Below, in pieces: positions 1 through 64,000 of a stretch of 64,000 nt of DNA. The translations under genes were made by a program, and so were the position numbers. This stretch comes from Myxococcus sp. RHSTA-1-4. GTDB lineage: Bacteria > Myxococcota > Myxococcia > Myxococcales > Myxococcaceae. Every line of letters begins with the position of its first letter. The stretch's first letter is position 1. The notes under the pieces were generated by a model. That model searched no databases. It was given only the letters and a program-made list of their open reading frames with translations, and was not told the DNA's origin. The stretch lies in contig NZ_JAIQDG010000001.1 of the NCBI RefSeq assembly GCF_020037125.1, positions 434,001 to 498,000 on the forward strand, written 5' to 3'.

Positions 1-141
1 CAGCGTCAGGTGCGCGAAGCCCAGCTCCAGGGTGATGCCGCGGCGCTTCTCTTCCTTCAGCCGGTCGGTGTCGATGCCGGTGAGCGCCTTCACCAGGGAC
101 GTCTTGCCGTGGTCGATGTGCCCCGCCGTCCCGATGATCAT
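1..141 (-). CDS. selB: Selenocysteine-specific elongation factor SelB, N-terminal part only
   Basis: The first 47 codons of a GTPase run off the left edge. The N-terminus shows the P-loop GHIDHGKT (residues 7-14), followed by TGIDTDRL and the switch I stretch [11 protein letters not shown], which is characteristic of SelB rather than EF-Tu. SelB carries Sec-tRNA to recoded UGA codons. The ATG is preceded by a purine-rich GGGGGGA. The phosphoribosyltransferase gene ends 22 bp upstream on the same strand, so the two may be cotranscribed. No selA or tRNA-Sec is visible here; they could lie beyond the edge. Confidence 0.9.
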
Positions 142-163
142 CTCCCCCCCACCACGCCGGGAG

Positions 164-892
164 TCACGCCCCCGCCTTGTCCGGGTCTTCGTCGAAGCGC
201 GCGTCGCCCGTGGCGGGCTGGTAGTCCCAGGGGAAGACCACCAGCGCCGCGGTGGCCAGCGCGCAGTAGTCCGGCGCGAAGCCCTCCGGCCGCGCCACCA
301 GGCACGCCGTCTCCACCTTCTTCGCGCCCGCCTCGCGCGCCAGCGCCGTGGCCAGCTCCAGCGTGTCTCCGCTGGAGGCCACGTCGTCCACAATCAACAC
401 GCGCCGGCCCTTCAGCTCGCGAGGCAGCGCCTCCGCCAGCTTGGGCCCGGAGCCCGCGCGCGAGGCGCCGCCCGCGTCCCGGCTGCGGCGGCTGATGCGC
501 ACGGGGAAGAACTCGCAGCCGAGCGCCGATGCCAGCGCGCCGCCCACGAAGACGCCGCCGTGGGCCACGCCCACCACGGCCTGCGGCGCGAAGGACTCGC
601 GGACGGCGCCCGCGAGCTCCTGCACGGCGCGGTCGAACTCCGCCCACGTCAGCTCGCGCACGCCCGCGGACCGGCCACGGGACTGGTCCCTCCCGGTGGG
701 CTGGCGCGGCGCCTCGACCTGGGGCGCCAGCACCATGTCGGAGGGAATGGAGACGAGCTTCTCCGCGTCGCGCCGGGCCTGCTTCGGCACGGCGGCGGAC
801 CTGGAGGACGGCTTCTTCTTCGGAGAGGACTTCGCGGTGGGCTTGCGCTTGCCCTGGGCCTTGAGCCCGGGCGTTGCCCGCTTGGTGGCCAC
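164..892 (-). CDS. Phosphoribosyltransferase with basic N-terminal extension
   Basis: A 242-residue protein with a type I phosphoribosyltransferase fold. The PRPP-binding loop [13 protein letters not shown] lies near residues 165-177 (Asp169-Asp170), and a late VVFPWDYQP resembles the C-terminal segment of xanthine/hypoxanthine-type enzymes. The substrate base is not clear from sequence. The first 60 or so residues are rich in Lys, Pro and Ser, unlike the compact family core. The GTG start at 892 is chosen because GGAG sits 8 nt upstream; a later ATG (SDMVLAPQ) would drop the basic tail. It lies 121 bp downstream of leucine dehydrogenase and just upstream of selB, all on the minus strand. Confidence 0.8.
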
Positions 893-1013
893 GGCGGTGA
901 CTCCGGATGGGGTGCGGGCCCCGTCATATCCCGAGGCACGCGCCCTGGCCACATCCAGCCGCTTCACCCGCCCTTTCTCACGCCGAAAGAAGGGGTGGCG
1001 GTGCCGCCCCGGC

Positions 1014-2045
1014 TCAGGCGGACAGCTTCTCCTCGACCATGCGGTCGGCCACCTGCTCGGGGCGCAGGCCGGAGTCCTTCGCGCGGGCCAGCACCGTGTC
1101 GATGGTGTCGAAGATGAGCGCGGCGCGGGCGTAGGCCTTCTCCCGGTCATACCCCGCCCACTCCTGGGCCACGTTGATGAGGCCGCCGGCGTTGGCCGCG
1201 TAGTCCGGCACGTAGAGGATGCCGCGCTTCGCCAGCTGCTCCCCGTGACTCTTGGTGAGGAGCTGGTTGTTGGCCGCGCCACACACCGCCTTCACCCGCA
1301 GGAGCGGCAGCGTGGTGTCGTTGATGGCGCCACCCAGCGCGCAGGGGGCATAGATGTCCGCCTCCATGCGGTGGAGCTGGTCGGCGCTCACCGCGGTGGC
1401 GCCGTACTGCTTCACGGCCTGCTCCACGCTGGCGGCGTTGATGTCGCTCACCCACACCTTCGCGCCGCGCTGGTGCAGCTCCTTCACCAGGTACATTCCC
1501 ACGTGGCCCACGCCCAGCACGGTGACACGCAGGCCCTTGAGGTCCGGGCGGCCGAACAGGTGCTTCGCCGTGGCCTCCATGGCACGCGCCACGCCGTACG
1601 CCGTCACCGGCGACGGGTCACCGCTGCGCTCCTTCAGGCCCACGACGTACTTCGTGTGCTTGCGCACGTGCTCCATGTCGTCCGGGCTGGTGCCGCTGTC
1701 CTCGGTGGTGATGTAGCGGCCCCCGAGCGACTCCACCGCGCGGCCGAAGGACTCGAAGAGCTTCGCCCGGTCGAAGTTGCCGCGCGGCAGCATGATGACG
1801 GCCTTGCCACCGCCATGGGGCAGCCCCGCGAGGGCCGCCTTGTACGTCATGCCACGCGCCAGCCGCAGCGCGTCAGCAACGGCCTCCTCCTCGCTCGTGT
1901 ACGTGGACAGCGCGCGGGTGCCGCCCAGTCCGGGCCCCAGCCGGGTGTTGTGCATGCCGACGATGGCGCGAAGGCCCGTCCGCGAATCACTGAGAAGGTG
2001 GACGGCCTCGTAGCCGCCCTCGAGCAGTTGCGTGAAGTAGCTCAT
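1014..2045 (-). CDS. ldh: Leucine (Glu/Leu/Phe/Val family) dehydrogenase
   Basis: This 343-residue NAD-dependent amino acid dehydrogenase deaminates branched-chain amino acids to 2-oxo acids. The catalytic lysine motif [11 protein letters not shown] is present with Lys81, and Lys69 lies in GMTYKAAL; these correspond to the two family lysines. The Rossmann motif GVGHVG is at residues 178-183. Length and order match bacterial leucine dehydrogenases. The ATG at 2045 lies 34 bp after the hslO stop on the same strand. In myxobacteria such an enzyme feeds branched-chain precursors into iso-fatty acid synthesis (family knowledge, not shown here). Valine or phenylalanine specificity cannot be excluded. 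Confidence 0.9.
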
Positions 2046-2079
2046 GGCGCGCGGCAAGTACCGGGGAGGCCCGCTCAAG

Positions 2080-2970
2080 TCAAATCGCGCCGGCCTCCAA
2101 CATCTCCCGAATTTCCTCTCCTGGAATGACGTATCGCGTCGTGCAGAACTGGCACGTGGCCTCCGCCTGGCCTTCCTTCTCCAGCAGGTCCGACAGCTCC
2201 TCACGGCCCATGGCCAGGAGCGCGCGCTTCACACGGTCCTTGCTGCACGAGCAAGCAAAGCGCAGCGGATAACGCGACATCACCTCGAAGTCCGACTCGG
2301 GCAGCAGGGCGCGCAGCACCGCCGTGGCGCCGGCCGGCGCATGAGCGCGCAGCGTGGCATCGAAGTCGCGGCGCAGCCGGACGCCGAGTTCCTTGAAGGC
2401 GTCCATGTCCGCGCCTGGCAGCGGCTGGACGAGCAGGCCGGCGACGATGCCCAGCGAGTCCGCTGCGCCGTCGCCCCCGGTGGGCAGCTGGGCCAGCAGC
2501 AGGTGCGAGGGGAGCTGGTCCGACTGGTGGAGATAGCGCTCCATGTCGGCTGCGAGGTCGAAGTGCACCAGCTCCACGGAGGAGCGGTAGTACTCACCGC
2601 CGCCGAGGTCTCTCAGCACGGAGAGGAAGCCCTTGTTCCCCAGCACGGGGCGCCAGTGGTACTGCCCCTCGCCGCCCACGTACCCGACGTGCAGGTTCTT
2701 CACGTACCCGCGGACGAGGCCGGAGGCGTCGCCGTCCACGAAGAGGCCGCGCAGGGGGCCATCACACTCCACCTGGAGGTTGATGCGCGCGTCGTGCTTC
2801 TGGAGGGCCCCCATGAGGGCGGCGGTGGTGAGGGCCTGGGACAGGAGCGCCGCGGCGGCAGGGGCGGTGCCGTGGGTGGCGCGCGCCTGGCGGGACAGCT
2901 CGGAGGTGATGGCCAGCACCACCCGCAGGTCCGTCTTCTTCAACAATCCACTGACGAGCTCATCGGACAT
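2080..2970 (-). CDS. hslO: Hsp33 redox-regulated chaperone
   Basis: A 296-residue cytoplasmic holdase activated by oxidation. The C-terminal zinc switch is visible as a CxC pair (Cys240, Cys242) and a CxxC pair (Cys273, Cys276), separated by a charged linker. The N-terminal half has the family core, including the VECDGPLRGLFVDGD segment. Its length is typical of the family. It begins a minus-strand series with ldh 34 bp downstream. A perfect 8-bp inverted repeat lies 100 bp upstream in the divergent region shared with sdhC. Confidence 0.95.
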   Translation of the reverse strand: MSDELVSGLLKKTDLRVVLAITSELSRQARATHGTAPAAAALLSQALTTAALMGALQKHDARINLQVECDGPLRGLFVDGDASGLVRGYVKNLHVGYVGGEGQYHWRPVLGNKGFLSVLRDLGGGEYYRSSVELVHFDLAADMERYLHQSDQLPSHLLLAQLPTGGDGAADSLGIVAGLLVQPLPGADMDAFKELGVRLRRDFDATLRAHAPAGATAVLRALLPESDFEVMSRYPLRFACSCSKDRVKRALLAMGREELSDLLEKEGQAEATCQFCTTRYVIPGEEIREMLEAGAI

Positions 2971-3069
2971 GGTGAAGCGATTAGCGTGCCCCAGCCCTGC
3001 CCGCCAACGACAGAAGGTGGGCGCCCCTCCGCCCGCCGGGGGAGCAGCAAGCAGCCCGGGCCGGGTGAC

Positions 3070-3089
3070 GCATAAGGTCAGCCTTATGC
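3070..3089. promoter_or_regulatory. Palindromic operator-like site between hslO and sdhC
   Basis: GCATAAGG and CCTTATGC form a perfect 8-bp inverted repeat around a 4-bp spacer. It lies in the 258-bp divergent gap between hslO and sdhC, 100 bp from one start and 140 bp from the other. It is A/T-richer than its surroundings and has no U-tract, so a dimeric repressor or activator site is likelier than a terminator. No regulator can be named. Confidence 0.4.
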
Positions 3090-3228
3090 CTCCGTGTGGG
3101 ATGGCTGGCATCCGGGGGTGCGGAAGAAATCCAGCACCCCGGCCGGAACGGCTATAAACCGCCGACCGACTGTCACCTGACATTGACTTGGACGCGGTAT
3201 CCGTCCGCGCGCCGTCGTTGGAGACCCG

Positions 3229-3885
3229 ATGAGCAGCCAAGCCGCCGTAGCCGTTCCGACGAAGACCCCGCTCCTCAAGTCCCGCCTGGGCTCGTTCCTG
3301 GCGGTGGTGCCCCTGTCCATCTGGGTCATCAACCACCTCTGGGACAACCTCTCCGCCTTCAATGGCGCGGCGGCGTGGGAAGCGTCGGTGACGACCTACT
3401 CGAACCCGTTCGCCCAGGCGTTCACCTTCGTCATCGTCCTGCTGCCCCTGCTGATCCACACCGGCTGGGGCCTCATCCGGCTGTTCAGCTTCAAGCCGAA
3501 CAACATCCGCTACAGCTACTACGGCAACCTCAAGTACCTCCTCCAGCGCCTGAGCGCGGTGGGCGTGCTCTTCTTCCTCGGCGCCCACATCTGGCTGGCC
3601 TTCCTGCACCCGCGCCTCGTCGAGGGGCACCCGGAGCCGTTCTCCGACATCGCCCGGGAGATGCACCACCACTTCCCCACGCTCATCGTCTACCTGCTGG
3701 GCACGCTGGGCACGTCCTACCACCTGGCCAACGGCCTCCAGGGCTTCGCCATGTACTGGGGCATCCTCGCCAGCGAGCGCTCCATGCGCCGCTTCGAGCC
3801 GGTCGCCATCGGCATCTTCCTGCTCCTGACGGCGATGAGCTGGGGCGTCATCTACGCGCTCTACAACGCGGGCGCCTCCCTCTAG
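3229..3885 (+). CDS. sdhC: Succinate dehydrogenase/fumarate reductase cytochrome b subunit
   Basis: A 218-residue membrane protein with about five transmembrane helices, of the single-subunit di-haem anchor type (B. subtilis SdhC / Wolinella FrdC). Candidate haem-ligand histidines lie in or next to the helices (INHLWDNL, LLIHTGWG, FLGAHIWL, TSYHLANG). It would anchor the flavoprotein and iron-sulfur subunits and pass electrons to or from quinone. No sdhA or sdhB adjoins it: a terminator follows and ssb lies convergent. The partner subunits must be elsewhere. Confidence 0.85.
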   Translation: MSSQAAVAVPTKTPLLKSRLGSFLAVVPLSIWVINHLWDNLSAFNGAAAWEASVTTYSNPFAQAFTFVIVLLPLLIHTGWGLIRLFSFKPNNIRYSYYGNLKYLLQRLSAVGVLFFLGAHIWLAFLHPRLVEGHPEPFSDIAREMHHHFPTLIVYLLGTLGTSYHLANGLQGFAMYWGILASERSMRRFEPVAIGIFLLLTAMSWGVIYALYNAGASL

Positions 3886-3928
3886 CCCCGAGGGGCTCCG
3901 CCCCTCCTCCGTCCAGCGCTGAAAAACG

Positions 3929-3964
3929 AACCGGCCGCCCCCGTCACTTCGGGAGCGGCCGGTT
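3929..3964. terminator. Bidirectional terminator between sdhC and ssb
   Basis: A 10-bp perfect stem (AACCGGCCGC with GCGGCCGGTT) encloses a C/G-rich loop. On the plus strand it runs into a T-rich stretch (TTTCATTT), and on the minus strand into CGTTTTT. It therefore suits both convergent genes, 43 bp after sdhC and 41 bp after ssb. Confidence 0.8.
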
Positions 3965-4005
3965 TCATTTCGGGGGGGGGGCTCCGAGGGAGCCCCTGCC
4001 GTGCT

Positions 4006-4524
4006 CTAGAACGGGATGTCGTCGTCGCCGCCGCCGCCGTGGCCGCCGTGGCCTCCGCCCATGCCGCTGTCATCCATGGGAGGCGGCTGGCCGTAGTCGC
4101 CTTCCATGCCACCGCCACTGCCGCGCTGCTGCGAGGAGAACTGCCGGCGCCCACCGCCGCCGCCGCTCATGCCCTCACCGGCGTCACGTCCACCACCGCC
4201 GAGGAACGTCACCGAGTTGGCGACGACTTCCGTGGTGTAGTTCTTCCGGTTCTCCTTGTCCGTCCACTCGCGCGTCTGCAGGCGGCCCTCGATGTAGCAC
4301 TGCCGTCCCTTCTTCAGGTACTCGCCGCAGAGCTCCGCGAGCTTTCCCCAGACGACGATGCGGTGCCACTCGGTCCGCTCCTGCTTCTGGCCATTCTTGT
4401 CGGTCCAGCTGTCGCTGGTGGCGATGCGGAAGTTGGCGACCGCCTGCCCGCCCGGGGTGAAGCGAACCTCGGGGTCCGCGCCCAGGTTGCCGATGAGAAT
4501 GACCTTGTTCACGCCTCCAGCCAT
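4006..4524 (-). CDS. ssb: Single-stranded DNA-binding protein
   Basis: A 172-residue protein. The N-terminal OB fold begins [14 protein letters not shown] and continues through the [13 protein letters not shown] and RQCYIEGRL motifs (residues 1 to about 115). A Gly/Gln-rich flexible linker follows, then the acidic tip DDDIPF that docks partner proteins. It coats ssDNA in replication, repair and recombination. The ATG at 4524 is preceded by AAAGGAA. It lies 205 bp downstream of dacB on the same strand. Confidence 0.97.
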
Positions 4525-4729
4525 GACTGCGTTCCTTTCGACGATAGCCGACCCACCACGGGCCGGCGTCACCCCACCAGGAAGAGTCCTGGCAGGTTGG
4601 CCTTCACCTATACCAGTGCACACCGACATTCCGCGAGGCGCCAGTAAACGGCCTCGGGGCAAGGCCGCACGGCTGCCCTCCGTGCGGGGAGACACACGCC
4701 CGGAGTAGAGAAACGGGAAGGAGGTGGGA

Positions 4730-7009
4730 CTACCCGCCCGGGCGCGTCTCGGCGGTGCGCGCCTCGGGAGGGTTGCCGGGGCGGGGCGGCGGGAGCGGCG
4801 CCTTGCCAGCGGGGGCCACCACCTGCACCGGCACGAGCCCGTCCGGGGACCGGGGCGGGGCCTTGGCCTCGGCCACCTTCTGGGACAGCGTGGAGTCCAG
4901 GCCCTTGGCGAAGGTGGCGAGCTGCGGGTCCGTGGCGCCCAGCATGCGGCGCAGGGACTTCCAGAAGGGGTGGTCCGCCTGCCCCGCCTGCACGAGCGCG
5001 CGGGCCAGCAGCGTGGTGGAGGCCTCGCGGTCCGCGGCGGTGGCGGCGCGCAGGGCCACCACCAGCTCCTCGGGGGCGGTGCGGGCCACCTCGCCCAGCG
5101 CCTCGGACATCTCCTGCTGCGACTGCGCGTCCGTGCCGGTGGCGCCGGCCAGCTCCAGCACGCGGGCCAGGGCCTCGGCGTTACCGCCCGCGGCCAGCTC
5201 CACCATGCTGCTGACGCCCGGCACCTCCACGGAGAGCACGCGGGCCACTTCCTTCAGGCGGCCGTACACCTCGCCGGTGGCGGCGTAGCTGTCCAGCAGC
5301 GTGCGCGCGCCCAGGTAGTCATGCGGGTTGGACTGGTAGAGGCTCTCGGCCAGCACCGCGCGCACCGCCGGGTCCCTCTCGCTGCGCCACGCCGTGCGCA
5401 AAAAGCCGATGTTGCGCTGGTCGCGCTGCTTGCCCAGGTCCAGGTACGTCTTGATGCGGGCGGCCACGTCGTTGATGGCGCCCGGCGCGCGGCTGCTGTC
5501 GGCCAGCGCGGCCACCGCGTTGGAGGGCCCCAGGCTGGAGCCGGTGGCGGCCACCGCCGCGCCCAGCGCGTCCAGGCCGGCGACGATGGGGCCGGCGCGG
5601 CCCGCGAAGTCGTTGGCCATCATGGAGAAGGAGAAGCGCTCACCGCCCGCGCTCGTCACGTAGCCGCTGAGCGCGGAGACGCTCTCCAGCGTGCCCGTCT
5701 TGGCGCGCAGCCGGCCCACGGCCTCGCTGCCCTCGAAGCGGTACTTCAGCGTGCCGTCCTTGCCGGCGATGGGCACGGAGGAGAGGTACTCGGGGGCGAA
5801 CGGGAAGCGCTCGTACATGTGGCGCAGGAGCCGGTTGAGCTGCGCCGCGGAGAAGCGGTTGGCGTCGTTGAGGCCGCTGCCGTTCTTCATCACGTAGGTG
5901 CCGCGGGGGATGCCCACGTCGCGCTCCAGGAACTGCTCCACCACCTCCACGCCCTTGATGAAGGAGCCCGGCGCGCCGCGCAGCTCCGCGCCCATCGTCT
6001 TGAGGAGCTGCTCGGCGACGAAGTTGCTGGAGAGCTTGTTGAGGCGCTTGAGGATGACGTCGAACGTCTCCGACTGGGCCACGTACAGCATCTTCGCCTT
6101 GGAGGGCGTCAGGCCGGCCTTCACCTTGCCCTTCACCTTCATGCCGCGGGTGCTCATCATCTGCTTGAGCGTCTGGCCGAAGTACATGGGCGGGTTGTCT
6201 ATCTTCTTCCACACGCTGACGGCGCCGCCGCGCTCCTCGGGAATCTGCCCGCGGACGACGATTTTCTGCTGCGGCCCGGCGGGGTCCGACGTGACGGACA
6301 CGCGGCGCGCGCGGCGCGAGCCGGTGGTGAGCTGGCTCTCCACGATGAAGTAGTCGCTGGGCGGCTCCATCTCCACCGTGCCCTTGGCGCCGGGGCCGTT
6401 GCCGGGGCGCAGGTAGATGGCCGCCGCGTTCCAGTTGAGGCTCAGCGCGCCGGTGGGCGCCATATAGGCGCGGTCCGAGTCCTCCTGGTCATAACCGGGC
6501 GGCGTGCGCTCGGCGTCGAACCAGGAGTCGTCGACGACAATCTCGCCCACCTCGCGCACGCCGGCGTGCCACAGCTCGGAGACGATGCCCCACAGGCGCT
6601 CGGTGGTGATGGACGGGTCGCCCTTTCCGCGCACGTAGAGCGTCTTGACCTTGCCGTCCGCCGGCAGCTCCGGGTCCACGAGGAACTCGGTGTCGTAGCG
6701 GAACTCGGGCCCGAGCGACGCGAGCGCCGCCGCCGACGTCACCAGCTTCACGTTGGAGGCCGGGTTGAGCAGCTCGTCGGCGTTGTGGCTGAACACCACG
6801 GTGCCGTCGTCGAGGCTCTGCATGTGCACGCCCACGCGGCTCGACTTCAGCGCCGTGCGCTGCAGCACCTCCATCAAGGCCGCCTTCAGCGCCTCACGGT
6901 CCGCGCGCTTCTGCGCGGCGGTGGGAGGCGCCGACAGCGCGGCGCTCGGGAGTGTCAGGAAAATGATGGCCGCTGCGGCCAAGAAGGGGCTGGCTCGATG
7001 GACCTGCAC
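4730..7009 (-). CDS. dacB: D-alanyl-D-alanine carboxypeptidase/endopeptidase (PBP4, S13) with C-terminal helical extension
   Basis: A 759-residue periplasmic penicillin-binding protein that trims or cleaves peptidoglycan peptide cross-links. All three active-site motifs are present: SNVK (Ser85-Lys88), SGLN (from Ser378) and KTGT (from Lys437). The GTG at 7009 is preferred because it has GGAG a few bases upstream and begins directly at a good signal peptide ([20 protein letters not shown]). An ATG 27 bp further upstream (MARVFPG) lacks a ribosome site. After the catalytic domain, about 290 residues look alpha-helical, resembling repeat scaffolds, and end in a Pro-rich tail. That part is longer than standard PBP4 and may bind partners. 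Confidence 0.9.
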
Positions 7010-7314
7010 ACTCTCTCCAGGGAAGACGCGGGCCATTATGGGGAAGGGGGTGAAAGGCCGGCAAGGGAGAGAGGCAGCGGGAGTCCACGTCTGGGCGCTC
7101 GCTCTTCCACCAGGCGGCAAGCGGATGCCCGGCCTGTGGACTTCTTTTCACTGCCTGCCTCTCAGAGTCCAAGACCCCACGGCGTAGAATCCCCTTCCCC
7201 CCTGACATCCCACCTGCAAGCGTGAGGCGGCCCCGCAACGGAAGGCCCCGTGCGAGCCGGTGTGCCAGCACCGGAGAGCGAGCAGGGAAACAGGGGCGCA
7301 GGGAGGACACGTCG
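7010..7314. other. Divergent intergenic region, dacB/dtd
   Basis: About 305 bp hold no convincing gene. A TAGAAT box (7185-7190) could be a -10 element for dtd, but no good -35 lies at the right distance. A 6-bp perfect inverted repeat (CCGGTG and CACCGG, 7257-7274) lies in the presumed dtd leader. A run of GGGAGG at 7301-7306 is the dtd ribosome site. Confidence 0.4.
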
Positions 7315-7776
7315 ATGCGAGCCGTGGTGCAGCGGGTGCTGGAGGCGTCGGTGACGGTGGAGGGGCAGCGGGTGAGCGAAATCGGCCCGGGGCTGCTGGT
7401 GCTGCTGGGCGTGGGCAAGGGCGACACCGAGGCGGACGTGACGTGGATGGCGGAGAAGCTCGCCACGCTGCGCATCTTCGAGGACGCCGCCGGGAAGATG
7501 AACCTGTCCCTGGAGGACACGTCGAAGCAGCTCATCGTCGTCAGCCAGTTCACCCTCTACGGCAACGCCCAGAAGGGCCGGCGGCCCAGCTTCATCGACG
7601 CCATGGAGCCCGCGGGCGCGAAGGCCCTCTACGAGCGCGCCTGTGAGCTGCTCCGCCAGCGCGGCCTCACGGTGGGCACCGGCGTCTTCGCCGCCGACAT
7701 GAAGGTGGCGCTCGTCAACGACGGGCCCGTCACCCTCCTGCTGGAGAGCCCCGGCCCCGCCGCGCCGAAGCCGTAG
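7315..7776 (+). CDS. dtd: D-aminoacyl-tRNA deacylase
   Basis: A 153-residue cytoplasmic proofreading enzyme that removes D-amino acids (and glycine) from mischarged tRNAs. It shows the family signatures SQFTLYG in the middle and NDGPVT near the C-terminus, which form the chiral-selective pocket across the dimer. Length is typical. The ATG at 7315 has GGGAGG 8 nt upstream. Its TAG stop abuts the stop codon of the convergent gene with no base between. Confidence 0.95.
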
Positions 7777-8622
7777 CTAGACGCGGACGCTGGAGCCCTT
7801 CGTCACCAGCGCGGCCAGCCCCTGCTTCGACAGCGCGGCCGTGCGCACGTGGGACGTGAGCGCGCCCAGCTCGCGAATCCAGTTGGCCGCCCGGGGGCCC
7901 AGGCCGGAGAAGGCCACCGTGAGCGGCGGCGGCTGGGCCACCTTCCCCAGCCAGTAGCCGAGCACCTCGTCCTTCTCCGGCAGCGACGAGAGCTTCATCC
8001 GCTCCTGCTCGCGCGCCAGCAGCTTCTCCAGCTTGCGCGGCAGGTTCACCTGCCAGTGCGCCACCGCCTTCGCCGGCCGCCACGCCCAGTCCGCGAAGGC
8101 GAAGCGCTCGTGGGCGAAGTACTCACCGCGCCCCTGCGTGGCGAAGACGCGGTCCGGGGGAAACTCCGGGAAGGGCTCCCACTGGCCCGCCAGCAGCGAG
8201 GCCAGCCCCACGTCCGCCATGGGCCGGAAGCGGAAGCCGTCCCGCACCTCGCGCGACGCGCGCGCGTCCCAGTACGGATAGCCCGGCTGCTCCAGCATCA
8301 GCGCCAGGTGCAGCGCCTCGTCCCAGCCGTCCGCGTAGCCCGCCTGCATCGCCGCCACCTCCCAGCCCGCGGGGCCCTCGTGCCAGGGGAGGAAGACGAG
8401 CCGGTCCACCAGGTCCGCCCACGGCTCCGCGTCCACCGAGCCCAGGCCCCCGGGCACCGCCGTGGACAGCATCCGCTCGCAGAGCATGCGCGCCTGGCCG
8501 TCCCCCAGCCCCTCGAGCAGGGACTCCAGCGCCCCGGAGGCATCCGCCATGGCGCGGGTGAGGAACGGGAGGACCTGCTCGTGGAAGAACCGGTCGTTGA
8601 TCGACCTCAGAACGACGTCCAT
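7777..8622 (-). CDS. Uncharacterised protein downstream of ptsN
   Basis: A 281-residue protein I do not recognise. It has no signal peptide or membrane segment, and is rich in Trp and aromatic residues (FPWHEGPAGWE, YPYWDARAS, FADWAWRP). A basic helix (NLPRKLEKLLAREQERMK) lies in the second half. The ATG at 8622 has a strong GGGGGGAG 9 nt upstream. The gene lies 26 bp after ptsN on the same strand, so it is probably cotranscribed with it. Its stop codon directly abuts the dtd stop. Confidence 0.75.
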   Translation of the reverse strand: MDVVLRSINDRFFHEQVLPFLTRAMADASGALESLLEGLGDGQARMLCERMLSTAVPGGLGSVDAEPWADLVDRLVFLPWHEGPAGWEVAAMQAGYADGWDEALHLALMLEQPGYPYWDARASREVRDGFRFRPMADVGLASLLAGQWEPFPEFPPDRVFATQGRGEYFAHERFAFADWAWRPAKAVAHWQVNLPRKLEKLLAREQERMKLSSLPEKDEVLGYWLGKVAQPPPLTVAFSGLGPRAANWIRELGALTSHVRTAALSKQGLAALVTKGSSVRV

Positions 8623-8648
8623 GTGGTGCTGCTCCCCCCGGAGCGGCC

Positions 8649-9110
8649 TCAGGGCCGCGCGTCTTCCTGGATGATGAGGGCGTGGATGTCCGCGGCCGTG
8701 GGCGCCTCGAGGATGGCGGTCCGGAAGCGCGGGTTCTTGAACAGGCGGGAGATGCGGGCCAGGGCCTTGAGGTGCACGCCCGCGCTGTTCTCCGGCGCCA
8801 CCAGCGCGAAGAACAGGTGGGTGGGCTTCCCGTCGATGGCCTCGAAGTCCACCCCCGCGCGCGACACGCCGAAGGCGGCCTGGAGCTGCGCCATGCCCGG
8901 CAGCTTGCCGTGGGGGATGGCCACGCCCTCGCCGATGCCGGTGCTGCCCAGCTTCTCGCGCTCGCGGAGCACCTCCACCAGCCGGTCCGCGGGGAGCAGC
9001 GGATGGGCGCGCACCAGCGTGGCGCTCAGCTCGCGCAACACCTCCGGCTTCGTCCGCGACTGCATGTCGGCGATGACGGCTTGGGGGCTGAGGAACTCGG
9101 CGATTCTCAC
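8649..9110 (-). CDS. ptsN: Nitrogen-PTS EIIA component
   Basis: A 153-residue EIIA-Ntr/fructose-type PTS protein. The phosphorylatable histidine is His67 in VAIPHGKL, preceded by LGSTGIGEG. It is typically a regulatory phosphoprotein linked to potassium, nitrogen and envelope physiology rather than sugar uptake. The start is GTG at 9110. It closes the lpt-rpoN-hpf-ptsN series, although here a lipoprotein gene on the opposite strand separates it from hpf. No HPr or EI-Ntr is in view. Confidence 0.9.
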   Translation of the reverse strand: MRIAEFLSPQAVIADMQSRTKPEVLRELSATLVRAHPLLPADRLVEVLREREKLGSTGIGEGVAIPHGKLPGMAQLQAAFGVSRAGVDFEAIDGKPTHLFFALVAPENSAGVHLKALARISRLFKNPRFRTAILEAPTAADIHALIIQEDARP

Positions 9111-9351
9111 TGACGCTCCCGCGCTGGCGCTCCTTGGAAGGGCGGCAATTACTCCTCACCCTCGTTTAGCGCAAGGGTGGCCTGCCTTCCCGGCCTTCGC
9201 TGCGCTCACTGCGCATCATGGCGGAGGAGCGACGGGACCGCCATACGCCGCGCCGCCCTCCCGTACTGGGGGACGATATGCGCCTCACGGGCTGGCGTTT
9301 CTGGCCACGAGTCCGCCACGAAGCGAGGCACGGCGGACACGGAGGACGTCC

Positions 9352-9984
9352 ATGAAACGCCTGCTGCTGTCGACCGCTACCGTCCTGTCCCTTCTCGGCA
9401 CGGGCTGCGCCGCCACCTCGGGCGCCCAGGCCTCCACCCAGGGCGTGCTCCTGGGCAACGCGTCCGTCGAGCCGCTGCGGCTGGAGGGCACCACCATCAC
9501 CGGCCCCAACTCGTCGCTGGCCATCGAAGGGGACGGCATGCGCGGCCGCTTCCGCACCCGCCCCGTGGCCCTCCAGTGGAACTACCAGGAGGTGACCGGC
9601 TCCGTCGGAGAGCTGTCCACCCACCTGCAACTGGCCGAGGGGGACGACACCCGCGTCTGGGGCACCTTCGCCGGCATGGCCGTGGACCTCACCGAGGACG
9701 GGACCTGGATGCACGGCCGGGTGGGCCAGTGCGCCTATGCCCTCAAGCGGGAGGGGGACACCTTCAAGGGCATGCGCGACTGCGGCAACAGCCTGGAGCG
9801 AGGCGTCGAGGTCTCCTTCCCCCAGGAGCTCACGGCCAGGCCGGTGGGCGAGCGGGCCGCGCTGATGGCGTTCATGCTCGTCAACACCAAGGCGACGGCC
9901 TCGGCCCCCAGGATGGCCCCCAAGCCCCGGGGAGGCACGGAGCGCTTCGGCGAAATCACCAGCTGCCGCATCCCGGCCTTCTGA
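9352..9984 (+). CDS. Putative lipoprotein, inserted opposite to the hpf-ptsN series
   Basis: A 210-residue secreted protein. Its N-terminus MKRLLLSTATVLSLLGTGC is a lipoprotein signal with Cys19, although the residue at -3 is not the usual Leu. The remainder is beta-rich, with repeated GTFAG/GRVGQ-type strands and two further cysteines (QCAYALKRE, MRDCGN). I do not recognise the family. The ATG has GGAGG 6 nt upstream. A strong terminator follows 50 bp downstream. It runs against the flow of the surrounding hpf and ptsN genes, so it was probably inserted. Confidence 0.8.
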   Translation: MKRLLLSTATVLSLLGTGCAATSGAQASTQGVLLGNASVEPLRLEGTTITGPNSSLAIEGDGMRGRFRTRPVALQWNYQEVTGSVGELSTHLQLAEGDDTRVWGTFAGMAVDLTEDGTWMHGRVGQCAYALKREGDTFKGMRDCGNSLERGVEVSFPQELTARPVGERAALMAFMLVNTKATASAPRMAPKPRGGTERFGEITSCRIPAF

Positions 9985-10035
9985 GGTTCCCGGGAGCCTG
10001 GGGGAGATACCCCGGCCACACACCGGGCCAGGGCC

Positions 10036-10080
10036 GGCGCGCTCCGTCTCCCGGGGGGGTGACGGGGCGCGCCATTTTTT
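10036..10080 (+). terminator. Rho-independent terminator of the 9352-9984 gene
   Basis: GGCGCGCTCCGTC (10036-10048) pairs with GACGGGGCGCGCC (10061-10073) over 13 bp with one G-U pair. The loop is 12 bases and ATTTTTT follows. It acts on the plus strand; no T-tract is present on the other side. Confidence 0.85.
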
Positions 10081-10088
10081 CGGCCCGC

Positions 10089-10763
10089 TCAGGTGCCGGT
10101 GGCGGCGGCCGCCGTGGCCGGCGGGTGCGGCTCGATGAGGCCGTACTGGCCATCCTTGCGCCGGTAGACGATGCACAGCGCGTCCGACTCCACGTTGTGG
10201 AAGACGTAGAAGTCGTTGTTCATCAGGTTCATCTGCATCACCGCCTCATCCACCGACAGGGGCTTGATGGCGAGGTGGGTGGCGCGCACCACGCGGGCGG
10301 AGGGCGGCACGGGCGAGGGAGCCGCGGCGGCGGGCTTCGGCTCGGGCACGGCGGCGAGTCCCGGGGCCTCCCCGGCGATGGCGGCCAGCTCCTCCGCGTC
10401 CGGCAGCTCGAACACGGCGTGGCGGACCTTGAGCTGGTTCATCAGGTCCTGCCGGTGGTGGACGCGCTCGCGGCCGTGGTGCGTCTTCAGCTTGTCGCGG
10501 TAGCGCCGGAGCTGGCGCTCGATTTTGTCCATCGCCAGGTCGATGGACGCGTACATGTCATCACTCTTCTCCCGCCCGCGGAGCACCCACGCCCCGGAGT
10601 GGATGGTGATGTCCGCATGATGGAGGTGGCGCTCCAGGTACAGCACCACGTGGGCTTCGCCGGCCCGGTCCAGCAACCGGTTGACCCGTTCGACCTTCTC
10701 GCGTGCGTACTCCTTGAGGGAATCGGACGCTCCGAACTGACGGAAGGTGATGTTGAACTGCAT
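10089..10763 (-). CDS. hpf: Ribosome hibernation promoting factor, long form
   Basis: A 224-residue protein with an N-terminal HPF/YfiA domain (residues 1 to about 105, with the basic MDKIERQLRRYRDKLK helix). An Ala/Pro-rich linker follows, then a C-terminal dimerisation domain (about 160-224, with the motif NNDFYVFHNVESDALCIVYRRKDGQ seen in pieces). Long HPF dimerises 70S ribosomes into inactive 100S particles in stationary phase. It holds the usual place between rpoN and ptsN, although a lipoprotein gene intervenes upstream. The ATG start is at 10763. Confidence 0.95.
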   Translation of the reverse strand: MQFNITFRQFGASDSLKEYAREKVERVNRLLDRAGEAHVVLYLERHLHHADITIHSGAWVLRGREKSDDMYASIDLAMDKIERQLRRYRDKLKTHHGRERVHHRQDLMNQLKVRHAVFELPDAEELAAIAGEAPGLAAVPEPKPAAAAPSPVPPSARVVRATHLAIKPLSVDEAVMQMNLMNNDFYVFHNVESDALCIVYRRKDGQYGLIEPHPPATAAAATGT

Positions 10764-10824
10764 GCGTGGCTGCCTCCTAGGGAGAGAGGGGAGCTCCGTG
10801 ACGGATCAGAAACGGTCTGCACAC

Positions 10825-10860
10825 GGGAAAGCAACCCACCCCCCCAGGTTGCTTCTTCCC
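10825..10860. promoter_or_regulatory. Hairpin upstream of hpf
   Basis: GGGAAAGCAACC and GGTTGCTTCTTCCC pair with a 2-base bulge around a C-rich loop. It lies 62 bp upstream of the hpf start, in the 294-bp gap after the lipoprotein gene. It could end the upstream transcript or act in the hpf leader; the following T-tract is weak. I see nothing else in this gap. Confidence 0.35.
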
Positions 10861-11057
10861 AGGTGCACCCCACGTCCGAGGCCGGACATCCGCCAGCCAC
10901 CCGGCGTCGCTGGAATCGGCCTCCCTTCTGGGCAGCAGCGGCGAGCGTGCTAGAATCGCGCGCCGCGTCAACCCAGGCGGGCACCTGCCCGCCCATGACG
11001 CCCGGAATCTCCGCGTCGACGTAGCTCGACTCGTCCGAGGCACGGGGCCACGCCGCG

Positions 11058-11840
11058 CTACTGCACGGCGACGACGACTTCCTCCGAGTGGAACAGCGTG
11101 CCCCCACACGAGGCCACGCCGGTGCACTCCAGCACCGTGCCGGGCGCGCTCCCACTCAGCGTCAGCAGGTGGCTGGCCACGGGCGTGCTGGCGGGCACGG
11201 TGAGGGTGACGAGCCCCGCGTCCTGGGTGATGGGCAGGGTGGCGGCGGCCGTCCCCCCCTCCCGCAGCAGGGTGGCGGTGACGGGGCCCGGCACCTCCCC
11301 GTCCGGCTGCCAGCGGTACGAATACGACTGGCCCCGCGTCAGCCGGTCCGCCTCGCCGGCGCTCTCGAAGGAGAAGTAGCGCTTGGCCTTGCCCCCCTGG
11401 AGGACGAGCGAGACGGTGTGGCTGGCGTCCTGGAGGACGACGCGGGCGTCCTCGACGGGCTGCTCTCCCCAGACGTTGGGGTCGAAGTCCAGGAAGGCAC
11501 GGGTGGGCACACACACGTCCCGGCCGGCGGTGCCGTCGACGCCGCCCACCTCCAGGCGCATGGGCTCGCCGTTGAAGGTGGCGGTGACGCCCTCGGCCAG
11601 CCGGGTGCAGCGGCCGTCCTCCGCCAGGGAGAAGGTGACGGTGAAGCGGTGGGAGCCCGCGGGCTCCACGCCCTCGAAGAGGTCCGCGTCCGTGAGCGAG
11701 TAGGTGAGCGCGCGGTCCGCGAGCCCGGCCAGGGCGACAGTCTCTGATTCGAGGTCGCCACCACAGCCCACCAGCAGGGCGAGCACCCCGAGCGCGCCGG
11801 TGCGGACGCCGCGGGAGAACAGGGGAAGGGAGAGGTTCAT
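11058..11840 (-). CDS. Putative lipoprotein between rpoN and hpf
   Basis: A 260-residue exported protein with a signal peptide ending in the lipobox LVGC (Cys26). The mature part is beta-rich and contains a few cysteines (GRCTRL, RDVCVP, LECTGVASCGG). No known domain is recognised. It is codirectional with rpoN, 91 bp downstream of it, and followed by a 294-bp gap before hpf. This gene is not part of the classical rpoN cluster and may be lineage-specific. Confidence 0.8.
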   Translation of the reverse strand: MNLSLPLFSRGVRTGALGVLALLVGCGGDLESETVALAGLADRALTYSLTDADLFEGVEPAGSHRFTVTFSLAEDGRCTRLAEGVTATFNGEPMRLEVGGVDGTAGRDVCVPTRAFLDFDPNVWGEQPVEDARVVLQDASHTVSLVLQGGKAKRYFSFESAGEADRLTRGQSYSYRWQPDGEVPGPVTATLLREGGTAAATLPITQDAGLVTLTVPASTPVASHLLTLSGSAPGTVLECTGVASCGGTLFHSEEVVVAVQ

Positions 11841-11891
11841 ACGAACCGCACCCTATACCCCCATCACCCGGCCTCCGGGAGGCAAGCGCCG

Positions 11892-11912
11892 CGCTGGCAT
11901 GGGAGGCCAGCG
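11892..11912 (-). terminator. Hairpin after rpoN
   Basis: CGCTGGC and GCCAGCG form a 7-bp stem around ATGGGAG, 20 bp beyond the rpoN stop. No T-tract follows, so it is a weak terminator candidate or an attenuating structure before the lipoprotein gene. Confidence 0.3.
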
Positions 11913-11931
11913 GGCGAGCCGCCCCTCACGC

Positions 11932-13449
<1,518 letters not shown>

Positions 13450-13696
13450 GAGACGGTGTCTCCCGATTGATGCGGACCCATCTGAAACAAGGCCGCAATC
13501 AAAGACCGTGCCAACGTAACAAGAGCCTCTGACTTCGTCCAGTGGCGTGAAGGTGGTTCCCTGCTTGCATGCTCCAAATTCTGCAAGGAAACCAACAACT
13601 TACACAAACCCATCGTAACACGGACGTGTTCAGGGGCCGACGCAAAAGCGAGGCCAACCCATCCTAGTCACTCGGTTGTCAGGTGGCCAGTCGTGC
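13450..13696 (-). promoter_or_regulatory. rpoN upstream region, probable promoter
   Basis: These 247 bp between lptB and rpoN are clearly A/T-richer than the flanks. On the minus strand TTGTGT and CAGAAT lie about 18 bp apart within 13560-13610 and could be a weak sigma-70-type -35/-10 pair. I see no convincing -24/-12 box and no gene. Confidence 0.3.
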
Positions 13697-14437
13697 TCAG
13701 AGCGCCTGCTGCAGGCGGAACCGCTCTCCCAGGTAGACGGCGCGCGCCCGGGGCGAGGCGGCAATCTCCGCGGGGGTGCCCTCTTCGAGAATCTGCCCCT
13801 GTGCGATGATGTACGCACGGTCACAGATGCCGAGGGTGTCCTGGACGTTGTGGTCGGTGATGAGGACGCCCAGCCCGCGCTCCCGGAGGAGGAAAATCTG
13901 GCGCTGGAGGTCGCCCACGTTGATGGGGTCCACGCCGGCGAAGGGCTCGTCGAAGAGGATGAAGCGGGGCTGGGGGATGAGGCTGCGGGCAATCTCCGCG
14001 CGCCGGCGCTCGCCGCCGGAGAGCGTCTCGCCCAGGGACTCGGCGACGTGGGTGAGGCCGAACTCCTCCAGGAGCGTATCGGCGCGCTGCTGGCGGGCGC
14101 GCTTGTCGAGGCCCTTCTGCAATTCCAGCACGGACAGGAAGTTGTCGCGCACGGTGAGCTTGCGGAAGACGGAGGCCTCCTGCGGGAGGTAGCCCACGCC
14201 CCTGCGGGCGCGGCGGTGCATGGGCAGGTGGGTGAGGTCCTCGTCGCCCACGCGCACGCGGCCGGCCTCCGGCGTCACCAGCCCCACCACCATGTTGAAG
14301 CTGGTCGTCTTTCCGGCGCCGTTGGGGCCGAGCAGGCCCACCACCTCGCCGGGCGCGACGCTGAAGGACACGCCGCGCACCACCTTGCGGCGGCGGAAGG
14401 TCTTCTCCAGTCCCTCGGCCATCAGCTTCGCGCTCAC
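13697..14437 (-). CDS. lptB: LPS export ABC transporter ATPase
   Basis: A 246-residue ABC ATPase powering LPS extraction from the inner membrane with LptFG. It has Walker A GPNGAGKT (residues 37-44), signature LSGGE (139-143), Walker B FILFDEP (159-165) and the switch histidine in ITDHNVQD. The GTG start overlaps the lptA stop (GTGA), so translation is coupled. The order lptC-lptA-lptB is the conserved one. Confidence 0.96.
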
Positions 14438-14982
14438 TTCGACGTGCCTTTCTTCCGGCGCGGCGCCGGGGAGCTGGAAGGGGGTGGCTCGAAGATGATG
14501 ACGGCGTTCTCCACCTCGAGCCGCTCGCTTCCCAGGGTGAGGCGCACCTTCGTCCCGCGCATGTACGTGGTCCCCTGCCGGGCCTCGGGCGAGCCAGTCA
14601 CGACCAACACACCGGTGGGCACCTCGTATTCGGCGCGCTCGCCGCGGGCCATGCGGTCCCCGTCCTGCGCCTGCACGCCCCCGGTGCACACCACGCGCGT
14701 CACCACGCGGGGCTGGGTGTAGTAGGCGATCATCTTGTCGCACCGCAGGTCCAGGGTGCGGTGGGTGGCCTTCACGTTGCCCGTGAGGATTGCCTGGTTC
14801 TTCTCGCCGGTGATGAGGTCGGCCTTTATCTGCACCGGCTCCTTCAGGTCCGCGGGCGCCAGGGGGCTGGGGCCGCGAGCCCCCGCGTCGGCGGCGGGCG
14901 GCGTCCCCCCATCGGCCGGGGCCGCGGCGGCGGCCGGGACGGGTTGGGCGACGAAGAAGGCCATCACGAGGAACTCAATCAC
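14434..14982 (-). CDS. lptA: LPS transport periplasmic bridge protein
   Basis: A 182-residue exported protein with a short signal region ([18 protein letters not shown]), a Pro/Ala-rich spacer and the LptA/OstA beta-jellyroll (about residues 50-165, including [14 protein letters not shown] and [19 protein letters not shown]). It forms the periplasmic bridge for LPS. The start is GTG at 14982, overlapping the lptC stop by GTGA. The C-terminal tail is basic and Ser/Pro-rich. Confidence 0.92.
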
Positions 14983-15527
14983 TCTGCCGCTCCCAGCACG
15001 GTTTCCACCGAGCCCGCGAAGATGAACGTCTCATCCGGGAAGGACAGCTCGAAGCGGTCCGCCCGCAGCCGGTAGTCCGGTCCCTTCACCGTCACGCCCT
15101 CGTTTCCATGCGCCCGCTGGGTGTTGGCGTCGTACGTCAACCGGGGAGTGCGGGCGACCATGCCCTCCCCCGTCCTGATGACCACACCGCCCGACCCCAC
15201 CAGCTGCTTGGACGCGAGATTGCCCTCCATATTCGGAGCGCTCACCTGCACGCCCCCCGAGACACCCGGCGGGGCCCCCTCGGAGGCCCGGGTGGGAGGA
15301 AGCATCAACGTGGCGTTGGTGCCCTGCACGTCGCCCCCGGCGCGCTGGTACGTCAGGCGCTCGGCGGTGCCGGAGAGGGTGAGCCGCTCACCCTCGTAGG
15401 ACTTCATGCGCGCGCCGTACAGCACCACCTGGGGTGGTGGCTCCTCCTGCTGGGGGCCCTGGGCACGGCGGGGCGAGCAGGCGGCGACGGCGAGCAGGAC
15501 GGCGAGGCTGGCGGACAGGCGCGGCAC
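14979..15527 (-). CDS. lptC: LPS export protein LptC, lipoprotein-like
   Basis: A 182-residue protein with the LptC domain (segments YLTL-type strands, GVTVKGPDYRLRADRFELSF at the C-terminus). Unlike the E. coli protein, which has a plain transmembrane anchor, the N-terminus ends in AVAAC (Cys17), a possible lipobox. This would change how LptC is anchored; signal peptidase II cleavage is inferred only. The GTG start is at 15527, 13 bp after the acyltransferase stop. Confidence 0.88.
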   Translation of the reverse strand: MPRLSASLAVLLAVAACSPRRAQGPQQEEPPPQVVLYGARMKSYEGERLTLSGTAERLTYQRAGGDVQGTNATLMLPPTRASEGAPPGVSGGVQVSAPNMEGNLASKQLVGSGGVVIRTGEGMVARTPRLTYDANTQRAHGNEGVTVKGPDYRLRADRFELSFPDETFIFAGSVETVLGAAE

Positions 15528-15540
15528 GGGGCCCTCCTTA

Positions 15541-16467
15541 TCACCGGGCCGCGGCCTTCGCCGCCTCCGGACGCGTCTTCCACCGCTGGTGCATCCACAC
15601 CCACTGCTCGGGCGTGCGGCGGATGGCGGCCTCGATGCGGGCGGACAGGGCGGCGGTCAACTCCAGGGCCGCGGCCTCGCGGTCCTCGACCTGGGGCACC
15701 GGCACCTCTTCCATGGAAAGGCGGTACCCCTCGCCCTCGCGGTGGCAGAAGCCCGTCACCACCGCCGCCCCGGTGCGGATGGCGAGGTCCGCCGCGGCGC
15801 GGGGCGTGGCGGCGAGCTGGCCGAAGAAGGGCACGAAGAGGGACTGCACCTTCGTGTCCTGGTCGATGAGGATGCCGAGGATTTCGCCGCTCCGCAGGGC
15901 GCGCAGCATGGCGCGCGCGGCGCCCTCCTGGCCGCGCCAGATGCTGCGCACGCCGCCCCGCTCCCGGAAGCGGCCCACCAGCTCCGTGAGGCGCGGGTCG
16001 GTGGTCTCCTTGGCGATGCTCTGGCTGGGGTAGCCCGCGCGCGCCACCCGCCGGGCGAGCAGTTCCCAGTTGCCCACGTGCCCGGAGACGAAGACGACGC
16101 CCTTCCCTCGCGCCAGGGCCGCCTCCAGCACCCGGCGGTCCTCCTCCGGCCAGGCCACCAGTCCCTCCAGCCCCCGGTCCAGGGCGCCGGTGCAGGCCAC
16201 CTCCAGCGCGGCGGCGCCCAGGTGGCTGAAGGCGGCGCGGGCCAGGGCCTGCCGCTCCGCGTCGGACTTCTCCGGGAAGGCCACCGCCAGGGACTTCAGG
16301 GCCTTGCGCCGCTCGCCTCCGGCCAGGGTGTAGGCCCATGCGCCCAGGCGCGCACCCAGGGCCCGGGCGGCCCCCAGGGGCAGGGGTTGGAGGAGTAACA
16401 GCACTCCGCGAATGAGCAGGTAGCGGAGGAAACGTTTGAGGCGCTTTGCTAAGGGAGGACGCTCCAC
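15541..16467 (-). CDS. Lysophospholipid/lipid A acyltransferase, LpxL/HtrB type
   Basis: A 308-residue inner-membrane acyltransferase. The N-terminal hydrophobic anchor (YLLIRGVLLLLQPLPLG) is followed by the HX4E active-site motif SGHVGNWEL (His130, Glu135) and the ILIDQDTKVQ segment typical of LpxL. It adds a secondary acyl chain to lipid A. As first gene of the lptCAB operon it links lipid A maturation to LPS export. The GTG start is only 17 bp from the divergent astB ATG, so its promoter must overlap astB coding sequence. Confidence 0.9.
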   Translation of the reverse strand: MERPPLAKRLKRFLRYLLIRGVLLLLQPLPLGAARALGARLGAWAYTLAGGERRKALKSLAVAFPEKSDAERQALARAAFSHLGAAALEVACTGALDRGLEGLVAWPEEDRRVLEAALARGKGVVFVSGHVGNWELLARRVARAGYPSQSIAKETTDPRLTELVGRFRERGGVRSIWRGQEGAARAMLRALRSGEILGILIDQDTKVQSLFVPFFGQLAATPRAAADLAIRTGAAVVTGFCHREGEGYRLSMEEVPVPQVEDREAAALELTAALSARIEAAIRRTPEQWVWMHQRWKTRPEAAKAAAR

Positions 16468-16484
16468 GAAGCGTTCAATACCCC

Positions 16485-17807
16485 ATGCGCGAATACAACT
16501 TCGACGGGCTCGTCGGTCCCACCCACAATTATGGCGGTCTCTCGCCCGGCAACCTGGCGTCTCAGAGCCATGGCGGGGAGCCCAGCCACCCCCGGGAGGC
16601 GGCGCTCCAGGGCCTGGAGAAGATGCGCTTCGTGTCCGGATTGGGCGTGGGGCAGGCGGTGCTGCCGCCCCAGCCGCGCCCGTCGCTGCGCGCCCTGCGG
16701 GCGCTGGGCTTCACCGGCACGGACGAGGAAATCATCACCCGCGCCGCGCGCGAGGCGGAGCACCTGCTGCGGCTGACGTCCAGCGCATCCGCCATGTGGA
16801 CGGCCAACGCGGCCACGGTGGCGCCGAGCGCGGACACGGCGGACGGCCGCGTCCACCTGACGCCGGCCAACCTGTCGCAGATGTACCACCGCGCGATTGA
16901 AGCGGAGACGACGCACGCGGTGCTGCGCGCCATCTTCTCCGACCCGCGGCACTTCACGGTGCACGCGCCGCTGCCGGGCAGCAGCCACTTCGCGGACGAG
17001 GGCGCGGCCAACCACACGCGGCTGGCCACGCCGGGACACGCGGGCGTGCACCTGCTGGCCTGGGGGCGCAGCGCGTGGCAGGACGTGCCGGGCCCCAAGC
17101 GCTTCCCGGCGCGGCAGACGCTGGAGGCGAGCCAGGCGCTGGCCCGGCTTCACAAGCTGGACACGAAGCAGGTGCTCTTCCCGCAGCAGCACCCGGACGG
17201 CATCGACGCGGGCGCGTTCCACACGGACGTGCTGGCGGTGGGCAACGAGCGCTTCCTGATGCTGCACGAACTGGCCTTCGTGGACCCCGCGGGCCTGCTC
17301 CAGGTGCTGCGCGAGAAGCTGGGTCCGGACTTCCGCGCGGTGGTGGCCACGAGCGCGGAGCTGCCGCCGAGGGACGCGGTGAAGTCCTACCCGTTCAACT
17401 CGCAGGTGCTGACGCTGCCGGACGGCACCATGGCGATTGTGGCGCCGGTTGAAGCCCAGGAGACACCCACGGCGCGCCGGTTCCTGGAGCGCGTGGTGGC
17501 CGAGGACACACCGGTGAAGGCGGTGCACTACCTGGACGTGCGCCAGTCGATGAACAACGGCGGCGGCCCGGCGTGCCTGCGCCAGCGGGTGTGGCTGACG
17601 GACGCGGAGCGCAAGGCGATTACCGCGGACGTCTTCTACACGCCGGCGCTGCACGACTCGCTGGCCGCCTGGGTGCGGCGGCACTACCGCGAGGTGCTGC
17701 GCCCCAAGGACCTCCAGGACCCGCAGCTCGTGCGCGAGACGATGACCGCGCTGGACGAGCTGACGCGCATCCTCAGGCTGGGGAACGTGTACGACTTCCA
17801 GCAGTGA
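16485..17807 (+). CDS. astB: N-succinylarginine dihydrolase
   Basis: A 440-residue enzyme hydrolysing N-succinylarginine to succinylornithine, CO2 and ammonia in the AST arginine degradation pathway. It has the family N-terminus YNFDGLVGPTHNYGGLS and the catalytic cysteine Cys364 in NNGGGPACLRQRV. Length fits E. coli AstB. The ATG at 16485 lacks a ribosome site; the divergent lpxL-like GTG is 17 bp away. No astA, astC, astD or astE adjoins it, so the rest of the pathway must be elsewhere. Confidence 0.93.
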   Translation: MREYNFDGLVGPTHNYGGLSPGNLASQSHGGEPSHPREAALQGLEKMRFVSGLGVGQAVLPPQPRPSLRALRALGFTGTDEEIITRAAREAEHLLRLTSSASAMWTANAATVAPSADTADGRVHLTPANLSQMYHRAIEAETTHAVLRAIFSDPRHFTVHAPLPGSSHFADEGAANHTRLATPGHAGVHLLAWGRSAWQDVPGPKRFPARQTLEASQALARLHKLDTKQVLFPQQHPDGIDAGAFHTDVLAVGNERFLMLHELAFVDPAGLLQVLREKLGPDFRAVVATSAELPPRDAVKSYPFNSQVLTLPDGTMAIVAPVEAQETPTARRFLERVVAEDTPVKAVHYLDVRQSMNNGGGPACLRQRVWLTDAERKAITADVFYTPALHDSLAAWVRRHYREVLRPKDLQDPQLVRETMTALDELTRILRLGNVYDFQQ

Positions 17808-17951
17808 GGCCCCCTCGCTCCCCCGTCCTACCGGCGGGCCCGCGGGCCCCCGGAGGGTGGGAATGGCCACGGGGGAGCCGGGAGGCGGCGGCGTACGATG
17901 GTCGCCCCCGGCCGGGGGACACACCTTCTCCGACGAGGAGGTGACATCCCC

Positions 17952-18473
17952 ATGATTCCCGAGTCCATCCAGCACTACCTCCGGCGCAACGGCGTGCGCT
18001 TCGAGCGGTACTGGCACCCCCACGCCGTGAGCGCCCAGGAACTGGCCCAGGCACTCCATGTCTCCGGCTGGCGCGTGGCGAAGTCGGTCATCATCCTGGC
18101 GGACCGGCAGCCCTGGATTTTCGTCGTGCCCGCCGCGGGCACGGTGGACCTGCGCCGCGTCCGGGACATCCTCGGCGTCCACGGCGTCCGGCTGGCCACC
18201 GAGGAGGAGTTCTCCCGCCACTTCCCGGACTGCGAGGTGGGCGCGGAGCCCCCCTTCGGCGAGCTGTATGGACTGCCCGTGGCCGTGGACGAGTCCCTCA
18301 GCCTGACGGACCGCCTGCTCTTCCGGGCGGGCTCACACGAGGAAGCCCTGGAGATGCGCTTCCAGGACTTCGCCACCCTGGAGTGGCCGCTGGTGGCCTC
18401 GTTCATCCAGGAGCAGCCACGGCAGGCCGTGGGGGTACCCCAGCTCGAAATGGAGTCCCACGCCCCCGCCTGA
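17952..18473 (+). CDS. YbaK/ProX-type aminoacyl-tRNA deacylase domain protein
   Basis: A 173-residue protein of the INS/YbaK editing-domain superfamily, which frees tRNAs from wrong amino acids. The conserved lysine lies in WRVAKSVIILAD, and the GELYGLPVAVDESL segment matches the domain's second half. The ATG at 17952 has a near-perfect GGAGGTGA site. The particular tRNA substrate cannot be told. The C-terminal tail (about 30 residues) lies outside the domain. Confidence 0.8.
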   Translation: MIPESIQHYLRRNGVRFERYWHPHAVSAQELAQALHVSGWRVAKSVIILADRQPWIFVVPAAGTVDLRRVRDILGVHGVRLATEEEFSRHFPDCEVGAEPPFGELYGLPVAVDESLSLTDRLLFRAGSHEEALEMRFQDFATLEWPLVASFIQEQPRQAVGVPQLEMESHAPA

Positions 18474-18494
18474 CGCGGAAGCCCCCGGGCCCGG

Positions 18495-21116
18495 CTACGG
18501 CGAGTCCGGCGCGTCCGCCGCGCCCCCCGTGTTGCCCAGCAGGTGCTCCAGTTCCTCGGCCCGGGGGTCCTGCTCCAGCTCCTTGCGCCGGGTGTCCACC
18601 CGCGCGCGCTCCGCGGCCTCCAGCCGGGCCACCCACGCCTCGGCGTCCTTGCGGGAGCCGGGCGGCAACAGCCGCATGCCCTCGTGCACCGAGCGCGCCG
18701 CGGCGTCATACCGGCGCAGCGCCTCCTGCGTCCGCGCCACCGCGAACCACGCGTCCGGCCCCGGCACCAGCCGCGCCGCCGTCTGCCTCAATTCCACCGC
18801 GCGGGACAGCAGCCCCTCGCGCTCCAGGCATGACGCCTCCAGCGACAGGAGCCGCGCCCGCTGCGCGTAGTCCGTGAGGAAGGGAGACACCGCCTGCAGC
18901 GTGCCCCTCGCCCTGCGCGTCAGCCCCGCGTCCAACTGCCGCGCGGCCAGCGTGAAGGACAGCTCCACGTTGCCCGGGAAGCGCGCCAGCAGCCGCTCCA
19001 GCGCCTGCAAGGCCTCCTCGTGTTTCCCCTGCGCCCGCAGCACCTCCGCGCGCAGCAGGTGCGACTCCAGCGCCTCCGGCTCCAGCCGCTCCACCTCGGC
19101 GCACGCCGCCTCCGCCCCCGCCAATTCGCCCTGCCGCAGCCGCAGCCGCGCCTCGCGCGCCCACAGCGCCGCCATGCCGGGCTGGCCCTCGAAGCGCTCG
19201 CGCGCCCAGCCCGAGTAGGCCCGCGCCAGCTCCAGGCGCCCCGGCGTGTTGGCCAGCGAGTCCAGCAGCCGCACCGCCACCTCCGGCGCGTCCGGCGTCA
19301 GCGCGGCCACGTCCTCCACCGTGCGCGCCCGGGGCAGCGCCTCGCCCAGGAGCGCCGCCGTGTCTCCGGCCTCATGGGCCAGCCGGTACTCCAGGAAGCC
19401 CTGCGAGCCACGGCCCAGCGCCAGCAGGGCCCGCGCCGCCACCCGGTGCGACACGGCGTCGCGTGGCGCCAGGTACAGCGCGCGGTTGACGAAGGCCAGC
19501 GCCTCGCCCGCCGCCCCGCGCCCCTGCGCCGCGTACGCGGAGGCCACCAGCCGGTACAGCAGGTAGTCCGAGGGGTGCCGGTCGATGAGTGCCAGCCCGC
19601 GCGAGCGCACGTCCTGGATGGGCGCGCGCGAGGTGACGAGCCCCGCCAGCTCCGCCTCCGCGTCCGCCACGAGGTGCCGGCCGGGCACCAGCGCCACCAG
19701 CCCCAGCACCGCCAGCGCCGCGCCCGCGCCCAGCAGCAGCGGTGACGGCCTCAGGCCGCCCGGCTTCCCGGCCACCCGCCCGCGCTCCCGGGGACGCGCC
19801 ACCGCGCCCAGCCCCACCAGCGCCGCCACCGCGCACGCCGGCAGCTCCAGGCTGAAGTCGAAGAAGTCATGCAGCGCCAGCGCCGCCACGCCCGCCAGCA
19901 CCGCCAGCTCCAGCGCGTCCAGCCCCTCGCGGCGCAGCAATTGCGCGAAGCCCCACACCGCCACCGCCAGCAGCAACAGGCCCGGCACGCCCAGCTCCAC
20001 CGCGGCCTGCAGCACCGCGTTCTCCGGGTGCGTGAGGGTGTTGGGGTTGGGCTCGCTCTGGTAGCGAGGGAAGGCCGCCTCGAAGGCGCCACGTCCCATG
20101 CCCAGCACCGGGAAGGCGCGCGCGGCCTCCGCCATCATCGGCCACAGCGACACCTTGGAGTGGCGCAGCTCCTCCACGCTGTCCGCCGTGCGCGCCTCCG
20201 CCCACAGCCGGTCCGCGGCGGTGTACGCGCCCACCGCCAGCACGGCCAGTAGCCCCAGCAGCGCGGCGGCGCTCCGGGCCCACACCGGCGGAGCGCGCCC
20301 TCCACCCTCATGGCGCCTGCGCAGCAGCAGCAACGCCAGCAGCACCTGGCCGAAGACGAAGAAGGCGATGCCGCCGCGCGACAGCGACAGCAGCACCCCC
20401 AGGCCCCCCGCCCCCGCCGCCAGCGCGTAGGGCAGTGCGCGCGAGCGGGGCCGCGTGGTGAGCGCCAGTCCCAGCGCCACCGTGGAGGACAGCCCGAGGA
20501 AACCCGCGAGGTGGTTGGGGTTGCCGAAGGGCGTCACCAGCGTGGGCCGCGCGTGCATCCACGGGCGTACGCCGAAGAGGGACTCCACCCCGAGCAGCGA
20601 GTGGCCCAGCCCCACTACCGCCAGGCCCGCGCCGGTGAAGGCCAGCACCGCCAGGAGGCGAACCCGGCTACGGCGCGAGCGGCACACCTGCACCGCCGCG
20701 AGCAACGTCAGCAGGTAGGCCAGGTGCTTCGCCAGCTCGCGCCACGTGGCCGGCGGGTCCAGCGACACCGGCCGCGCGCCCTCCAGCCCCAGCGGCACCA
20801 GCGCGAACTCGCGCAGCGCGGCCGCCTCCGGGCTCAGCACGCCCAGCACGCCCGCCGGCAGCGGCACCAGCTGCACCGCGCACAGCGCCGCGCCCGCCGC
20901 CAGGGGCACCGCCAGCAGCGGGAAGCGCAGCGACTGGCCCTGCCGCTTCGCCCCCACCGCCGCCAGCACCGCCGCCGCCCCGGACAGCGCCATCAGCGGC
21001 CAGGGCAGCCACGGCGCCGCGCCGCCGAGCGCCAGCGGGCACAGCACGACGAGCGCCGCCAGCGCCGCCTCGGCGAACAGGGTGAATCGGGAGGTGCCGC
21101 GGCGCGAGTGGGACAT
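18495..21116 (-). CDS. Wzy/O-antigen ligase-like membrane protein with C-terminal TPR domain
   Basis: An 873-residue protein. Residues 1 to about 475 hold around twelve membrane segments, with the Wzy_C-type features SRGGIAFFVFGQ, GMGRGAFEAAFPRYQ and HPENAVLQAAVELGVPG. The remainder is soluble and built of TPR-like helical repeats ending in a charged tail. It would polymerise or ligate polysaccharide repeat units at the periplasmic face, and the TPR part could bind partners. From memory, the M. xanthus BPS polymerase WzyB has this shape and a similar place near rpoN. A second Wzy candidate lies at 54639-56171. Confidence 0.85.
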   Translation of the reverse strand: MSHSRRGTSRFTLFAEAALAALVVLCPLALGGAAPWLPWPLMALSGAAAVLAAVGAKRQGQSLRFPLLAVPLAAGAALCAVQLVPLPAGVLGVLSPEAAALREFALVPLGLEGARPVSLDPPATWRELAKHLAYLLTLLAAVQVCRSRRSRVRLLAVLAFTGAGLAVVGLGHSLLGVESLFGVRPWMHARPTLVTPFGNPNHLAGFLGLSSTVALGLALTTRPRSRALPYALAAGAGGLGVLLSLSRGGIAFFVFGQVLLALLLLRRRHEGGGRAPPVWARSAAALLGLLAVLAVGAYTAADRLWAEARTADSVEELRHSKVSLWPMMAEAARAFPVLGMGRGAFEAAFPRYQSEPNPNTLTHPENAVLQAAVELGVPGLLLLAVAVWGFAQLLRREGLDALELAVLAGVAALALHDFFDFSLELPACAVAALVGLGAVARPRERGRVAGKPGGLRPSPLLLGAGAALAVLGLVALVPGRHLVADAEAELAGLVTSRAPIQDVRSRGLALIDRHPSDYLLYRLVASAYAAQGRGAAGEALAFVNRALYLAPRDAVSHRVAARALLALGRGSQGFLEYRLAHEAGDTAALLGEALPRARTVEDVAALTPDAPEVAVRLLDSLANTPGRLELARAYSGWARERFEGQPGMAALWAREARLRLRQGELAGAEAACAEVERLEPEALESHLLRAEVLRAQGKHEEALQALERLLARFPGNVELSFTLAARQLDAGLTRRARGTLQAVSPFLTDYAQRARLLSLEASCLEREGLLSRAVELRQTAARLVPGPDAWFAVARTQEALRRYDAAARSVHEGMRLLPPGSRKDAEAWVARLEAAERARVDTRRKELEQDPRAEELEHLLGNTGGAADAPDSP

Positions 21117-21218
21117 GCGGGAAATGGGGGGCCACGAGTATGTCACGCCTCGCCAGCCCCGCCCCCTTCCCGCCCCATCCCCGGCCGCAAAGGGGCCGGG
21201 CGTGCGTGGGGCAATGCG

Positions 21219-21815
21219 TCAGAAGCGCAGGGCCAGCAGGGGAATCGTGGGACGGGGCTGCCACCGCCGCGCCTGCAACGTGGTGCGCGCGTCCCGGCGG
21301 GCCTTCAAGTCCCGCAGCTCGTCCTCCAGGCGGATGCGCTCGCGAATCAGCTCCTCGCGCCGGGCCCGGTTGTCGTTGGACGCCTGGGTGCCATTGATGA
21401 AGCCGGCGACGAGCAGCCCCACGCCCGCCACTCCGGCCAAGGACAGCCCCGCCCCCACGCCAATCATCGTGGCCTGGTCGCCATCGTCCTCCTCCCCCAG
21501 GCCGACGATGATGAGGGGGATGCCCACCAGCAGCAGGGGTGACAGCACGTAGCCGAAGTACGCCATCAACAGCGAGCCCACGGGGAAGTTCACGTCGATG
21601 CCGCGAATCTCGCTCTGGAGCAGGGCCACCTGCCGTGTCAGCTCGTGGATGCGCGCGTCCAGCTCCGGGTCCACCCGGGACGCGGGCGCCTCCGGGGGAG
21701 CCTGGGCCACGAGCAGGCGCGCGGACAGGTGCCGCCCGGACTCCGGGCTCAGCAGTGACGGCGAGGGGGACGTGGGCGTGGCGGCCAGCAGGACGGCGGC
21801 GACGAGCGTCAGCAT
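21219..21815 (-). CDS. Uncharacterised exported/membrane protein with coiled coils
   Basis: A 198-residue protein with an N-terminal signal (MLTLVAAVLLAATPT), a helical stretch (ELDARIHELTRQVALLQSEI), two hydrophobic segments (YVLSPLLLVGIPLIIVGLG and GAGLSLAGVAGVGLLVAGF) and a strongly charged coiled coil (RREELIRERIRLEDELRDLKARR). No family is recognised. It lies 100 bp upstream of the TPR-Wzy gene on the same strand. The ATG is at 21815. Confidence 0.75.
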   Translation of the reverse strand: MLTLVAAVLLAATPTSPSPSLLSPESGRHLSARLLVAQAPPEAPASRVDPELDARIHELTRQVALLQSEIRGIDVNFPVGSLLMAYFGYVLSPLLLVGIPLIIVGLGEEDDGDQATMIGVGAGLSLAGVAGVGLLVAGFINGTQASNDNRARREELIRERIRLEDELRDLKARRDARTTLQARRWQPRPTIPLLALRF

Positions 21816-21930
21816 GGGAATGGGTCCTCCCGGGAAAGGAGCAGGCGGGCGACCCTAGCATCCACCCGGGCACGCAGGGCTCGCGCGCGGCTTGCATCCA
21901 GGGGACCTTCTGGCATCTTCGCGCACACCC

Positions 21931-22206
21931 ATGCGCCGCCTCCTCATCACCGCCGCCCTCCTCTGCTCCACCCTGTCCGGCCTCGCTGGCTGCAAGGGCG
22001 CCTGCCGCGAGCTCGCGGAGAAGCTCTGCGACTGCTCCGTCAACTCCGTGGAGAAGGAGCTGTGCCTCCAGCGCGCCGCGGAGGAGGAGAACCGCGTGGA
22101 GCCCACCGAGGAGGACGAGGCCGTCTGCGAGGAGCGGCTGGAAGGCTGCGACTGCCGCGCCATCGAGACCGAGGAAGGCAAGCGCGCCTGCGGCCTGGCG
22201 CGCTGA
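21931..22206 (+). CDS. Small Cys-rich lipoprotein
   Basis: A 91-residue lipoprotein with lipobox LAGC (Cys21). The mature 70 residues contain eight more cysteines in CRELAEKLCDC and VCEERLEGCDC patterns plus acidic stretches, suggesting a compact disulfide-stapled module at the cell surface. I do not recognise the family. It heads a plus-strand group of small secreted genes (21.9-23.5 kb). Confidence 0.75.
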   Translation: MRRLLITAALLCSTLSGLAGCKGACRELAEKLCDCSVNSVEKELCLQRAAEEENRVEPTEEDEAVCEERLEGCDCRAIETEEGKRACGLAR

Positions 22207-22422
22207 AGGAGCATCGATAAATCGGCCCGCCTGCTCGTGACGCGGCCGGCGCTGACGAGAATCTCCGGAGCGCTTCCGCCCGGCTCCGTCTCCAGTCTGA
22301 ATCCACCAGGAAACGCACGACGGGGATGGCCCCGGAGGGACGAGGGCCGCACGCGGACGGGCAGAGCTCTTGGAGTCCACTCCGGGTGCGTGCCACGCTG
22401 AGGGCCTCTGCCAGGAGAGGCC

Positions 22423-22638
22423 ATGCGCCGGTCCCTTGTCTGGGTCTTCGTGCTGTCCTTGACGTCCGCCTGTCCCACCGCGCACAGGCCGGAGGGCTAT
22501 CTCGACCGGGACTCGCGCGCGGACATCAAGAGACAGACCCAGACGGAGAGGTGCGACCAGGAGAAGTACAGGAAACTCTGCCTGGACCCATTGGATGAAG
22601 AGGAGTTGGAGGAGTGCCTCAAGGCGTGCTTCGAATGA
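22423..22638 (+). CDS. Small Cys-rich lipoprotein-like protein
   Basis: A 71-residue exported protein. The signal ends LTSAC (Cys17), and the mature part is charged with three cysteines (ERCDQEKYRKLCLD, LKAC). The C-terminal CxxE-type pattern resembles the neighbouring 91-residue protein. An AGGAGAGG site lies directly upstream of the ATG. Its stop overlaps the ATG of the next gene (ATGA), so the two are coupled. The 216 bp before it show no gene. Confidence 0.7.
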   Translation: MRRSLVWVFVLSLTSACPTAHRPEGYLDRDSRADIKRQTQTERCDQEKYRKLCLDPLDEEELEECLKACFE

Positions 22639-23537
22639 GGTGGCGTGCCACCCTGGGCGCACTCATGGCGCTGCTGCTCCCGCTACCCCTGGTGCTGGTG
22701 CTGGGCAGCGCCCTGTACGCCCATCCGGAGCGCTCGCCCCCGCCTCCCGGCACGCCACCCACCGTACCCGTGCTCTCGTACGAGGAGCGCATGAGCCTCG
22801 TGACGTACCAGCGCGAGTGCTGGAGGCCCGGTGAATGCGAGCCCCCCTGGTCTGTTTCGGTGACGCTTATCGGATGGACCGCTACTGCACCGACAGCGAG
22901 TGCACCACGGATGCTCAGTGCGAGGAGGGGCAGGTCTGCCAGAGTCTGGCCGTCTCGAAGGGAAAGCTCCGGGTGCGCCGCTGCGTGGCCGTGGGCGTCC
23001 GCCAGGAGGGCGAGTCGTGCCTGAAGTACACCCTGGCCCCCGAGCAAGCCTGCCACCCCGGGCTGGTGTGCGGAGACCGGACGGGCCGGTGTGGTCGCCC
23101 CTGCCGCCCGGGCGAGGTGGGAAGCTGCCCGGAGGGCTTCTTCTGCGGCGACGTGGAGCCGGAGCCCATCTGCCTGCCCACCTGCGAGGGCCGCAATTGT
23201 CCCCAAGGCCAGCAGTGCATCCAGCACGAGGAGGGCGTCTCCGTGTGCGCCGTCGTCCACGGCACCAACTGCCAGCAGAACCCCTGCCCGGGGGGCGCTG
23301 ATGAGTGCGAAATCGATACCAGCCTTGTCCGCCAGACGGAAACCTGGATGCGCTGCCTCCGCCGGTGCGGCAGGAAGCGCCCCCCCCTGCCCGGAAGGAC
23401 TCGTCTGCGCCGGCGCCCGGTGCCAGTCCCCCTGCGACCCCACCGGCCCCGACACCTGCGAGCCGGGCTTCCACTGCACCCGCAGGACGCCGCGCAGCCC
23501 CTATCTCTGCGAGCCCGACACCTGGCCCAAGCGGTAG
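22635..23537 (+). pseudogene. Cys-rich secreted protein gene with two compensating frameshifts
   Basis: The gene begins with a signal-anchor (LMALLLPLPLVLVLGSALYA). It then leaves frame at a run of six C (22842-22847), continues in another frame with a dense Cys pattern (CTDSECTTDAQCEEGQVC, then CHPGLVCGDRTGRCGRPC), and returns to the first frame at a run of eight C (23380-23387). The final part reads CPEGLVCAGARCQSPCDP and ends PDTWPKR. Adding one C at the first run and removing one at the second restores about 300 residues. The pattern resembles the Cys-rich repeats common in myxobacterial surface proteins. It could be a decayed gene, a slippage-prone gene, or two sequencing errors. Confidence 0.7.
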
Positions 23538-23569
23538 CCACACGCCCCCAGACCGCGGGGCACGGGGTT

Positions 23570-23885
23570 TCAGGGGAACGTGACGTTGCGCAGCGTGACG
23601 GTGTGCCCCCCTTCCGCCTCCCACGGGCTGAGCGCAAAGGGGCCCTGGGGCGTGCCGGAAACCCGCGCCCGCAAGAGGATGCGTCCCTCCTCCCCGGCGG
23701 CAATGGGCGCCTTCTGCCAGGGCGCGAGCCGGAGGGGGCGCCGTGCCCTCTCGGCCCAGCAGCGCCGCGCCCTCGGCCCGCCAGGCCCGGGCAGGGTCGT
23801 TGCTGGTCACCGCCACCGCCACCCACCGCGGGGAGCGGCAGGTAATGGCGCGACGGACCTTCGGCACGTCGCTGGCGCGCTGAGC
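23570..23885 (-). pseudogene. C-terminal remnant of a DUF2381-type protein
   Basis: Read on the minus strand, the frame gives KVRRAITCRSPRWVAVAV then TSNDPARAWRAEGAALLGRE. After removing one base from a five-base run (G run 23734-23738 on the plus strand) it continues APWQKAPIAAGEEGRILLRA and ends GHTVTLRNVTFP before a stop at 23570. This ending is the pattern I know from myxobacterial DUF2381 proteins (TIGR02268). No start or N-terminal half exists: the acyltransferase gene ends at 23897. It is therefore a truncated, frameshifted fragment. The family call rests on memory of the motif. Confidence 0.55.
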
Positions 23886-23896
23886 CGCCCGGGACT

Positions 23897-25084
23897 TCAG
23901 GCCCCCGGCACCACCGGCCGCGCGGGCGCCGGCGCGGAGGACTCCTCGTCCACCCACGGCTGGAGCGCCTTGCGCACCCGCGAGCGCAGCGGCGTCTCCA
24001 CGTAGCGGTGCACCACCACCGACGCCGAAATCGCCAGGCCCATCAGCAGGCAGAACGTGGGCACGGGCGCGCTCACCTCCAGCCACGGCCCCAGCACCTT
24101 CGCCGCCTCCGACACCGGGTACTGGAGGAGGTAGAGCGCGTAGCTGGCCCCGCCCAGGTGCACCAGCAGCGGGCGGGAGAAGAGCCAGCCCAGCGGCCCC
24201 CCCCCGCGCGCCAGCCCGTACACCAGCAGGCCCGACGCGGGCGCCAGCAGCGCGTTGTGCATCAGCGGGTACGGAATCCGCGCGCCCGCCGCGCCCGCCG
24301 CCACCAGCAGCGCCGCGCCCACCGCCGCCAGCACCGCCCCGCCGCCCTTCACCGTGCCCGCGTCACGCTCGCGCACGAAGTACCAGCCGAGCAGCACGCC
24401 GAAGACGAACTCGGGCAGCCGCGCCAGCGGGTTGAACTTGAGCGCCAGCATCCAGTTCCCCGAGGTGCTCGCGTCCACCGGGCCGGCCCCGTCCGGCAGC
24501 AGCCACAGGTACAGCAGCGGCGGCACCAGCCCCAGCACCCACACCGCGCCCATGGCCACGGGCAGCAGCGAGGGACGCAGCCGGGGCAGCCAGCGCGCCA
24601 GCCGGGGGAAGAAGGCGTAGAAGAAGGCCTCCACCGACACGGACCAGCCCGGCGGGTTCCAGTACAGCGCCAGCCGGGGCACCCACGCCTGCAGGAGCGC
24701 CAGCGCGCCCAGGCCCCCTATCGCCAGCTTCACCGCGGCCACCTTCCACCCGTTGGCGGACACGGACATGCTCATGGTGCTGGGCGCCGACAGGAGGAAC
24801 GTCAGCGCGTAGACGGGGTACACCCGGGCCACGCGCGCGGCCCAGAAGGCGCGCGGCCCCGTCTCCATCCGGCCGTCCCCGTCCAGGTAGTTCCAGGCGA
24901 GGACGAAGCCCGACAGGACGAAGAACACACCCACGGCGGAGTAGCCCGCCCCCACCCAGTTGCGCACCCCCTCGGGGGCGTCCACCACGAGCGCCTTCCC
25001 GAAGTGGAACAGCACCACGTGGAGGGCCGCGAGGAACCGCAGCCCCGTGAGTGCGTCCAGAGAACCGGCCCGGCTCCGGCTCAC
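23897..25084 (-). CDS. Acyltransferase 3 family membrane protein
   Basis: A 395-residue, about ten-helix acyltransferase of the OafA/NolL type, which O-acetylates or otherwise acylates exopolysaccharide sugars. The conserved N-terminal TGLRFLAALHVVLFHFG carries the family histidine, and FWAARVARVYPVY follows with the arginines. The GTG start at 25084 overlaps the ugd stop by GTGA, so it is cotranslated with UDP-glucose dehydrogenase, which supports a role in the same polysaccharide. The C-terminal tail is Pro/Ala-rich. Confidence 0.88.
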   Translation of the reverse strand: MSRSRAGSLDALTGLRFLAALHVVLFHFGKALVVDAPEGVRNWVGAGYSAVGVFFVLSGFVLAWNYLDGDGRMETGPRAFWAARVARVYPVYALTFLLSAPSTMSMSVSANGWKVAAVKLAIGGLGALALLQAWVPRLALYWNPPGWSVSVEAFFYAFFPRLARWLPRLRPSLLPVAMGAVWVLGLVPPLLYLWLLPDGAGPVDASTSGNWMLALKFNPLARLPEFVFGVLLGWYFVRERDAGTVKGGGAVLAAVGAALLVAAGAAGARIPYPLMHNALLAPASGLLVYGLARGGGPLGWLFSRPLLVHLGGASYALYLLQYPVSEAAKVLGPWLEVSAPVPTFCLLMGLAISASVVVHRYVETPLRSRVRKALQPWVDEESSAPAPARPVVPGA

Positions 25085-26379
25085 CGCCGGCCGATGCCGA
25101 AGTACGTGAAGCCCAGCTCGCGCATGCGCTCCGGGTCGTAGACGTTGCGGCCGTCGAACACGACGGGGCTCTTCATCAGGCCCTTCATGCGCTCGAAGTC
25201 CGGGCGGCGGAACTCGTTCCACTCCGTCACCACGAAGAGGCCGTCCACGCCCTCCAGCGCCTCGTAGGGCACCGTGGCGTAGCGGATGCGGTCACCGAAG
25301 ACGCGCTTCGCGGTGTGCGCGGCCACCGGGTCGTGCGCCACCACCTGCGCGCCCTTGCCGATGAGCCCCTCGATGACCTCGATGGAGGGCGCCTCGCGCA
25401 TGTCGTCCGTCTTCGGCTTGAAGGCCAGGCCCCACACGCCGAACTTCTTGCCCTCGAGCGAGCCGTAGTGCTTCACGGCCTTGTTCACCAAGAGCTTCTT
25501 CTGGCGCTCGTTGGTGCGCTCCACGGCGCGCAGCAGGTCCAGCTCCAGGCCGTACTCACGCGCGGTGGCCACCAGCGCCTTCACGTCCTTGGGGAAGCAG
25601 GAGCCGCCGTAGCCCACGCCCGGGAAGAGGAACGGGTAGCCCACGCGCTTGTCCGAGCCCAGGCCCTTGCGCACGAAGTCCACGTCCGCGCCCACCTTCT
25701 CGCAGAGCGCGGCGATGTCGTTCATGAACGAGATGCGCGTGGCCAGCATCGCGTTGGCGGCGTACTTGGTCAGCTCCGCCGAGCGCGTGTCCATGAAGAT
25801 GATGGGGTTCTCGGTGCGCACGAAGGGCGAGTACAGCTCGCCCATGACCTTGCGGGCACGCTCGGAGTCCACGCCGATGACGACGCGGTCCGGCTTGAGG
25901 AAGTCATCCAGCGCCGCGCCCTCCTTGAGGAACTCGGGGTTGGAGACGACGTCGAACTCGAGCGTGGTGGAGCGACGGAGCGCCTCGCGCACCTTGTCCG
26001 CGGTGCCCACCGGCACGGTGCTCTTGTCCACCACCACCGTGTACTGCTTCATCGCCTTGCCAATCTGCTCGGCGGCGGCCAGCACGTACTGGAGGTCGGC
26101 GTCACCGCTCTCGCCCTCGGGCGTGCCCACGGCGATGAAGACCACCTGCGCGTTGGCCACGGCCTCCGGCAGGTCGCGCGTGAAGAACAGGCGCTTCTCG
26201 CGCACGTTCTTCTTGATGAGCTCCTCGAGTCCGGGCTCGTAGATGGGCACCTCGCCCGCCTGGAGCATGCGGATCTTCCGCTCGTCGATATCCACGCACG
26301 TGACGTCGTTACCCGAGTCCGCGAAGCAGGTGCCCGCGACGAGGCCGACGTAGCCCGTTCCGATGATGGCAATACGCAT
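25081..26379 (-). CDS. ugd: UDP-glucose 6-dehydrogenase
   Basis: A 432-residue cytoplasmic enzyme making UDP-glucuronate from UDP-glucose with two NAD+. It has the Rossmann start MRIAIIGTGYVGLVAGTCFA, the GTPEGESG loop and the catalytic Cys261 in GYGGSCFPKD. Length is typical. UDP-glucuronate is a common precursor of acidic exopolysaccharide, which fits the locus. It is coupled with the acyltransferase gene downstream. The nucleotidyltransferase-like gene ends 101 bp upstream. Confidence 0.96.
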   Translation of the reverse strand: MRIAIIGTGYVGLVAGTCFADSGNDVTCVDIDERKIRMLQAGEVPIYEPGLEELIKKNVREKRLFFTRDLPEAVANAQVVFIAVGTPEGESGDADLQYVLAAAEQIGKAMKQYTVVVDKSTVPVGTADKVREALRRSTTLEFDVVSNPEFLKEGAALDDFLKPDRVVIGVDSERARKVMGELYSPFVRTENPIIFMDTRSAELTKYAANAMLATRISFMNDIAALCEKVGADVDFVRKGLGSDKRVGYPFLFPGVGYGGSCFPKDVKALVATAREYGLELDLLRAVERTNERQKKLLVNKAVKHYGSLEGKKFGVWGLAFKPKTDDMREAPSIEVIEGLIGKGAQVVAHDPVAAHTAKRVFGDRIRYATVPYEALEGVDGLFVVTEWNEFRRPDFERMKGLMKSPVVFDGRNVYDPERMRELGFTYFGIGRR

Positions 26380-26480
26380 GAAAGAGTCCCAGTGGGGAAG
26401 TGTCCGGAGCAGGACTCATACGCCGGGACGCGCTCCGAAAGGAAGCCCGTCCCCCAGGGCAGGAGGGCAACCGGCCGGGC

Positions 26481-27449
26481 TCACTGGCCCGTGAGCAGCC
26501 GGCGCACTCTTTCCAATCCCTTGAGAGCCGTGGAACGCCCCGGGGTGCTGACTGCCCCCACCACCGTCCGGTCCAGCAATTCGCGAGTAGCCCGGCGCAG
26601 CGGCGGGAAGGCGGCGGTGGCCTCCGCGGCGGCCTCCGGGAAGAGGCGCGCGACGACGGCGAGCGAGGTGTACAGGGCGCGCTCCAGGCGCCACTCCGCG
26701 GCCCGGGCCAGCAGCGTGGGCACGTCTAATGGCCGGGAGTAGGCGCCACCCATGGACTTCGCGCCGGTGACGAGCTCGCGCAGGTCGATGAAGGACAGCC
26801 AGGGGACCTCGTAGCCGTGGCGCGCATGCTCCAGGGCCGCGAGCAGCACCGCGTCCTCCAGGTCCGCGCGGAAGATGGACGGGCCATACATCTTCATGGG
26901 CGTCGCGCGCTCGAGGATGCCCGCGGCCTGCTCGCGGCGCTGGGGACCCAGCACGTCCGAGTAGAGCAGGATGAGGGTGCGCCCATCCGACACCGCCTTG
27001 CTGGCACCCGTGCCGGAGGCGTCCTCCGGCTTGAACTCGTGGTTGGAGAGGAAGCCCGCGAAGCCCTCCACGTCCAGCCGCTTCATGAGGAGCTGCAGCT
27101 CCGTCACCGGGCGGAAGGCCACGTGGGGATAGAGGGAGTCGGCGAAGGCGGCGCCCCCGAAGAGCACCAGCCTGCGCCCCTGCAGCTCGTCGACCATCTG
27201 CTTGAAGTTGACGAGCTTCATCACGTTGTCATTGGCGGAGCCCTGGTAGATGGCCAGCAGCCGGTCCATCACCCACTCCGGCACGCCCGCGCCACCGAGC
27301 CGGTACTGGAGGTTGTAGGCGGCCAGGGGCGCCAGGCCCTGGGCGATGGCCCAGTCCACGTACTGCTCCCAGGGCGCGCCCCGCAGTGAGCCACGCGGAG
27401 GGTCGAACGAGGCGAGGACGCGGAAGGTGTCGAGGAGGCTGGGCGGCAT
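26481..27449 (-). CDS. Degenerate PF14907-type nucleotidyltransferase-like protein
   Basis: A 322-residue cytoplasmic protein aligning without gaps to the active-site region of its neighbour. The family pattern L-L-K-G...LYP...T-D-V-D-L-L is here LFGG...LYP...TELQLL. The Lys is replaced by Gly98, and the two metal-binding Asp by Glu117 and Gln119. It is thus likely inactive as a transferase and perhaps regulatory or substrate-binding. It lies 85 bp downstream of the active-looking paralogue, in the same direction as the WecA-like gene and ugd. The family name is from motif recognition. Confidence 0.65.
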   Translation of the reverse strand: MPPSLLDTFRVLASFDPPRGSLRGAPWEQYVDWAIAQGLAPLAAYNLQYRLGGAGVPEWVMDRLLAIYQGSANDNVMKLVNFKQMVDELQGRRLVLFGGAAFADSLYPHVAFRPVTELQLLMKRLDVEGFAGFLSNHEFKPEDASGTGASKAVSDGRTLILLYSDVLGPQRREQAAGILERATPMKMYGPSIFRADLEDAVLLAALEHARHGYEVPWLSFIDLRELVTGAKSMGGAYSRPLDVPTLLARAAEWRLERALYTSLAVVARLFPEAAAEATAAFPPLRRATRELLDRTVVGAVSTPGRSTALKGLERVRRLLTGQ

Positions 27450-27534
27450 GGTGGGGCCCCTTTAACGGGCGGGATGCCGGGCCTGCAATGGCCGCCTTCG
27501 CCCCCTCTGTGTCCTCGGCCGGACACCGGGGGGT

Positions 27535-28566
27535 TCACCCCCACCGCGCCCGGACCGCGTTCCCCGCCCTGCGCAGCGCATACCGCGCCATGTCCCCGGC
27601 CCGTGGCGCCAGCAGGAGCTTCGCCGCCACCCAGGCCGGCTTGCTGCGCGCCAGCTCCGCGCCCAGCAGCCGCTCGCCGGAGAAGAAGCGCCCCGCCAGC
27701 ACGCGCTGCCATCGTGGCGGCGCCAGCGCCTCCAGCACCTCCGCCGGCACCGGCGCATCCAGCAGCCGCCGCGCCGCCTCCCAGCCATACCAGGCCAGGT
27801 GTGGGAACGCCGTCCCTCGCGCCCCCTCCACCACGCCCCGCCAGTCCAGCCCCGCCAGGGCCAGCAGCTTCAAGTCGAAGAGCCACGCCAGCCGCTGCAG
27901 CAGGTGGTTGCTCGCATGCAGCGACAGGTACACCGCCTCGTCCTCCGGCCGCAGCCACCGCACCCGCCGGCCCTCCACCTCTCCCTCCACCGCCCGCGCC
28001 ACCAGCGCGTCCCCTTCCAGCGCCTGCCCCCAGCCCGCCAGCGCGCGGAAGTGCAGCTCCACCAGCCCCGCCGGCCCCGCCAGCTCCAGGTGGTGCGAGT
28101 CCTCCTCGCCATGCCGCGCGCCATCCTCCGCCCGGGCCGCCAGCCCCAGCCCGGTGAGCGCCCGCGCCGCCACGTCCACCTCGCCGCGCGCCACCAGCAG
28201 GTCCACGTCCGTGGCCGCCCGCTGCAGCGGGTCCGGGTACAGCCGCAGCGCCAGCCCGTAGCCCTTGAGCAGCACCGGCACCACGCCCACCGAAGCGAGC
28301 GCCTCCAGGCTCCGCACCAGCAGCGCCTTCAGCCGCATGGCCCGCGCCGCGCCCGCCAGGGACTCACGGCGAAGCAGCGCCCGGGCCTCGGTGGGCAGCT
28401 CCCACCCGGCCCGGCCCACCGCGTGCTCCACGAAGCCCGCCAGCCCATGGTGCACGGCCGCGCGCACCAGCCCGCCGGCCTCCGCGCCCACGGGGGCCGG
28501 ACGCACGGGGGCCTGGGGCCAGGACCGAAGCAGCGCCGCCAGGGCGCGCGCGTCCACCGCCGTCAC
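27535..28566 (-). CDS. PF14907-type nucleotidyltransferase
   Basis: A 343-residue protein with the signature LLKGYGLALRLYPDP then RAATDVDLLV: Lys101, Asp120 and Asp122. This is the MNT/NTP_transf_5 active site that usually transfers a nucleotidyl group. The substrate is unknown; family members occur in exopolysaccharide and peptide-modification loci. The GTG at 28566 overlaps the stop of the WecA-like gene (GTGA), tying it to polysaccharide initiation. A paralogue with lost metal ligands follows downstream. Confidence 0.75.
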   Translation of the reverse strand: MTAVDARALAALLRSWPQAPVRPAPVGAEAGGLVRAAVHHGLAGFVEHAVGRAGWELPTEARALLRRESLAGAARAMRLKALLVRSLEALASVGVVPVLLKGYGLALRLYPDPLQRAATDVDLLVARGEVDVAARALTGLGLAARAEDGARHGEEDSHHLELAGPAGLVELHFRALAGWGQALEGDALVARAVEGEVEGRRVRWLRPEDEAVYLSLHASNHLLQRLAWLFDLKLLALAGLDWRGVVEGARGTAFPHLAWYGWEAARRLLDAPVPAEVLEALAPPRWQRVLAGRFFSGERLLGAELARSKPAWVAAKLLLAPRAGDMARYALRRAGNAVRARWG

Positions 28567-30047
28567 CGCCTCAGCGCGACGACGCGCCCGGGCTCCACGT
28601 CCGCGTGCGCGTGCAGGCGCGCGGCCCGCTCCGCCACCGCGTCCGCCACCACCTCGAGCGCCAGCTCCTCATCGCGGTTGATGGCCGACCGCCCATCCCG
28701 CCACACCAGCAGCAGGGAGCCGAGCACCTCCTCGTCGTCCTTCACGTCGATGCTCACCTCGAACGGCACCGCCGTGCCCTCCGGGCGCTGCGTCTCGAAG
28801 ACGATGCCCTCGGTGAGCCCGCCGGACACGCGCTGGAAGCGCAGCTCCTGCCGCGCCACGTCCAGCCCCTCCGCCAGCGGCCGCAGCGCGTTCCACACGT
28901 CCTGCAGCGACGGGGCCGCGCGCACCGCGCGGGTGACGTCCTTCACCAGCGAGCGCAGCCGGATGTTGCGCTGCCGCACCTGCTGCACGTCCGCCGCGCG
29001 GCGCAGGTCCAGGTAGCCCAGCTTGCGCATCATCACCACGATGACCACGCCCATGCCACACAGCAGCATGGCGCTCTGCGCGCTGTTGGCGAAGTTCAGC
29101 CCCAGCGCCGTCAGCGTGAAGAGTCCGCACAGCCCGTACAGCACCAGCACCGTGGAGCGGTGGCTGAGCACCATGCGGCTCATCACCCGGTGGTGGATGT
29201 GCTCCTTGTCCGCGCTGAACATCGGCCGGCCCAGCAGCGAGCGCCGCACCATGGCCAGCAGCGTGTCCATGATGGGCAGGCCCAGCGCCATCACCGGCAC
29301 CAGCATGGCCACCGTCGTCCCGCTCTTCGTGCTCGTCTTGATGGCCACCGCCGCCAGCACGAAGCCCAGGAACATGCTCCCCGTGTCCCCCATGAAGATG
29401 GAGGCCGGGTTGAAGTTGAACACCAGGAACCCGAGGATGGCGCCCGCCAGCGCCGCCATCAGCAGGCACAGCAGCACGTCGCCCCGCGACAGCGCGAGGA
29501 TGAAGTTGGTGGCCACGCCGAAGAAGGCCACCCCGCCCGCCAGCCCGTCCAGGCCGTCGATGAGGTTGAGCGCGTTGATGACGCCCACCACCCAGAATAC
29601 CGTGAAGGGCAGGCTCATCGCCCCCAGCGACAGCTCCGGGCCGAAGGGATTGGCGATGACCTCGATGCGGAAGCCCAGCGCGTACAGCCCCAGCGCCACC
29701 GCGAACTGCACGGCGAACTTCAGCCGCGCGCCCGAGCCTCGCAAATCGTCATACAGCCCCAGCGCCGCAATCACAGCGCCGCCGATGAACAGTCCCGCCA
29801 CCAAATCCTTGTGAGAGCGGAAGTGATAGCCCACTCCCGAGTCCACCAGGAACAGCGCGCACAGCGGCGCGAAGAAGCCGCCGACGATGCCAATGCCTCC
29901 CAGCCGCGGAATGGGGCGCACGTGCACCTTGCGGCTCGAGTTGGCCTGGTCCAACCACCCCCACGCGACGGCCCGGTTGCGCACGAGCAGCGTGAGCACC
30001 AGGGCCACCATGAGGGAGACGAGGAACGCGACGAAGAGGGTAATCAT
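28563..30047 (-). CDS. WecA/TagO-like undecaprenyl-phosphate sugar-1-phosphate transferase with C-terminal extension
   Basis: A 494-residue polytopic enzyme of the MraY/WecA family. It starts repeat-unit synthesis by moving a sugar-1-phosphate (often GlcNAc-1-P) from UDP-sugar to undecaprenyl phosphate. Motifs are RKVHVRPIPRLGG, Asp100-Asp101 in LYDDLRGSG, NLIDGLDGLAGG (Asn161-Gly171) and HIHHR (283-287). After the last helix (about 345) some 150 soluble residues follow, rich in charged and beta-prone sequence, which are absent from E. coli WecA. It is likely the initiating transferase of this locus and is translationally coupled to the nucleotidyltransferase. Confidence 0.92.
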   Translation of the reverse strand: MITLFVAFLVSLMVALVLTLLVRNRAVAWGWLDQANSSRKVHVRPIPRLGGIGIVGGFFAPLCALFLVDSGVGYHFRSHKDLVAGLFIGGAVIAALGLYDDLRGSGARLKFAVQFAVALGLYALGFRIEVIANPFGPELSLGAMSLPFTVFWVVGVINALNLIDGLDGLAGGVAFFGVATNFILALSRGDVLLCLLMAALAGAILGFLVFNFNPASIFMGDTGSMFLGFVLAAVAIKTSTKSGTTVAMLVPVMALGLPIMDTLLAMVRRSLLGRPMFSADKEHIHHRVMSRMVLSHRSTVLVLYGLCGLFTLTALGLNFANSAQSAMLLCGMGVVIVVMMRKLGYLDLRRAADVQQVRQRNIRLRSLVKDVTRAVRAAPSLQDVWNALRPLAEGLDVARQELRFQRVSGGLTEGIVFETQRPEGTAVPFEVSIDVKDDEEVLGSLLLVWRDGRSAINRDEELALEVVADAVAERAARLHAHADVEPGRVVALRR

Positions 30048-30162
30048 TCAGGTTGCGCCGCCCGCCATGGTGACGGGCCCTGGCTCGGCGCGTCAATGAA
30101 TGCCGTTGTGTGATAACGGATAGACCCCGTGGCTGCTTGTTGAGCCACCGGCCGCCTGGACT

Positions 30163-31308
30163 TCACGGGTTCCGATGCTGGCGGAGAAGTGCCTCGTAGA
30201 GAGAAAGCGTGCGGGCGGCGATGTCCCGCCACGTCATGCTTCGCACCTCGGCCTGGGCGGCGGCACGCATCGTCAGCAGCCGCTCGCGGTCCTCCGCCAG
30301 CGAGCGCAGCGCGCCCACCTGCCCCTCCACGCTGCCAATGGGGATGAGCCGGCCCGTCACACCCTCTCGCACCACCTGAGGCGCCACACCCACAGGTGAG
30401 GACACCGGCGCGAGTCCGCAGGCCATGGCCTCCACCAGCGCCATGCCGAAGCCCTCCGAGTGGCTGGGGAAGAACAGCACCTCCTCGCCCTCCAGGATGC
30501 GCGGCAATTCGGCGCGAGCGTAGCGCGGCACCACGCGCAGCCGCCCCCGCACCTCGGCGGGAAAGGCCGCGAGCACCTCGTCCTCCTTCGAGCCCGTGCC
30601 GTACAGGCTCATGGCGAAGGGGATGCCCAGCGCGTGCAGCCGGCTGGCGGCGGCCACCATCTCGTCGCGGCCCTTGAGCGGCAACCAGCTCCCCACGCAG
30701 GCGATGCGCAGCGGCGCGCCGGGAGCGGAGGGGCGGGGCGGCGGCAGCGCCTGGAAGGGCGCGTCCAGCCCATGCCCGATGACGCTGAGGTGGTCCGCGG
30801 GCACGCCCAGGCGCTCACGCGCATACGCGGCGTCGAGCGTGTTGAGGAGCACCGCGTGGTCGGCCAGCAGCAGCGACTGGCGCACCTCCCAGAGGCGGAA
30901 GCCACCGTGGTAGAGCGGGTACTTCCAGCTCAGCTCCAGGTTGCCCGCGCGTGCGTCCGCCCGCAGCCGCTCGGAGAAGGTGTGCTCCAGGCCGTGGCTG
31001 CGCGTCACCAGCGCATGCCGGGCGCGAGCGCCGGGACGCTTCAGCCGCGCCCAGGGCCACGCATCTCCCGTGGTGATGTCCAGCACGTCGTACCTGCCGG
31101 CCGCGCGTGTCAGGTGCGCGGTGAGCTTCCACGGGAAGCGCACCTCGTGCCAGGTGCCGTGCTCGCGCACGCCGGGGAAGGCCTCGTAGTAGCTGAAGTA
31201 GTCCACCCCGCAGCCGAGCGCCTTCAGCGCCTCACCCAGCGCGAGCGTCACGCCGGGGGCGCCGAGGTTCGGGTCCAGCGGATGGTGGATGCCGAGGAGG
31301 ACTTGCAT
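30163..31308 (-). CDS. Glycosyltransferase family 4
   Basis: A 381-residue GT-B retaining glycosyltransferase. The N-terminal acceptor domain begins IHHPLDPNLGAPGVTLALGEAL, and the C-terminal donor domain carries the nucleotide-sugar EX7E motif EGFGMALVE (followed by AMACGLAPVSS). The WLPLKGRDEM stretch is the usual hinge segment. It adds one sugar to the lipid-linked repeat unit; donor and linkage are unknown. The gene is 115 bp upstream of the WecA-like gene on the same strand. Confidence 0.88.
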   Translation of the reverse strand: MQVLLGIHHPLDPNLGAPGVTLALGEALKALGCGVDYFSYYEAFPGVREHGTWHEVRFPWKLTAHLTRAAGRYDVLDITTGDAWPWARLKRPGARARHALVTRSHGLEHTFSERLRADARAGNLELSWKYPLYHGGFRLWEVRQSLLLADHAVLLNTLDAAYARERLGVPADHLSVIGHGLDAPFQALPPPRPSAPGAPLRIACVGSWLPLKGRDEMVAAASRLHALGIPFAMSLYGTGSKEDEVLAAFPAEVRGRLRVVPRYARAELPRILEGEEVLFFPSHSEGFGMALVEAMACGLAPVSSPVGVAPQVVREGVTGRLIPIGSVEGQVGALRSLAEDRERLLTMRAAAQAEVRSMTWRDIAARTLSLYEALLRQHRNP

Positions 31309-31422
31309 GGGCGGGGCCCTTCTAGGCCACGGCATGGAGGGATTGCGACTTCTTCGTTCCCTCCTTTCCTCCGGACGGCCGCCCCCCTGGCCGCTGTTGA
31401 CGGAGCGCCGCCGTGGACGACA

Positions 31423-32538
31423 ATGGCCCGCCCCCTCATGTCCCTCCCCGCCCGCCCGACTTTGCAGGCCTGCCTCGAGGGCCGCCGCAACAACCTCGAC
31501 TTCCTCCGCTTCGCCGCGGCCTCGGGAGTCATCCTCAGCCACGCCTTCCCCCTGGCCGAGGGCAAGGGTGCCGTGGAGCCGCTGGACGTGTTCACCCGGG
31601 GCCAGCTCTCGCTGGGCCGGCTGTGCGTGGCGGTGTTCCTGGTCATCAGCGGCGTGCTCATCACCCGGAGCTGGGAGCGCACGCCGGACCTGGCGCGCTT
31701 CACCTGGGCGCGCGTGCTGCGCATCTTCCCGGGCCTGGGCGTCATGCTGCTGCTGACCACGCTGGTGCTGGGCCCCGCCTTCACCGCCCTCCCGCTCCGG
31801 GACTACCTCACGTCCGCGGACACGCACCTGTACTGGCTGCGCAACTTCACCCTGGCCTTTCCGCAGTGGGACCTGCCCGGAGTCTTCGAGGGCAACGCGT
31901 ACTCGCCCGCGGTCAACGGCTCGCTGTGGACGCTGAAGTACGAGGTGGGCTTCTACCTGCTGACGCTGGGGCTCGGCCTGACGGGCCTCTTGCGCAAGGG
32001 CATGGTGGCCTTCGGCTGGGTGGGCGCGGCGGTGGCGTCCGTCATCACCGGGCGGCTGGGCTTCTGGCCGGAGCTGTACCTGTACTTCGGCGGCGGCGTG
32101 GCGCTGTACCTGTGGCGCGACAGGGTGCGGATGAGCCCGTGGCTGGCGCTGGCGTGCACGGCGGCGTGGCTCGTCATGGCGCGGCTCGGGTATGGGCGCA
32201 TCGGCACCGGCCTGTTCGGCGCGTATGTCGTGCTGTACCTGGCATACCTGCCCCTGGGCGCGCTGGCGGACTTCGGGCGCCGGGGCGACTTCTCCTACGG
32301 CGTCTACGTCTACGCCTTCCCCGTGCAGCAGGCCGTCACCGCGCTGCTCGGTGGGCGCACGGAGTGGTGGGTGAACGCGGCGGTGTCCTTCCCGGTGGTG
32401 GTGGCGCTGTCCGCGCTGTCCTGGCACCTCGTGGAGAAGCCCGCGCTGAGGCTCAAGGACTCGCCTCCCGCGCTGCTGCGCAGGCTGTGGCCCCCGGGCT
32501 CCCGGCCCGCCGCCGCGCACGAGCCCGGGGCGCACTGA
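31423..32538 (+). CDS. Acyltransferase 3 family membrane protein
   Basis: A 371-residue OafA-like acyltransferase with about ten helices. NNLDFLRFAAASGVILSHAF contains the family histidine and RVLRIFPGL the conserved arginine. WSLWTLKYEV-type and CVAVFLVISGVLITRSW segments also match. It likely acylates the exopolysaccharide and is the second such enzyme in the locus. It is divergent from the GT4 gene (114 bp apart) and convergent with the sulfatase-like gene (9 bp between stops). The ATG at 31423 has no clear ribosome site; ATG at 31438 is an alternative. Confidence 0.85.
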   Translation: MARPLMSLPARPTLQACLEGRRNNLDFLRFAAASGVILSHAFPLAEGKGAVEPLDVFTRGQLSLGRLCVAVFLVISGVLITRSWERTPDLARFTWARVLRIFPGLGVMLLLTTLVLGPAFTALPLRDYLTSADTHLYWLRNFTLAFPQWDLPGVFEGNAYSPAVNGSLWTLKYEVGFYLLTLGLGLTGLLRKGMVAFGWVGAAVASVITGRLGFWPELYLYFGGGVALYLWRDRVRMSPWLALACTAAWLVMARLGYGRIGTGLFGAYVVLYLAYLPLGALADFGRRGDFSYGVYVYAFPVQQAVTALLGGRTEWWVNAAVSFPVVVALSALSWHLVEKPALRLKDSPPALLRRLWPPGSRPAAAHEPGAH

Positions 32539-32547
32539 AGCTCCCGC

Positions 32548-34449
32548 TCACGGCCCTCCGGCCAGCCGCTCCCGGGGGGTCGACGTCACGCTGAAGCTGT
32601 CGCCCACCAGCCGGTCGTAGGTGAGCAGGCGGTAGCGCCGCAGCCACTCGGCCGGGGAGCCCGGGGCGGGAGCCGCGGCATCCCGCTCCGGCAGCGGCAG
32701 GTACTCGCCCGCGGCGCTCTTCAGGAGGTCGCTCCTCACCACCGGGACGTTCCGGGCCAGCTCGGTGAGGAAGGCGAAGAAGCCGTGGGGCTTCATCCCC
32801 GCCGCCTCCAGGATGCGCGGCGCCAACATGCCCATGCTGAGGTGGACGTCCTGCTTCGGCAGCGCATGGTTCGACCAGAGCACCACCGGCACCTCGGCCA
32901 TGCGCTCGCGCTGGGCGTCCGTCCACGGCTCCTTCAGGAACCCCGCCTCCCGGTAGAGGGAGTAGTTGGGGCCCAGCATCGGCAGGTGGTCGCCGAAGAC
33001 GACCAGCAGCGTCTTGCGCGGGCGCTTCTCCAGCGTCCGCACCAGCCGCTCCAGGGCGCGGTCCGTCTGGCGAACCTTGTGCGCGTAGTTCGTCAGCAGG
33101 AGCTTGTTGTCCGGCGACAGCTCGCCCAGCACCTGGACCTCCTCCGCGCCGGTGAGCGGGAGGCTGTAGGGCCCATGGGTGGACATGGTGATGGCCATGA
33201 CGAACTGAGGCTGGCTCTCGTCGGAGAGCTGCCGGAGGATGCGGTCGACGACCTCCTCGTCCGACACCCAGGGGCCCTCCAGCCTCGCGTCGGCGAAGTC
33301 CGCGAGCGACTGGAACGCATCGAAGCCGAGCAGCGGGTACACCACGTCCCGGCTCCAGTACCAGCCGTGGAACGGATGGATGGCGGCCGTGCGGTAGCCG
33401 GCGCTCCGGAACAGCGAGGGGAGCGCCTCCACGGGCTTGAGCACGTAGTGCTGGTAGGGGAAGGAGCCATCCGGCACGAACGAGGCCGACATGCCCGTCA
33501 GCAGCTCGAACTCCGCGTTGGCCGTGCCTCCGCCGAAGGACGGGCTGATGAGGTGGCCCGCGCTGTGGGTGGCGGAGAGCCCGCGCAGGAAGGGCAGCGG
33601 GTCCGTGCTGAGGCGCACGCCGAGCCGCGTGGGGTCCCAGAGGGACTCGGCCATGAAGATGATGACGTCGACCGGCTCCTCGGGCACGGGAGCGGGGGGC
33701 TCCACGTCACGGCCCAGCGCCGAGCGCACCGCCTCCGCCGAGTACGCGCTCCCCGGCTCCAGGCGCAGCCCCTCCCAGTTCCAGAGCATCATCAGCGGCA
33801 GGCCGTTTATCTGGAAGTTGGAGCGCTGGTCCCACACCTGGTGCATGACACCGAAGCGCATGAACGCCTTCGGCAGCAGGGGCAGGTGCTGGAAGAAGGT
33901 GATGGCCAGGAGGTACGCCAGCGACGCCATGGCGAGCCCGCCGCGCGCGGGCACCGGCAGCGGGAAGCGGGGCCGGCCCCGCATCACGGCGCGCGCCCCG
34001 GCCACGACGAGGCCCAGCAGGAGGAGCCCGGCGAGGATGGCGATGACCGTCCCGGCTCCCGGCAGGAGCGTGGGGGCCAGTGACGTCACCTGCCGCCACT
34101 CGAGGAAGTCCCACGGCAGCAGCGGCCGGCCGATGAGCTGGAGCTTCCGGATGTGGAGCGAGGACGTGAAGAGGAGGCCCGCGGAGACCAGGGCCAGCGA
34201 GACGCCGAGCCGGTTCGTCGCCGTCCAGAGCAGGCCCGTCACGCCGGTGATGACGCCCGCGCTGATGGCCATGGACCACAGGTTGCGCTCGTGGATGCCC
34301 TGAAGTCCCGCGGAGGAGAACGCCGCGATGGTCAGCTCCGTCGCGGCGACGAGCCCGGCGGAGGCCAGGATGACGGCGACGCACGGCCAGAGGATGGGGC
34401 GCGGCCGCTCGAGCGGGAGCGCTTCGGCTTTCAGGGAGCGGCGTGACAA
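32548..34449 (-). CDS. LtaS-like membrane sulfatase/phosphoglycerol transferase
   Basis: A 633-residue protein with about five N-terminal transmembrane helices (residues 20-200) and an extracytoplasmic alkaline-phosphatase-superfamily domain (about 255-600). Active-site features are FMAESLWD (metal ligand), the nucleophile Thr in GGGTANAEFELLTG, STHGPY, and FGDHLPMLG (metal ligands Asp and His). Such enzymes transfer phosphoglycerol or phosphoethanolamine to glycans. In a Gram-negative polysaccharide locus this points to decoration of the periplasmic glycan. The start is TTG at 34449, chosen because GGAGA lies 8 nt upstream. Confidence 0.85.
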   Translation of the reverse strand: MSRRSLKAEALPLERPRPILWPCVAVILASAGLVAATELTIAAFSSAGLQGIHERNLWSMAISAGVITGVTGLLWTATNRLGVSLALVSAGLLFTSSLHIRKLQLIGRPLLPWDFLEWRQVTSLAPTLLPGAGTVIAILAGLLLLGLVVAGARAVMRGRPRFPLPVPARGGLAMASLAYLLAITFFQHLPLLPKAFMRFGVMHQVWDQRSNFQINGLPLMMLWNWEGLRLEPGSAYSAEAVRSALGRDVEPPAPVPEEPVDVIIFMAESLWDPTRLGVRLSTDPLPFLRGLSATHSAGHLISPSFGGGTANAEFELLTGMSASFVPDGSFPYQHYVLKPVEALPSLFRSAGYRTAAIHPFHGWYWSRDVVYPLLGFDAFQSLADFADARLEGPWVSDEEVVDRILRQLSDESQPQFVMAITMSTHGPYSLPLTGAEEVQVLGELSPDNKLLLTNYAHKVRQTDRALERLVRTLEKRPRKTLLVVFGDHLPMLGPNYSLYREAGFLKEPWTDAQRERMAEVPVVLWSNHALPKQDVHLSMGMLAPRILEAAGMKPHGFFAFLTELARNVPVVRSDLLKSAAGEYLPLPERDAAAPAPGSPAEWLRRYRLLTYDRLVGDSFSVTSTPRERLAGGP

Positions 34450-34617
34450 CTGCGGGCTTCTCCAGGATGCGCGGGCAGGTCCGTGACGGAACCGTAACCC
34501 ATTCCTGGCGGATGGAGCTCAATTCCTCTCAAAAAGGCCCGGCGCCGGGGGCTCCTTCGCTCGACTGCCGCCGAGGCTGGCGGGCGTCATACGCCATTGC
34601 CTCACGGAGGCGCACCC

Positions 34618-35643
34618 TCACTTCGCCGGAGGCCCGGCGAGGAGCGCCGCGCCGATGGCGCCGGACAGCTCTCCCAGCTCCGCCATCAGCACCGGAGGCT
34701 GTCGCTCGGGGACGAAGATGTGCGGGCGCATGGCCTCATGGATGCGCCGGGCGTACTCGGGCCCGAGCCGCGTGCCCAGTCCTCCCCCGAGGATGATGGC
34801 CTCCACGTCGAGCAGGTTGATGGCGGACGCCATGCCCGCGCCGAGCATCCTCACGGCCCGGTCGATGAGCCACGTGGCCAGCGAGTCCTCCTCCCGCAGC
34901 GCCTTGTCCCAGATGCTGCTCGTCAGGCGCGGGCGTCCCTTGCGCTGCATCAGCTCGAAGAGAATCGTCTTCTCACCCTTGCGCACCGCCTTGCGCGCCT
35001 TGCGCTCCATGGCGGCCCGGCCCGCGTAGGCCTCCATGCAGCCTCGCCGCCCGCAGCCGCAGCGGGCGCCGCCCGGCTTCACCACCACGTGGCCAATCTC
35101 CCCCGCGGAGCCGCGGCCCCGCCAGGGAACCCTGTCCAGCACCAGCCCGCCGCCCACGCCCGTGCCCCACCACACGCCCAGCACGGAGCGATACGGACGG
35201 CCCGCGCCCAGCCGGTACTCGGCCGCGACCGCCACCTGCACGTCGTTGCCGAGCACCACGCGCCCGCCCGTCAGGTCTCCCAGGTCCGCGGCCACGGGGT
35301 ACGGCTCCGTCCAGCCCTGGCCCACGTTGCTCACGTGCGCCAGCGTGCCCGCGGCGGCATCCACCGAGCCGGGGGCCCCCACCCCCACGCCCGCGAGCCG
35401 CTGGGGTGTCAGGCCCGCGGCGCGCGAGGCCTCCAGCAGGGCGCCGTACATCGCCTGCACCACGTCCGCGGCGTTGCCATCACCGGGAGTCGTATGCCGG
35501 GTCCGGCCCAGGACGGCGCCGGTGCTGTCGATGACCACGGACTCGATTTTCGTCCCGCCCAGGTCGATGCCTCCCCAGGCCATGGGCGTGCCGGGGGACG
35601 GCTGCTCCGTCGTCTCGGCGTCCACCGAGGTAGCCTCGTCCAT
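34618..35643 (-). CDS. ROK family sugar kinase
   Basis: A 341-residue sugar kinase of the ROK type (glucokinase, N-acetylmannosamine or N-acetylglucosamine kinase). It shows the phosphate loop GIDLGGTKIES near the N-terminus, GNDVQVAVAAEYRLG with the catalytic Asp, EIGHVVV and the zinc-binding CGCGRRGCMEAYAG. The ATG at 35643 has GGAGG 6 nt upstream. It may feed activated sugars into the locus; the substrate cannot be told. It stands alone, 168 bp from the sulfatase gene. Confidence 0.9.
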   Translation of the reverse strand: MDEATSVDAETTEQPSPGTPMAWGGIDLGGTKIESVVIDSTGAVLGRTRHTTPGDGNAADVVQAMYGALLEASRAAGLTPQRLAGVGVGAPGSVDAAAGTLAHVSNVGQGWTEPYPVAADLGDLTGGRVVLGNDVQVAVAAEYRLGAGRPYRSVLGVWWGTGVGGGLVLDRVPWRGRGSAGEIGHVVVKPGGARCGCGRRGCMEAYAGRAAMERKARKAVRKGEKTILFELMQRKGRPRLTSSIWDKALREEDSLATWLIDRAVRMLGAGMASAINLLDVEAIILGGGLGTRLGPEYARRIHEAMRPHIFVPERQPPVLMAELGELSGAIGAALLAGPPAK

Positions 35644-35809
35644 CTCGCGCCTCCGGGTGCGGGCACTGCTCGCACGAAGATGCGCAGTCACTCGCATGGC
35701 ACGCTGGGAGCGGCTGGAGGGCAGGGAGGCGGCCGTCCCGGTTCAGGGCCGGGAACGCTCGAAGGTCTGGAACGATGCCGATGCATGCGCGTGCTATGCC
35801 CGGGGAGTG

Positions 35810-36169
35810 ATGCGCGCCTGGAGAGACTCGGCGGAGAGCGATGCCCTGGACACCCTGCTCGCGCGTGTGCTCGCGGGTGACGTGCCGCGAATGCCAGCCT
35901 CCTGTCCGGTGTGTGGGCGCGCGGAGTCCGCGCACCTCTATTTCCATGCCCGGGGAGAGGGTCGCATCGGCGGGGTATGGGTCTGGTGCAGCGCCTGCCG
36001 ATGCTTCTCACACGGGACGGTGAAGCCGCCCGCGTGGTGGTCGAACCCGGACGTGGTGGACCCGGAGACGCTCACCGCCGCTCCCGAGGCGCTGGAGGAG
36101 CTGGCGGAGCGTATCGACGCGCACTGGAACACACGAATCGCTCCCGGGGTGAGCGCCGGAAAGCCTTGA
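35810..36169 (+). CDS. Small zinc-ribbon-like protein
   Basis: A 119-residue protein with paired CPVCG and WCSAC knuckles in the centre, which would bind one zinc. A Trp-rich KPPAWWSNPD stretch and an acidic helix (EALEELAERID) follow. No signal peptide is present. I do not recognise the family. The ATG at 35810 follows GGGGAG closely, so a nearby GTG at 35807 is also possible. It precedes the molybdoenzyme operon by 91 bp on the same strand; a link is not shown. Confidence 0.65.
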   Translation: MRAWRDSAESDALDTLLARVLAGDVPRMPASCPVCGRAESAHLYFHARGEGRIGGVWVWCSACRCFSHGTVKPPAWWSNPDVVDPETLTAAPEALEELAERIDAHWNTRIAPGVSAGKP

Positions 36170-36230
36170 GCCCTGCACCCGCCCGCTGTCCGCAACGGGG
36201 CCTACCTCCCTCCCACACTTCGAGGGAGAC

Positions 36231-36246
36231 TGGCACGACGTTCGCA
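36231..36246 (+). promoter_or_regulatory. Sigma-54-like -24/-12 box before the molybdoenzyme operon
   Basis: TGGCACGACGTTCGCA matches TGGCACG-N4-TTGC with one mismatch and exact 10-bp spacing between the GG and GC doublets. It predicts transcription starting about 5 bp before the GTG of the NapH-like gene, which would leave no ribosome site on the transcript. A true start further downstream, or chance, must be considered. Confidence 0.3.
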
Positions 36247-36260
36247 CTCGCCGAGGGCTC

Positions 36261-37181
36261 GTGAAGCGCGTTCTCCAGCCATTCGACATCACCCTGCGCC
36301 ATGGCCGGCGCTACCAGCGCATGCGCAGGCTGTTCCTCGGCTTCTCGGTGCTGCTGTCGGTGGGCCTGCCGCTGTGGCACCTGCGGGCCCTCGAGGTCGA
36401 GGGCGCCGGGCTGGCGGCCGACTCACGCTGGAGCGCCGTCGCGCGAATCTTTCCCACCACGCCGCCCCCATTCCTCGGCGCGCCGACCTCGGTGTGGGTG
36501 TGGCTGTTCGACCTGGTCGACCCGCTGGAGTCGCTGGCGACGGCGCTCTTCATGGGGGTGAGCTGGAACCTGGTGTGGACTGTCCTCCCCGGAGTGTTGC
36601 TGGTGGCCTTCCTCGGGCGCTTCTTCTGCGGGTGGGCGTGCCCCTACCTCCCCGTCCTCGCGGCGGCGAACGCGGCGCGCTGGTTGCTCTCGCGCCTGGG
36701 CCTGCCGACGGCCGATGTGAAGTTGCCGAGGGTGACGTCGCGGGTGGTGCTGGTGGGCGTGCTGCTCGTGGGCAGCGTGCTGGGGGTGCAGCTGGTGCCG
36801 CTGGTGTACCCGCCGGCGGTCATCGGGCGCGAGGCGTTCCGCGCGGTGTTCTACGGCTCGCTCGGCGCGGGCGGGCTGCTGGTGGTGGGGGCGTTCCTCT
36901 TCGACACCTTCGTCTCGCGCGCGGGGTTCTGCCGCTCGCTGTGCCCCGGGGGCGCGATGTTCTCGGTGCTGGGGAGCGCGTCGCCGCTGCGCGTGGTGAA
37001 CGAGCGCTCGAAGTGCACCGACTGCACGGTGTGCGACGTCATCTGCAACCTGGGACAATCGCCGATGAACAACCGGCTCGACAGCGGCTGTGAGCGCTGC
37101 GGCAGGTGCATCGCCTCGTGCCCCACGCGGGCGCTGTCGTGGAAGCGGGTGTCGCCGCTGAAGGTGGAGGGGAAGCAATGA
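36261..37181 (+). CDS. NapH-like membrane-bound ferredoxin (quinol dehydrogenase)
   Basis: A 306-residue protein with about five membrane helices. It has the two CxxxC(P) motifs of NapH (Cys123/127 in FCGWACP and Cys224/228 in CRSLCPGG) and a C-terminal ferredoxin domain with two [4Fe-4S] sites (Cys252, 255, 258, 262 and Cys277, 280, 283, 287). NapH proteins take electrons from quinol and pass them to periplasmic ferredoxin. The start is GTG at 36261 with GAGGG close by. It heads a coupled three-gene operon; the stop overlaps the next ATG. Confidence 0.88.
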   Translation: MKRVLQPFDITLRHGRRYQRMRRLFLGFSVLLSVGLPLWHLRALEVEGAGLAADSRWSAVARIFPTTPPPFLGAPTSVWVWLFDLVDPLESLATALFMGVSWNLVWTVLPGVLLVAFLGRFFCGWACPYLPVLAAANAARWLLSRLGLPTADVKLPRVTSRVVLVGVLLVGSVLGVQLVPLVYPPAVIGREAFRAVFYGSLGAGGLLVVGAFLFDTFVSRAGFCRSLCPGGAMFSVLGSASPLRVVNERSKCTDCTVCDVICNLGQSPMNNRLDSGCERCGRCIASCPTRALSWKRVSPLKVEGKQ

Positions 37182-37738
37182 ACCGCCGGGGCCTCGTGGG
37201 CGCGCTCGCCGCGGCCGCCGCGCTGGCGGTGGTGCCGAAGAAGACACGCGCGGAGACGAAGCGGAAGCTCCGCCCGCCCGGCGCCCTGCCCCGCGGCACC
37301 TTCGAGCAGGCGTGCATCGGCTGCTTCCGCTGCGCCGAGGTGTGCCCCACCAAGGTCATCCGCTTTCCCTCGGGGCTCTCGCTCGACGTGGCCACGCCGT
37401 ACCTGGACTTCGACGACCGCGCCTGCGTGTTGTGCATGAAGTGCACACACGTCTGCCCCACCGACGCGCTGGTGCCGCTCGCGGCCGACGCCGACGTCGT
37501 CGCGCGCGAGGTGCGCCTGGGCGTGCCGAAGCTCGAGCGCTCGGCGTGCCTCCCGTGGACGGGCCGCGGCATCTGCCGGCTCTGCTACCAGGTGTGCCCC
37601 TACCCCGACCGCGCCGTGGAGGTGGTCGGCCCCCAGAAGGCGCCGCTGTTCCACCCCGAGGCCTGCGTGGGGTGCGGGCTGTGTGAAGAGGCCTGCCCGG
37701 AGACGGCGCGCGCCATCGTCATCGAGCCCCTGCCATGA
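37178..37738 (+). CDS. NapG-like periplasmic polyferredoxin
   Basis: A 186-residue ferredoxin. The twin-arginine start NRRGLVGALAAAAALAVV looks like a short Tat signal. Four cysteine sets follow: 46/49/52/56, 83/86/89/93, 124 with 133/136/140, and 163/166/169/173, enough for four [4Fe-4S] clusters. It would relay electrons between the NapH-like protein and the molybdoenzyme encoded next. It overlaps both neighbours by ATGA. The NapGH pair normally serves nitrate reductase, but the partner here is not NapA-like in detail. Confidence 0.87.
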   Translation: MNRRGLVGALAAAAALAVVPKKTRAETKRKLRPPGALPRGTFEQACIGCFRCAEVCPTKVIRFPSGLSLDVATPYLDFDDRACVLCMKCTHVCPTDALVPLAADADVVAREVRLGVPKLERSACLPWTGRGICRLCYQVCPYPDRAVEVVGPQKAPLFHPEACVGCGLCEEACPETARAIVIEPLP

Positions 37739-39870
37739 GCCGCGAACCCCTCCAGCACGTGGTGCGCCGCAAGTGGACGCGCCGGGACCTCTTCAAGGCC
37801 GCTCCGCTGGGCGCCGTGGGGCTCGGCGTGGCCGGACTGGCGCTGGTGGGAAGGCAGGAGCCCGAGCGCCAGCGCACCATCGGCACCTGCCGCTTCTGCC
37901 TCATGCGCTGCGGCATCGAGTGCGTGGTGGAAGACGGGCGCCTGGTGAAGGTCGAGGGCGCGCTCGGCTCGCGCACCCGCGGCTTCGTCTGTGAGCACGG
38001 CTTCGCGCTGCGCGAATTGGTGCACAGCCACGAGCGCGTTCGGCACCCGATGATTCGCCGGGGCGACGCCTTCCACGAGGTGAGCTGGGAAGACGCCCTC
38101 GGGCACATCGCCTCGAAGCTCGCCGAGGTGAAGGCCCGGCACGGCGCGCGCGCGCTGGCGGTGCAGACCGGGTGGCCCTTCGTGCGGCACCCCTTCGTGG
38201 GCTTCCTCCATCGCTTCGCGCGCGCCTTCGGCACCCCCAACGTGGCGACAGTCTCGAGCCTCTGCGAGGCGAGCCTGCGCATGGGGCAGGCGCTGACAGT
38301 GGGCACCAAGTACACGCCCGAGCTGCGCCGCGTGAAGACGCTGGTGGTGTGGGGCGCGAACCCGCCGGTGACGGCACCTCCCTTCGCGCACCTCGTGGCG
38401 GCGAAGGCGGAGAGAGGCACACTCATCGTCATCGACCCGGTGCGCACCACGCTGGCGAAGGAAGCGACGGTGCACCTGAGCATCCGCCCCGGCACCGACG
38501 GCGCGCTGGCGCTCGGCCTCATCCACCTCGTGTTGCGGAAGCGCCCGCCCACCGATGCACTGCGCGAGCGCACCCACGGCCTCGACGCGCTGGCGAAGCT
38601 CGCCGCCGAGTACCCGGTGGAGCGGGTGGAGCTGCTGACGGGCGTGCCCCGCGCCCAGGTCGAGCGCGTGGCGGCCCTGCTCGTCGAAGGAGGCCCGCTC
38701 GGCATCTGGCAGGGCCTCGGCGTCGAGCACCACGTGAGCGGCGTGCAGACCGTGCGCGCCATCTCGTCGCTCGAGGTGCTGTGCGGCCGCTTCGACCAGG
38801 CCGCCCCGCGCTCGCTGGTGACGCCCAACGGGCCTCGCTTCCTCGAAGAGCCACTGCCGGCGCTGTACCGCATGCGCACCCCGAAGCCGGCGCCGCCGGA
38901 ACTTCGCGAGGCCAACGTCGGCCACGCGCGCTTTCCGCTGTTCGACCGCTTCAACCGCGAGGCGCAGGGCGAGCTGCTCGCCGACGCCATCCTCCGTGAC
39001 GCGCCCTACGCGGTGCGGGCACTCATCCTGTGGGGCAGCAACGCGCTCGTCACCGCGTCGGGCACGCAGGAGCTGGAGGCCGCCGCCGAGAAGCTCGACC
39101 TCCTCGTGAGCATCGACCCCTTCTTCAGCGTCTCGGCCCAGAAGAGCGACGTGGTGCTCCCCGCGAGCACGTTCGCCGAGTCACCCGACGTGGACGCCGA
39201 TGACACGGAGGTCGCCGCGAAGGGCCTCGTGCCCGTGCAGGGCGACTCGAAGCCCGACTTCGACATCCTCACCGGGCTCGCGCAGGCCTGCGGGCTTGGC
39301 GAGTGGTTCCCGTGGAAGAGCTTCGCCGAGGCGATGAAGGCGCCGCGCGTCGAGTGGATGCGGGACGAGGCGCTGCAGCCGAAGCCGAAGGCCGGCGCGC
39401 GGACGGAGTTCGGAACGCCCACGGGGAAGGCCGAGTTCGTCAGCACCGCCCTCGAGGAGGCCGGCCTGGAGGGGCTCCCGGTCTGGGCGCCGCCGCCGAT
39501 GCAGCCCACCGAGGCCTTCCCCCTGCGCCTCGTCACCGGCCCCCGCCCCCGCGCGCGCATCAACTCGCAGTTCGCCCAGAGCCCGAGCGTGAGGGCGCGC
39601 CTGCGGGAGCCGGAGCTGCTCGTGCACCCCGAGGCCGCGAGGCGCGCAGGCGTCACGCATGGGGCCCAGGTCGATGTGGTGTCGCCCACGGGGCGCATCA
39701 CGCTGCGCGCGGTGGTGACGGAGGACGTGCACCCCGAGGCGGTGGTGATGCCCGCCGGGTGGGCCGAGGCGAACCCCAACCGGCTGGTGCCCACGGAGCA
39801 CCGAGACCCCATCAGCGGGTTCCCCGCGTTCAGGTCGGCGGTGTGCCGCATCGAGCCGAAGCGGGTGTGA
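37735..39870 (+). CDS. Tat-exported molybdopterin oxidoreductase (DMSO reductase family), substrate unknown
   Basis: A 711-residue enzyme. The Tat signal is TRRDLFKAAPLGAVGLGVAG. An N-terminal [4Fe-4S] motif uses Cys52, Cys55, Cys59 and Cys86. Cys177 in VSSLCEAS sits where the molybdenum ligand usually lies. VVWGANPPVT and LILWGSNALVTASG are the two cofactor-binding repeats, and the C-terminal domain shows the MGD-binding FPLRLVTGPRPRARINSQF in pieces. It would be a periplasmic reductase or oxidase. It lacks the features of NapA that I know, and no cytochrome, NapD-type or other chaperone gene is adjacent. Confidence 0.88.
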   Translation: MSREPLQHVVRRKWTRRDLFKAAPLGAVGLGVAGLALVGRQEPERQRTIGTCRFCLMRCGIECVVEDGRLVKVEGALGSRTRGFVCEHGFALRELVHSHERVRHPMIRRGDAFHEVSWEDALGHIASKLAEVKARHGARALAVQTGWPFVRHPFVGFLHRFARAFGTPNVATVSSLCEASLRMGQALTVGTKYTPELRRVKTLVVWGANPPVTAPPFAHLVAAKAERGTLIVIDPVRTTLAKEATVHLSIRPGTDGALALGLIHLVLRKRPPTDALRERTHGLDALAKLAAEYPVERVELLTGVPRAQVERVAALLVEGGPLGIWQGLGVEHHVSGVQTVRAISSLEVLCGRFDQAAPRSLVTPNGPRFLEEPLPALYRMRTPKPAPPELREANVGHARFPLFDRFNREAQGELLADAILRDAPYAVRALILWGSNALVTASGTQELEAAAEKLDLLVSIDPFFSVSAQKSDVVLPASTFAESPDVDADDTEVAAKGLVPVQGDSKPDFDILTGLAQACGLGEWFPWKSFAEAMKAPRVEWMRDEALQPKPKAGARTEFGTPTGKAEFVSTALEEAGLEGLPVWAPPPMQPTEAFPLRLVTGPRPRARINSQFAQSPSVRARLREPELLVHPEAARRAGVTHGAQVDVVSPTGRITLRAVVTEDVHPEAVVMPAGWAEANPNRLVPTEHRDPISGFPAFRSAVCRIEPKRV

Positions 39871-39878
39871 GGAGAAGC

Positions 39879-39893
39879 CAGGGCACTGCCCTG
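39879..39893. promoter_or_regulatory. 15-bp palindrome after the molybdoenzyme gene
   Basis: CAGGGCACTGCCCTG is a perfect 7-1-7 palindrome 9 bp after the stop and 116 bp before the astacin start. Its one-base loop rules out a normal terminator, so a protein-binding site for the astacin gene is possible. Confidence 0.3.
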
Positions 39894-40008
39894 CTCCACA
39901 CACGCTCCGGGGACGCCGTCCCCATGCTGTTGAATGTGTCCTTTCCTGCCCTCCTGCTCGCCTCGGTGAGTAGGCTCTGTCTTCGTCTCGTCGCCATGAG
40001 GGGAAGCC

Positions 40009-41241
40009 ATGAGAAGGATACCAGTCCTCGTTTCACTTGCCGCGCTGATGGTTCTGCCGTCTGCCTGTGGACCCGAAGCAGCGGCCTCTCTCGAGAAGCT
40101 GGCCGGGGGCGGCGCTCGTGGCGTCGAACTGGCCATGCCGGAAGTGCAGGGCACCCAGGTCATCATCGAGGGACCTGGTGGCACCCACACGCTGGAGGTG
40201 AAGGCCGGCCAGTATGTGTTCCAGGGAGACATCTTGCTGACCGAAGAGCAGGTGGAGGTGCTGCGGGGAGATGAGAGCAGACTCCAGAGCGCACAGGTCC
40301 GCCCCAGCTCCGCGGCACTCAGTTCCTTGAGCAAGATGTGGCCCTTCCAGACGGTCTACTACGTCATCAACGGCGCACTGCCCGACCAGGGACGTGTCAC
40401 CAGTGCGATAGCGCACTGGCAGGCCAACACGAACCTGCGCTTCGTGCCTCGCACCACACAGCCCAACTACGTGGAGTTCGTGAGGGGCAGCGGGTGCTCA
40501 TCCTTGTTCGGAATGGTGGGCGGCCGGCAGGTCATCAACCTCGCTGACAACTGCAGTACCGGCAACACGATTCACGAGATTGGCCACGCGGTGGGGCTTC
40601 TGCACGAGCAGACACGGCAGGACCGGGATAACCATGTCATCATCCACTGGAACAACATCCAGTACGGAATGTCCTCCAACTTTCAGAAATACACCCAGCA
40701 AGGAATTGACGCCTTCGACAAGGGAGCCTTCGATTTCGATTCAGTCATGATGTATGACTCATATTCGTTCTCCGCCAACGGCCTGCCCACCATCACCCGG
40801 CTCAACGGGACTACGTTCTTCGCGCAGCGCGATGCGCTGTCCGCGGGAGACCTGAGCATGATTCAGTGGGTCTACGGCGGCCCCTACGCGCGAATCGAGT
40901 CCCAGTTGCTCTATGCGTCGGACAACCCGGACTATGTCCACGAAGAACACGAGCTCTCCGTCACCTTCTGGAGCGATCGCAATCACACCATCCCGGCCAC
41001 GCTGGGGAAGGCGATAACGCTTCAGTACACAAGGGACGAGTACCGCTGGTGGCCCGGCGGAGGCGCCATGTACAAAAGCAACGTTTCCGTCTCTTTGCAG
41101 CCAGGCAGCCACAAGTATCTCCTGGCGAGCCCGCTGACGACAGTGCATTGCGAATACGACTACGGGAATATTCGCGGCGAATGCTTTAACGTCTCGCTGA
41201 ACTTGCGGGACGGGTTTGGCTACGCCACGAGTTCCTATTGA
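40009..41241 (+). CDS. Astacin-family zinc metalloprotease, exported
   Basis: A 410-residue protease. The signal ends LPSAC (Cys20, lipobox-like). A propeptide-like region (about 21-105) precedes the catalytic domain. The astacin zinc motif is HEIGHAVGLLHEQTR (His189, Glu190, His193, His199), and the Met-turn is SVMMY (245-249). The C-terminal 120 residues form an extra beta-rich domain. G+C content and codon choice are lower in the second half than in nearby core genes, which suggests a transferred gene. It likely acts on proteins outside the cell. Confidence 0.92.
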   Translation: MRRIPVLVSLAALMVLPSACGPEAAASLEKLAGGGARGVELAMPEVQGTQVIIEGPGGTHTLEVKAGQYVFQGDILLTEEQVEVLRGDESRLQSAQVRPSSAALSSLSKMWPFQTVYYVINGALPDQGRVTSAIAHWQANTNLRFVPRTTQPNYVEFVRGSGCSSLFGMVGGRQVINLADNCSTGNTIHEIGHAVGLLHEQTRQDRDNHVIIHWNNIQYGMSSNFQKYTQQGIDAFDKGAFDFDSVMMYDSYSFSANGLPTITRLNGTTFFAQRDALSAGDLSMIQWVYGGPYARIESQLLYASDNPDYVHEEHELSVTFWSDRNHTIPATLGKAITLQYTRDEYRWWPGGGAMYKSNVSVSLQPGSHKYLLASPLTTVHCEYDYGNIRGECFNVSLNLRDGFGYATSSY

Positions 41242-41263
41242 TTGATGAGCTGACTCGGGCACT

Positions 41264-41280
41264 GGAGGCTTCACGCCTCC
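41264..41280. terminator. Hairpin between convergent astacin and GT2 genes
   Basis: GGAGGC and GCCTCC pair perfectly around TTCAC, and outer CTG/CAG bases extend the stem. It lies in the 51-bp gap between the two stops. No T-tract follows, so termination strength is uncertain. Confidence 0.4.
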
Positions 41281-41292
41281 GTCCAGCGCGGG

Positions 41293-42210
41293 TCAGCGCC
41301 CCAGCACGCGCTGGCGCACGGTGGTGGCCACCGCCCATGGCGGAAAGCCCAGCACGTAGCGCCAGCGCGGCGCGGCCAGATGGAACGGCAGGCCGCGCCG
41401 GTACAGGTCCAGCGCCAGGTCCACCCTCCCCTGCGCAAGCAGCCACTGCGTCACGTGGCGCAGGCTGTAGAGGAGCATCTCCAGGCGCTCGCGCCTCCGT
41501 GCCTCACCTCCCGGGTAGCGCCCCAGCCGCTCCTGCTCCAGCTGGTACAGCGTGCCCTGGTGGCTCAGCTCCAGCGCCGTGGACGACGAGCCCCCGTGCT
41601 GGCGGTAGCCCACCGTCACCGGCGCCCGCACCCACGCGAAGCCCGGCTCCGTGCCCAGCCGGTACAGCAGGTCGTAGTCCTCACCGTTGATGCGCCGGGG
41701 AGCGAAGCCGCCCACCCGCCGCAGCGCCTCCGTGCGCACCGCCACCACACACGCCGTGCGCGGCGTCCGGTCCTCCGCGCTCGCCAGGTAGTCCGCGAAG
41801 CGCACCACCCGCGGCGGCTCCCGCGTCACCCCGGCCAGTTCCTCGGGCCGGGTGAAGGACGCCGCCGTGCCCATCACCACCGAGGGCGCGCCCTGCTCGC
41901 GCAGCACCCGCCGGTACGTGGCCAGCGTCCACGGGAACCACAGGTCGTCACTGTCGAGGAAGACGACGTACTCGCCCCGGGCCTCCTGGATGCCCAGGTT
42001 ACGCGCCGCGCCCGGACCCGCGTTGCGCTGCTGGAAGACGCGCACCCGACCGCCGTACCGCGCCAGCGTCTCCAGCGTGTCGTCGGTGGACCCATCGTCC
42101 ACGACGAGCACCTCGTAGTCCGTCTCCTCCTGCGCGAACACCGAGGCGAGCGTCTCCTCCAGCAGCCGCGCGCGGTTGTACGTGGGGATGACGACGGAGA
42201 AGAACGGCAT
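41293..42210 (-). CDS. Glycosyltransferase family 2
   Basis: A 305-residue cytoplasmic GT-A enzyme with the opening FSVVIPTYNRA, nucleotide-binding VVDDGSTDD and the DxD-type FLDSDD. The GEDYDLLYRL segment supplies the likely base. About 60 helical residues at the C-terminus end in a hydrophobic patch (LGFPPWAVATTV) that may touch the membrane. It adds one sugar of the repeat unit. It is 12 bp after the next GT2 gene and belongs to the wzx-GT2-GT2 unit. Confidence 0.9.
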   Translation of the reverse strand: MPFFSVVIPTYNRARLLEETLASVFAQEETDYEVLVVDDGSTDDTLETLARYGGRVRVFQQRNAGPGAARNLGIQEARGEYVVFLDSDDLWFPWTLATYRRVLREQGAPSVVMGTAASFTRPEELAGVTREPPRVVRFADYLASAEDRTPRTACVVAVRTEALRRVGGFAPRRINGEDYDLLYRLGTEPGFAWVRAPVTVGYRQHGGSSSTALELSHQGTLYQLEQERLGRYPGGEARRRERLEMLLYSLRHVTQWLLAQGRVDLALDLYRRGLPFHLAAPRWRYVLGFPPWAVATTVRQRVLGR

Positions 42211-42222
42211 GCGGAGGCGGCC

Positions 42223-43194
42223 TCACACCCGGGCGCGCAGGCCCATCTTGGAAATGCCCAGGTAGGTGGAGAGCTGCCGCCGGTAGTCCGACAGGCTCGT
42301 GCGCCCGCGCACCAGCGTCTGCGTCAGCACCGCCGCGTTGTAAGGCAGCGTCCCCACCAGGATGGCGCGCATCGCCAGCTCATGCAGCCGGCCGTGGTGC
42401 TTGCGGAAGTACGCCAGCCGCGTACGCCACAGCTCGATTCGCACCTTGTCCGGCCCCGTCGCGGACGGCCGGAACGAGCGGCTCGACAGGTGCGTAATCA
42501 CCGCCTCCGGGCAGAAGGCCACCTCCCAGCCCGCCTTCCACGCCCGCACGCACCAGTCCGTGTCCTCGGTGTTGCCCAGCGGGGACATCTGCTCGTCCAG
42601 CAGGCCCACCTCCGCGAGCGTCTCCTCGCGCACCACGATGCAGGCGCCCAGCACCCAGCGCACCCGGGCCTCCTCGTGCCCGTACTGCGCCGGGTCGATT
42701 TCCAGCGTCTTGAGGAAGTGCAGCGGGCGCGGCAGGAAGACGAGGTCGAAGAGCTGCCCCGCCAGCGACATGGGCCGGAAGGTGCAGTTCTGGATGGTGC
42801 CGTCCGCGTTCAGCAGCCGCGCGCCCGCCATGCCCACGCGGGGGTTCTCGTCCATGAAGCGCACCAGCGCGTCGAACGCCCCCTCGTGGACGATGGTGTC
42901 GTCGTTGAAGATGCAGATGTACCGGGCCCGCGCCGCGCGCAGCACCTGGTTGTGGTTGGCGGAGAAGCCCTTGCGCTCGGTGTTGAAGAGCCAGCGCACC
43001 TGCGGGAAGTCGCGCCGCATGGCCTCCACGCCCCTGCCGCCGGTGGCGTTGTCGACAATCCACACCTCGAAGGAGATGTCGTGCGTCGTCGCGTAGAGCG
43101 TGCGCAGGCAGTCGTGCAGCAACTCCGGGTTGCTGTGGTTGACGATGGAGATGACCAGGTCGACCTTCTTCATCGAATCGCTCGCGTCCTTCAT
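42223..43194 (-). CDS. Glycosyltransferase family 2, rhamnosyltransferase-like
   Basis: A 323-residue GT2 of the rhamnosyltransferase-like type, with VDLVISIVNHSNPELL, IVDNATGG, FNDDTIV as DxD-type motif, and GACIVVREETLAEVGLLDEQM with NTEDTDWCVRAWKAG. The ATG shares one base with the wzx stop (TGATG), showing coupling; a GTG one codon earlier is possible. It transfers one sugar to the lipid-linked unit; the donor is not established. Confidence 0.9.
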   Translation of the reverse strand: MKDASDSMKKVDLVISIVNHSNPELLHDCLRTLYATTHDISFEVWIVDNATGGRGVEAMRRDFPQVRWLFNTERKGFSANHNQVLRAARARYICIFNDDTIVHEGAFDALVRFMDENPRVGMAGARLLNADGTIQNCTFRPMSLAGQLFDLVFLPRPLHFLKTLEIDPAQYGHEEARVRWVLGACIVVREETLAEVGLLDEQMSPLGNTEDTDWCVRAWKAGWEVAFCPEAVITHLSSRSFRPSATGPDKVRIELWRTRLAYFRKHHGRLHELAMRAILVGTLPYNAAVLTQTLVRGRTSLSDYRRQLSTYLGISKMGLRARV

Positions 43195-44711
43195 CACGAA
43201 GCCGGGCTCACCGGAGCGGACCGCGCCGCCCGCCGTGCCCGGACGAATCCCAGGATGTCCTTCAGCTCGCCGAGGAGCGACAACGTCCCCGGCAGCCGCT
43301 CGCGCGCCAGCACCAGCACCGTGAACAGCGTGCCCCCCACCAGGGCCTGCATCACCGCACCACCGCGCACCAGCCCCAGCGCCGCCGCGCACGCGCCCGC
43401 CAGCAGCAGCCCCACCGTCACGAAGGGCTCCACCACCTGCGACACCAGGCCGCGCATCGCCGGGTTGAGGCGCGCCACCAGCCACGCCGTCACCCACAGC
43501 TCCGCCAGTCCCACCAGCACGCCCACCGGTCCGATGCCCGCCAGCCCGAAGCGCTGGATGGCCCATGTGCCGATGCCCCACTTCGCGGCGCCCACGCCCA
43601 CGACGACGGCCAGCCGCTCCCACGGCCGTCCGCCCGCGTTCTGCGCCGTGGCCAGCAGCCCGGTCAGCGTGGTGAGCACGCACTCCAGGCTGAACCACTG
43701 CACCAGCATCACCGCCGGCCCCCAGCGCTCGCCGAAGAACAGCGGCACCGCCACCGGCAGCGCCAGCACCACCAGCGGAATGGCCAGCAACAGCACCGCG
43801 GACAGCCGCCGCAGCGACGTGCGCAGGTACTCCGCGAAGCCGGCCGGGTCGTCCTGCAGGCGGCAGTAGGCGGGGAACGCCACGCGGTTGAGCACCACGC
43901 TGAGCATCATCGGAGTGGAGGCCAGCGCCCAGGCCCAGTTGACCAGGCCCACCGCCTCCTTCCCGAGGATGTGCCCCACCACCAGTGGCACCCAGCCGGC
44001 CACCATCGCCGCCACCAGGGGCGGAAGCTGGAACGCCAGCCCGAAGCTCAACAGCCGCTTGAGCACCTCCAGGCGGAACGCGCCATGGGGCCGCCACGGC
44101 GAGGCCCACCAGACCAGCACCAGCCCCACCGCGCCGCGCACCAGACCGCCCAGCGCCAGCGCCCACGCGCCGAAGCCCAGCGCCGCCAGGGCGATGGTGG
44201 TGATGACCTGCACCACGTTCTCAATCAGCTCCGCGCGGGCGATGACGGGGAACGCGAGCTGGCGCTCCAGCGCCATCAGCGGAATCACCCGAAGCGAGGA
44301 CAGGAACAACCCCAGGGCCAGGGCCCACACCATGGGCACCGCCCCGCTTCCCAGCGCGTAGCCCTCCGTGAGCCGGGGCGCGAGCGCGCAGACGGTGGCG
44401 ACGATGACGGCGGTGAGCGCCTGATGACACCAGAAGATGGTGAAGGTCTCGTCGCGGGTGGGCTCGTGCGGCTGGCGCACCAGCGCGGCGCTCAGGCCCA
44501 GGTCCCCCAGGAACACGCCCAGGGACGCCGCGTAGGACACGATGCCGAACAGGCCGTAGTCCGCGGGGAAGAGCAGCCGGGACAGGAACAGGGCGCTCAC
44601 CACCCGCAGCCCCTGCGAGGCCACGGTGCGGGCGGCCAGCACGAACATGCCCTTCAGGGCACGTGCCTTCACCTCGCCGGTACTGACCTCGGATGCCGCG
44701 GTTGCGTTCAT
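43194..44711 (-). CDS. wzx: Wzx-type oligosaccharide flippase
   Basis: A 505-residue protein of the MOP/PST family with 12 to 14 membrane helices. The N-terminal VKARALKGMFVLAARTVASQ and SRLLFPADYGLFGI motifs are characteristic of this flippase group. It moves undecaprenyl-linked repeat units to the periplasmic side for Wzy. It heads a minus-strand unit with two GT2 genes. Upstream lies a 262-bp gap to the divergent methyltransferase gene. It is the only flippase seen in the window. Confidence 0.9.
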   Translation of the reverse strand: MNATAASEVSTGEVKARALKGMFVLAARTVASQGLRVVSALFLSRLLFPADYGLFGIVSYAASLGVFLGDLGLSAALVRQPHEPTRDETFTIFWCHQALTAVIVATVCALAPRLTEGYALGSGAVPMVWALALGLFLSSLRVIPLMALERQLAFPVIARAELIENVVQVITTIALAALGFGAWALALGGLVRGAVGLVLVWWASPWRPHGAFRLEVLKRLLSFGLAFQLPPLVAAMVAGWVPLVVGHILGKEAVGLVNWAWALASTPMMLSVVLNRVAFPAYCRLQDDPAGFAEYLRTSLRRLSAVLLLAIPLVVLALPVAVPLFFGERWGPAVMLVQWFSLECVLTTLTGLLATAQNAGGRPWERLAVVVGVGAAKWGIGTWAIQRFGLAGIGPVGVLVGLAELWVTAWLVARLNPAMRGLVSQVVEPFVTVGLLLAGACAAALGLVRGGAVMQALVGGTLFTVLVLARERLPGTLSLLGELKDILGFVRARRAARSAPVSPAS

Positions 44712-44973
44712 GGGTACGGGCCGGCCCGCTCCGGGCGTCTCGTGGAGGGCCGGCCCGGATGGGCAGTGCCCCCGGAGCGCACGGCGCGAACAGGGGGCGA
44801 AATGCTACCGGTGGGACCCCAGGCCTACAAGCAACGAGAGCCCCCGGGTTCGAAGGATGGAGGCTCGCCCGGCACGGGGGGGACCGAGCGCGCGTCCGAA
44901 ACGGGCTTTGCCTGCACGGATGCTCGCGTGTTTGTTGCTCCATGTGGAGCGCAACGGCTACGGTCCGCCGCGA

Positions 44974-45642
44974 ATGGTTTCCAGCGGCGACATCCTCCAG
45001 TTCCTGAAGCGCGAAGTGCTCGTCGGCGAGCACGAGGTCCTCCACCGTACGCTGAAGGAGGCGCTGGTCGGCACGTGTGACAGCGTCCTCGACATCGGCT
45101 GTGGCTCGCGCTCGCCGCTGCACGGCTTCTCGCACCTGATTCCCCACACGGTGGGCATCGACGGCCACGCGACGAGCATCGAGCGCAGCCGCGCCGCGGG
45201 CATCCACCGCGAGTACCACCACATGGAGTTGATGGACGCGGGCAAGCGCTTCGGGCCGAAGAGCTTCGACGCCGTCGTGGCGCTGGACGTCATCGAGCAC
45301 TTCGAGAAGCCCGACGGCTTCCGGCTGATGGAGATGATGGAGTCCCTGGCGCGCAAGCGCGTCATCATCTTCACGCCCAACGGCTTCCTTCCCCAGGACG
45401 AGTGGGACAGCAACGTGCACCAGGTGCACCGCTCCGGCTGGGAGGTCTACGACTTCGAGCTGCGGGGCTACCACGTCACCGGCATGAGCGGGTGGAAGCC
45501 GCTGCGCGGGGACTATGCGATTCCGCGCATCCGTCCGCTCCGGCTGGGCAGCCGCCTGTCCATCCTCACCGAGCCCTTCGCCACGCGCTTCCCGCGCCAC
45601 GCCTTCCAGTTGCTCGCCATCCGCGACATGGAGGCGTCCTAG
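44974..45642 (+). CDS. Class I SAM-dependent methyltransferase
   Basis: A 222-residue methyltransferase with motif I VLDIGCGSRSPLHGF, HTVGIDGHATSIE and the acidic-helix motif FDAVVALDVIEHFEKPDG. It may methylate a sugar or be a regulator of glycan length. The ATG at 44974 (MVSSGDILQF) is chosen as the first start near the domain. GTG at 44944 and ATG at 44920 are open in the same frame and none has a clear ribosome site. It leads a plus-strand unit with two GT4 genes. Confidence 0.82.
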   Translation: MVSSGDILQFLKREVLVGEHEVLHRTLKEALVGTCDSVLDIGCGSRSPLHGFSHLIPHTVGIDGHATSIERSRAAGIHREYHHMELMDAGKRFGPKSFDAVVALDVIEHFEKPDGFRLMEMMESLARKRVIIFTPNGFLPQDEWDSNVHQVHRSGWEVYDFELRGYHVTGMSGWKPLRGDYAIPRIRPLRLGSRLSILTEPFATRFPRHAFQLLAIRDMEAS

Positions 45643-45672
45643 CTCCGGTCCGGTGGCTGGAAGCCGCGGCCC

Positions 45673-46821
45673 ATGACTCCGCCCCTCACCGCGCCCGCCT
45701 GGCACGTCCTCACGGGTGAGTACCCGCCGCAGCCGGGCGGCGTCAGCGACTACACGCAGCAGGTGGCCATTGCGCTCGCCCGCGCTGGACAGGAGGTGCA
45801 TGTCTGGGCACCGGGTGACGCGGACGTGCGCGAGGAGGACGGAGTCACCGTGCACCGCGTCCCGGCGCTCTTCACGCCCGCGGGGCTGAAGATGCTGGCG
45901 CGCGGGCTGGACGGGTGCCGCGGCCCCCGGCGGCTGCTGCTCCAGTACGTGCCGCATGCCTTCGGGATGAAGGCGATGAACGTGCCCTTCTGCGCGTGGT
46001 TCGCCGCGCGGCGGCGGGACGAGCGCTGGGTGTTCTTCCACGAGGTGGTGTACCCGTGGAGCGCGCGGGCCCCACTGAAGCACCAGGTGCTCGCGGGCGC
46101 CACGCGGGTGATGCTGCGGCTGGTGGCCGGCGCCGCGGACCGCGCCTTCGTGTCCATTCCCGCCTGGGCGGAGCACCTGCCCGCCAGCGTCCGCCGCCGC
46201 GCGGAGTGGCGGCCGGTGCCCAGCACCCTGCCTCCGGACGTGACGGTGGACGCGGTGGAGACGGTGAGGATGGCGCTGGGGCCCGGGCCATGGCTGGGAC
46301 ACTTCGGCACCTATGGGGCGCTCACCGCGGGGCCGCTGGAAGCGGTGCTGGTGCCGCTGCTGCGCGCGGATGCGGAGCGGAAGGCACTGCTCTTGGGCCG
46401 GGGGAGCCGGGCCTTTGGCAGGGCGCTGGCGGTGCGCTACCCGGAGCTGGCCGGCCGGCTGGAGAAGCGGGACTCGCTCGAGCCCGAGGCCGTGGCGGCA
46501 TACCTCGCGGCGTGTGACGTGCTGGTGCAGCCCTACCCGGATGGCGTGAGCGCGCGGCGCACCACCGTCATGGCGGGGCTGGCGCTGGGGCGGCCCATCG
46601 TCACCAACGCCGGGCACCTCACGGAGCCCCTGTGGCGTGAGCTGGGCGCGGTGGCGCTGGTGGAGGGCACCGCGCCGGAGCCCCTGGTGGAGGCCACGGA
46701 GCGGCTGCTGTCCGATGCCGGAGCGCGCACCTCGCTGGGCGAGCGCGCGGCCCAGGTCTACCGCGAGCGCTTCGCGCTGGAGCGCACGGTGGAGGCCCTG
46801 TTGCGCGAGAAGGCGCCATGA
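45673..46821 (+). CDS. Glycosyltransferase family 4-like
   Basis: A 382-residue GT-B protein with the N-terminal LTGEYPPQPGGVSDYTQQVA motif seen in this GT4 group. The C-terminal donor domain has LGHFGTYG and PYPDGVSARRTTVMAGLALG. The usual EX7E motif is not clear, so activity may be unusual. It transfers a sugar in the cytoplasm. It lies 30 bp after the methyltransferase gene and overlaps the next gene by ATGA. Confidence 0.82.
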   Translation: MTPPLTAPAWHVLTGEYPPQPGGVSDYTQQVAIALARAGQEVHVWAPGDADVREEDGVTVHRVPALFTPAGLKMLARGLDGCRGPRRLLLQYVPHAFGMKAMNVPFCAWFAARRRDERWVFFHEVVYPWSARAPLKHQVLAGATRVMLRLVAGAADRAFVSIPAWAEHLPASVRRRAEWRPVPSTLPPDVTVDAVETVRMALGPGPWLGHFGTYGALTAGPLEAVLVPLLRADAERKALLLGRGSRAFGRALAVRYPELAGRLEKRDSLEPEAVAAYLAACDVLVQPYPDGVSARRTTVMAGLALGRPIVTNAGHLTEPLWRELGAVALVEGTAPEPLVEATERLLSDAGARTSLGERAAQVYRERFALERTVEALLREKAP

Positions 46822-47990
46822 GCCGGAGCTCCCCCCGTACCTCACCGCCGCGACTCGCGCTGCTGATGGACCCTCGCGATGAGGGCTGGCCGAGCATGGA
46901 CCTGGTGGGCGAGGCGCTCCTGGAGGGGCTGTCCGCGCTGCCCTCCGAGGTCTCCGCCGAGGCCGTGCGTCCGCCCATTCCATCCGTGGCGCGACGGCTG
47001 CCGCGCCTGGGCACACGTAACGCGGCCTTCAACGCGGACCGCCTCCTCACCCGCTTCGGCCTGTACCCGGGCCGCGCGCTGCTCGCGCGGAGCCGGTACG
47101 ACGCCTTCCACGTGGTGGACCACACCTACGCGCAGCTCGTGCACGCGCTGCCGGCCGGGCGCACGGGTGTCTACTGCCATGACCTGGACGCGTTCCGCTC
47201 CGTGCTGGAGCCCCAGCGCGAGCCGCGGCCGGCCTTGTTCCGCCTCATGGCACGGGCCCAGCTCGCGGGGCTGGAGCGGGCCGCGCTCGTCTTCCACAGC
47301 ACGCAGGCGGTGCGCTCGGAGTTGCTCGCGCGTGGCGTGGTGGACCCGGCCCGGCTCGTCTGGGCGCCCTATGGAGTGTCCCCGGAGTACCGCCCCGAGC
47401 CGGTGCCGGGCGACCGGAGCGAGGAGCTGCTCGCGCCGCTGGGAGGCCGGCCCTACCTGCTGCACGTGGGCAGCGCGATTCCCCGCAAGCGGCTGGACGT
47501 GCTCTTCGCCGTCTTCGCGGCGCTGCGCGCCCGTCACCCGGAGCTGCGGCTGGTACAGCAGGGCGGCGCACTGAGCTCCGCCCAGCGCGCGCAGGTGGAG
47601 GCGCTGGGCATCGGAGACGCGCTGCTCCGGCCACCGCGGCAGGAGCGGCCCACGCTGGCGGGACTGTACCGGCGCGCCAGTGCGGTGCTCGTCACCAGCG
47701 AGGCGGAGGGCTTCGGCCTGCCCGTCATCGAGGCCCTGGCCTGCGGCGCGCCCGTGGTGGCCAGCGACCTGCCCGTGCTGCGCGAGGTGGGCGCCGACAC
47801 GTGCGCCTACTGTCCCGTGGGCGACGTGCCCTCATGGGTGGAGACCGTGGACGCCCTGCTCACCGGACGCCAGCCTCCACCGTCGCGCGAGGCCCGCCTC
47901 GCCCGCGCCGCGCGCTTCACTTGGGCCGCGCACGCGCGCACCGTGCTGGATGCGTACCTGCGGCTGCTGGGCGGTCGGCTTCAGCCGTAG
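46818..47990 (+). CDS. Glycosyltransferase family 4
   Basis: A 390-residue GT-B glycosyltransferase. The donor domain carries PYLLHVGSAIPRKRLDVL and the EX7E motif in SEAEGFGLPVIEALACG. The N-terminal domain includes FHVVDHTYAQLVHALPAG, as in mannosyltransferase-like GT4 proteins. Donor specificity is not known. The ATG overlaps the preceding stop. A hairpin lies 25 bp beyond the stop. Confidence 0.88.
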   Translation: MSRSSPRTSPPRLALLMDPRDEGWPSMDLVGEALLEGLSALPSEVSAEAVRPPIPSVARRLPRLGTRNAAFNADRLLTRFGLYPGRALLARSRYDAFHVVDHTYAQLVHALPAGRTGVYCHDLDAFRSVLEPQREPRPALFRLMARAQLAGLERAALVFHSTQAVRSELLARGVVDPARLVWAPYGVSPEYRPEPVPGDRSEELLAPLGGRPYLLHVGSAIPRKRLDVLFAVFAALRARHPELRLVQQGGALSSAQRAQVEALGIGDALLRPPRQERPTLAGLYRRASAVLVTSEAEGFGLPVIEALACGAPVVASDLPVLREVGADTCAYCPVGDVPSWVETVDALLTGRQPPPSREARLARAARFTWAAHARTVLDAYLRLLGGRLQP

Positions 47991-48014
47991 GGCGCCTACC
48001 TCCTCCGGCCAGAA

Positions 48015-48044
48015 GCGTCCTCCCGCTCTCGAGGGAGGAAGCGC
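48015..48044. terminator. Hairpin after the 46818-47990 glycosyltransferase
   Basis: TCCTCCC (48018-48024) pairs with GGGAGGA (48033-48039), and outer GCG/CGC bases extend the stem after a small bulge. It lies in the gap between the glycosyltransferase stop and the remnant's stop. The T-tract is poor. Confidence 0.35.
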
Positions 48045-48047
48045 CCA

Positions 48048-48344
48048 TCAGGCGCATTCCCTCCCGTGCCGGAGCACGCCGCGCACCTGCTCGCGAGACC
48101 CGGCGGAACACGCACGGCGCATCGCCAGCAACGCGAGCATCACCACCAGCCCGGTGAGGGCCAACGAGCCCGAGCCACCGATGGACGCGCAGGACCCGCC
48201 CAGCGCAGAGCGGTCGTCACCCTCGCTCTCGTCATCGGTTCCGCCATCTCCCGAGCCGGCATCCACGCAGCCATCGGACGTCCCGCCATCCCTGGTGCCA
48301 CCATCCGAGGTACCACTGAGGCGCGCGTAGATTGGATGCCCCAC
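48048..48344 (-). pseudogene. Remnant of a surface protein with MYXO-CTERM-like tail
   Basis: An open frame of about 98 codons reads, on the minus strand, an Asp/Gly/Ser-rich linker (TSDGGTRDGGTSDG, DGGTDDESEGDD). A Cys-containing CASIGGSGS follows, then a hydrophobic helix LALTGLVVMLALLAMRR and basic residues. This layout is the C-terminal sorting tail of myxobacterial surface proteins, with extra residues after it. It has no N-terminal domain: it starts abruptly where the DUF2381 gene begins on the other strand and overlaps its first 13 bases. It is most likely a leftover fragment. Confidence 0.5.
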
Positions 48345-49312
48345 ACCCCTCCTGCTACGTTGGCCTCACCATACGCACTCGCCCACTTCTCAGGTATGGC
48401 CTGCTTGCTGTCCTCATGGCGTCATCAGCCACTCAAGCCAGCGGCGAGCGCGACAAGCTCTCCGTGCGCCGCATCATGCTCTCCGAGCACCCGGCCGACG
48501 ACACCCGCCCTATCTACGTGAAGGGGCAGGTCGTCACAACGCTGCGGTTCGAGCAGCTTGTAGACCCGAGCAAGACGAAAATGATTGGTTGGGAGGGCCG
48601 GCTCGAACCGCTGGCGGTGGTCCGCAACAAGGTGCTCCTTGAGCCCATCCATGACCTCAACAAGGACGAAGGGATTCCCCTGGTCGTGACGCTGGCTGAT
48701 GGGACCGAAATTCCATTTCTCGTAAGACCTCCCTGGAGCAAGAGCGACGGGGGGTGGATGCCGATTACCGACCAACAAGTCGACGTGTTCAAGGACCGGG
48801 AGAGCTATGCGGCCATGCATGCGGCCCTGATGGACGCACTCAAGAAGAACGACACCCTTACCGAAGAGAACCAGCGTTACCGCAAGGAAGAGACCTCGGA
48901 GGATCACGCCCTTGCCGCCCTGCTGGCCTCGGGCGCGGTGGCGCAGACGCCGTTCATGATCGCGAGCCACATCACCGGCAAAGATGACGACACCGAGATC
49001 AAGGCGACGCTGTTCCGGGGGAAGGGCAAGGCGGCGGTCGTCTTCAACGTCAAGAACCTCGCCCCAGAGCAGCCCTGGAGCGTGAAGTCGGCCCGGCTTC
49101 TGACCGTATCCAGCGGACGGGAGAGCGCCGTCGCCGTGCGCTCGACCAGTTCCTCGATTGCTCCCGGCGAGTCTGGTGTGGTCGCGGTCGTTGCTGACAG
49201 GAGCGCGTTCATCGAAGACGGCAAGCTGGCCTCGGTTTTTCTGGAGATCTACCGGCACGACGGGATGCGGCAAGCCCTCGTCCAACTAGATCCAGCCCTC
49301 GTTGCGCGATAA
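48332..49312 (+). CDS. DUF2381-type exported protein
   Basis: A 326-residue secreted protein of the myxobacterial paralogous family DUF2381 (TIGR02268), recognised from SVRRIMLSEHPADDTRP, GQVVTTLRFEQLVDPS and the following beta-strands. The N-terminus has a signal (LLRYGLLAVLMASSATQA). The only start giving that signal is TTG at 48332, with GAGG 10 nt upstream; ATG at 48416 would remove it. A helical region (about 155-205) follows, then beta-rich sequence. In other myxobacteria such genes neighbour Ser/Thr kinases; none is here. G+C is lower than in flanking glycosyltransferases. Confidence 0.7.
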   Translation: MDAPHPSCYVGLTIRTRPLLRYGLLAVLMASSATQASGERDKLSVRRIMLSEHPADDTRPIYVKGQVVTTLRFEQLVDPSKTKMIGWEGRLEPLAVVRNKVLLEPIHDLNKDEGIPLVVTLADGTEIPFLVRPPWSKSDGGWMPITDQQVDVFKDRESYAAMHAALMDALKKNDTLTEENQRYRKEETSEDHALAALLASGAVAQTPFMIASHITGKDDDTEIKATLFRGKGKAAVVFNVKNLAPEQPWSVKSARLLTVSSGRESAVAVRSTSSSIAPGESGVVAVVADRSAFIEDGKLASVFLEIYRHDGMRQALVQLDPALVAR

Positions 49313-49323
49313 GAGCGGGAGGC

Positions 49324-49821
49324 ATGCACTCCAACACGTTCGCGCTCTTGGGCTGCGCCGTCCTGCTCGTGGTGTCCTCCGGCTGCCCTGGTACTGCTAC
49401 AGGCGGAGTGGCACTTCGTCCTGACGGAACTCCGGGACCGCAGGAGTGCCCGGAAGAGGCACGCAAGGCGATGAACTACTTGAGGATGTTCGTCGGTGAG
49501 GCTGCTTGGGTGCAGGTCGACGCGAACCAGTCCAGTAGTCCAATCACTCTGTACGACGGGCCTATCGAGAGTGTGCTCGAAGACGACCTCGGTCTACTTG
49601 ACGCACCATCGCGGCTGTACGGGCGCGTGTGGACCAGCGGCCCCCAAGCCGTCATCCGGTACTACGCCGCCCAGCCATTGAAGGGAGGCGATCAGGTGCC
49701 CATTTGCGCAGTTGCTCGGCTCGGGCTGGGGCAGCTCAGGAAGCGTCCCGAGTCCAAGCCAGGGACGGCGCTCCTCGACTCTTCCCGGGCTGGCGTCTAC
49801 ATCGTGAACGAGTTCCGGTAG
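49324..49821 (+). CDS. Putative lipoprotein paired with DUF2381 gene
   Basis: A 165-residue protein with a signal ending VSSGC (Cys21). The mature part holds two more cysteines (PQECPEEAR, VPICAVARLG) and a mixed alpha/beta profile. No family is recognised with certainty. It begins 11 bp after the DUF2381 stop on the same strand, so the two are almost certainly one operon. Codon use is like its neighbour and unlike the glycosyltransferase that follows. Confidence 0.75.
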   Translation: MHSNTFALLGCAVLLVVSSGCPGTATGGVALRPDGTPGPQECPEEARKAMNYLRMFVGEAAWVQVDANQSSSPITLYDGPIESVLEDDLGLLDAPSRLYGRVWTSGPQAVIRYYAAQPLKGGDQVPICAVARLGLGQLRKRPESKPGTALLDSSRAGVYIVNEFR

Positions 49822-49881
49822 CACGGCAAACCGCGCCGCCGGCTCTTCGAGATCGAAGGCGCCATGCGCTGTTCTGCTGTT

Positions 49882-49914
49882 CCTTGACCGTCCCGGACGG
49901 CTCTGCTTCGGTCA
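49882..49914 (+). repeat. 33-bp element, copy 1, before a GT4 gene
   Basis: CCTTGACCGTCCCG, CGGCTCTG and TTCGGTC occur in the same order and spacing here and at 52310-52341, with four mismatches in total. GACCG and CGGTC at its ends form a short inverted repeat, and CCGTC-CCG-GACGG lies inside. It sits 8 bp before the GTG of the glycosyltransferase. TTGACC could be a -35 box. A shared promoter or operator is the simplest reading. Confidence 0.5.
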
Positions 49915-49922
49915 GCGCCACC

Positions 49923-51149
49923 GTGCGAATCCTCTTCCTCAACCCGGTGGGCATCCTCGGCGGGGCCGAGCGCGCGCTGCTGGACCTGATGGCGTGCCTG
50001 AAGCGTCTGGAGCCGGGGCTGTCACTCCACCTCCTCGCTGCCACCGCCGGGCCACTGCTGGACGAGGCGCGTTCGCTGGGAGTGGACGCCCGGCTGCTGG
50101 CACTACCGGAGCGGCTGTCCGCGCTGGGGGACAGCGCGCTGCGAGGGCGCGGGCCGAAGGAGGCGTGGCGCTTCGCCCGGAGCCTGGCGCCGACGCCGGT
50201 CCTGCTCGCGGGCTACGGCCGTGCCCTGCGGCGCGAGGTGGCGGCCGTGCGTCCGGACCTGCTGCACTCCAACGGCATCAAGACGCACCTGCTCAGCCCC
50301 GTCACGGCGGGCCTGCCGCTGAAGCGGGTGTGGCACATCCACGACTTCCTGGGCGAGCGACCGCTGGTGCGCCGCGCGCTGGGGGCGCTGTCGCCGCTGG
50401 CGGACGCGGCCATCGCCAACTCGCGCGCGGTGGGCGAGGACACGCGCGCGGTGCTGGGCCGGGTGCCGGTGCACGTCGTGCACAACGGCGTGGACGTGGA
50501 GCGCTTCTCCCCGGGCCCGGCGGACGGGGCCCGCCTGGACGCGCTGGCCGGGCTGCCTCCGGCGCCCGAGGGCACATTGCGCGTGGGGCTGGTGGCGACA
50601 TACGCGCGCTGGAAGGGGCACGACGTCTTCCTCGAGGCGGCGGCGGAGCTGATGCGCCGGAGTCCCAACCTGCCCGCGCGCTTCTACCTGGTGGGTGCAC
50701 CGCTGTACCGGACGCCCGGCTCGCAGTTCTCCGAGGAGGAGCTGCGCCAGCTCATCGACTCGCGGGGACTTACCGGCCGCGCGGGCCTGGTGCCCTTCCA
50801 GCCCGAGCCGGCGGCGGTGTACCGGGCGCTGGACGTGTTCGTGCACGCCAGCACCCGGCGCGAGCCCTTCGGCCTCACCATCGCGGAGGCGCTGGCGTGC
50901 GGGCGGCCGAGCATCGTCTCGCGCGCGAGCGGCGCGGCGGAGGCGCTCACCGACGGCGTGGACGCGCTGGCGGTGCCTCCGGGCGACAGGGATGCGCTGG
51001 TGGCGGCGCTGCGCACGCTGATGGAGGACGGTGCACTGAGAGCGCGGCTGGGCGAGGCGGCGAGGCGCACGGCGGTGGAGCGGTTCTCCCGAGAGCGCTA
51101 CGCGCGCGAGGTGCTCGCGGTGTACCGCTCGCTGGTGCCCGGGCGCTGA
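49923..51149 (+). CDS. Glycosyltransferase family 4
   Basis: A 408-residue GT-B enzyme. The N-terminal motif ILFLNPVGILGGAERALLDL is typical of GT4. The donor domain has GLVATYARWKGHDVFL, FVHASTRREPFGLTIAEALACG (EX7E) and a Pro-rich lead. The GTG at 49923 is chosen because the frame upstream carries no family sequence. It likely builds the repeat unit. Accessory modules flank it on both sides: the DUF2381 pair before, and the frameshifted pair after on the other strand. Confidence 0.88.
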   Translation: MRILFLNPVGILGGAERALLDLMACLKRLEPGLSLHLLAATAGPLLDEARSLGVDARLLALPERLSALGDSALRGRGPKEAWRFARSLAPTPVLLAGYGRALRREVAAVRPDLLHSNGIKTHLLSPVTAGLPLKRVWHIHDFLGERPLVRRALGALSPLADAAIANSRAVGEDTRAVLGRVPVHVVHNGVDVERFSPGPADGARLDALAGLPPAPEGTLRVGLVATYARWKGHDVFLEAAAELMRRSPNLPARFYLVGAPLYRTPGSQFSEEELRQLIDSRGLTGRAGLVPFQPEPAAVYRALDVFVHASTRREPFGLTIAEALACGRPSIVSRASGAAEALTDGVDALAVPPGDRDALVAALRTLMEDGALRARLGEAARRTAVERFSRERYAREVLAVYRSLVPGR

Positions 51150-51178
51150 GCTCCGGCATCAGCGCTGCATGGACATGT

Positions 51179-51759
51179 TCAGCCCACGTTCTCCGGCAGG
51201 TCGGTGAAGAGCGCGTGGAAGAGGGGCGTCTCCGGCGGCTCCTTCCAGCCCACGATGAGTGGGATGGGCGTCTCAGCCACCTCGCGCGGGAGCCTGCGCA
51301 CATCGAAGGTGGCCTCGAGCTTCCGGGAGATGAGGTCGGCCGGGCCGCGCTGCTCGGGCGGGAGCTGCTCGAAGCTCAGCTTCGGGTAGTGGACCTCACT
51401 TCTGGAAAGGTCGTACTCCAAGCCGTAGACGACGTAGAGGGGGCCAGGATGCTGATGCAGCCGACGACGGCGAAATGGAATGGCGGAAAGCCCCCCAGCT
51501 TCCGGCCCGACCAGGCCACGCAATTGAAGCAGTGCCCAGCCCCGAGGAGGCCGCTGCTGACAAAGAACCCGGGAAGCTCAAGCTGAAGCTCCCGGGTCAA
51601 CATGTCCCAGCGGTTGAAATCATCCTTCCGGAGCGTCTCTTCCCAGAGTGCATCGAGCCGGAGCGCCTCGGGTGAGCGCTCCTTCCGGTGTTCGTACTCC
51701 TTGTCCGCACGCCAGTACTTCCGGGCGATGGCCATCAGCTTTTCGGTCGAGAAGTCCAT
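51179..51759 (-). pseudogene. Frameshifted hypothetical gene, first of a related pair
   Basis: From ATG 51759 the frame reads MDFSTEKLMAIARKYWRADK and on to VVGCISILAP. The family sequence then continues in another frame as LYVVYGLEYDLSRSEVHYP up to FHALFTDLPENVG at 51179. One extra C at a run of five (plus-strand G run 51439-51443) would join them into about 193 residues. The C-terminal 85 residues match those of the gene upstream at 51784-52159. There is no signal peptide and the function is unknown. Decay or a sequencing indel are both possible. Confidence 0.65.
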
Positions 51760-51783
51760 GGCGTCACGAGGCGAGCAGCGGGT

Positions 51784-52159
51784 TCACGGAATGTTGTCCG
51801 GCTGGCTGGTGAAGAGCGCGTGAAAGAGGGTCGTTTCCGGTGGCTCCGTGTTGTGCACGTAGAGGGGAACGGGCGTGGCCGCGACCTCGCGCGGGAGCCG
51901 ACGGACGTCGAAGGTGGCCTCTATCTTCCGGGCGATGACTTCGGCCGGCTCGCGCATCTCGGGTGGAAACGGCTCGAAGCTCAGCCTCGGGTTGTATCGC
52001 TGCCTGCCCACGAAGTCGTACCGCACCCCGTAGACGAAAGTGGTGTGGTTCGACGCTGCCCAGGACAATGGTCATCGTGCCCCCCGTGGAACAGCCGGCC
52101 ACGAGTCCCGACATGAGAGCAGGCAGGCAGAGGCTTGCGAGCCGGTTCAACGAGTCCAT
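51784..52159 (-). pseudogene. Frameshifted lipoprotein gene, second of a related pair
   Basis: ATG 52159 has GGAG 7 nt upstream and opens a lipoprotein signal (LASLCLPALMSGLVAGC). The frame fails between about 52040 and 52060, where the family sequence resumes in another frame as TTFVYGVRYDF. It continues RLSFEPFPPEMREPAEVIAR and KIEATFDVRRLPREVA to a stop at 51784. The total length is one base off frame. The C-terminal region (EATFDVRRLPREVA, PPETTLFHALFT) is shared with the downstream gene 24 bp away. The role is unknown. Confidence 0.65.
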
Positions 52160-52309
52160 GGCTGAGCTCCTCGCCCGGTGATGGGCCTGGGAACATCCAG
52201 GACTCCAGGATGCTCCCCCTCCGTGCAACCATCCGCGCCCTCCCGATGTTGCCTCGCCCACCCGACCGCGGGCGCATTGACCCCACTCCCGCTTCTTCCG
52301 AAGTCCCAG

Positions 52310-52341
52310 CCTTGACCGTCCCGCGCGGCTCTGGTTCGGTC
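52310..52341 (+). repeat. 33-bp element, copy 2, before a GT4 gene
   Basis: This is the second copy of the element at 49882-49914, with the same three conserved blocks and spacing. It lies 25 bp before the GTG at 52367. The 207-bp gap between the pseudogene start and the glycosyltransferase holds no gene. Confidence 0.5.
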
Positions 52342-52366
52342 GCCCGCGCACCCCGAGGGCTCTCCC

Positions 52367-53515
52367 GTGAAGCGGCCACGCCGGCTCGTCACCGTCTCGC
52401 ATTCCTACGTCGTCACCCTCAACCGGCGCCTCGCCAACGAGATGGCGCGCGTGGGCGGAGGTGACTGGGACGTCACCGCCGTGGCCCCCCGCTTCTTCCA
52501 CGGCGACCTGAGCCCCCTCACCCTCCAGCGCGAGCCCGAGGAGTCCGCCCGTGTGGAGGACGTGCGAGCCCTCTTCAGCCGCTCCCTGCACGCCTTCGTC
52601 TACGGGCCGGAGCTGCGCGCGCGCCTGTCCGGCGGCGTGGACCTGGTGCACTCCTGGGAGGAGCCCTACGTCCTCGCGGGCCTCGAGGTGGCGCTGCTCA
52701 CCCCGCGCCGCGTGCCGCTCGTCTTCTGCACCGCGCAGAACCTCTCCAAGCGCTACCCGCCGCCCTTCGCCCAGATGGAGCGCTTCGTCGTCCAGCGCTC
52801 CGCCGGCTGGGTCGCCTGGGGCGAGACGGTGAAGGACAACCTCCTCGCCCGGCCCGGCTATGCACAACGCCCCGCGCGCTACGTCCCCATGGGCGTGGAC
52901 GCGGAGCTGTTCCGCCCGGACCGCGCCGCGGGAGAGACGCTCCTGCGCGAGCTCGGCTGGGAGCCCTCGGGCCCTCCCGTGGTCGGCTACCTGGGGCGCT
53001 TCGTGCCCGAGAAGGGCGTGCCCCTGCTGATGGAGGCGCTGGAGCGGCTCACCACGCCCTGGCGCGCCCTCTTCGCCGGCGGTGGCCCCATGGAAGGCGC
53101 GCTGCGGGACTGGGCCGCGCGCCATGGAGACCGGGTGCGCGTCCTCACCGGCGTGCCCCACACCGGCGTGCCACGCGTGCTCAACGCCATGGACGTGCTG
53201 TGCGCGCCCAGCCAGACGACGCCGAAGTGGAAGGAGCAGTTCGGCCGCATGCTCGCGGAGGGCTTCGCCTGCGGCGTGCCCGTGCTCGGCAGCGACTCCG
53301 GCGAGGTGCCCCGCACCGTGGGCGACGCGGGCCTCGTGCTCCCGGAGGCCGCTCCCGCCGCGTGGACCTCCGCGCTCGCCGGCCTGCTGGAGAGCCCGGA
53401 GCGCCGCCGGGAGCTGGCCACGCGCGGGCGCGAGCGCGCCGTCACCCGCTTCGCATGGCCCGTGGTGGCACGAGCCCACCTGGACTTCTTCTCCGAAGTG
53501 CTGGACCGCCGGTAG
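52367..53515 (+). CDS. Glycosyltransferase family 4-like
   Basis: A 382-residue GT-B enzyme with donor-domain motifs VVGYLGRFVPEKGVPLLMEAL, LFAGGGPMEGAL and CAPSQTTPKWKEQFGRMLAEGFACG (EX7E-like). The N-terminal domain reads VTVSHSYVVTLNRRLANEMA, which differs from the GT4 at 49923, so the two are not recent duplicates. The start is GTG at 52367. It is convergent with the GT4 at 53528 (12 bp between stops). Confidence 0.86.
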   Translation: MKRPRRLVTVSHSYVVTLNRRLANEMARVGGGDWDVTAVAPRFFHGDLSPLTLQREPEESARVEDVRALFSRSLHAFVYGPELRARLSGGVDLVHSWEEPYVLAGLEVALLTPRRVPLVFCTAQNLSKRYPPPFAQMERFVVQRSAGWVAWGETVKDNLLARPGYAQRPARYVPMGVDAELFRPDRAAGETLLRELGWEPSGPPVVGYLGRFVPEKGVPLLMEALERLTTPWRALFAGGGPMEGALRDWAARHGDRVRVLTGVPHTGVPRVLNAMDVLCAPSQTTPKWKEQFGRMLAEGFACGVPVLGSDSGEVPRTVGDAGLVLPEAAPAAWTSALAGLLESPERRRELATRGRERAVTRFAWPVVARAHLDFFSEVLDRR

Positions 53516-53527
53516 CCGCGAGGCCCC

Positions 53528-54670
53528 TCAGCCCTCGCGCTCCAGCACGTCCACGATGGCCGAGGCCATGCCGTCCCACGTCTGCGCCCGCAGCGACGCG
53601 GACAGCGCGGCCACGTGCGGGGCCCATGCGGCCTCGTGCTCCCGCCACGCCTCCAGCCGCCGCACCAGCCCGTCCACGTCGTCCGGGTCATCCAGCAGCA
53701 GCCCGTGCAGCGCGGCCGGGTAACGCTCCGCCACGCCCGCCGTGCGGCTCACCAGCGCGGGCAGCCCCGCGCACAGGGCCTCGTGCACGCCCAGGCCGTA
53801 GGCCTCGTAACGCGTGGGTGCCACCAGCAGGTCCGCCGCGGACAGCAGCGCCGGCACGTCCTTGCGGAAGCCGAGGAACTGGATGCGCTCGCCCAGCCCC
53901 TTCGCCGCCGCCTCGCGCTCCCAGGCCTCGCGCTGCGCCCCCACGCCCACCACCTTGAGGTCCACGCCCCAGTCGCCACGCGCGCACAGCCGCGCCCACG
54001 CGTGGAAGAGCGTGTCGAACCCCTTGCGCCTGTCTCCCAGCGCGCCCACGAAGAGCGCCACCCGCCGCGACTCCGGCCAGCCCAGCGCCGCCCGCGCCGC
54101 GCGCCGCTCCTCGGGCGAGGCCGGCTTGAAGCGCTCCGGGTCGGAGCCGTAGTAGATGACGCGCACCCGCGACTCGGGCACGCCGGTGGCCGCCACCAGG
54201 TCCGCCCGCGTGCGCTCCGAGTTGGCGATGATGACACGCGCCCGCCGCAGCGCCTGCCGCTCCCCCCGGAGATAGAGCTGGTGGCTCATCCGGCCCTTGA
54301 GCCTGCGCAGCGCGCCGCCCACGGGCTCGGAGACATAGGCCCCGTGGACGTAGTGCACCCAGTTGGCCGCGGGCACCGGGCAGTTGCCGCCGTTGGCCAG
54401 CACGCGCCCGCCCTCGGCCCGCGTGCGCAGCGCCCACGCGCGCCCCACCGCGTCCAGCAGCGGCTCACCCAGCATGTACGCGTTGCCCGGCTTGGGCACG
54501 CGCACGAAGCGAACGTTGGAGTAGCCGAGCAGCTCGTCCGCCACCCGGTGCGCCACCAGCCGCACGGGGCCGCCCTGCTTCGCCAGCCAGAGCGCCAGCG
54601 CCAGGTTGGCCCGGTCCATGCCACCGGTGGCGACGAAATCACCGGCGATGAGCGTGTAGGGTCTTCGCAT
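53528..54670 (-). CDS. Glycosyltransferase family 4
   Basis: A 380-residue GT-B enzyme. N-terminal ATGGMDRANLALALWLAKQG matches GT4 proteins, and the donor domain has LFVGALGDRRKGFDTLFHAW and APTRYEAYGLGVHEALCAG (EX7E). Its ATG at 54670 lies inside the wzy gene: the two overlap by 32 bp in different frames, much more than the 4-bp overlaps around it. It is the last gene of the minus-strand unit that starts with the BY-kinase. Confidence 0.88.
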   Translation of the reverse strand: MRRPYTLIAGDFVATGGMDRANLALALWLAKQGGPVRLVAHRVADELLGYSNVRFVRVPKPGNAYMLGEPLLDAVGRAWALRTRAEGGRVLANGGNCPVPAANWVHYVHGAYVSEPVGGALRRLKGRMSHQLYLRGERQALRRARVIIANSERTRADLVAATGVPESRVRVIYYGSDPERFKPASPEERRAARAALGWPESRRVALFVGALGDRRKGFDTLFHAWARLCARGDWGVDLKVVGVGAQREAWEREAAAKGLGERIQFLGFRKDVPALLSAADLLVAPTRYEAYGLGVHEALCAGLPALVSRTAGVAERYPAALHGLLLDDPDDVDGLVRRLEAWREHEAAWAPHVAALSASLRAQTWDGMASAIVDVLEREG

Positions 54671-56171
54671 GTGCCATGGCGCCGAAGAGCGCCGCGTTGA
54701 GCAGCCAGAACTCCATGCCCATCTGGCTCATGAAGAACGAATAGCTGAAGGTCAGTGCCAGCGCGCCCAGGTTGTACGCGAAGATGACGCTGCCCCACAG
54801 CCAGAACTCGCCCTCCGAGTCATCCTTCCTCCGGGCGATGCGGAACACCCACCACAGCGTGGCCAGCAGGCCCAGCGGGTAGAGCACCAGCGTCAGGATG
54901 CCGCCGTCGTACACCCAGGCCGTCCACTGGATTTCCGCCCACAGGGCCGGGCGCTCCGGGTCGCTGTTGTCGCCGAAGTAGGCATTGGCCATGCCGTAGC
55001 GGCCCAGGCCCGCGCCCAGCGGATACAGCGGCAGCACGTGCTCGAAGGTGCCCTCCAGGAAGTAGCCGCGGTTGTTCCGATAGACGTCCTCGGGCCGGCC
55101 TTCGAGGAGGCTGGCCCACCGCGACAGCACCGCGTCCCCGCCCACCGCCACCGCCCAGCCGAAGGCGGACACCGCGCCGCCGCCCACCACGGCCAGCAGC
55201 GTCAGGAGCCGCACCAGCCGGCCGCTCAGCGCGAGCACCCCCGCCATGGCCAGCAGGCACACGCCCAGCATGACGAAGGTGGCGCGCACCTGGCACAGGT
55301 AGAGGCACAGCAGCCCCATCAGGATGCCGCCCACGCTCACGAAGCGCACCAGCCCGCGCCGGGACGACAGCAGGAAGCCGCCCCCCAGCAGCACGGCGTA
55401 GAAGCCACCCGTGGCCGCGCCACCCGGCGTGTCCGTCAGCCCCATGGGACGGAACACGCGCTCGCCGCTGCTCGTCTCGAACTCGAGGCTGCGCAGGTAG
55501 CCCTCGCCCAGGCTCTGCACCACGGCCGACACGGGCGGCTGGAAGCGGCCGGGGAAGTAGACCTGGAGCACGCCCACGCCCGCGCTCGCCACGTTGAAGA
55601 GGAAGAGCAGCGCCAGCGTGCGGCGGAACGTCTTCGCGTCCATCGGCAGCCGCGTCACCCACAGCAGCGGCGCGACGATGGAGAGCTGGATGCCGAGCTG
55701 CACCAGCCCCGCCAGCGCGCTGGACGTGCCGGGGTTGAAGAAGCCGAGCGCGGTGACACCCAGGGCGCCCAGGATGAAGGGCAGCGCCGGGTGCTTCAGG
55801 CTCCGCCCGCGCACCAGCACCAGCATCAGCAGGCTGACGCCGAACGCCAGGATGCGCACCACCACGCGCAGGGGCGACAGCGCCGGCACCAGCAGCGCGA
55901 GCTGGCAGACGATGAGCATCAGGACGAACAGCGGCACCACCCGCCCCGACGCGAGCAGCCGTCCCATGGCGCCGGCGCTGGCGGGAGCGGCCTCGGGAGC
56001 GGCCACCGCGCCGGGGACCTCCGCCGGCGTCACCGGCCTCGGGGCGTCGAGGGGCACGGCCTCCAGCGGAGCACCCCGCGCCCGGCGCACGTAGCGGCGC
56101 CGCAGCACACCCGGGCCCTGGAGCTGAGGCCTCGCCATACCGGGCGCGCTCGGAAGACGCGGCCCCCTCAT
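54639..56171 (-). CDS. wzy: Wzy-like polysaccharide polymerase (O-antigen ligase family)
   Basis: A 510-residue membrane protein with a 75-residue cytoplasmic N-terminus and about eleven helices. A large periplasmic loop (EVYFPGRF region to FETSSGERVFRPMGLTDTPGG) and a late loop with GLGRYGMANAYFGDNSDPE and EIQWTAWVYDGG are typical of the Wzy_C/ligase fold. It would polymerise repeat units delivered by Wzx. It is coupled to the GT4 upstream (ATGA) and overlaps the GT4 downstream. Which of the two Wzy candidates in the window serves this glycan cannot be told. Confidence 0.82.
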   Translation of the reverse strand: MRGPRLPSAPGMARPQLQGPGVLRRRYVRRARGAPLEAVPLDAPRPVTPAEVPGAVAAPEAAPASAGAMGRLLASGRVVPLFVLMLIVCQLALLVPALSPLRVVVRILAFGVSLLMLVLVRGRSLKHPALPFILGALGVTALGFFNPGTSSALAGLVQLGIQLSIVAPLLWVTRLPMDAKTFRRTLALLFLFNVASAGVGVLQVYFPGRFQPPVSAVVQSLGEGYLRSLEFETSSGERVFRPMGLTDTPGGAATGGFYAVLLGGGFLLSSRRGLVRFVSVGGILMGLLCLYLCQVRATFVMLGVCLLAMAGVLALSGRLVRLLTLLAVVGGGAVSAFGWAVAVGGDAVLSRWASLLEGRPEDVYRNNRGYFLEGTFEHVLPLYPLGAGLGRYGMANAYFGDNSDPERPALWAEIQWTAWVYDGGILTLVLYPLGLLATLWWVFRIARRKDDSEGEFWLWGSVIFAYNLGALALTFSYSFFMSQMGMEFWLLNAALFGAMAHAKTLHAHRR

Positions 56172-57310
56172 GACGCGCGCGACTCCCCGGGAGTCACGTC
56201 GCGCAGGGCCTCGTCCAGCGCGCGCAGGTAGACGGACGGCTCACACAGCTTCGCGGCGCGGGCCGGCCCCCCGGCGCCCAGCCGCTCGCGCGCGCCGGGG
56301 TCCTCGATGAGCTGGCGCAGCGCCTCGGCCAGGGGCGCCGGCTCCGGGGGCACGAGCACACCGCACGTCGCGTCCACGATTTCCAGCGGCCCGCCCATGG
56401 CCGTGGTCACCACCGGCAACCCGGCCTGCAAGGCCTCCACGAAGGCGATGCCGAACGGCTCCGGCCCCATGTTGGGCTGGCAGTGGATGTCCGCGGCCTC
56501 CAGCAGGCGCGGCACGTCCGAGCGCTGCCCGAGGAAGCGCACCCGCTCCGTCAACCCCAGGCCCGCGGCCTGGGCCTCGAGTCCCTCGAGGTAGGCCTCC
56601 TCCTCCGGCCGCTGCGCGCCACCGGCAATCCAGGCCCGCCAGCCCGGCACCTGGCGCAGCCGCCCGAGCGCCTCCAGCAGCAGCCGCTGGCCCTTCCACT
56701 CCTGCATGCGGCTGGTCTGGACGATGACGACGTCCCCCTCGCCCGCGCCCAGCTCCGCGCGAAGCCGCGCTCGCCCGCCGTCCCTCGAGTCCGCCCGCCG
56801 GGGCGCGAGCACCGGGTAGTACGCCAGCTTCCACCGCGCGCGCGGGTAGACGGAGGCCAGCGTCCCCGCCGAGTAGCGGCTGTTGGTGATGACGAGGTCC
56901 GGCTCGGTGACGCGGGCCCACCGCTCCAGCCAGTGCCGGCCGTTGAGCGCGTCATGCTGGTAGAAGACGAGCGGGACGCCGGCCGCGCGCACCACCGGGC
57001 CGAAGAGAGACTGCGGCCAGATGGCGTGGCAGATGACGGCGTCGTAGCGCTCGCGCCGGAGCAACTCCCTCAGCGCCTGCCGCGCGCGCCACACCGTCCA
57101 CGGACGGCCCACGCGCGTCTCGCCCAGCAGGTGCAGCTCGGCTCCGGCCTCGCGCAGCTCGCGGGCCAGCCGGCCCTCGAAGCAGAGCGCGAACGCGTGG
57201 GTCAGCCCGGGCTGGCGTCCCTGCTCCCGTGCCATCGTGTGCAGGAACGTCTCGATGCCGCCGTAGAGGTTGCCGCTGTAGATGTGCAGCACTCGCATGA
57301 AAGGCCTCAC
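56168..57310 (-). CDS. Glycosyltransferase family 4
   Basis: A 380-residue GT4. The N-terminal MRVLHIYSGNLYGGIETFL is a classic GT4 opening, and the donor domain has VQTSRMQEWKGQRLLLEAL and NMGPEPFGIAFVEALQAG (EX7E). The start is GTG at 57310 in a GTGA overlap with the preceding gene, although ATG at 57298 begins closer to the domain. It belongs to the coupled wzc-GT4-GT4-wzy-GT4 unit. Confidence 0.9.
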   Translation of the reverse strand: MRPFMRVLHIYSGNLYGGIETFLHTMAREQGRQPGLTHAFALCFEGRLARELREAGAELHLLGETRVGRPWTVWRARQALRELLRRERYDAVICHAIWPQSLFGPVVRAAGVPLVFYQHDALNGRHWLERWARVTEPDLVITNSRYSAGTLASVYPRARWKLAYYPVLAPRRADSRDGGRARLRAELGAGEGDVVIVQTSRMQEWKGQRLLLEALGRLRQVPGWRAWIAGGAQRPEEEAYLEGLEAQAAGLGLTERVRFLGQRSDVPRLLEAADIHCQPNMGPEPFGIAFVEALQAGLPVVTTAMGGPLEIVDATCGVLVPPEPAPLAEALRQLIEDPGARERLGAGGPARAAKLCEPSVYLRALDEALRDVTPGESRAS

Positions 57311-58563
57311 ACCCCTCCCGCCGCGGCGCGCGGCGCGACCTGGGGCGCGCTGTCGGCCGTGGGCACGGGACGTCCCAGGGCCTCGGCGTACAGCGTGAGG
57401 CTGCGCGCGGCCATGACCTCGTGACGGAACTCGGCCACCGCCCGCTCCCGCGCCATCTGGCCCAGCCGCTTCGCCAGCGCCGGCTCATCCACCAGCCGCC
57501 GCGCGGCGACGGCGAGCGCCGCCGCGTCACCCACCGGCACCGTCAACCCCGTCTCCTCGTGGCGGCTCACCCACGGCACGCCCGAGTGGGGAATGGCGGT
57601 GTTGAGCACGGGCAGCCCGCTGGCCATCGCCTCCACCTGCGACAGGCCATACGCCTCGCTGCGCGCGTTGCTGGGGAACCAGAGCGCGGTGGCCGCGCGG
57701 TACGCGCCGGCGAGCGCGTCCGGCGGCAGGTAGCCCGCCCACGTCACCCGGCCCTCCACGCCCAGCGCCCGCGCACGCTCCCGGCCCTGCGCCTCCAGCG
57801 GCCCCTGGCCCACCACCACCAGCCGGCCCGGCACCCGCGCCAGCGCCTCCAGCGCGGTGAACAGGCCCTTGTAGTAGACGAGCCGCCCCACCATCAGCCA
57901 CAGCGGCGCGCCCGCGGCCTCCGCGCGCCAGTGCGCCTCCGCGCGCAGGGCCTCGGGCGAGGGCTGAAGGTACGGCGACAGGTCGATGCCCAGCGGCAGC
58001 GCGCGCACCTTGCTCCGGAAGGCGCGCAGCAGCGGCGAGCCCGGCACGTAGGCTTCACTCGTGGCCAGCACCCGCAGGGCGCGCGCGTACAGCAGCGCCT
58101 CGAAGGGGCGGAAGAGCGCGCCCGCCACCCGCTGCCGGATGACGTCGCTGTGGTGGGTGACGAAGACGGGCGGCAGCCGGGGCACCACGTCCAGTGCCAG
58201 CAGCATGGAGGGATTGGGCGTGTGCAGGTGCAGCACGTCCACGCCCCGCGCCAGCGCGCGCCGCAGCACGCGCGGCAGGTCCGGCATCACGTCCATGCGC
58301 GCCACCGAGGCGGCGCGGCCCAGGCGCACCACGCGCACCGGCCCGTCCCAATCCTCGCGCGTGGGGCTCTTGCCGTGGAACTCGTGGCTGGTGCCCGCGC
58401 CGTCCACCGAGTGGTTGGCGCACACCACCTCCACCTGCGCGCCCAGCTCCGCCTGGGCCCTCGCCAGCGTCTGGACGTGGGCCTCCATGCCGCCGGAGGC
58501 CGGCGGATAGAACTTGCCCAGGTGCAGCACCCTCAGGCCCGCGCCCGCCAGCGGCACGCTCAC
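57307..58563 (-). CDS. Glycosyltransferase family 4
   Basis: A 418-residue GT4. N-terminal LRVLHLGKFYPPASGGMEAHVQ and donor-domain LMVGRLVYYKGLFTALEAL, VVGQGPLEA and SNARSEAYGLSQVEAMASG (EX7E) are clear. Such proteins often transfer mannose or galactose. The GTG start overlaps the BY-kinase stop by GTGA. About 25 Ala/Pro-rich residues close the protein. Confidence 0.92.
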   Translation of the reverse strand: MSVPLAGAGLRVLHLGKFYPPASGGMEAHVQTLARAQAELGAQVEVVCANHSVDGAGTSHEFHGKSPTREDWDGPVRVVRLGRAASVARMDVMPDLPRVLRRALARGVDVLHLHTPNPSMLLALDVVPRLPPVFVTHHSDVIRQRVAGALFRPFEALLYARALRVLATSEAYVPGSPLLRAFRSKVRALPLGIDLSPYLQPSPEALRAEAHWRAEAAGAPLWLMVGRLVYYKGLFTALEALARVPGRLVVVGQGPLEAQGRERARALGVEGRVTWAGYLPPDALAGAYRAATALWFPSNARSEAYGLSQVEAMASGLPVLNTAIPHSGVPWVSRHEETGLTVPVGDAAALAVAARRLVDEPALAKRLGQMARERAVAEFRHEVMAARSLTLYAEALGRPVPTADSAPQVAPRAAAGGV

Positions 58564-60752
58564 GACTGGGCCACCCCGTCCTTGGAGTCCTCGGCGTACT
58601 GCCCGTAGCCCTGATAGGCCAGGTACGAGTCCCCGTAGCGCGGCGCCTTGAGGTCCACGTCGTTGAGGACGGCGCCGTACATGCGCGCCTGCACGTCCGC
58701 CAGCGAGCGCAGCGCGCGCTTCGCGGACTCGCGGTTCGTCTTGCCCGCCTTCAGCACCAGCACCACGCCGTCACACTGCGTGGCCAGCACCGCCGAGTCC
58801 GCCACCGCGTTGATGGGCGGGCTGTCCAGGATGACGCGGTCGAAGCGCTCGGACACGGACTTGAGCAGGTCCGCGAAGGCCTGGGTGTGCAGCAGCTCCG
58901 CCGGGTTGGGAGGCAGCGGGCCGCACGGCAGCACGAAGAGGCCGGGCACCTCCGTGCTCTTCACCGCCTTCTCCAGCGTGCCCTCGCCCACCACCAGCGA
59001 GGAGATGCCCATTTCATTGGGCACGCCGAAGGCGCGGTGCAGCCGGGGCCGGCGCATGTCCGTGTCCAGCAGCAGCACCCGGTTGCCACTCTGCGCCATG
59101 GCCACGCCCAGGTTGATGCACGTGGTGGACTTGCCCTCCTGCGGGCCGCTGGACGTCACCACCAGCGTCTTGAAGGGCTTGTCCGGCGACATGAAGAGGA
59201 GGTTGGTCCGGATGGCGCGCGTGCACTCCGCCACCGTCGACTTGGGCTCGCGGTGCACGTGCAAATCCCTGTCTCGCGGCGCACGGGCGCCCTCGATGCG
59301 CGGCACCACGCCCAGGAACGCGAGGCCCAGCCGCTCCTCCACGTCCGCCTGCGTGGCCACGCTGTTCTCCAGCAGCTCCAGCAGGAACGCGATGCCCAGG
59401 CCCGCCACGAGCCCCAGCACCAGGCCCACCATGAGGTCGCGGCGCACGTGGGGCTTCACCGGCACGAAGATGGGCCGGGCCGGGTCCAGCACGCGCACGT
59501 TGCTGGTGCGCAGGAGGCCCGACAGCTCGATGTCCTTGAGGCGCCGGGCCACCAGCTCGTAGAGGCGCTGGTTGTTGTCCGACTCGCGCTTGAGCCGGTC
59601 GAACTCGATGGACTTCTTGTTCACCGCGAAGGCCTCCTGCTTCGCCGCGTCCAGCAGGCGCACCAGGTTCTTCTCCTGCGCCACCGACTCCGCCAGCCCC
59701 GTCTCCGCCGCGCGCACCACGTTGTTGAGGCTCTTGAGGAAGTCCTCGCGCACCACCGACAGCTTGCGGTTGCACTCCAGGAGCTTCGGGTGCTCGGGAA
59801 GGTAGCGCTCCGCCAGCTCCGCGCAGGCCACGCGCAGCTCCGTGTAGCTGCGGCGCAGGTCCTGGATGGGGCCCTCGTTCATGCCGGTGAGCGCCTCCGC
59901 CCACGTCTCATCCTCCGGCGCGGACTTGCGCAGCTTGTTGATGGCCTCCACGCGCGCCTGCTGGGCGGCGATCTGGATGCGCACCTCGGTCAGCTTGAGG
60001 TTGTACGTGTTGATGCGCTCGCTGACGATGCTCATCCGCGACTCCAGCGACGTGGACAGCATGTCCGCGTCCTTCTTGAAGTCGTAGACGGCCAGCTCGC
60101 TGGACTTGGACGTGGACTCCAGGTCCGCCAGGCGGCCCTCCAGCCACGAGCGCGCGTCCTCCGTCATCCGCAGCTTGAGGGCCAGGTTCTCCGCCATGTA
60201 CGCGGAGGCCACCTCGTTGGCCAGGAGCGCCGCGCGCTTGGGGTCCAGGTCGTCCACCGCGATGTCCATCACCCGCGAGTCCTTCGCGGGGATGACGCGG
60301 ATGCGCGACTGGAGCGCGCCCACCGCGTCCGCGGACTGCATGGCCTGCACGCGCGCCTTCTCGTCCTGGATGTGCGCCAGGCCCAGGAAGTCCGCGTCCG
60401 TCGCCAGGCCCAGCTTGTCCACCACCCGGCTGGCCACCGCGCGCGAGGTGATGATTTCGCTCTGGGTGGCGTAGTACTCCTTGTTGAACCAGTAGTTGCT
60501 GCGCTCCTCGCCCATGACCTCCTTGACGTCCCCGTCGAGGAAGCGCGGCGCCATCACGTCGATGATGAGCGAGGTGCTGGCGGAGTAGACCTTGGGCTGG
60601 CGCAGCGTGTGGACGGCCGTCAGCGCCGCCACCACCACCGCCGCGCCGAGCACGACCCATTTGCGCCGCCACAGCGCGCGCACGTGCTGCATCATGCCCG
60701 CGGGAGTCAGGCCGCCGGCACCGCCGGCCGGGTCGAACATGGTTCCGTCCAC
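58560..60752 (-). CDS. Wzc-like chain-length determinant with BY tyrosine kinase domain
   Basis: A 730-residue fused copolymerase/kinase. An N-terminal helix (WVVLGAAVVVAALTAV) opens the Wzz domain with a long periplasmic coiled-coil region, and a second helix closes it (LMVGLVLGLVAGLGIAFLLELL). The cytoplasmic BY-kinase has Walker A GPQEGKSTT (Lys541), Walker A' VLLLDTDMRRPRLH and Walker B RVILDSPP. A C-terminal cluster of five tyrosines follows. The GTG at 60752 is chosen because AGGAGAG lies 7 nt upstream. It controls polymer length and export. From memory, M. xanthus BtkA is the likely equivalent. Confidence 0.93.
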   Translation of the reverse strand: MDGTMFDPAGGAGGLTPAGMMQHVRALWRRKWVVLGAAVVVAALTAVHTLRQPKVYSASTSLIIDVMAPRFLDGDVKEVMGEERSNYWFNKEYYATQSEIITSRAVASRVVDKLGLATDADFLGLAHIQDEKARVQAMQSADAVGALQSRIRVIPAKDSRVMDIAVDDLDPKRAALLANEVASAYMAENLALKLRMTEDARSWLEGRLADLESTSKSSELAVYDFKKDADMLSTSLESRMSIVSERINTYNLKLTEVRIQIAAQQARVEAINKLRKSAPEDETWAEALTGMNEGPIQDLRRSYTELRVACAELAERYLPEHPKLLECNRKLSVVREDFLKSLNNVVRAAETGLAESVAQEKNLVRLLDAAKQEAFAVNKKSIEFDRLKRESDNNQRLYELVARRLKDIELSGLLRTSNVRVLDPARPIFVPVKPHVRRDLMVGLVLGLVAGLGIAFLLELLENSVATQADVEERLGLAFLGVVPRIEGARAPRDRDLHVHREPKSTVAECTRAIRTNLLFMSPDKPFKTLVVTSSGPQEGKSTTCINLGVAMAQSGNRVLLLDTDMRRPRLHRAFGVPNEMGISSLVVGEGTLEKAVKSTEVPGLFVLPCGPLPPNPAELLHTQAFADLLKSVSERFDRVILDSPPINAVADSAVLATQCDGVVLVLKAGKTNRESAKRALRSLADVQARMYGAVLNDVDLKAPRYGDSYLAYQGYGQYAEDSKDGVAQS

Positions 60753-60968
60753 GTCTCGTCTCTCCTGGGTTTCCCCTGGCGCGGCCCCGGCCCGGAGGCT
60801 TGCCGCCCCGACCTTCACCCACACCCGAAATCAGCGGTCGAGCGTGCCGTTTCCACGCGGGGTTGTCCATCGTTCCGCCGCCGCCTGGATGCCCCTCATC
60901 CTTTCATCTTGAAGGCCCGAGAAGCCGCGGACGCGCGCGGCCCGGCGGGCTGTGCTAGTCAGCGCCGC

Positions 60969-62330
60969 GTGACTCGCGCGCTCTCCTTCGTCCTGCCCTA
61001 CGCCCCCAGCACCGCCGCCGCCGCCTCCCGCTTCGCCCGGGAGCTGTCCCGAAGCGCCGAGGTGGTACTCGCCGGAGAGGGCCCCGTGGAGGTGGCCCCC
61101 GGCCCCGGCCTGCACGTGGTCGCCGCGCCGGGGGGCAAGGGGGCGGCCATCCGCGCGGCGCTGGACAAGGTGACGGGCGCGGTGACGGTGCTGCACGACC
61201 CCGACACGGCCTGGTCTCCGGACGTGTACGACGCGCTGGTGAAGCCCATCCGCGCGGACACCGCGGACGCCGTGTTCGGCCGCCGCAGCTTCCAGGGCCT
61301 CGCCCAGGGCCTGGCGCCGGAGCTGCTGGCGGACCGCGCCCTGGGGCACTTCACCCGCTTCGTCACCGACGTGGCGCTGGCGGACCCGCTCACCGGCCTG
61401 CGCGCCTTCCGCACGGAGGCGCTGCGCTCCGTCACCCTCACCAGCGACGACGACGCGGTGGACGCGGAGCTGGTGGTGAAGCTGGCCGCGCAGCTCTTCC
61501 GCCTCACCGAGGTGCCCCTGCCCCCCACGCCGGAGGTGCCCCGCCGCCCCCGCGCCGCGCACCTGTCCCGGCTGCGCACCCTCCTGCGCTACGCCACCGT
61601 GCGCGACGACGCGGACAACCAGCACGAGGGCTACACCACCCTGGAGCGCATGGACGGCGCCACCCACTACAACCAGTGGCTGGCCCGCCGCTTCCGCGAG
61701 CACCTGGGCCGCCGCGTGCTGGAGATTGGCGCCGGCATCGGCACGATTACACGCGAGCTGGAGCCCGGCCTGGAGCTGCTCGTGGCGCTGGAGGTGGACC
61801 GCTTCTACGTGGACCGCCTGAAGAACCTCTTCCGCGGCAAGCCCCACGTCCGGCCCTACCTGTCCGACGTGGCGCTGGCGGACTGGGAGTCGCTCAAGAA
61901 GGAGCGGCTGGACACCATCGTCCTGTCCAACGTGCTGGAGCACATCCCCGACGACGCCTCGGCGGTGCGCCGCTTCCGGCAGATTCTGTCCCCCGGCGGC
62001 CGGGTGGTCATCCTGGTGCCGGCGCTGCCCCAGCTCTTCGGCGCCATCGACGAGGCCGTGGGCCACCACCGCCGCTACACGCCCGCCTCCCTGCGCGCCG
62101 TGCTGGAGGAGAACGGCTTCGCGGTGGAGAAGCTGGAGTGGATGAACCTGGTGGGCATGCCGGGCTGGTTCGTCAACAGCCGCCTGCTGCGCCGCCGCGC
62201 GGTGCCGAAGCTGCAGCTCAAGCTCTACGACACGCTGGCGCCCCTCCTCGCCCAGGCCGAGTCCCACGTGAAGCTGCCCGTGGGAATGAGCCTCTTCGCC
62301 GTGGCCCGCGCCACCGGAGGCGACGCGTGA
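60969..62330 (+). CDS. GT2-like domain fused to class I SAM methyltransferase
   Basis: A 453-residue two-domain protein. Residues 1 to about 225 resemble a dolichol-phosphate-mannose-synthase-like GT2, with VTVLHDPDTAWSPDVYDAL as DxD region and DPLTGLRAFRTEAL. The opening LPYAPSTAAAASRFA is unusual and the nucleotide-binding part looks reduced. Residues 230-453 are a methyltransferase with VLEIGAGIGTITREL and TIVLSNVLEHIPDD. The GTG at 60969 is divergent from the BY-kinase (216 bp). It is coupled to the next gene by GTGA, so the pair may modify a polyprenyl-linked sugar. Confidence 0.78.
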   Translation: MTRALSFVLPYAPSTAAAASRFARELSRSAEVVLAGEGPVEVAPGPGLHVVAAPGGKGAAIRAALDKVTGAVTVLHDPDTAWSPDVYDALVKPIRADTADAVFGRRSFQGLAQGLAPELLADRALGHFTRFVTDVALADPLTGLRAFRTEALRSVTLTSDDDAVDAELVVKLAAQLFRLTEVPLPPTPEVPRRPRAAHLSRLRTLLRYATVRDDADNQHEGYTTLERMDGATHYNQWLARRFREHLGRRVLEIGAGIGTITRELEPGLELLVALEVDRFYVDRLKNLFRGKPHVRPYLSDVALADWESLKKERLDTIVLSNVLEHIPDDASAVRRFRQILSPGGRVVILVPALPQLFGAIDEAVGHHRRYTPASLRAVLEENGFAVEKLEWMNLVGMPGWFVNSRLLRRRAVPKLQLKLYDTLAPLLAQAESHVKLPVGMSLFAVARATGGDA

Positions 62331-63943
62331 GTCCGGCCCGCGGCGCCGTGTGGGCCGCGCTGGTGGCGCTGTACGTGTTGCTGTTCCCGTACCACCCGGG
62401 CCTGCGCTCGCCCAACGAGCTGTGCCGGCTGTGGCAGACGCGCGCGCTGGTGGAGTACGGCACGCTCGACATCAACGGCGCGCTGCGCGACTACGGCTAC
62501 GTGGGTGATTTGTCCGTGAAGGACGGGAAGTACTACCCCAGCAAGGCGCCGCTGCTGTCGTTCGCCGCCGTGCCGCTGTACGCCACCCTGCGCGCGCTCG
62601 GCGGAGGCCACCGCTACGCCGTGCCCGAGGTGCCGCTCGTCTTCTTCTCGCGCCTGTTCCTCACCGTGCTGCCCACGCTCTTCATGCTGTGGCTCGTGCG
62701 CCGCTACCTGCGCGCGCACCTGGCACCGCCCGTGGCGGACGCCCTCACGGTGACGTACGGGCTGGGCTCGCTGGCCTTCAGCTACTCGCTGCTCTTCATG
62801 AGCCACCAGACGACGGCGGTGCTGCTCTTCGCCGGCTTCTACGCGCTGTGGCGGTGCGCGCGCGGCGAGTGGCGCGAGCGGGGCTACCTGGTGGCGGGCG
62901 CCTGCGCTGGAGCCACCGTGGCCGCCGAGTACACCGGCGCGCTGGGCGTGCTCGGGCTGGTGCTGTACGCGGCGCTCACGCTCCTGTTCCAGCAGGCCCC
63001 CGCACGCGAGCGCTGGCGGCGCCTGGGCCGGGCCGCGGGCCTGGCCACGCTGGGCGCGCTGCCCTTCGTGGTGGCGCTGGCGCTCTACCACGACGCCGCC
63101 TTCGGCCACCCGCTGACCACGGGCTACAAGCACCTCAACGACGCGGCCTACCAGCCGTGGCACCTGGGCGGCTTCCTCGGCATCCGCACGCCGGACCCGC
63201 GCGCCTTCGCCCTCTCCTTCTTCTCCCCGCTGCGTGGGCTGTTCACCCTGTCTCCCTTCCTCCTGCTGGCGCTGCCGGGCCTGGCGCGGCTGAAGTACCG
63301 GCGCGGCGACACCACGCCGGAAGAGCGCGCGGCCGCGTGGATGACGGTGGCGCTCGTGGCCGGCTACACGTACTTCACCTCGTCCTTCTCCTATGACTCG
63401 TGGGGCTGGACGACGGGGCCGCGCCACCTGACGGGGCTGGTGCCCTTCCTCCTGCTGCCCGCGGGCCTGTGGCTGGAGTCACCGCGCGCCAGCGGACGGC
63501 CGTGGGCCACGGGCGCGGCCGCCATGCTGTGCGCGGCCTCCATCGCCACCACGGGCGTGGCCACCTTCGTCAACTACATCCCCGACGACGTCTCCAACGC
63601 CGTGGGTGGACTGGCGCTGCCGCTCGTGGGCGCCGGCTTCTTCCCGCCCGGCGTGCTGTCCTTCCTCGGCCTGCCCCAGCCGGCCGCGGGCGCGCTGCTG
63701 CTGGCCGTGCTGCTGGCCGTGGCCGCGTGGGTGTACCGCGAGGTGGCGCGAGCCCCCGGGCGGCGGTGGCCGGCCCCCATGGCCCTCGGCGCCGGGCTCG
63801 CCACGCTGGGGCTCATCGCCACGGCCCACGCCCTCACCACCGAGCACGACGAGGCGGACCGCAACGCCGTGCGCTTCCTCCAGTCGGTGTGGCTCACCCC
63901 GCCCGGCCGTGACGTGCCCTTCTGGCCCCGCCCCGGCGCTTGA
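62327..63943 (+). CDS. Polytopic GT-C-like membrane protein
   Basis: A 538-residue protein with about eleven to twelve membrane helices and a first periplasmic loop (RSPNELCRLWQTRALVE, KYYPSKAPLLSF) of the kind found in lipid-linked-sugar (GT-C, ArnT/PMT-like) glycosyltransferases. The catalytic acid is not sure. Its GTG overlaps the GT2-methyltransferase stop, suggesting that the first makes or modifies a lipid-linked sugar and this one uses it. About 57 bp of A/T-richer sequence remain to the right edge and hold no gene. Confidence 0.72.
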   Translation: MSPARGAVWAALVALYVLLFPYHPGLRSPNELCRLWQTRALVEYGTLDINGALRDYGYVGDLSVKDGKYYPSKAPLLSFAAVPLYATLRALGGGHRYAVPEVPLVFFSRLFLTVLPTLFMLWLVRRYLRAHLAPPVADALTVTYGLGSLAFSYSLLFMSHQTTAVLLFAGFYALWRCARGEWRERGYLVAGACAGATVAAEYTGALGVLGLVLYAALTLLFQQAPARERWRRLGRAAGLATLGALPFVVALALYHDAAFGHPLTTGYKHLNDAAYQPWHLGGFLGIRTPDPRAFALSFFSPLRGLFTLSPFLLLALPGLARLKYRRGDTTPEERAAAWMTVALVAGYTYFTSSFSYDSWGWTTGPRHLTGLVPFLLLPAGLWLESPRASGRPWATGAAAMLCAASIATTGVATFVNYIPDDVSNAVGGLALPLVGAGFFPPGVLSFLGLPQPAAGALLLAVLLAVAAWVYREVARAPGRRWPAPMALGAGLATLGLIATAHALTTEHDEADRNAVRFLQSVWLTPPGRDVPFWPRPGA

Positions 63944-64000
63944 GGTGCCCCGCTTTTTCTACTCTTCCAGCGATTTCATCCACCAACAGTTTTTGAGAAT

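Follow-up and report, generated by a model that had tools for sequence, protein, structure and literature searches.

A conserved, probably non-catalytic clade of NTP_transf_5 proteins and an active-type relative in the biosurfactant-polysaccharide locus of Myxococcus

Two neighboring genes of a Myxococcus polysaccharide locus encode proteins, here called A and B, that we read as members of two old and separate branches of the PF14907 (NTP_transf_5) family. On this reading, to which we give a probability of about 0.6, A is an active-type nucleotidyltransferase that goes with a wecA-like gene, while B is a non-catalytic protein that goes with ugd and has no dedicated partnership with A. The window, i.e., the whole stretch of DNA that was analyzed, is 64,000 nucleotides long and spans positions 434001-498000 of contig C46 in a genome of 11.2 Mb. 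A first-pass annotation of the window had drawn attention to the two genes as a tandem of an intact and a degenerate nucleotidyltransferase-like protein, and had suggested that the degenerate protein regulates or targets the activity of the intact one. Our results bear out its description of the two proteins and argue against the partnership.

Results

The genes for A (27535..28566; 343 aa) and B (26481..27449; 322 aa) lie on the minus strand as intact open reading frames, and the span of 26481-28566 first assigned to the pair is right. A is upstream of B, on the same strand and at a distance of 85 bp, and the order of transcription in the window is wecA-like gene, A, B, ugd and an acyltransferase gene. 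The wecA-like gene (28563..30047, minus strand; 494 aa) encodes a polyprenyl-phosphate HexNAc-1-phosphate transferase (PNPT) with a match to PF00953 (6e-41). Its stop codon overlaps the start codon of A in a GTGA (28563..28566, minus strand), so the coupling of A to this gene, as first noted, is real. The PNPT is also extended at its C terminus by about 150 aa that have no Pfam match, and its orthologues share this length. The usual downstream neighbor of B, ugd (25081..26379, minus strand; 432 aa), encodes a UDP-glucose 6-dehydrogenase that scores over the cut-off of TIGR03026 and matches NCBIfam TuaD at 1.2e-164, which is under the TuaD cut-off.

The pair is part of a Wzx/Wzy polysaccharide locus (18495..60740) recognized from Pfam matches and from a gene order that is the same as that of MXAN_1025-MXAN_1052. 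Genes for Wzc (58560-60740), Wzx (43194-44672), an acyltransferase (31423-32538), a glycosyltransferase (GT; 30163-31308), the PNPT, a further acyltransferase (23897-25084) and a Wzy_C+TPR protein (18495-21116), identified by Pfam, are in the same order as MXAN_1025, 1035, 1041, 1042, 1043, 1049 and 1052, which make up the reference order of the biosurfactant-polysaccharide (BPS) genes (PMC7484181). The PNPT is thus the positional equivalent of MXAN_1043 in the M. xanthus BPS locus, and on the basis of gene order the locus around A and B is the Myxococcus BPS cluster. The M. xanthus O-antigen priming/ligase locus was considered as an identity because of the Wzy_C protein and was dropped, as the gene order is that of BPS. 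Gene counting in a close relative suggests that A corresponds to MXAN_1044, B to MXAN_1047 and ugd to MXAN_1048; a limited literature search found no main-text mention of these three genes. A molybdopterin oxidoreductase module (36261-39870) and a gene for an astacin-type protease (40135-41241) also lie inside the polysaccharide locus.

Protein A matches PF14907 over nearly its full length (2.1e-35; 123 bits against a curated cut-off of 31.2). Its catalytic residues are K101 (codon at 28264-28266), D120 (28207-28209), D122 (28201-28203), E170 (28057-28059) and H172 (28051-28053), all on the minus strand. The retention of Lys101 and of Asp120 and Asp122, as claimed in the first-pass annotation, was verified, and an alignment that combines the orthologues of A (50) with those of B (74) shows no variation at any of the five residues among the A sequences. 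Judged by its residues, A carries every motif of an active nucleotidyltransferase. In two genomes A is seemingly frameshifted (G030, C2:324785-325799; G129, C1:2066901-2067898), possibly due to sequencing error, and B is intact in both.

Protein B also matches PF14907 over nearly its full length (1e-26; 94.5 bits against the same cut-off), as do all 43 B orthologues sampled for this match, and its closest named relatives are from Pyxidicoccus and Myxococcus. Where A-type proteins have K, D, D, E and H, B has G98 (codon at 27156-27158), E117 (27099-27101), Q119 (27093-27095; all minus strand), L161 and Y163; it is therefore without the third catalytic acid and the His that follows it. The Gly, Glu and Gln had been reported in the first reading of this DNA, and the degeneracy proves to be fixed in 74 of 74 orthologues, which argues that it is not due to chance. 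None of these orthologues has the K-D-D-[DE]-H signature or keeps the Asp pair. The Lys column holds mostly G, and otherwise D, E, A or S; the second Asp column is mostly Q or R, the third acid column has hydrophobic or mixed residues, and the His column is mostly Tyr. By every residue criterion B appears to be inactive, in line with the earlier suggestion that it is probably catalytically dead. The first Asp column is D or E throughout, and some contact with metal or nucleotide may therefore persist.

The former active site of B is occupied by a conserved motif of its own, LYPHxxFRP, which includes H109 and R113, the latter being common to A. G38, P57, G70, D74, H109, R113, G189, R224, E225 and A250 are invariant residues of B, and 12 columns are invariant across 43 divergent orthologues. 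That B has invariant residues of its own points to selection rather than decay. The very strong conservation of new residues at the former active site would be expected if B were an enzyme of changed chemistry that acts through H109, R113, D74, R224 and E225. We consider this decidedly unlikely, as the Lys, the His and both metal-binding carboxylates beyond the first are gone, and we know of no precedent in this fold for transfer without those residues.

The remoter full-length PF14907 members examined within Myxococcota have an intact K-D-D-[DE]-H, while three short and very divergent members keep the acids, their Lys and His positions not being judgeable. In a phylogenetic tree with long outgroup branches, all B proteins form one clade (support 100/100) and A nests among the complete proteins, which argues against an origin of B by decay of A. 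Recent decay of a tandem duplicate of A is ruled out by the tree together with the weak similarity of the two proteins, and a pseudogene is ruled out by intact open reading frames and by conservation in 117 genomes. On these residue patterns, B belongs to what we regard as a real, ancient pseudoenzyme clade of single origin within PF14907, present across the order.

Direct comparison of A and B by BLASTP is weak (28% identity over 127 aa; E value of 0.07). Comparison of a profile of 28 A-type sequences with one of 43 B-type sequences gives a probability of 98.8%, with a register that is uninterrupted over the active site (K101/G98, D120/E117 and D122/Q119), and so bears out the ungapped alignment from which the degeneracy was first read. 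AlphaFold2 models of B (pLDDT, 93.3; pTM, 0.92) and A (pLDDT, 89.4) are both predicted to have the nucleotidyltransferase fold. The B model matches MenT1 (Z score of 12.1 over 175 residues), ANT(2'')-Ia (Z score of 9.6) and LnuA (Z score of 8.3); the A model matches MenT1 (Z score of 13.4), ANT(2'')-Ia, LnuA and FKRP (Z score of 8.5). MenT1, MenT3/TglT, ANT(2'')-Ia, LnuA and TM1012 match both models, with Z scores of about 8 to 12 for B and 9 to 13 for A, which argues that B is not of a different fold. Sequence searches for relatives of A and B among solved structures gave nothing significant.

A search with a B profile found full-length B in 117 of 193 Myxococcota genomes, with one copy in each and all in the order to which the window belongs; these proteins score at least 337 bits, and the next homologues at most 117 bits. 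In a sample of 145 genomes of the class, an A orthologue is present in about 63, of which about 62 also have B, whereas approximately 55 of the 117 B genomes are without A, entire genera and family f2 (Anaeromyxobacter) among them (the counts of 117, 63, 62 and 55 were read off result tables). One genome (G126) has an A orthologue and no detected B. Among the 57 genomes with both genes on one contig, A and B are at most 300 bp apart in 25, 0.3 to 2 kb apart in 10 and farther apart in 22. Other genes or longer gaps, up to 57 kb, thus separate the two genes in 32. In many Myxococcus and Pyxidicoccus genomes an opposite-strand gene of about 870 to 924 aa lies between them (for example L113:7214-9826, L115 from 7731 and L118 from 8302); it is absent from the window, and M. 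xanthus-like genomes sometimes have further genes there as well.

These data bear most directly on the proposal that A has a pseudoenzyme partner in B, which would regulate or target the nucleotidylation carried out by A. The close, co-directional arrangement of the window recurs in the 25 genomes noted above, including the divergent G091 with a gap of only 40 bp, which makes the adjacency of A and B old too, and almost every genome with A also has B. However, B is widespread without A, the two genes are mostly not close together, the proteins are far apart in the tree, and the presence of A tracks that of wecA while the presence of B does not. We therefore consider a partnership unlikely, and the distribution supports the conclusion that B is not dedicated to A.

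The stable pairings are instead wecA with A and B with ugd. The first-pass annotation had linked A to the WecA-like gene, and in each of the 40 cases where wecA is within reach of a strong A orthologue the two genes adjoin, at -4 to +44 nt; genomes without that wecA have no strong A, and the divergent A proteins of G091 (51%) and G126 (47%) are without such a wecA. In 38 loci sampled at about one per genus, ugd lies downstream of B, on the same strand and within 430 bp, in 25, which belong to families f1, f2, f4 and f9; the distance is 2 kb in 2 more. A gene for a UbiA-type prenyltransferase is often the third gene after B and ugd, and is directly next in genus g14 and others; the identification of this gene as galU was ruled out. 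Adjacency and distribution thus define wecA-A and B-ugd as the conserved modules, of which the second is not obligate.

The conservation of a co-directional B-ugd pair over four families, often with the prenyltransferase, would fit a role for B as a subunit dedicated to Ugd, either allosteric or scaffolding, whose dead pocket senses UDP-sugars and sets the supply of UDP-glucuronate. This is possible but doubtful. Three reduced genomes (G007, G054 and G090, with loci L075, L110 and L111; Cystobacterineae, 2.1 to 2.7 Mb) have retained B but none of ugd, wecA and A, while family f3 has ugd without B and several genomes have ugd elsewhere, so that any role of B with Ugd is not an obligate one. Moreover, the BPS polymer of M. 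xanthus has been reported to consist of ManNAcA-ManNAcA-ManNAcA-ManNAc repeats (PMC7310880), i.e., of ManNAcA and ManNAc and not of GlcA. The adjacency of B and ugd could also reflect an inherited operon structure without physical contact of the products.

Three further observations concern these loci. In an Anaeromyxobacter-type ugd (L105:10087-12813, genome G061) there is an in-frame, intein-like insert in the active-site motif, after GGSC and before FPKD. In another genome ugd is split into two parts that share a reading frame (G092:C113:13462-16191). A sequence labeled Comamonas sp. KCTC 72670 (L144, BNCN01000002.1) has Myxococcus-like content, with B and Ugd proteins 81% and 95% identical to those of the window.

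Discussion

Our results suggest that the BPS locus of myxobacteria brings together members of two PF14907 branches that are old and distinct. Protein A, traveling with the priming transferase gene wecA, probably moves a nucleotide-derived group onto a product of that pathway; this group may be an NMP or, as with the fold-similar FKRP, a phosphodiester-linked unit. Protein B lacks what two-metal nucleotidyl transfer requires; the site that activates metal and nucleotide is gone, LYPHxxFRP and other conserved residues having taken its place, and B is most often kept in a two-gene unit with ugd. In view of the retained fold, the converted pocket and the association with ugd, our best guess, and the most likely role of B, is binding or scaffolding without catalysis in nucleotide-sugar supply or in envelope glycan assembly. 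One specific form of this role is that the B family uses the converted pocket to sense UDP-glucose, UDP-glucuronate or a related nucleotide sugar and, via the neighboring Ugd, controls the supply of uronic-acid precursors or polysaccharide assembly, which we offer as a rather improbable speculation. Since some genomes keep B but have none of ugd, wecA and A, B may have its main partner elsewhere among the components of the cell.

Limited literature searches found nothing on PF14907 as a family and no description of a conserved pseudoenzyme clade inside it. Proteins of this family are annotated as nucleotidyltransferases, and a whole conserved clade, B, is unlikely to consist of such enzymes. 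In a well-studied model organism this clade is represented within a locus for surface polysaccharide; it offers a clean case of bacterial active-site conversion that is open to testing and is a candidate new factor in myxobacterial nucleotide-sugar or envelope biology.

Within PF14907, which A and B match alike, B alone departs from the signature of the other full-length members seen. The closest solved folds, MenT1/MenT3, ANT(2'')-Ia and LnuA (Z scores of about 8 to 13), have approximately 10 to 20% identity, are mostly shorter and differ in having active sites and other functions. As MenT toxins are the best fold matches of both models, and the AbiEi antitoxin and Rv2827c are among the fold matches of B, A and B might form a MenT/AbiE-like toxin-antitoxin system in which a protein with a degenerate nucleotidyltransferase fold neutralizes an active one; degenerate folds of this kind may occur in AbiEi-type antitoxins. 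This is very improbable given the fixed place of the genes in a core biosynthetic locus, the wide occurrence of B without A, the A orthologue of G126 without a detected B and the intact B beside an apparently frameshifted A in G030 and G129. Neither protein matched the defense-system (PADLOC) models or the AbiE Pfam family.

Other known systems resemble A and B in part. FKRP, a LicD-like phospho-alditol transferase, aligns with the A model over 130 residues (Z score of 8.5; rmsd of 3.3 Å) without a sequence match, and A does not match the LicD Pfam family; its likeness to LicD and FKRP is one of fold only. PsmN, a nucleotidyltransferase homologue, presumably has family kinship to A. It is encoded in the lasso-peptide cluster of pseudomycoidin and adds one or two hexoses to phosphoserine in the peptide (PMC9266682). 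Thus, it likewise combines a nucleotidyltransferase homologue with sugar, but it has a peptide substrate and a lasso-peptide context, and is active with no pseudoenzyme beside it. Dead nucleotidyltransferase folds that are kept for binding are found in eukaryotic NF45-NF90 and MiD51. These proteins are like B in having a dead fold but belong to other sequence families, with functions in RNA or mitochondrial biology; NF45 pairs with NF90 as a heterodimer, whereas an obligate pairing of active and dead proteins is not seen for A and B, about half of the B genomes having no A. The M. xanthus BPS locus, MXAN_1025-MXAN_1052, shares its gene order with the locus of A and B, and published work on it covers Wzx, Wzy, Wzc, the PNPT and OPX.
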